Source: Baffinella frigidus
Lineage: Eukaryota; Cryptophyceae; Cryptomonadales; Baffinellaceae
NCBI GenBank assembly: GCA_026770585.1
Contig: MU647215.1
Location: 21,312-44,495, forward strand
Length of the DNA: 23,184 nt
Direction: 5' to 3'
Made by a program: the position numbers and the translations under genes. Positions within the stretch are counted from its first letter, which is position 1; every line of letters starts with the position of its first letter. Positions 1 to 23,184 of this stretch are shown in pieces. Below the pieces are notes generated by a model. That model did not search any database. It worked only from the letters and a program-made list of their open reading frames with translations, and was not told where the DNA came from.

Positions 1-254
1 GGGTTTAGGGTTTAGGGTTTGGGGTTTGGGGTGTAAGGTTTGGAGTCAGGGTTTAGGTTTTAGAGTTTAGGGTTGAGGGTTGAGGATCTAGGGTTTAGGG
101 TTTAGAATTGAGGGTTTAAGGTTTAGGGTTTATGGTCTAGGGTTTAGGGTTTAGAATTGAGGGTTGAAGGTTTAGGTTTTAGGTTTTAGGTTTCAGGGTT
201 TAGGGTTTAGGGTTTAGTGTTTAGGGTTTAGGGTTTAGGGTTTAGGGTTTAGGG
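1..254. repeat. Interstitial telomere-like TTTAGGG tract
   Basis: Degenerate TTTAGGG with TTGAGGG, TTTGGGG and TTAGAATTGAGGG variants. Gene A exon 11 ends at a donor at 287, so this is intron sequence of that gene, not a chromosome end as far as the window shows. Confidence 0.9.
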
Positions 255-287
255 TTCAAATCCTAAACCTACACGTTTAGTGCGTAC

Positions 288-355
288 CTGTTCGCGCGAA
301 TGAGATCGAGCAGAACGCGCACTTCCCCCGCGGCCTCTCCAGGCTTCCCGCGTGC
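288..355 (-). CDS. Gene A exon 11 (last exon in the window)
   Basis: 68 bases, ARGKPGEAAGEVRVLLDLIR then AN plus two bases; acceptor CTGCAG|G, donor GTACGC. Joining to exon 10 gives ARLHE|ARGKPGEAAGEV, another helix pair. The intron after it (287 to beyond base 1) is the degenerate telomere-like tract. Confidence 0.65.
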
Positions 356-3300
356 CTGCAGAGGGAGCGCGGAGTGAGCCCCCCTCTATCTCCTATGATC
401 ACCTTCTACGGCTTCGAGCCATGCCTGCAGAAAGACGTTCATAGGCTAACGGCCTGAAAATGGGGTACTTAGGCCTACGGGATTGCCTAAGACCTCCTAC
501 CGTAGGCCGAGGGATCCTAGGACCAGAAAGTCTCGGCCTACGGTAGGAGGTCCTAGGCAATGCCGTAGGCCTAACTACCCCATTTTCAGGACGTTACTCT
601 ATTAACGTTGGAGAAATCCTTACTCAACAAGGTCTCCCCCCCCCCCTCTGCAAGGCTTCCCGCGTGCCTGCAGGTTTACTTGTTACAGGGGTACCGCGCT
701 CACAAGAAACTGCCCCCCCCTAGGACCCTACAAGAGGCCTATGCCCAAGGCCCTATGGTGGTCCTAGGGGGGGGGGGCGGCAGAGGGAGCGCAGAGTTAG
801 CCCCGCCCCCCCGCGGGGTGTGGGTCCGCCCTCGCAGAGTGGGGACCGTACTTGGGGGGGCTCCGCCATTTTGTCCCTCGGAATTCGGACGAAACCTCGA
901 AACTGGACCTCGTGCCTGCAGATGCATGCACTTGTCAAACCGTCCGCTCTCGGCTGAGTTTTCAGGGCCAGAGCGCGGAAGGTCTTCGCAAGAATTGCCT
1001 ACCGTGAGGCCTATGGATTGTTCACTAAGGGGTTATTCAAAATCCCTTGAAAGTCCGCTGGGTGGAGTGGGACCTCGTGCAGGCGGGCGGTGGCCAAGAT
1101 GCTGTAGAAATCCGCGAATGACAACCTCCCCTCTCTTGCCGACTTCGCCTGGGCCGCCTTTCGAAAGCGCACCACGAGCGGCTCTACCTGGTTTGGGGTT
1201 TGGGGTTTGGGGTTTGAGGAGTGGGGAGTGGGGTGTGGGGTTTGGGGTGTGGGGTTTGGGGTTTGGGGTTTGGGGTTTGGGGTTTGGGGTTTGGGGTTTA
1301 GGGTTTGGTGTTTGGTGTTTGGTGTTTGGTGTTTGGGGGTTGTGGTTTGTGGTTTAGGGTTTAGGGTTTAGGGTTTAGGGTTTAGTGGCTAGGGGTTAAA
1401 CACCTCCTCGATTCCTTTTGTCTTGAAAAGCGCGTCGGTTAATGCAGAGAGCACTGCGTTTGGGGTTTAGGGTTTAGGGTGTAGGGTTTAGGGCTTAGGG
1501 CTTGGGGGTTACAGTTTGGGGGTAAGAGTTTAGAGTTCAGGGTTCACTCTACACACCTTGCACTTCGTAGACGTCTTTGTTGTCCTCGTCAATTCCGCCC
1601 GCGGATCTCAAAATCCTAAGTCAACTTTCGATATGCTAAGTCATTCCAGGTGTTGCGCTAGTACAAGAGAGCACACACGCCCCCAAAACCGTAGATACCG
1701 GAGCAAAAATGCTCCTGAGACCAACCTTGCACTTCGTAGACGTCTTTGTTGTCCTCGTTAAGGCTGGAAGCGGCCTGGTGTAGGGTTTAGGGTTTAGGGT
1801 TGAGGGTTTAGGGTGTAGGGTGTAGGGTGTAGGGTGTAGGGTGTAGGGTGTAGGGTGTAGGGTGTAGGGTGTAGGGTGTAGGGTGTAGGGTGCAGGGTTG
1901 AGGGTTGATGGTTGGGGGTGTAGGGTGTAGGGTAAACCAGGGCGCTCCGGAGCAGCTCCAGCCCCTCCTCGAACCGCCTATTGTTTGGGATTTAGGGTTT
2001 AGGGTTTAGGGTTTAGGATTTGGGGTTTAGAATTGAGGGTTTGGGGTTGAGGGTTTAGGATTTGGGGTTTAGGGTTTAGGGTTTAGGGTTTTGGGTTTAG
2101 GGTAAAAGATTTAGGGTTTAGGGTAAAAGGTTTAGGGTTTAGGGTTTAGGGTTTAGGGTTTAGGGTTTTGTGTATAGCGTTTACCCGTCGTCGCACGCCA
2201 TCTGTCCCAGCTGCATGCTCGCCAGGAATTCCACGGAGAAGGAGAGGTGCTTTCTCCCGATGGTGAGTGCCTGGTTTCGGGTTTCGGGTTTAGGTTTCGG
2301 GTGTAGGGTGTAGGGTGCAGGGGTCGGGATATAGGGGTTAGGTTTAGGGGTCAGGGTTTAGGGTTTAGGGTTTAGGGCCTAGGGGTTGGGGTGGAGGGCT
2401 TAGAGTTTAGGGTTTAGGGTTGCCTGATGGAAGCACTTGATCGCTTCCTCTCGCCTGAGGCTGATCAGGAGATTGTTCGCGAGGCTGACCTGGTGTAGGG
2501 TGAAGGGTGTAGGGTTCAGGGTTTAGGGTTTAGGGTTTGGGTTTTAGGGTTTAGGGTTGGGTTATAGGGTTCAGGGTTTTGGGTTTTGGGTTTGGGGTTT
2601 AGGGTTTGTAATTCAGGCTTCAAGGTTGAGGGTTTAGAGTTTGGGGTTTAGGGTTTAGGGTTTTGGGTTTAGGGTTTAGGGTTTAGGGTTTAGGGGTGAC
2701 CATTGCTTCGCCTTGGTCCCGGAAACGCTTCATTTTACCTAGAAGTTCCACATGCCGTTCCTCCAGGCCGACCTTATTTAGGGTTTAGGGTTCAGGGTTT
2801 CAGGTTTGGGGTTTGGGGTTTGGGGTTTGGGGTTTGGGGTTTGGGGTTTGGGGTTCGGGGTTTGGGGTTTCAGGTTTCGGGTTTAGGTTTTAGGGTTTTG
2901 GGTTTCGGGTTTCGGTTTTCGGTTTTCGGTTTTCGGGTTTAGGGCTTAGGACGTTGGTGTATGCATGGTGTCTCTGGCCCGTGGCGTTCATGCCAAACGT
3001 ATTCGCGCGCACGAACACTTGCAGCATCCCGTCGCAAGTGTCATCATCCTCCCCGTCCATTAGCTCCTTCATGCGACCCTGCCACCCGCCCTCAGGGTTG
3101 GAGCAAATCGACGATTTTTGATTTCCGGTTCCTTCGGGGGTGAAGTCTGAATCCGACGTCAACGGCTCCAACCCCCCTTGAAACCGGGAAATCGAAAATC
3201 GCCGATTTGCCCCAGCCGTGAGGGTTGTTGGGGGGGGGGGGACGAGGTTGTGAAATTGTCAAACACGACCGCTGCACGCCAGAAGGCAAGGTGAGACGAG

Positions 3301-5179
3301 ACTTAAAACGGGTTTCGTTTGAGAATCAGCCCAAATACAGGTTATGGTGGCCAAAGCCTCGAGCTCAGAAAATGGCGCCTTTTTGCGGCGCTTTTGCCGG
3401 GGGAAGGGCATGAGGGGCCCGCCGATGCGGGATGTCAAGAGCTCTTCGGCTCCAATGCAGGGGGCCTCGCCCCACTATCTGGTCAGACCCCGCGTTCGCG
3501 CTCCCCTGTGCGCGTTCTTGGGTGTTCTCGGGACCTGTCAGCCTCGTGTTGTAGGAATGCGGAAGCTGGAATGAGGGGGAGCGGGGGGCAGAGCGGGATG
3601 ACCTTCCGCTTGCAGGGCAGACTAGTGTTGAAGAATCCCCACTGACACCTTGCGAGCGTCGCCGCGTCACTGATGCGCGGATAAAGGCCAGGATTCTGAT
3701 TTCCAGGCGCGCTGGGCAGTGAGGAGGATCCTGGCCGGCTGTCGGCTCACACGCCGAGTGGGCGACGGGGCACCGGCCCGGGTTCATCGTCGAGCTATAG
3801 CTGAGGCTCTACAGCTGCATGGCGCTCGAATTCGCAGCGATGGGGCGAATAGAGCAGAGATGATGAGGAGAAATGTGCATAGATCAGGTGGGATGCGGTG
3901 AATTTTGGTGGAATGAAGGATCATTACGGGGATTCTCGCGCTTCCACGCCTCGAGTCTCTTGCACGCCCTAGTTCCTCCTCTTTGCATGCGGTGCCTCGC
4001 GCGGAGATGGCGGGGGAGAGCGGGAAACGCGCTGGTGTGCTTTCACGAACCCCAAAAGTTGACAACTAGCTGTGTCTGGTACCGCATGATGCCGCGAGAA
4101 TCCCACAGAAAGATTGTAGACCAAACGATGCGCCGCGAAAAGTTGGGTAAGACTCCGTTGACCAGAACCCTGCTGCGCTCAACTTCATCCAATTAAGTAT
4201 CGCGATGAAGGTTTTCGCAATACCCCGAATTAATGACGAAGTTGACAGCGAGTGGTCAAGTGACGAATTTCGGCGGAAAATGCGGGGATGTTCGCTTTTT
4301 TTCGCCTTGATCTTGTTGCCCACCCTGGTTCCTCCCCTTTCCCTGCGGTGCCGCGCGCGGAGATGGCGCGCGAGAGCGGCGAAGGCGCTGGTTGAGCTCT
4401 CTTCATTGCAACACCCTGGACTATGGCAGTGTCTGGTACCGTACGATGCAGTGAGAATCACACAGGAACATGTTACACCAAAAGACGCGCCGCGAAAAGT
4501 TGGTCAATACTCCATAGATCAGAACCCTGCTGCGCTCAACTTCATCCGATTAAGTATCGCTCCGAAGAAAACACTAATTTAATTAATTAGCCCGAATTAA
4601 TTGGATGACGCCGCCACCCGAAGGTCGGATTTTAAACGAAACCCGTTTTAAGGGATTGACCACCCCGAAGGATGGGGGGGTGGGAGATAACCTCCCACTT
4701 GAGGACTCCCCGCCAATCCGAAGCGTCGTTTGCAGCTACGACTTGGTCCCAGACGTCCGAGATGTCTGTGAGCTCCGGTTGCGCTCGCTCGGGCTTCCGC
4801 ACGAACATCACGTTTTCCTGAGACGAGGCCCTCCCTTTTCAAACACATGTGGACGCGCCGATTGGAGTGGGTTGCGCGTTGCAGAGTTGCAGGCTGCCCG
4901 GCACCGCTACTCTCACTCGGGCGGGCGACAGCTGCTGGCACCCAAACCGTGTCGCAAGACCGTGCATGCAGGCGTGATCGTGGGCTGGATGGGGTAAACC
5001 GGCTTGACACCAAGGATCGAGAGATCGCTCTGGAGCTTGACCGACCACCGCCCCTTCTCCTCATCGAAGCTAACAAGCTCTCCATGCTTCCCGTTGTGCT
5101 GGGCCGCCCCAACCAACCCCTTAAGCTTGACGACGACGCCGGCCTCAAGATTCTGCGCATCCTCCGGCGACCGGGCCAT
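288..5179 (-). CDS. Gene A: barrel-like N-terminal module plus TPR-like repeat protein, 3' part beyond the left edge
   Basis: Hand-assembled gene. Exons on the minus strand: 5179-5000, 4817-4692, 3078-2953, 2772-2701, 2489-2424, 2270-2185, 1977-1938, 1774-1726, 1453-1404, 1187-1074, 355-288. Phases are consistent at every junction (phase 0 except 2185/1977, 1726/1453 and the exit at 288), giving about 326 residues in the window. Donors are GT, with one GC (2423-2422); nearly all exons start with G after AG. Residues 1-102 carry the N-terminal module; from about residue 145 the chain reads as TPR-like helix pairs, for example NNLLISLRREEAIKCFHQAL and LGQMACDDGRFEEGLELLR. TPR proteins are generally protein-interaction scaffolds; the partner is unknown. 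The last exon ends at a donor (GTACGC, 287-282), so the gene continues left. The assembly is inferred; the reading frames and junction phases are seen. Exon 3 could instead start at 3090, adding four residues in frame. No transcript evidence was available. Confidence 0.72.
453..590. mobile_element. Family C palindromic element (C1)
   Basis: Ends CCTGAAAATGGGGTA and TACCCCATTTTCAGG; core CCTACCGTAGGCCGAGGGATCCTAGG... The right end is also an AG acceptor-like TTTTCAGG. It lies in a gene A intron. Confidence 0.82.
674..780. mobile_element. Family A element (A1), lacks the right terminal repeat
   Basis: Left end TTACAGGGGTACCGCGCTCA, core CTAGGACCCTACAAGAGG, then a G run. It interrupts a copy of the exon 11 acceptor region with CAG on both sides (671-673 and 781-783); the uninterrupted version is at 341-388. 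Confidence 0.78.
1001..1076. mobile_element. Family D partial element (D3)
   Basis: TTGCCTACCGTGAGGCCTATGG then ACTAAGGGGTTATTCAAAATC and GTCCGCTG, the right half of elements D1 and D2. It abuts the donor of gene A exon 10. Confidence 0.65.
1074..1187 (-). CDS. Gene A exon 10
   Basis: 38 codons, VEPLVVRFRKAAQAKSAREG then RLSFADFYSILATARLHE, acceptor CCAG|GTAGAG, donor GAG|GTCCCA. Amphipathic helices continue the repeat array. The following intron (1073-356) contains members of three palindromic families (partial D at 1001-1073, A at 674-780, C at 453-590) and copies of the exon 11 acceptor edge at about 656-673 and 909-922. Confidence 0.68.
1404..1453 (-). CDS. Gene A exon 9
   Basis: 50 bases, VLSALTDALFKTKGIEE after phase-1 joining. 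The acceptor is ACGCAG|TG, one of the few acceptors here not followed by G. The donor is GAG|GTGTTT. Confidence 0.66.
1726..1774 (-). CDS. Gene A exon 8, with a partial downstream copy
   Basis: 49 bases encoding AASSLNEDNKDVYEVQ plus one base, donor AAG|GTTGGT. A partial copy of its 3' edge, including the exon end and a GT donor (AAG|GTGTGT), lies at about 1554-1598. Phase 1 fits exon 9, giving EVQ|VLSALTDALFKTK. Confidence 0.66.
1938..1977 (-). CDS. Gene A exon 7, TPR helix B
   Basis: A 40-base exon: one base completing Gly, then RFEEGLELLRSAL, then donor GTTTACC. It joins exon 8 as RSAL|AASSLNEDNKDVYEV. The short length and flanking TTTAGGG/TGTAGGG tracts make it easy to miss by automated prediction. 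Confidence 0.68.
2185..2270 (-). CDS. Gene A exon 6, TPR
   Basis: Starts ALTIGRKHLSFSVEFLASMQ and continues LGQMACDD plus two bases. The donor GG|GTAAAC leaves phase 2; the next exon supplies one base to give DDG|RFEEG, which completes a TPR consensus. The in-frame TAA immediately after the donor is avoided only by splicing, which supports this boundary. Confidence 0.7.
2424..2489 (-). CDS. Gene A exon 5, TPR helices, non-canonical GC donor
   Basis: 22 codons, VSLANNLLISLRREEAIKCF then HQ. The pattern N-x-L-x-x-L-x-x-x-E-A-I-x-C-F-x-x-A-L across the next junction is the TPR consensus layout. The donor reads CAG|GCAACC; no GT lies at this position, and only this cut joins to exon 6 in frame to give FHQ|ALTIGR. 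GC-AG introns are a known feature of dinoflagellate genes. Confidence 0.72.
2701..2772 (-). CDS. Gene A exon 4
   Basis: 24 codons, VGLEERHVELLGKMKRFRDQ then GEAM, lying between AG (2774-2773) and GTCACC (2700-2695). The charged helical composition fits the start of a TPR-like array. It is flanked on both sides by telomere-like introns and is in phase 0 at both ends. Confidence 0.7.
2953..3078 (-). CDS. Gene A exon 3
   Basis: The exon encodes GRMKELMDGEDDDTCDGMLQ followed by VFVRANTFGMNATGQRHHAY and TN. Its donor is GTCCTAAG at 2952, the start of a CCCTAAA-type intron. Two AG acceptors are possible (exon start 3078 or 3090), both in phase. The upstream intron is about 1.6 kb, the longest in this gene, and contains the palindromic element at 3097-3232 and the duplicated block at 3898-4568. 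No homologue was recognised for this stretch alone; it links the N-terminal module to the helical repeats. Confidence 0.6.
3097..3232. mobile_element. Palindromic element G1 in the large gene A intron
   Basis: Arms GCAAATCGACGATTTTTGAT and its near complement ATCGAAAATCGCCGATTTGC, with GGTTCC/GAAACC inside. A distant relative with GCACAAATGG arms is at about 6575-6716. Confidence 0.7.
3233..3897. other. Gene A intron stretch with no definite gene
   Basis: Unique-looking sequence inside the long intron of gene A. Several open frames on both strands (up to 140 codons) have no recognisable motif and overlap each other. A repeat AAACGGGTTTCGTTT at about 3304-3320 recurs inverted at about 4635-4655. 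A small unrelated exon here cannot be excluded. Confidence 0.5.
3898..4568. repeat. Degenerate direct duplication of about 300 bp, period about 340
   Basis: 3898-4205 and 4247-4568 align: GCGCGGAGATGGCG, GTGTCTGGTACCG, CGCCGCGAAAAGTTGG, CAGAACCCTGCTGCGCTCAA and ATTAAGTATCGC occur in the same order. Lies in the large gene A intron. Open frames in it are not conserved between the copies. Confidence 0.75.
4692..4817 (-). CDS. Gene A exon 2
   Basis: The exon follows the acceptor CTCAG (minus strand, last base at 4818) and encodes 42 residues, beginning ENVMFVRKPERAQPELTDIS and ending with LKWE at the donor GTTATC. The frame also stays open past the donor to a TAA at 4634-4632, but that extension runs into a dispersed repeat (also present near 3297-3330), so I take the donor at 4691 as real. 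Splicing to 3078 gives LKWE|GRMKELM. The intron to exon 1 is 182 bp and has no telomere-like repeat, unlike most of the other introns. Confidence 0.65.
5000..5179 (-). CDS. Gene A exon 1: start codon and barrel-like module
   Basis: This 60-codon exon begins MARSPEDAQN and contains VVKLKGLVG, then NGKHGELVSFDEEKGRW and SVKL, ending LGVKP at the donor GTTTAC (4999-4994). From memory, the pattern of a short strand, an N-G-x-x-G turn, a D-E-E-K-G-R-W hairpin and a closing VKPEN is a small SH3-like module that recurs in algal and dinoflagellate proteins beside ankyrin, TPR or MYND units. Splicing to exon 2 restores VKP|ENVMFV, the expected end of the module. This is the main reason for pairing the two exons. 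The ATG at 5179 is the first of the open frame. The function of the module is not known to me. Confidence 0.75.
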
Positions 5180-5650
5180 CGCCTCCGCACCAAGGTCCTC
5201 TATCGGAGTCTTTCTTCCTCTCTCCTAGTTTTTGTTTGACATACAGGCAAAATCTGGCAATTCTTTTTAAAAGAAAAATTATAAAACCGGATTTTGCCTG
5301 TCTCCCCAAAAACATCTCAAACGCCGATTTTCCCTCCATTTCCTCTCCGCCGGCACGCTCCCCAGCCACCCCTCACTCTTCACACAGGTAGTACTCAGGA
5401 GATTATCTTGCGGTTGGTGGTGCGTCGCCCGCGAAGAGCAGCACTCGTTCCGACTGCAAAGACAATTCAAACAGCTCAGCGCGTTTGAAGTTTGAGCAAG
5501 GCGATCCGGGGGAGCGTTCGAGGGGAGCCAGGCAGCGCCAAGCAGGCTGATACTCGAGGGGTTTTCCTGGGAAGGAGACTGCGCAGCCCTGGTCGAAGGA
5601 GGGGGGGCGAGGGGCTGGGGGGGGGCACTGCCGGGGTTCTCCGGCCCGGG
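5180..5650. promoter_or_regulatory. Divergent upstream region of genes A and B
   Basis: About 470 bp between the two start codons. It holds an A/T-rich core with ATTATAAAA at 5277-5285 inside an inverted repeat: ACAGGCAAAATCTGG (5244-5258) and CCGGATTTTGCCTGT (5287-5301). The core could be a shared promoter or simply another short palindromic insertion; sequence related to the right arm recurs at about 22110-22125. G-rich from 5590. Confidence 0.45.
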
Positions 5651-5794
5651 ATGTCGAAGGAGAGGAAGGAGCTGGGGTTCTCGCACAATGTGCTCGACGT
5701 GTTCTCTGTCAGGCAGGGCGCGCTGCGCATCGCGGCGATGCCCCTCGCGTCGCTGCTCTGCTTGTTCGTCGGCGTCTACCTCTGCGTCAGCGCG
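5651..5794 (+). CDS. Gene B exon 1: N-terminal membrane anchor
   Basis: 48 codons starting MSKERKELGFSHNVLDVFSV, then a hydrophobic stretch MPLASLLCLFVGVYLCVSA. The basic N-terminus suggests a type II anchor with a cytoplasmic N-terminus. The donor is GCG|GTCCTCAAAC; joining to 5987 gives CVSA|VLNYNAEDS. The frame is open further upstream, to an ATG at 5492, but that stretch is G-rich and low in complexity, so the ATG at 5651 is preferred. Confidence 0.7.
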
Positions 5795-8700
5795 GTCCTC
5801 AAACCTTTCGCCCTCAACCCTCAACCCACACCCTCAACCCTCAACCCTGCACCCTCAACCCCACACCCTACTCCCTAAACCCTGAGCCATACGCCATGAT
5901 CTCTAAATCCTGCACTCTACACTCTACACCCTACACCCTACACCACACCGTCAACCCACACCCATCAACCCTCAACCCTAAACCAGGTTCTAAACTACAA
6001 CGCGGAGGACTCGGACCAGCGAGATATGGTGACCCTCAACCCTCAAACCCGAACCCTAAACCCTAAACCATAACCCCTTAACCCTTAACCCCTAACCTTA
6101 CACCCTAGGTGGCGCGCGAGAGCACTCTCGAGATCCCATACCTGATGGACAGGGTACCAGAGAGTCCTAGCTCTTCCTCAGTCGGGTTAACTCGACGTTT
6201 TTACACCAAAAGGTCTCACACATCAGCACTGAACCCCTAGCCGTGAACCTTAGGTGGCTGGCTGCCAGAGAGTTCTAGCTCTGCCTCAGTCGGGATTACT
6301 CAACCACACCAAAAGTGGAAGGATTTGTAACAGAAAATAGGGGAGTCAACTTCCGGTCTCATCATTGCGAAGAGACCAGAGTAATTCACGCAGCGGGCTA
6401 CGAAGAGATTTTCGGGCAGGAAATGCCCGAGTTTCCGTTGCCTTATCCGTAGGAACCCTCTTATGTCCCTACGGGCTGCCTACCGTAGGGTCCTGGGTCT
6501 CATCGCTTAGGGGTTATTCGAAATTCCTTCGAAGGCCGCTGTGGAGTCAGGCAGAGCTGGCCACCAACCCTCACGGTTTGCACAAATGGTCGAATTTGGC
6601 GGTACGTAATGCCCTTGAAGACCGCCAGATTCCGGCGTCGGTTATTTTTAAAACCCCCAAAGCAAGGTGTTTTGAGTTTTAAAACTGGTACGTAATTTTC
6701 CATTTGTGCAAACCTTGAGGGCTGGTGGGGGAGTCCCACGTACGACGGTTGGCTGAACCGGGCAGGGCTTGTACAGGGCGACACCTAACCACCATCCCTC
6801 CAAGTTGGAGCAAATGGTCTTTTCCTCTTGCCTTGATGTGTACCACAGATCGTCGGAATCCGGCGACCTCCAGTACAAATCGCAGAGATTGAAAAAGGCG
6901 ATTTTCTCTCACTCTGCTGGCTGGTGGAAACCGGGAATGATTCGCACCGCGCAAGCCTGAAATTAGTCTAGAGCAATGGGGCCCTCGCATCATCACCTCC
7001 CTCTATGTCCCTACGGATTGCTTACCGTAGGGTCCTAGGTCCTATCGCTTATGGGCTATTTAAAATCCCTTCGAGCCTGAGATTAGTCTATAGCAGTCGG
7101 ACGCGGTGATGATGCGAGGTTCCCATTCCTCTAGACTAATTTCAGGCTTGCACGGAACGATCCTGCGCCTTGTGGGAATTCGCTTGTAACGCATGTGTTA
7201 AAATCTAATTCATAGTTGTCATTCGATAATTCTATCATGATATTGCAATCAAGTAATTGAGGAACACACTATTGTAGCGAAATCTCTCGCCCATCCCACG
7301 CCGTTCCTGAGGCGGGCCGTACCTCCAAGTCGGAGCAAATGGTCTTTTCCTCTTGCCTTGATGTGTACCACAGATCGTCGGAATCCGGCGACCTCCAGTA
7401 CAAATCGCAGGTATTGAAAAAGGCGATTTTCTCCCTCTCGGGCCCATCTCTTGCCGTTGCTGACGCGGACCTACCTCTTTCGTCCGCAGGTTACGAACAT
7501 GCGGCTGACGCTTCCTGCGCGCCTCGCCGCACACGCCCGATCAAAGGTCTGAGAGAGAGAGAGAGAGAAAGATGGGGGGAGGGAGGGAGGGAGGGAGAGA
7601 GAGGGGGAGAGAGAGAGCGAGCGAGCGAGAGAGAGAGAGAGATCAGCAGCGCGCCTCGCCGCACACGCCCGATCAAAGGTCAGAGGGAGAGAGGGAGAGA
7701 GAGGGAGGGAGAGAAAGAGAGAGAGGGGGGGGGGGAGAGAGAGAGGGGGAGGGAGGGAGAGAGAAAGAGAGCGAGCTTTATGGCTACCTTCCTATTACTG
7801 TCTCTCTATATTGCTAACATCAGCGCGCCTCGCAGCCCACGCCCGATCAAAGGCCACGCTCTTCCCGTGGGCGTGCAACCCTAAACTCTACACCCTAAAC
7901 CCTAAGCCCTAAGCCCTGAGTCCTGAAACCTACAACCCATTTTTTCCCCTGAAACCTAAAACTTAAAACCCTAAACCTCCCAGCCAACATGTTATCCAGG
8001 AACTCTCTCTCTCTCTCGGGTTGGACAGAGAGCGTGTCCCGCTCCACGCCGTGCTTATATACCCCAAACCCTAACCCCTAAACAACAAACAACGAATAAC
8101 AAACAACGAATGATAATGATAAAAATATACCCACTAAACCCTACACCCTTAACCCTCTGCTGCAGGCGTCATGCCTACCTGAGACGGTCTCCCTAGGGTT
8201 GGACGACAAGCTGCCCCCCCCGAACCCCAAAGCTTAAAAACTAATCCCTAAACCCCAAATTCGTAGAACTCTTCCGCAGGCGTCATGCCTCCCAGAGACG
8301 GTGCCCCTCGGGTTGGACGGCGAACGAGTCCCGCTGCACGCCGTTCCCCCAAGCCCTAATTCCTACACCCTACACCCTACACCCTACACCCAAAACCCTA
8401 ACTCCTAAACAATAAACAATAAACAATAAACCATGAGCATTGAACAATAAATAATGAATAACACACAATCGAAAACACAATAAATAATACACGATGGAAA
8501 AAACACCCACGAACCCCTGAACCCTCAACCCCTCCCCCCCGGCAGGCGTCATGCCTGCCAGAGACGGTGTCTCTCGGGTTGGACGGTGATCGAGTCCCGC
8601 TGCAAGTCGTGAGCAAGATGCGAGAAAAGCTCTCGGACCCGCGCCTCCTTCTTTACACCGGTCCGCCCTTAAACCCGAAACCCAAAACCTGAAACCCCAA

Positions 8701-11700
8701 CACCGAAACCCGAAACCCGAGACCCGAAAATCTCAATTCTCTACCCTAAACTGCGTACGCTGGGGGCCCTCAACCCTCAACCCTGAGCGAGATACGAGAA
8801 AAGTTCTCGGACCCGCGCCTTCGTCTCTACACTGGTACTGTGCCAGTACCCCGAAAGCACCCCTACACCCTAAACCCTAAACCCTAAACTCTGAAACCTG
8901 AACCCTAGACCCGAAACACCAAACACTACACCGTCGAGGAATTTGTACCCCCAAACCCTAAACCCTAAACCCCAAACCCCAAACCCCAAACCCCAAACCC
9001 TAAACCCTAAACCCTGAACCCTTATTCCTAAACTCTCAACACTAAACTCCAATAAATCCCAGCCCCATACCCCACACCCCAAACCCTAAACCCTAAACCC
9101 CAAAACACGAAACAGAGGTGCTGCATCCAATCGTGATTATGCGGCAAACCAGCGACAACATCGAATGGGCATACCACACCGCCTCGGACCCTACAGTGGT
9201 ATGCCCCCTGTACCCTACCCCCCTATACCCTGCCCACACAAAAACATCGAATGGGCATACCACACCGCGTCAGACCCTACAGTGGTATTCCCCGCACCGT
9301 CTAGGGCTTCAGGTGCCAGGATATGGCGTCAGTTGGCAGGATAGGGTGGCAGTTGGCATAGGATAAGGCCGCGGTTGGCAAGGATAATGTGGCGGTTGGA
9401 AGAGGTGCTGAATCCATTCGTGATCACGCGGCAAACCGACGACAACATCGAGTGGACATACCACACCGCGTCAGACCCTACTGTGGTATGCCCTCTATAC
9501 CCTACCCCCCTATATCCTGCCCACATGAAATTATTGAATGGACCAGGGAAGGACCGTACAACGCATGTAGAGACTACACAACCAAGTAACCCTCCTGTAA
9601 TACACCATGCCAGGCGTTCCCAGCGCTGGCGTCCCTCCGTCTCACCACCACCTTCAAAATCGAGGCTTGGATTCCAAATTCCACAGATATAGATACCTTC
9701 AAAATCTGTGGAATGTGGAATCCACAGCCTTCAAAATCGAGGCTGTGGATTCCACATTCCACAGATATATAGAGACTATACAACCAATTCCACCCTTCTG
9801 TCATACCGAAGCACCCGGGGCCAGACGTTCCCTCCTCTGGCGTATATATGCGGATTCCGCAAAGCGGATTCCGCTTTGGCGTATATACGCCTAATCCGCA
9901 AATTCTGGCGTATATATGCCTAATCCGCTGGCGTATATATGCCTAATCCGCAAATCCATCCTGAAGCATGGAGCCTAACCCATACACCCGAAACAGGCGT
10001 TCCCAGCGTTGGCGTGGGACGCAACTTGTACCCTGAACCCTGGACCATGAACCCTAAACGAAACCTGAAACAGGCGTTCCCAGCGCTGGCGTGGGACGCG
10101 TCTCTCCCGCTGAACATCACCTTTCAACTCACGCCGGGCCAGATCCTGCAGGTGACTAAGCCCTGAACCCTCAACCCCAATCCCTAAACCCTAAACCCTA
10201 AATCCCGACCCCTAAACCCTCGGGCCAGATCCTGCAGGTTTCTAAGTCGCCAACGGCGTTCGGTTTTGGGTGTAGGGTTTCGGGTTCAGGGTTTCGGGCT
10301 TGAGGTGTAGTGCTGAACCCTAAACCCGAAACCCTGAACCCTAAACCCTAAACCCTAAACCCTGAACCCTAAACCCAATCCCAAACCCTAAACCCTAAAC
10401 CCTGAACCCTAAACCCTAAACCCTAAACCCTCAACTCTGAACCCTACACCCTAAGCCCCTAGTAAACCCTACACCCCCAAACCCAGACCCCAGACTTCAA
10501 ACCCCAACACCAAACAGGCGGTAAAGGTTATCAACTCGTGACCTAAACCCTAAATCCCAAACCCTACACCCTACACTTTACACCCTGAACCCACACACCC
10601 TAAACCCATACACCCCAACCCCCGAACCCCGAACCCCGACCTCCAAACCCCGAATCCCGAACGCTGGCTGTGCACGTCATCAAATCAACTCTTGGCCCAC
10701 TCCCCAATCCCTAAAACCCAAACCTTGAACGCCGAATCCTCGACATTCAACCCCAAACCCCACACCCCGAACCCCGAACACAGGCGGTACACGTTATCAA
10801 CTCGTGGCCCAAACCCTCAACCCCAAACCCTAAATCATACATCCTAAACCCATACACCCTGAACCCTAAATCCCACTCCCCGAACGCAGTCTGTTCAGGT
10901 TATCAACTCGTGGCCGGCGCTAGACCGGCCAGTGCTCTCGTACAGACGGACTCCGGGCGTCAACAATGACGAGCGGCGTCAGGTTTGGGGTTTGGGATTT
11001 AGGGTGTAGGGTGAAGGGTGTAGGGTGAAGTGTGTGAGGTGTGGGGTGTAGGGTGAAGGGGGCAGGGTGAAGGGTGAAGGGTGGAGGGTGGAGGGTGAAG
11101 GGATATGGGTTATGGGGTTAGCGTGGCGTCAACAACGACGAGAGGCGCCAGGTAGCGCCCCCTTGGGTTCTAAATTTAGCGTTGCGCGTTTTGCGTTTAG
11201 CATTTAGCGATAGTGGTTGGCTTCCAGCGTTTGACGTTAGGGTTAAGCGCGTAGCGTTAGGGTTTAGGTTGAGGGGTTGGGATTTAGGGTTTAGGGTTTT
11301 GGGTTTGAGGTTGAGGGTTGAGGGTGTAGGGTAAAGGGTTTAGGGTTTGCGCGAGCGGCGTCAGGTTCAGGGTTCAGGATTCAGGGTGCAGGATGTAGAG
11401 TTTAGGGTGGAGCGTGTGGGGTTTAGGAATACGGGTTATGGGGTCAGGATCCTGGGTGTATGGTTCATGATGTAGGGTGTAGGTTGTATGTTTTCAGGTT
11501 TAGGATGTAGGTGTTGCGCCAGACTGGCTAGTGCTGTCGTACAGGCAAAATCCGGGCGTCAACAATGACGAAAAGCGTCAGGTGGCGCGAGGGGTTTGTG
11601 TTGGGGGTTTAGGGTGAAGGGTGAAGGGGGAAGGGGGGAGGTTGAAAAGTGGGGGGTTTAGGGATATGGGTTATGGGGATAGGGTTTAGGGTTTAGGGTG

Positions 11701-12043
11701 ATCCCACGTTACGGTCAAGCTCGAACACTCACAGTTGTTTTACAGTAAACCTTTCTCTCTCTCCCTACAGTAAATCTTTCACTGTCTCCCTTCAGTAAAT
11801 CTCTCACTGTCTCCCTACAGTAAATCTCTCTCCCTCTCGCGCAGGTCTGGAACGTGGATGCGACGTTCTCGGGGGAGGTGCGCGCGTACAAGTTGGATCA
11901 CTCACTGTTACTTTACAGTAATTATGAAAAAATAGCTGTCTTACATGAAATCTCTCTCTCCCTCCCTCCCTCCCTCTCTCTTCCTCACTCTTTCTCTTCC
12001 TCCCTCTCTCTCTCTCTCTCTCTGTCCCACCCTGTTTTCTCTT

Positions 12044-12074
<31 letters not shown>

Positions 12075-15000
12075 GTCCCACTCTCTCTCTCTCTCGCTCT
12101 TACCCTCTCTCTCTCTCTCTCTCTCGCAGGTTTGGAACGTGGATGCGACGTTCTCTGGGGAGGTGCGCGCGTACAAACTCGACCACTCACCCGTCAACGG
12201 AACCCTCTCGGTCCTCAACCCTAAACCCTGAAACATAAACCCTAAACCTTTAACCCTCAAATCTAAATACACGCCCCACACACAAACTCGAGCATTCAGA
12301 CGTCAACTGCACACTCGCAGCCCTAAACCCCAAGCCCTGAACCCTAAACTCTACACCCTTCACCCTACACCCTACACCCTAAACCCTAAACTCTAAACTC
12401 TAAATACACGCCCTACTATCAAAGTTCGAGCACTAAGATGTCAACGGGACGCTCGCGGTCTCTACACCCTGCACCTTACACCCTACACCCTACACCCTAC
12501 ACCCTACACCCNNNNNNNNNNNNNNNNNNNNNNNNNNNNNNNNNNNNNNNNNNNNNNNNNNNNNNNNNNNNNNNNNNNNNNNNNNNNNNNNNNNNNNNNN
12601 NNNNNNNNNNNNNNNNNNNNNNNNNNNNNNNNNNNNNNNNNNNNNNNNNNNNNNNNNNNNNNNNNNNNNNNNNNNNNNNNNNNNNNNNNNNNNNNNNNNN
12701 NNNNNNNNNNNNNNNNNNNNNNNNNNNNNNNNNNNNNNNNNNNNNNNNNNNNNNNCCCTACACCCTACACCCTACACCCTACGCCGTACACCCTACACCC
12801 TACACCCTACACCCCACACCCTACACCCTACGCCCTACGCCCTACACCCTACACCCTACACCCTACACCCTACACCCTACACCCTACACCGTACATCCTG
12901 GTCTCGTGACCACTCTCGTGACCTTGCCTCGTGACCACAGGCCTCGTGACCACAGGTCTCGGGACCTTGCCTCGTGACCGCATCTCTCGTGACTGTTCTT
13001 CGTGACCAACCTTATGACCAGCTCGTGACCAGCTCGTTGCCACAGACCTCGTGACCACCGCGTGACCACAGGTGTCATACGTCTCCAAAGTACTGATCGA
13101 GACGCGCTTCGACACTGTGGACGTACCCGCGACGGTCCTAACCCAAAACCGAACACACTAACCCATGAACCCTAGACTCTGAGCTCTAAACCCGAAACCC
13201 GGAACCCAGAACCCGAAACCCGGAACCCGAAACCCGAAACTCGAAATCCTAAACCCTAAACCCGAAACCCGGAACCCGGAACCCGGAACCCGGAACCCGG
13301 AACCCTGAACCCAAAATTTGGAACCCGAAACCCGAAACCCAAAAATTGGAACCCGAAACCCGAAACCTTGACGAACTACGGACTTCGCGACGTTGAAAGG
13401 ATTTGAAAGGTCGTAAACGTTTTACGACGTTTCAAATTTTAAAACGTTTTTAAACGCACCGTTTCGAGTTTCCTCGTACAAAGGAGAATTTCCAAGAGGG
13501 CCATTCGGCAAATCGAGAACGCCAAGTTCTACCGGAATAGCTCTAAACACTGAGCTTCACCCCCTCATCCCTAATCTCCAATCCCCAACCCCTAAACCCT
13601 GAACCCTACACCCTACACCCTACACCCTAAACCCTAAACCCTAAACCCTAAACCCTAAACCCTAAACCCTAAACCCTAAACGCTAATCCCCAATCCCCAA
13701 ACCCTAAACCCTCATCCCCACCCTAACCGCTAAACCTCAAACCTTGGACCCTACACCCTAAATTAGACAACACCGTAAACCTTGATCCCTACCACAGGTG
13801 ATCGAGTCCACAGCCTTCACGGATACAGTCCATCTAAACGATTTTTACTAGAGTAGTATCCATTGCTTTGGATTGCAATCATTTACCCGCCCAGAAATCC
13901 TTGCGAAAAGGAGATAGGTCGCTGCTAAGTGGAAACCCTGAACCCTGAACCCTGATCTCTGACAAAGGTGATCGAGTCAGACGCCGCGTCCCCGCACTAC
14001 AACGTCATTTCGGAGCACACCAGAATCCGTCCTGATTTATGCTATTCTAAGCCTTGGTTATATGACTAAAAAGCATACCCACCCTACCTTCGGCGTTGGA
14101 AGCCTTAAGAAGAGGGACAGATTCTGGCGTGTTCCGAAATTATCCTCTTGCAAGGCTAATAGCAGAATAAAGACTTTAGCCCGAAATTGATGTCAACTTT
14201 GGCCTGTAGTAAAGATTTCACGATTTTATCGCAGCTCGATTTTTTTAAGCAGATTCTGGAGCTGAAGGTCAAATCTCGAGGATCTGCGCTTTCAGATTTG
14301 AAAAAGGATGAAATTTAGGGGTGAAATTTGGCGAAATACACCGAACTTCCATTTATGACTTATTTATTTGGCCTTGCAAGAGGATATGTCGTGCTCCCAA
14401 ATTAACCCTCAACCCCAAACGCTCAATAAGGTGATCGAGTCAGACGCCGCGTCCCCGCGCAAACTACACCCGAAACCGCCAGCCTTTATTCCCGATCTTC
14501 CTCATCCCTACACCCGAAACCTTACCTACTGATTCTCTACCAAGTAACGCCCTAACCCCCCCCCCAAAAGGTGATCGAGTCAAACGCCGCGTCGCCACGC
14601 TACAACGGTGGCCAGCCTCATCTCAAACAGGTTTCGAGCCTGCACCACACAACGCACCACAACAGGATTTCACGAATAACCCGTAAGTGGAGAATACATA
14701 GGATCCTACGGTAGGCAATACCGTAGGGACATAGGCTGGTCCTACGGATATCGTGACGGCGGCCAGCCTCATCTCAAACAGGTTTTGATCCTGGCACCCA
14801 CTCGATCAAATATCGGCGAATAAGACGTCTTGGTACCAAGAGATTCTCAGTTAGTACCGATAAAACCAATGGGCCGATCTGCGAAGCCCACCGTGTGGCC
14901 CATCCTCTCTGTGCTTTTCAACTACCACTCCACACAGCGGGCTACGAAGGGATTTCAGCCTAAATCGGGCCACTTTTCCGTTACCTTATCCGTAGGAACC

Positions 15001-18000
15001 CCCTTATGCCCCTACTGGTTGCCTACCGTAGGGTCCTAGGTCTTATCGCTTAGCGGTGTTCACAATTCCTTCGAAGTCTGCTGTGTGGTCACGGTGAAGG
15101 CCTCCACTCAACCCTCAACGCTGATCGTACCCTCAACCCTCAACGCTGATCCCTAAACCCTAAACCCTGACCTCTAAACCCTCAACTCCAAACTACCAAC
15201 CCCAACCCCCACACCCTACCCTAGGTCTCCGGCGAGGTCGTTTCGGGGCTGTGCGACCTCAACCCTCAACCCTGAACTCTATACCCTCAACCCCCACCTC
15301 CAAACCCTAAACCCCCCAGCCTACACCACAAACCCCGGACCCCACAACCCAAATCCCCAAACCCAAACCCCCAAATCCCCAAACCCAAACCCTTAACCCC
15401 AAAACTCGCACCAGGTATCTGGCGAAACGGGGCTGTGTGACGCGCTGTTTGACGTGGTGGGCGAGTGCCGGGACACGGTAGCCTCAACCCTACACCCTAC
15501 ACCCTACACCCTACACCCTACACCCTACGCCCTACACCCTACACCCTACACCCTACGCCCTGCGACGCGCTGTTTGACGTGGTGGGCGAGTGCCGGGACA
15601 CGGTAGCCTCAACCCTACCCCCCCACACCTTACGCCCCACACCCTACACTCTACACCCTACACTCTACACCCTACACCCTACACCCTACACCCTACACCC
15701 TACGCCCTACAACCTACACCCCACACCCTACACCCTACACCTTACACCCTACACCCCACGCCCTAAACTCTGCGCCCTGAACCCTAAGAGCACGCGTACC
15801 TCAAGCTAAACTCTCAACTCTAAACCCTATACCCTAAACCCTAAACCCTAAACCCTAAACCCTAAGCGCACATGCAAATCAAGGTAAACCCGAAACTCTA
15901 AACCCTAAATTCGAAATCTTAAACCTTAACCCCAAATCCCTAATCTCGAAACCCGAAACCCCAAACCCGAAACCCGAAACCAGATCGCTGTCCCGCGGAT
16001 CCACCGCATCGTTCCCACGGAGTGGAAGGTACCCACGCCAGGCTCTTGGATAGGGTATTCCAACCGCGTTCTTGGAGCCATTAGTGCGTTTTTCGAGCCG
16101 TTTTTGCGGTCGTTTGTCCACTTGTGGCGCAACAAAATTGACTTTTGAAATACCCTCCGAAGGACCCTCCCTGGCATCAGCCCTCCGAGGCGGACCGAAT
16201 CGAGGCTGGCGCATGCGCCAATTCCTCGGGCGGCACCTTCGAAAACGAATGTGCCACCCGAGGACGTGGCGCCGAACAATCGTCGATTTGGTCCGCCTCG
16301 CAGGGCTGGTGGTGCTTTTAGCTCTCAGGGTCCTCCCTAGGACTCCGTTCTCACATATCTCTTGAACTCTGGCCTCTCTCTCGGCGCCCCTACCACGCCA
16401 GAGTGGAGGAGGGGGTAAATTTGTTCAAACCGTATGTGGATACGGTATTGACTTTTGAAAACAACTGCCTTCAAGGGGAAATTGACTCTCGGCGCCACGG
16501 AGGTGCGTTGTGCGGTCGTGATGGCGTCCCCGAGGGCCGACTCACGGAACCTTGGGGCACTGTCCGTCGAGGTGCTGCCACCGTGTGTTGCCTCCCCGAT
16601 GCCAGTGGCGTGTGTCGCCCGCGCAGAACGCCCTGCTCAATTGCTTTTGGCAACAAAAATTACTACACGATTTGCTCATAAAAGTAATAGTAAAGCGTTT
16701 GTGTAGTAAATTGCGTTGCACCAAAAGCAATTAATTAATACGTGTATGGAGATTAACTCCGACACAGCTTCGGTGGGGGTCACACATGGCGGCCGTCTCT
16801 CGGCGCCCCGGAGGTGCGTTGTGCGGCGGTGATGGCGCGCGTCCCTAAGGGCCGACTCGTGGAACCTTGGGGCACTCTCCGTCGAGGTGCTGGGGCACTG
16901 TCCGTCGAGGTGTTGACTTTTGAAAACAACTGCCTTCAAGGGGAAATTGACTCTCGGCGCCACGGAGGTGCGTTGTGCGGCGGTGATGGCGTCCCCGAGG
17001 GCCTCGTGGAACCTTGGGGCACTCTCCGTCGAGGTGCTGGGGCACTCTTCGTCGAGGTGCCTCGACACCCTACACCCTATACCCTACACCCCACACCCTA
17101 CACCCTACACCCTACACGTGTGTTGCCTCCCCGAGGCCTGTGGCGTGTGTCGCCGACACACTCACCTGCCCAACGATCGACTCCGGATCGGTGCACGAAG
17201 GCGCGAGCGTGAAGCCAGTCCCCGAACGGGAGCCTTTCGCCTTGTACGATCCGTACACGCTGCTCCCTGGCCTGCGAGAGGAACATGCAATAAACTTCAT
17301 CAACGTTCAGCAGAACGCCCTACTCAGACACAGCTTCGGTGGGGGTCATACATGTCGGCCGTGTTGGTGGTAAGAACGGTCTCTCTCTCTCTCTCCAGGG
17401 TTTAGGGTTCAGGGTTCAGGGTTGAGGGTTTAGGGTTGGATCGGATCGTTGGCATGCGCCGTTGGACTACGGTACTCCGTACCAACGAGGAAATTCTTGT
17501 TCCAAGTTCTGGGCACACGCATTTGTACCACGAAAACGAAACGTGGCGTTCTGAAATTCCCTCTAATGACCTGGCGTAGCTAGGTGTGCGTCGCGTGTTA
17601 TGAGCTCTCACAGGCTGCCCCGCCGTGCGCACACTGTCCTGTCCTCCCGCCGTTTTGCCGCACCATTTTGACTGCCATTGTGACCGCCGTTTCACCCGCC
17701 TGTTGACCAGTTTAATCGAGAAACGACCCGAAAGTAGAGGGTAGTTTAGCCTACAGGTTCCCTACCGTAGGAAGAGGGGCTCCTAAGACCTGGTCCTAGG
17801 AGACCTACCTCCTACGGTAGGCCTGGTCCTCGGAGATCCGTAGGCTGGACTACCCTAATTCCGGGTCGTTTCCCTTTGAAGTTTGACAATCAGTTTGACC
17901 AAAGCAATGATGCGGTCAACAGGTGGCGTGGAAAGGAGCACCGCAGGATGCGTTTGAGGCGATGCGCGCCATGGCCCCGCACTCCTTCCCGGTCCTTGTC

Positions 18001-21000
18001 GAGGTGTGCTTTACTCCAATTTATCCCGATTTTTTCATCATTAGGCGCCCCCCCCCCCCTCTCCGAAGGTGCGTGATATGCCGCGAGATGACTCAGGCGC
18101 GACAGCACACATCATTTTACACCCCTTTCACTGGATCATCGTTCAACACCTTTTTTTCTTCGTTGGAAGGTGCGCGACATGTAGCAGCCGCGGCCGAACA
18201 CATCATTTAACACCCCTTTTCCTCCGCACACTCATGATTCGACGCCCCGTTTTTCACCTTGAAAGGTGCGCGACATGTCGCAGCCGCGGCCGCACGCCCC
18301 TCTCATAATCATTCAACGCCCCATTTTCTCCGCTAGATCATCATTTAACGCCCCTTTCCTCCGTTGGAAGGTGCACGACATGTCGCAACCGTGGCCGTAC
18401 GCCCCTCTCATGATCATTCAACGCCTCCTTTTCTCCGCACAACCATCATTTAACGCCCCATTTTTCACTTTGGAAGGTGCGCGACATGTCGCAGCCGCGG
18501 CCGTGCACATCATTAAACACCCCTTTTCCTTCGCAGAATCATTATTTAACGCCCCATTTTTCCCTTCGGAAGGTGCGCGACATGTCGCAGCCGCGGCCGT
18601 ACATCCCCGCAAAAAAATCATTTCACACCCCTTTCCCATCATTCAACACCCCTTTCCCATCATTGATGGCCCCTTTTCCCCACTTTGGAAGGTGCGCGAC
18701 ATGTCGCAACCGCGGCCCTACGCGCCGATAATGTTCGCGTTCGGGTACCCGATGTTCATCGGGTTCGGGCTGACCCTCGGGGCCTTCGTCCTCCTCTTCC
18801 TCTGGTACTGTCTCAGTCTTTTCAGGCTGACACATTTGGTGCGCCCGGGCGCTTTTCCGCACCAAAGTTGACGGATTTGTACCGGACTCCTGGCATGTCA
18901 ACTTGAGAATAGTCGGTTAACGCGATGCTCATCGGGTTCGGGCTGACCCTCGGGGCCTTCGTCCTCCTCTTCCTCTGGTAACTAGCCCCCGGTAGTCCCT
19001 GAGGTATTGGCCTCTGTTAGCAAGCGTGCTTCCTCGGCGCTCTCATCCTCAATTTCCTCTGGTAACTGACCTCGGATGGCCCCTACTTGCCCTCGGGGCC
19101 TTCGTCTTCCTCTTCCTCTGGTAAGTGGGGTTATCTAGCCACACAGTGGGCTTCTAGTGTTTCGGATTTGAATTTGGGGTCGGATTCTGGGGTGTTACGT
19201 GGCCAAATGTACCCCAGAACATCCGCAAAGTTAATTATCTCTGGGCAAGTTGACTTTTGTTGAAAGGTCCGTGGTCCACCGTGTGGTTGGGCTAACCAAT
19301 TTGGTGAGCCCGGGCGCTTTTCCGCACCAAAGTTGACGGATTTGTACCGGACACCCGGCATGTCAACTTGAGAATAGTCTGTTAACGCGATGCTCATCGG
19401 GTTAGGGCTGACCCTCGGGGCCTTCGTCCTCCTCTTCCTCTGGCACTCCCTCTTCTCCTCTTCTCCTCTGTTACACTGCGGTACAGGGGTACCTCGCTCG
19501 TCTGAAACTACCCCCTCCTAGGACCGCTGTAGGGTCCTAGCTAGGCACAGGCCTACTGTAGGATCCTAGGGGGTGGCACGTTGTTATGAGCGAGGTACCC
19601 CTGTACCACCTCGTCAACATCAACGGCACGGTGTTGTGCTCTGCTTTTCTGCGCCGTACCACGCAAGAGTGTAACACTGACCTGGGAAAACAAGTCAGTT
19701 CACACGGAATTTGTATCAACTTCCCGAAATTTCGATTTTTCTCTGGGGAGAATGTTGACTTATGAACTTTTGAAAATAGCCAGATCTGGCTATTTTTCCT
19801 GCACGGCACTCTGTCTTCCACTCTTGCGTGGTAGGCAACACCGTGCGCTAACCTCCGCTAAAAGTCCCAATGCAATCCCGTGCGCTGACCCCCTCAACCC
19901 CCTAACCCTGAACCCTCTAAACCTCAACTCCCCAGATGCCGGCTGAGGTTCCACCTAACCCTAAACAGCAACGCCCTACCGTCGGCAGTACCATACGCTG
20001 AACGCCGCTGAAAACTCTAAACTCTAATCCATATCCCGCCAGGTGTGGGCTACGGTGCCATCTCGTGAACATCAGCGCGCACCCTAAACCTCTTGAACCC
20101 TAACCCCCCTCCCCCCCCTCCCCCCCCTCACCACCCTAAACCCCCTAAACCCCCTACAATCTACAAGAGATCAAACTGCTCAATCCCCTGAAAGCCCCTT
20201 ACCCCTAAACGCCGTCAACAATAAACACGGGTGCGGTCTGCGGTGCCATCTCGTGAACATCAACGCGTGCGAGAACCAGGGCTTCCCCCCGATGTTCTGC
20301 CGGAGCAATACCATATGGTGTCCCGTGAGTGACGATCACCCCTTAGTGGCGAGTAACATCCAAGTGGCGAGCATCCCTTCGTGGCGAGTATTCCTCAAGT
20401 GGCGAGCTACTCCTTAAGTGGCGAGTAGTCCTTAAGTGGCGAGTCGCCTTACTCGATCCTCCGCAGGCCCTTCATGTCCTGATCCCTGAACCCCAACTTC
20501 TCAGGTGTGGGCTGCGGTGCCATCTCGTGAACATCAACGCGTGCGAGAACCAGGGCCTCCCCCCGATGTTCTGCCGGGGCAATACCATATCGCTTCAGTG
20601 GCGAGTAGCCCTTAAGTGGCGAGTATCCCTTAAGTGGCGAGTAGCCCTTGAGTGGCGAGTAGCCCTTAAGTGGCGAGTATCCCTTAAACTCGAAATCCGT
20701 CCCGTGCATGTGCGCAACGAGCGCGCATGCTCTGGCACGGATTTCGTGAAATCCGTGTTAAACCCTTCATTTCCTAACCCCTAGCCCCGAAAACACAGGT
20801 GTGGGTTGCGGTGCCATCTCGTGAACATCAATGCGCGCGAGAACCAGGGCCTCCCCCCGATGTTCTACCAGGGGATGCGCCGCTTCCGCGGATGGTAGCG
20901 ACTTTACATTAATGCCGTTAGGTCGACTGTTTTCGGGGTAAGCTCTTATACAAGAGCTGCACGCTTCCGCGGGTGGTAACGTGACGTAGAAAATTAGGTC

Positions 21001-21990
21001 GGCTGTACTCGGGGTCAGCTCCTATCCCTTAAGTGGCCAGTAGGCTCATACGCCCTACCGTTGGGCCCTGGGACCTGCCTAGGACCTCTTGCGGGTCAAT
21101 TTTGACCGGCTGGCCACTTAAGGGATAAGAGCTGCACGCTCCCGCGGGTGGTAACGTGGCCTAGGAAATTAGGTCGACTGTACTCGGGGTAAGCTCCTAT
21201 AAGAGCTGCACGTGGGTGGTAGCGACTTTACATTGATGCCGTTAGATCGACTGTTTTCGGGGTAAGCCCTTATCCCTTAAGTGACCAACGGGTGCATAAT
21301 CGCCCGTGGAAGTCCTAGGCAGGTCCTACGGCCCTACGGTAGGGCGTCTGAGCCTACTGGTCACTTAAGGGATAAGAGCTGCACGCTTCCGCGGGTCGTA
21401 ACGTGACGTAGAAAATTAGGTCGGCTGTACTCGGGGTCAGCTTCTATCCCTTAAGTGGCCAGTAGGATCATACGCCCTACCGTAGGACCCTAGGACCTGC
21501 CTAGGACCTCATGGCAGTCAAATTTGACTGCCTGGCCACTTGCGGGATAATTATCCCTTAAGTGGCGGACGAGCGATTAATCGCCCTAACTCGCCCTAGG
21601 CAGGTCCTAGGGCCCTACCGTAGGGCGTATGAACCTACTCGCCACTTAAGGGATAAGAGCTGTACGTGCCCTCGGTGGTAAGGGCACTCAGGGGACAAGC
21701 CCCGTGTAGGACGCGTCGATCCGTGCATTTTTCACTTACTAATAAAGTCAATAAGCGTCACTACGCCTGGAGGTCTAGGGCCTCTCCGAAATGTTCTTCG
21801 AGGGTGTGCGCCGCTTCCGCACCACAGGGGTACCTCGCTCATACGAAAGCGCTTCCCCCTCCAAGACCCTACGATAGGCCTATGCCGAGGGCCCTGTGGT
21901 GGTCCTAGCTAGGGGGGGGGGGGGCAAATTCTTATGAGCGAAGCACCCCTGTACATGTCCTTTCAGAAGGATTGGTGGGCCTGGCACTGA
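5651..21990 (+). CDS. Gene B: unrecognised protein with membrane segments near both ends, many small exons
   Basis: Hand-assembled. Firm exons: 5651-5794, 5987-6028, 6109-6153, 7490-7546, 8546-about 8658, 9116-9195 or 9403-9482, 10074-10151, 10890-10982, 12130-12210, 13072-13134, 14571-14630, 15415-15477, 15984-16028, 17923-18003, 18692-18804. Weaker exons: about 17116-17369, the tail exon about 20799-20890, 21779-21829 and 21967-21990. Most firm exons are phase 0; I give roughly 500 residues as an estimate. Residues about 30-48 form a membrane segment; a second lies in the exon at 18692. The region between has NxT sites in exons 10074 (NIT) and 12130 (NGT) and scattered cysteines, which fits a lumenal or extracellular domain. 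No family was recognised. Exon choice among duplicated copies is uncertain in several places, and an exon or part of one may be missing between 16028 and 17923. Confidence 0.6.
5810..6107. repeat. CCCTAAA/CCCTCAA tracts in the first gene B introns
   Basis: Introns 5795-5986 and 6029-6108 are almost purely degenerate CCCTAAA, CCCTCAA, CCCTACA. Here the plus strand, which is the coding strand, reads CCCTAAA. Confidence 0.9.
5987..6153 (+). CDS. Gene B exons 2 and 3 (5987-6028, 6109-6153)
   Basis: Exon 2 encodes VLNYNAEDSDQRDM (AG|GTT ... ATG|GTGACC). Exon 3 encodes VARESTLEIPYLMDR (AG|GTG ... AGG|GTACCA). The 80-bp intron between them consists almost only of CCCTAAA/CCCTCAA repeats. Both are phase 0 and multiples of three. 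Confidence 0.68.
6390..6545. mobile_element. Family D element (D1)
   Basis: Ends GCAGCGGGCTACGAAGAGAT and TTCCTTCGAAGGCCGCTG; core GCCTACCGTAGGGTCCTGGG. Close relative of D2 at 14931-15088. Confidence 0.8.
6798..7437. repeat. Near-identical 115-bp direct repeats (6798-6912 and 7323-7437)
   Basis: Both run from CTCCAAG through GGAGCAAATGGTCTTTTCCT to GGCGATTTTCTC with only a few differences. They flank the palindrome at 6937-7166. The second copy ends about 50 bp before exon 4. Confidence 0.9.
6937..7166. mobile_element. Large palindrome with a nested family D element
   Basis: Left arm about 6937-6998 (GCAAGCCTGAAATTAGTCTA...CCTCGCATCATCACC) pairs with right arm about 7108-7166. The centre (7003-7076) is a partial family D element, so one element seems to have entered another. 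Confidence 0.78.
7490..7546 (+). CDS. Gene B exon 4 with two edge copies
   Basis: 19 codons, VTNMRLTLPARLAAHARSK, acceptor CCGCAG|G, donor AAG|GTCTGA leading into a GA microsatellite. The 3' part of the exon is repeated at 7649-7678 (again followed by GT) and 7823-7852 (followed by GC). After the last copy an open stretch ATLFPWACNPK follows AG at 7851-7852; it could be the start of a further exon. Confidence 0.62.
7547..7780. repeat. GA/GGGA microsatellite interrupted by an exon-edge copy
   Basis: Long purine-only tract (GAGA, GGGA, GGGG) broken at 7640-7680 by the copy of the exon 4 3' edge. It lies at the start of a gene B intron. Open frames crossing it are Arg/Glu-rich artefacts. Confidence 0.9.
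8166..8660 (+). CDS. Gene B exon 5 with earlier partial copies
   Basis: Copies start after AG at 8166, 8280 and 8546, and a 5'-truncated one lies at about 8012-8056. Each begins ASCLPETV and reads LGLD; the copy at 8546 is the longest, continuing DGDRVPLQ, VVSKMREKLSDPR and LLLYT, and its probable donor is ACCG|GTCCGC near 8658. Earlier copies decay into CCCTAAA repeat after 45 to 66 bases. A copy of only the 3' half follows at 8785-8840 (SEIREKLSDPRLRLYTG). Differences between copies include several synonymous changes, so the frame has been under selection. Confidence 0.6.
8660..9115. repeat. CCCTAAA/CCCGAAA intron tracts with a 3' half-copy of gene B exon 5
   Basis: Degenerate CCCGAAA, CCCTAAA and CCCCAAA tracts surround the exon 5 half-copy at 8785-8840. 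No other gene signal. Confidence 0.85.
9116..9195 (+). CDS. Gene B exon 6, copy 1
   Basis: Phase-1 exon reading EVLHPIVIMRQTSDNIEWAY then HTASDPT, donor ACA|GTGGTATG. An equivalent full-length copy lies at 9403-9482 and a truncated one at 9243-9281. Either full copy joins LLLYT|EVL upstream and PT|AFPAL downstream in frame, so the two could be mutually exclusive exons or one may be a relic. Confidence 0.55.
9403..9482 (+). CDS. Gene B exon 6, copy 2
   Basis: Reads EVLNPFVITRQTDDNIEWTY then HTASDPT, same length, phase and splice signals as the copy at 9116. Ten codons differ, about half of them silent. The intron start is duplicated with it (GTGGTATGCCC at 9196 and 9483), so the copied unit of about 287 bp includes exon and donor-side intron. 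Confidence 0.55.
9706..9764. repeat. Perfect 24-bp inverted repeat with an 11-base loop
   Basis: Arms 9706-9729 and 9741-9764 are exact reverse complements and would form a strong hairpin. The loop sequence TTCAAAATCGA also occurs at 9653-9663. The hairpin sits in a gene B intron between two copies of the segment AGAGACTA-ACAACCAA (about 9569 and 9770), each followed by a copy of the exon 7 acceptor edge. Confidence 0.85.
9838..9955. repeat. Short tandem repeat built on GGCGTATATATGCCTAATCCGC
   Basis: About four imperfect units with the core GGCGTATATATGC and ATCCGC, partly palindromic (TATATA centre, GCGGATTCCGC). It lies in the intron before gene B exon 7, next to a decayed copy of that exon's acceptor edge at about 9822. 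Confidence 0.75.
10074..10151 (+). CDS. Gene B exon 7
   Basis: 26 codons, AFPALAWDASLPLNITFQLT then PGQILQ, with an N-glycosylation-type NIT site. Acceptor AACAG|G, donor CAG|GTGACT. Partial copies of the 5' edge lie at 9614 and about 9996, each after CAG; a copy of the 3' edge with a GT donor lies at 10221-10237. The exon has edge copies on both sides. Confidence 0.65.
10152..10889. repeat. CCCTAAA tracts between gene B exons 7 and 8
   Basis: Telomere-like repeat with three exon 8 acceptor copies. A short stretch in the opposite orientation (GGGTTTCGGGTTCAGGG) lies at 10263-10309. Confidence 0.88.
10890..10982 (+). CDS. Gene B exon 8 with edge copies on both sides
   Basis: 31 codons, SVQVINSWPALDRPVLSYRR then TPGVNNDERRQ, donor CAG|GTTTGG. 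Upstream 5'-edge copies: 10518 (AVKVINS), 10667 (AVHVIKS), 10784 (AVHVINSW). Downstream 3'-edge copies with donors: 11125-11151, about 11350-11364, and 11516-11581 (APDWLVLSYRQNPGVNNDEK then RQ|GT). In all of these the protein frame is better preserved than the bases. Confidence 0.63.
10983..11740. repeat. TTTAGGG-oriented tract in gene B, against the usual orientation
   Basis: After exon 8 the intron reads TTTAGGG, GTGAAGGG, GTGTAGGG on the coding strand, up to about 11700, broken by three exon 8 3'-edge copies. It is the main exception to the orientation rule in gene B. Confidence 0.88.
11741..11844. repeat. Repeated splice-acceptor-like unit before gene B exon 9
   Basis: Several copies of a roughly 29-bp unit of the form CTCCCTACAG|TAAATCT, each a pyrimidine run followed by CAG. 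The last one runs into the true acceptor-like CGCAG|GTCTGG at 11843-11845. Confidence 0.75.
11845..11910 (+). CDS. Gene B exon 9, upstream copy
   Basis: Reads VWNVDATFSGEVRAYKLDHS after CGCAG, then diverges from the downstream exon at 12130. It has no clear donor, so it may be a relic or an alternative first part of the exon. Bases match the downstream copy closely, with several silent differences. Confidence 0.4.
11951..12128. repeat. CT/CCCT microsatellite
   Basis: Pyrimidine-only tract (CTCTCT, CCCTCC) directly upstream of the acceptor CTCGCAG at 12123-12129. It is an extreme polypyrimidine tract. Ser/Leu/Pro-rich frames through it are artefacts. Confidence 0.92.
12130..12210 (+). CDS. 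Gene B exon 9
   Basis: 27 codons, VWNVDATFSGEVRAYKLDHS then PVNGTLS with an NGT site; donor TCG|GTCCTC. Downstream 3'-edge copies lie at 12284-12319 (KLEHSDVNCTLA) and about 12419-12457 (one inserted base), each followed by CCCTAAA or CCCTACA repeat. Confidence 0.65.
12512..12755. other. Assembly gap (244 N)
   Basis: Run of N flanked on both sides by CCCTACA repeat, so the gap probably hides more of the same repeat. Open frames crossing it are meaningless. Confidence 0.99.
12899..13071. repeat. CTCGTGACCACAG minisatellite ending at a splice acceptor
   Basis: About a dozen imperfect units of CTCGTGACC with ACAG in several of them. The array ends in GACCACAG|GTG, the acceptor of the next exon, so the unit seems to have been copied from the acceptor region. 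Confidence 0.82.
13072..13134 (+). CDS. Gene B exon 10
   Basis: 21 codons, VSYVSKVLIETRFDTVDVPA then T, acceptor CCACAG|G, donor ACG|GTCCTA. No copy of the exon itself was seen, only of its acceptor. Phase 0 at both ends. Confidence 0.63.
13135..13797. repeat. CCCGAAA/CCCTAAA tract between gene B exons 10 and 11
   Basis: Mostly CCCGGAA, CCCGAAA, then a clean CCCTAAA run at 13625-13680. A non-repeat island at 13371-13555 contains AACGTTTTACGACGTTTCAAA-like inverted motifs and no exon that I can support. Confidence 0.8.
14004..14430. other. Unique intron sequence between copies of the exon 11 start
   Basis: A/T-richer stretch (14004-14400). CCTCTTGCAAGGCTAATAG (about 14143) and GGCCTTGCAAGAGGATATG (about 14371) form an inverted pair, and TTCCGAAATTA/CTCCCAAATTAACC recur, suggesting an old palindromic element of about 250 bp. 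No exon supported. Confidence 0.5.
14571..14630 (+). CDS. Gene B exon 11
   Basis: 20 codons, VIESNAASPRYNGGQPHLKQ, acceptor AAAAG|G, donor CAG|GTTTCG. Upstream 5'-edge copies at 13798 (VIESTAFTD), 13968-14003 (VIESDAASPHYN|GT) and 14431 (VIESDAASPRK). A downstream 3'-edge copy at 14758-14781 carries CAG|GTTTTG. The two 3' copies flank a palindromic insertion. Confidence 0.62.
14634..14757. mobile_element. Insertion flanked by copies of the exon 11 3' edge
   Basis: Contains a family D-like core GGATCCTACGGTAGGCAATA. GGTGGCCAGCCTCATCTCAA with CAGGTTT lies on its left and GGCGGCCAGCCTCATCTCAA with CAGGTTTT on its right. Confidence 0.55.
14931..15088. mobile_element. Family D element (D2)
   Basis: Ends CACACAGCGGGCTACGAAGG and CTTCGAAGTCTGCTGTGTGG; core GCCTACCGTAGGGTCCTAGG. 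Most intact member of the family here. Confidence 0.82.
15415..15477 (+). CDS. Gene B exon 12
   Basis: 21 codons, VSGETGLCDALFDVVGECRD then T, acceptor CCAG|GTA, donor ACG|GTAGCC. A 5' copy at 15225-15257 (VSGEVVSGLCD) and a 3' copy at 15561-15602, followed by the same intron start GGTAGCCTCAACCCTAC, flank it. Introns on both sides are CCCTACA repeat. Confidence 0.63.
15478..15983. repeat. CCCTACA tract around an exon 12 3' copy
   Basis: Long CCCTACACCCTACA runs (15488-15560, 15625-15780), then CCCTAAA and CCCGAAA to 15980. The same CCCTACA unit borders the N gap at 12460-12890. Confidence 0.9.
15788..15883 (+). CDS. Possible tiny gene B exon, two copies (15788-15805, 15866-15883)
   Basis: Two 18-base units between CCCTAAA tracts read EHAYLK and AHMQIK; the second is followed by GTAAAC, a good donor. 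Acceptor AG placement is off by one or two bases from the preferred frame, so phase is unresolved. If real, it lies between CRDT and IAVPRI. Confidence 0.3.
15984..16028 (+). CDS. Gene B exon 13
   Basis: 15 codons, IAVPRIHRIVPTEWK, acceptor CCAG|A (not G), donor AAG|GTACCC. Conserved-looking basic and Trp content; no duplicate seen. Confidence 0.58.
16441..17056. repeat. Direct repeats of a GC-rich block inside a gene B intron
   Basis: The block TTGACTTTTGAAAACAACTG... CTCTCGGCGCCACGGAGGTG ... GTCCGTCGAGGTGCTG occurs at about 16447-16575 and 16915-17040, with a partial at about 16796-16912. Units carry GGAG|GTGCGTTGTGCGG and GTCGAG|GTGCTG, both acceptor-like. Frames read VRCAAVMASPR but no definite exon could be placed. 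Confidence 0.7.
16640..16760. mobile_element. Family I MITE-like insertion (I1), left end shortened
   Basis: Arms TTGCTTTTGGCAACAAAAAT-like and TTGCGTTGCACCAAAAGCAA, ending TGGAGATTAACTCC. It splits a copy of the candidate exon at 17116; the undivided site is at 17326/17327 (CTACTCA|GACACAGC). Confidence 0.78.
17116..17369 (+). CDS. Gene B candidate long exon, boundaries unresolved
   Basis: Frame reads CVASPRPVACVADTLTCPTI, then PEREPFALYDPYTLLPGL and REEHAINFINVQQNALL. A partial copy at 16571-16640 plus 16761-16790 differs mainly by silent changes in this frame (CTA/CTG, CAT/CAC), which supports it. The acceptor may be near 17056 or within 17120-17140, and the donor may be GTAAGA at 17370, although that leaves a phase mismatch with the next exon. 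Confidence 0.42.
17719..17873. mobile_element. Family C element (C2)
   Basis: Ends GAAACGACCCGAAAGTAGAG and ATTCCGGGTCGTTTC, with GGGTAGTTTAGCC and GGACTACCC inside and a CCTACGGTAGG core. Confidence 0.8.
17923..18003 (+). CDS. Gene B exon before the last membrane exon
   Basis: 27 codons, VAWKGAPQDAFEAMRAMAPH then SFPVLVE, acceptor ACAG|G, donor GAG|GTGTGC. Phase 0. The upstream intron includes the C-family palindrome at 17719-17873. Confidence 0.64.
18069..18720. repeat. Ladder of seven copies of an acceptor plus exon start
   Basis: GTG of the exon start follows an AAG at 18069, 18170, 18266, 18371, 18477, 18573 and 18692 (spacing 96 to 119). Each unit has ATTTAACGCCCC, a pyrimidine run, GGAAG, then GTGCGCGACATGTCGCAGCC. 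Only the last unit continues into the full exon. This could give seven competing acceptors. Confidence 0.85.
18692..18804 (+). CDS. Gene B last membrane-segment exon
   Basis: Encodes VRDMSQPRPYAPIMFAFGYP then MFIGFGLTLGAFVLLFLW, a hydrophobic segment of about 25 residues. The exon end CTCTG|G is repeated at about 18974, 19058, 19121 and 19443; at 19121 it is followed by GTAAGT, the best donor in the region. Cutting after CTCTG leaves phase 2, which fits the tail exon frame (G, then CGLRCHLVNIN). Without splicing, the copies at 18974, 19058 and 19121 would stop at TAA just after Trp; the 18692 exon itself reads on through TGGTAC. Confidence 0.66.
18834..19443. repeat. 145-bp direct repeat carrying the membrane exon end
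   Basis: 18834-18978 and 19299-19443 are near-identical, from ATTTGGTG through CGCACCAAAGTTGACGG and GTTAACGCGATGCTCATCGG to CTCTTCCTCTGG. Further partial copies of the exon end lie between them (about 19021-19062, 19091-19122). Confidence 0.85.
19482..19606. mobile_element. Family A palindromic element (A2)
   Basis: Terminal inverted repeat TACAGGGGTACCTCGCTC and its complement at the right end; the inside holds CTAGGACCGCTGTAGGGTCCTAG. The right end abuts CACCTCGTCAACATCAACGG, a copy of the tail exon (HLVNIN). Non-coding MITE-like size, about 125 bp. Confidence 0.8.
19626..19846. mobile_element. Palindromic element within a tail-exon copy
   Basis: Outer arms GCACGGTGTTG and CAACACCGTGC, inner arms TACCACGCAAGAGTG (near 19656) and its complement (near 19819). 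It starts directly after AACATCAACG of the HLVNIN copy. Contains a perfect 24-bp palindrome, AAAATAGCCAGA plus its complement, at 19773-19796. Confidence 0.72.
19885..20160. repeat. Weak CCCTAAA tract and poly-C in the tail region of gene B
   Basis: Short CCCTAAACCCCCT and C-rich runs around the tail-exon copy at 20042. Also a threefold GTGCGCTAACC/GTGCGCTGACC/TACGCTGAACGCCGCTGAAA motif at 19841-20015. Confidence 0.7.
20042..20898 (+). CDS. Gene B cytoplasmic-tail exon, four copies
   Basis: Copies after AG-like sites at 20042, about 20230, 20505 and 20799 share CHLVNINA and then ENQGLPPMF. The last (20799) is longest: YQGMRRFR, then GW and a stop at 20896-20898, or a donor at GATG|GTAGCG. 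Some copies are cut off by CCCTAAA-like sequence or the 18-bp minisatellite. The frame fits phase 2 from the membrane exon. Which copy is used cannot be told from the sequence. Confidence 0.5.
20341..20690. repeat. 18-bp minisatellite, two blocks (20341-20446, 20597-20690)
   Basis: Units of AGTGGCGAGTAGCCCTTA with minor changes, about six in the first block and five to six in the second, each block directly after a tail-exon copy. The unit matches the terminal inverted repeat of the family B elements (CCCTTAAGTGGC). Confidence 0.88.
20881..21680. repeat. Tandem array of about 75-bp units with four embedded family B palindromes
   Basis: Units read GCTGCACGCTTCCGCGGGTG|GTAACGTG... TTAGGTCG.CTGT...CTCGGGGT.AGCTCCTAT. 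The first 20 or so bases copy the tail exon 3' edge with a GT. Palindromes TATCCCTTAAGTGGCCA...TGGCCACTTAAGGGATA lie at 21023-21127, 21270-21374, 21445-21550 and 21551-21656. Unit junctions at about 20950 and 21200 are without an element. Confidence 0.82.
21779..21829 (+). CDS. Gene B penultimate exon
   Basis: After TCTAG, reads GLSEMFFEGVRRFRTTG, homologous to the tail-exon copies but with an acidic, less decayed sequence (EMFFEG versus PMFCRG). Cutting at GGG|GTACCT inside the left end of element A3 and rejoining at TTTCAG|AAG gives a phase-0 junction. Confidence 0.5.
21825..21953. mobile_element. Family A palindromic element (A3), nearly the whole of a candidate intron
   Basis: Ends ACAGGGGTACCTCGCTCAT and ATGAGCGAAGCACCCCTGT, core CAAGACCCTACGATAGG. 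The donor GT lies in its left terminal repeat at 21830-21831, and an acceptor TTTCAG lies just outside at 21961-21966. Confidence 0.8.
21967..21990 (+). CDS. Gene B last exon and stop
   Basis: Reads KDWWAWH then TGA at 21988-21990. It is the first plausible stop after the tail exon, in phase 0 with the cut inside A3. A precise excision of A3 would instead give RTYMSFQKDWWAWH with the same stop. Confidence 0.45.
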   Translation, partial: KDWWAWH

Positions 21991-22406
21991 AATCCATTCG
22001 ACCAGAGATACATGCACACATCCTCCTCGGGAGAGAATGAATGCACCCTTCCTCTACACGCTCATACGAATTCTCAAGTCAACGGCGTCAGATCTGACGC
22101 CTTACGATAGATTTTGCCTGTCCTCAAAAAAGAGTTTTGCCAAAAGTAGCAGGCTCCCAGAGAAGTTGACTTTTGAGATTGACCCCCTTCTCAGGTCTCG
22201 CGAAAGTCCGTGCAAGGGGATCATGTCCATGTTAAGGGTTGAGGAGGAAGTTAACATGTCCATGTTAAGGGTTGAGGAGGAACCGTGAACATGTCCATGT
22301 TAGGGGTGAAGGAGGAAGGGTTATGGCGATAAGTGGACCCTACTAAGCAGACCGCACCCAGTGGATCACTCGCACTCTGAGTTGCCACCGTTGCACGCGT
22401 TGACGT
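21991..22406. repeat. Downstream region with a 33-bp triple repeat
   Basis: Three copies of ATGTCCATGTTAAGGGTTGA plus GGAGGAA at about 22223-22317. GATTTTGCCTGTCC at 22110-22123 matches an arm of the inverted repeat upstream of gene B. No gene supported. Confidence 0.75.
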
Positions 22407-23115
22407 TACAGGGGTACCTCGCTCATCAGAAAGCGCCCCCCTCCTAGGAACACCATAGGGCCCTAGGCATAGGCCTACAGTAGAGTCCTAGGGGGGGGCA
22501 CCGCCAGCGCCACACAGCTCTACAGGGGTACCTCGCTCATCAGAAACCGCCTCCTCCTCCTCCTCCTCCTAGGACCCTACAGTAGGGCTATGCTGAGGGC
22601 CCGATGGTGGTTCTATGGGGGGGGGCAGTTTCTTATGAGCGAGGTACCCCTGTACTCGCGAAGCGTTGCTCGCGAAGCTTGCTCTGAGACCACACATGTA
22701 CACAGGGATCCCGCACGCTGATTTCTTATTTTTCTGAATTTATTAGAGAGGATTCGCTGTTTTTCCCGACCCGTGCCATCACCAGACTATGACCGGTTTA
22801 ATCTCCATACAAGTATTAATTGATAGCTTCCTGGCAACGAAAATTACTACACGGTTTGCTTATACAAGTAATAGTAGAGCATTTGTGTAGTAAATTTTGT
22901 TGCGCCAAAAGCAATTAATCAATACTTTTGTGGAGATGAGGTTTATGGACGCAAGAACCCGAGGTTTATGGACGCAAGAACCCTCCAGGAGCCTACAGGG
23001 GTACCTCGCTCATACGAAAGCGCCCCCCCCTAGGACCCTACTGTAGGTCTATGCCTAAAGCCCTGCGGTGGTTCTAGGAGGAGGGGCGCTTTCTTGTGAG
23101 CGAGGTACCCCTGTA
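22407..23115. mobile_element. Cluster of family A elements (A4 22407-about 22505, A5 22521-22654, A6 22994-23115)
   Basis: All begin TACAGGGGTACCTCGCTCAT. A5 and A6 end with its complement; A4 lacks the right end, like A1. Inside each are AGGACCCTAC and GTAGG cores and G runs. A further fragment follows at 23116-23184. Confidence 0.85.
22801..22937. mobile_element. Family I element (I2), complete
   Basis: Ends ATCTCCATACAAGTATTAAT and its near complement at 22918-22937; inner arms CAACGAAAATTACTACAC and GTGTAGTAAATTTTGTTG. A 23-bp direct repeat, GAGGTTTATGGACGCAAGAA, follows twice at 22936-22982. Confidence 0.82.
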
Positions 23116-23184
23116 CACGCACGGTAGGCCTATTCCCTGGACCCTACGGTGGTCTCCAAAGGGGGGGGGGGGAGAGAGAGAGAG

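Follow-up and report, generated by a model that had tools for sequence, protein, structure and literature searches.

Introduction

Introners are intron-creating transposable elements that give rise to many near-identical introns dispersed over a genome, and mutually exclusive tandem exons are complete copies, each with both splice sites, of which one is used per transcript. Duplications involving splice sites are described in two reports: in the potato RdRp gene a tandem duplication spans the boundary between intron 1 and exon 2, doubling the 3′ splice site and the exon start (PMC4974935), and in Drosophila genes AG/GY proto-splice sites were duplicated in tandem within coding exons, giving rise to new introns (PMC2891723).

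Here, we describe a gene of Baffinella frigidus (gene B) whose introns hold partial copies of the adjacent exons. The window analysed is a stretch of 23,184 nucleotides, which also carries gene A on the minus strand. The original prediction was that exon edges had been copied repeatedly into the neighbouring introns together with their splice sites, the junction and not the exon being the copied unit.

Materials and methods

Gene B exons were placed by landmark strings (16 exons), with E6b in addition; the placement of E13 and E15 is uncertain. The regions for the alignment of 43 copies were picked by hand from the exon similarity search and supplemented with weak copies spotted by eye; 38 splice-site pairs, 52 identity pairs and 43 tandem-unit comparisons were hand-picked in the same way. 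Two E15 matches were excluded from the counts because the boundaries of this exon are uncertain, as were non-local matches (e.g. a 14-nt match of E3 at 4364) and short minus-strand matches. Three TCP-1 regions were extended, of which that on contig C94 was scored exon by exon and those on C6 and C39 were inspected for repeats only. The C94 exon 1 pair of the identity set was compared ungapped, which accounts for its low score.

Results and discussion

The predicted gene B protein gave no Pfam match above the cut-off and one below it. A PDB search with its first 323 residues gave no match and an Rfam search no usable match. The gene is intron-rich, inverted-repeat elements lie near it and the contig has a gap (a run of N at ~12512–12755). 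An inverted-repeat element sought in viral contigs was not found there. Introns of the source genome are rich in telomere-like heptamers and minisatellites.

The presence of partial exon copies in the introns of gene B was confirmed. 43 copies were aligned around ten of 17 exons (Table 1), at distances of 77 to ~1200 nt from the exon resembled. Chance similarity is ruled out by the E-values for 32 of them (E ≤ 0.001, best 1.8 × 10−28); the 11 weaker ones (9826, 10525, 10684, 11352, 11716, 12420, 13798, 15244, 18069, 19032 and 19603) were accepted because their position and junction fitted. When both strands were searched with the gene B exons, no minus-strand match was obtained at E < 0.05. 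The expectation of local copying is borne out by the direct orientation of all 43 plus-strand copies and their position within 1.2 kb. The example coordinates given originally were all recovered to within ~2 nt, except that at 10667 only a weak copy (~10663–10697) was present. Copies had been expected at almost every exon; the exon similarity search returned no local plus-strand copy for E1, E2, E3, E10, E14 and E16, and the two E15 matches (16623 and 16756) do not fit the polarity described below.

Table 1. Gene B, its exon copies and 3′ flank, and the gene A pair (window coordinates).
Feature	Position	Strand	Details
Gene B	5651..20898	+	~17–18 exons; predicted protein ~470 aa
Two downstream copies of E4 end (7490–7546)	7649..7852	+	30/30 and 28/30 identical; followed by GT and GC
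Upstream copies of E5 (8546–8660)	7983..8344	+	8012 (interior), 8166–8205, 8280–8344
Downstream copy, E5 end + GT	8784..8834	+	
Downstream copy, E6 end (9116–9198) + GT	9243..9284	+	Tandem period 86 nt
E6b, whole-exon copy, both splice sites	9403..9485	+	72/83 identical
Upstream copies, E7 start (10074–10151)	9614..10022	+	9614, 9826 (weak), 9997
Downstream copy, E7 end + GT	10221..10237	+	
Upstream copies, E8 start (10890–10982)	10518..10809	+	10518, 10663 (weak), 10784
Downstream copies, E8 end + GT	11125..11581	+	11125–11151, 11352–11364 (13 nt, weak), 11516–11581
Upstream copy, E9 start (12130–12210)	11845..11905	+	6/6 differences synonymous
Two downstream copies, E9 end	12282..12457	+	GC and GT; second weak
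Upstream copies, E11 start (14571–14630)	13798..14460	+	13798 (weak), 13968, 14431
Downstream copy, E11 end + GT	14756..14781	+	
Upstream copy, E12 start (15415–15477)	15225..15257	+	Weak
Downstream copy, E12 end	15561..15602	+	41/42; clean 125-nt tandem duplication, 0.91 over unit
Six upstream copies, E17 start (18692–18804)	18069..18602	+	First weak
Four downstream copies, E17 end	18913..19442	+	Ends 18977, 19061 (weak), 19120, 19442
Upstream copies, start of E19 (last exon, 20799–20898)	20043..20579	+	20043, 20231, 20505
3′ flank, repeated direct duplications	20899..21666	+	
Gene A exon end (1726) and downstream copy (1557)	1555..1761	−	37/38 identical

The copies have a marked polarity, which agrees with the original prediction of acceptor plus exon start upstream and exon end plus GT downstream. 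Upstream copies begin at most 8 nt from the exon start in 20 of 25 cases and none reaches the exon end; 17 of 18 downstream copies extend to the exon end or to at most 3 nt from it. In the strong subset the proportions are 16/17 and 14/15, respectively. AG or GT is retained in 34 of the 38 copies compared, the rest having GC (three) or GG (one). At least one exon end is missing in 42 of the 43 copies, the exception being the whole-exon copy E6b, counted among the 18 downstream copies. On the downstream side its homology continues for 56 nt of intron, whereas on the upstream side it ends at the acceptor. By its sequence, E6/E6b looks like the sole pair resembling complete alternative exons.

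These features bear on whether the copies serve as alternative or decoy splice sites that are kept by selection. The retained AG or GT, the coding-type divergence of some copies and the completeness of both E6 and E6b would fit such a role; the loss of an exon end in nearly all copies would not, and copies such as 9614, 19385 and 21770 show no trace of coding constraint in their divergence (synonymous differences 0 to 2, nonsynonymous 3 to 9). We regard this role as very doubtful.

The same pattern was found in several other sampled genes of the source genome, among them chaperonin (TCP-1) and HSP70 genes, and on five further contigs (C350, C94, C6, C39 and C226). This recurrence, together with differences of 0 to ~25% between copies, many of which have their own flanks, makes an assembly artefact hardly credible, even with a gap in the contig. 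An HSP70 exon has four upstream and three downstream copies, all seven with the expected polarity; 12 to 40 nt of intron is included in five of them and only 2 to 4 nt in two. The clearest young case is a 79-nt unit present three times in tandem (L021), whose exon-end-like part is identical at 28/28 positions, the full unit at 0.97 and 0.87, and which extends beyond its GT. Young copies likewise overrun the junction at E12, in the five HSP70 copies and in the TCP-1 gene on C6. Other tandem units were seen at E4 (132 nt, 0.83) and in a TCP-1 gene (79 nt, 0.82), and the E17 upstream copies sit in a tandem array of ~100-nt units that includes intron (0.69–0.84 over the intron parts). The prediction that gene A is likewise affected held for one exon-end pair (1726 and 1557), in which the choice of the working exon is the analyst's judgement and the sequences diverge right after GT, and for a CTGCAG-bounded family at 915, 667, 424 and 355.

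In gene B the homology often ends within 3 nt of the junction, identity being 0.82 at intron position 3 and falling to 0.53 at the next position, 4. Homology on the intron side rose above background for 21 of the 45 acceptor pairs and for 8 of the 29 donor pairs. The tandem-unit test gave z ≥ 2 in 11/19 exon-end comparisons, for which the unit includes the exon part, and in 5/24 exon-start comparisons, for which only the intron part was used. Decay with age is a weak explanation for the sharp edge, as intron identity was little related to the exon identity of the copies (ρ = 0.18, p = 0.21, n = 52). Two E17 copies (18977 and 19442) have 95 nt of left-hand intron in common (~95%) and both end at the donor. 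Hairpins at exon breakpoints were unsupported (p = 0.08 to 0.34 for 26 breakpoints, depending on which of three window sizes was used), as was a common split point of start and end copies (4/8 families versus 2.9 expected, p = 0.30).

Variable sites among the copies fall on third codon positions in 30 of 53 cases (p = 0.0004); the copies are therefore not simply neutral debris dating from a single moment. Third-position differences between copy and primary exon account for 59 of 107 sites, and copy 8166–8205 differs from E5 by synonymous changes only (5/5), as does copy 11845 from E9. This bias and the sharp intron boundary would be consistent with a scenario in which unequal exchange or template switching with diverged alleles or tandem paralogs supplied the copies, leaving exons alike and introns unlike. 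The bias is, however, also expected from serial snapshots of an exon evolving under selection, and the E17 downstream copies are near-identical in their exon part and mostly unlike in the sequence directly after the donor. A DNA search of the 382-Mb genome with E5, the exon searched in this way, reported no match at another locus. An origin from alleles or paralogs appears improbable.

Whether the junction itself is the copied unit was assessed from what is duplicated. Copies cover exon interiors and edges equally (322/645 and 429/871 unmasked bases), while 30-mer probes favour the edges (copies for 66/115, versus 31/82 in interiors). Local direct repeats (36 bits) make up 26–30% of unmasked non-exon-derived intron, 50% of exon interior and 57% of the 3′ flank; in six further genomic stretches that were partly readable, they account for 16–29% of the unmasked bases. 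Some duplications of the 3′ flank comprise the last coding bases and 3′ sequence and so lie away from any splice junction. Of 51 recognisable repeat pairs inside gene B, 26 touch an exon, 18 touch only exon copies and seven are intron-only, in a count with 4801 of 15,248 bases masked and with detection biased against introns.

Random tandem duplications simulated on the gene B layout yielded the one-edge classes. For each one-edge copy the simulation gave 0.18 to 0.82 whole-exon copies (observed ~1 per 42), and for each one-edge duplication 4.5 to 5.8 that were intron-only (observed, the seven intron-only pairs of 51). Masking and faster intron decay account for at most part of this intron-only deficit. 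A tandem duplication of which one breakpoint lies in the exon suffices for the one-edge polarity, and the junction need not be the copied unit.

The original interpretation is upheld in part, in that local copying is supported. The excess of exon-derived pairs, the lead of the edge probes, a homology boundary sharper than decay predicts, the ends of the two E17 copies at the donor and of E6b at the acceptor, and the gene A pair ending at GT all favour junction-bounded copying, for example from splicing intermediates or from break repair at RNA–DNA hybrids of the junction. Against it stand a polarity that arises in simulation without any such mechanism, the duplication of introns and 3′ flank as well, and the young copies that overrun the junction. 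We consider junction-bounded copying of this kind quite unlikely. The wider proposal that exon edges are copied with the junction as boundary (coupled to splicing or to transcription-linked breaks), or that conversion running exactly to the junction keeps them like the working exon, is unlikely.

On balance, the copies probably go back to numerous small, local DNA duplications, the survivors being those that splicing tolerated. Units of ~75 to 470 nt, often tandem, would arise from replication or repair errors. A duplication spanning an exon–intron boundary, with an end on either side, would place acceptor plus exon start upstream, or exon end plus donor downstream, and the working exon would stay intact beside it. 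Such one-edge copies lack a second splice site and would therefore be skipped by splicing and persist, whereas duplications within an exon would be removed because the protein is altered and whole-exon copies because they are spliced in. Families may have been built by serial copying. Tandem duplication is demonstrated in the youngest cases only, whereas the splicing filter and a common origin of the older copies are inferred.

The polarity and the single whole-exon copy among 43 favour duplication followed by filtering. The scarcity of intron-only pairs and the sharp junction edge, little related to copy age, speak against a plain duplication model. The edge most likely marks the limit of purifying selection on the working exon; introns would turn over fast, and gene conversion from the working exon is proposed to refresh the exon-derived parts.

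If duplication and filtering by splicing are the correct reading, local duplication is naturally recorded in this genome, which shows what duplications splicing tolerates; the duplications could be dated, and the material from which introns are gained and exons shuffled would be visible as it forms. If instead the sharp boundary and the exon-derived excess are mechanistic, they point to copying or conversion that recognises splice junctions, and introns would then hold a dated fossil record of their own exons.

Comparison with known systems

A limited search of the open-access literature, by titles and the openings of abstracts, recognised no genome with such a pattern. Intron gain of the AGGT type was looked for by eye in gene B and not seen: the copies carry an AG/GT of their own and are situated within introns, not at the intron termini. 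An intron-rich gene with inverted-repeat elements nearby recalls introners; unlike these, the gene B copies represent pieces of the exon beside them and not of a dispersed element family, and E5 was matched locally only. Mutually exclusive tandem exons are complete, whereas in gene B only E6/E6b is. The Drosophila AG/GY case similarly involves regional duplication containing a splice-site motif, but the reading frame of gene B is unchanged (PMC2891723), and the potato RdRp gene likewise has a duplication across an intron–exon boundary, there as one event that gave a new intron, here as dozens of copies at many exons that are apparently silent within introns (PMC4974935).

Exon copies in gene B

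Gene B (plus strand) has about 17–18 short exons and GT–AG introns, and its region contains degenerate CCCTAAA/TTTAGGG arrays; the density of the exact heptamers in the window is approximately 6 per kb. Introns at window positions 5811–5984, 10982–11150 and others are mostly degenerate telomere-like heptamers in both orientations. Exon landmark strings for the internal exons and the last one (15 in all, with exons E6b and E15 excluded) show GT directly after the acceptor AG at the start of 10.

Every gene B exon was searched against both strands of the entire window. 43 local plus-strand copies (nearby, mostly partial repeats of an exon) were aligned to their source exons and 38 of these were stacked on the junction; of the 43, E was ≤0.001 for 32, and the other 11 were weak and were retained on the basis of place and junction. 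The comparison confirmed the copy coordinates of the original prediction. Copies do exist, but for 10 of 17 exons and not for almost every exon as had been proposed.

The predicted polarity was also borne out. Upstream copies, expected to hold the acceptor and exon start, began no more than 8 nt from the exon start in 20/25 cases and reached the exon end in 0/25; downstream copies, expected to hold the exon end and GT, reached that end to within 3 nt in 17/18. The polarity held for 16/17 upstream and 14/15 downstream copies among the 32 strong ones, and the splice dinucleotide was canonical in 34 of the 38 stacked copies. Just one of the 43 was a whole-exon copy (E6b). It differs from exon E6 at 11 sites, six of them nonsynonymous; as inclusion of both would shift the frame, the two could be mutually exclusive exons.

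Coordinates of complete exons and inverted-repeat elements
Feature	Location	Strand	Description
E6	window 9116–9198	+	complete 83-nt exon with AG and GT
E6b	window 9403–9485	+	complete 83-nt exon with AG and GT
Inverted-repeat element	window 681–774		
Inverted-repeat element	window 19480–19607		
Inverted-repeat element	window 21824–21954		
Inverted-repeat element	window 22405–22500		
Inverted-repeat element	window 22520–22655		
Inverted-repeat element	window 22994–23116		
Inverted-repeat element	stretch L017, near 5416		

The inverted-repeat elements form a family of ~95–135 nt starting with TACAGGGGTACCTCGCTCAT, an exact match to which was absent from viral contigs. After the stop codon, window 20918–21666 contains several repeats, direct as well as inverted, with CCCTTAAGTGGC-like motifs.

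Extent of duplication and null model

Coverage by local direct repeats (≥36 bits) was counted over unmasked bases, with exon copies removed from both intron classes. Repeats covered 429/871 exon-edge and 322/645 exon-interior bases, 269/898 intron bases near exons and 1704/6492 far from them, 609/4100 bases in window positions 1–5650 and 1246/2183 downstream of gene B. On this measure duplication is general. 30-nt probes answered differently on junction preference: local copies were found for 66/115 lying at most 20 nt from an exon edge, 55/117 spanning a junction, 31/82 in exon interiors, 38/146 in introns near exons, 533/1422 farther off (exon copies included) and 290/1202 outside gene B. 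Coverage, similar at edges and interiors, lends no preference to the proposal that the junction is the copied unit; the probes lean towards edges.

Inside gene B, 26 of 51 repeat pairs touched an exon, 18 only exon copies and seven neither (intron-only); at 28 bits these numbers were 33, 22 and 12 of 67. When random tandem duplications were simulated in the gene B layout, one-edge classes arose whose polarity matched the observed one. Simulated whole-exon copies numbered 0.18 to 0.82 per one-edge copy, varying with unit length; about 1 per 42 was observed, a deficit such as splicing would impose. Simulated intron-only events numbered 4.5 to 5.8 per one-edge event, far above the observed 7/51. 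Masking (4801/15248 bases in gene B) and faster loss of intron homology explain this shortfall at most in part; the remainder would suggest that exon-derived copies are retained or refreshed, or that copying is biased towards exons. Copies of copies render all these counts non-independent.

Junction edge and divergence

Several gene B results do not fit simple tandem duplication. In 38 pairs, ungapped identity fell from 0.82–1.00 at intron positions 1–3 to 0.32–0.61 at positions 4–20, and the first 20 exon bases gave 0.79–0.97. Gapped identity at intron positions 3–14 averaged 0.62, versus 0.48 for unrelated junctions. Homology exceeded background on the intron side in 21/45 acceptor and 8/29 donor pairs, and on the exon side in 38/45 and 26/29. 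Correlation between intron and exon identity was nearly absent (rho 0.18, p 0.21, 52 pairs); mean intron identity was highest (0.79) in the seven pairs with ≥97% exon identity, the remaining classes having means of 0.55 to 0.64.

Variable sites among copies fell at codon positions 1/2/3 in the numbers 15/8/30 (p 0.0004 against one third), and copy–exon differences in the numbers 29/19/59. Serial copying of a selected exon, gene conversion and an origin from diverged alleles all yield this bias. Most likely, copies were made serially from an exon evolving under selection, which would give the third-position bias, with conversion and fast intron turnover assisting.

Other loci

The window is part of contig C843 in the 382,457,362-base assembly, elsewhere in which no match to exon E5 was reported. 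Six of 18 sampled stretches were at least partly readable; the share of unmasked bases in local direct repeats is 16 to 29% there and 35% in the window. Stretches L011 and L021, with exons assigned by eye without homology, contain families resembling exon ends followed by GT. The youngest example is three tandem 79-nt units (L021 7593/7672/7751), identical across 28 nt of exon-end-like sequence and extending through GT into telomere-like intron. Whole units are also repeated at gene B exons E12 and E4, in most of the gene B exon E17 acceptor array and in the TCP-1 gene on contig C6. At L011 2071–2760, six sequences end in GT after a Gln codon with the frame kept (by eye); their Arg codons vary (CGC CGC, CGA AGG, CGG AGG), and a 6-nt gap is present in one of them. 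This resembles coding constraint, and the six may be genuine repeated exons.

In the TCP-1 chaperonin gene (PF00118) on contig C94, with exon peptides chosen by eye, 4/18 exon segments had local copies at E ≤ 0.01, five in total. Of the three upstream ones, two include the exon start and one is interior; the two downstream ones include the exon end. The first exon has an additional weaker downstream copy. Near this gene, a similar inverted-repeat element starts at the end of one repeat copy. The TCP-1 region on C6 has an exon end in a 79-nt tandem copy and that on contig C39 five acceptor-plus-start sequences. In HSP70 genes (PF00012), 1/8 exon segments had copies, and all seven of these show the expected polarity. 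Alignments of the four upstream copies take in 26, 23, 12 and 4 nt of the upstream intron, and those of the three downstream copies 40, 31 and 2 nt of the downstream one. From the C94 and HSP70 fractions, gene B is denser in copies than these conserved genes.

Comparison with known systems

Two reports describe a tandem duplication crossing a junction in a potato RdRp gene (PMC4974935) and duplicated proto-splice sites in Drosophila (PMC2891723). On that basis, and setting aside its sharp junction edge, the gene B pattern counts as a dense form of an already known kind.
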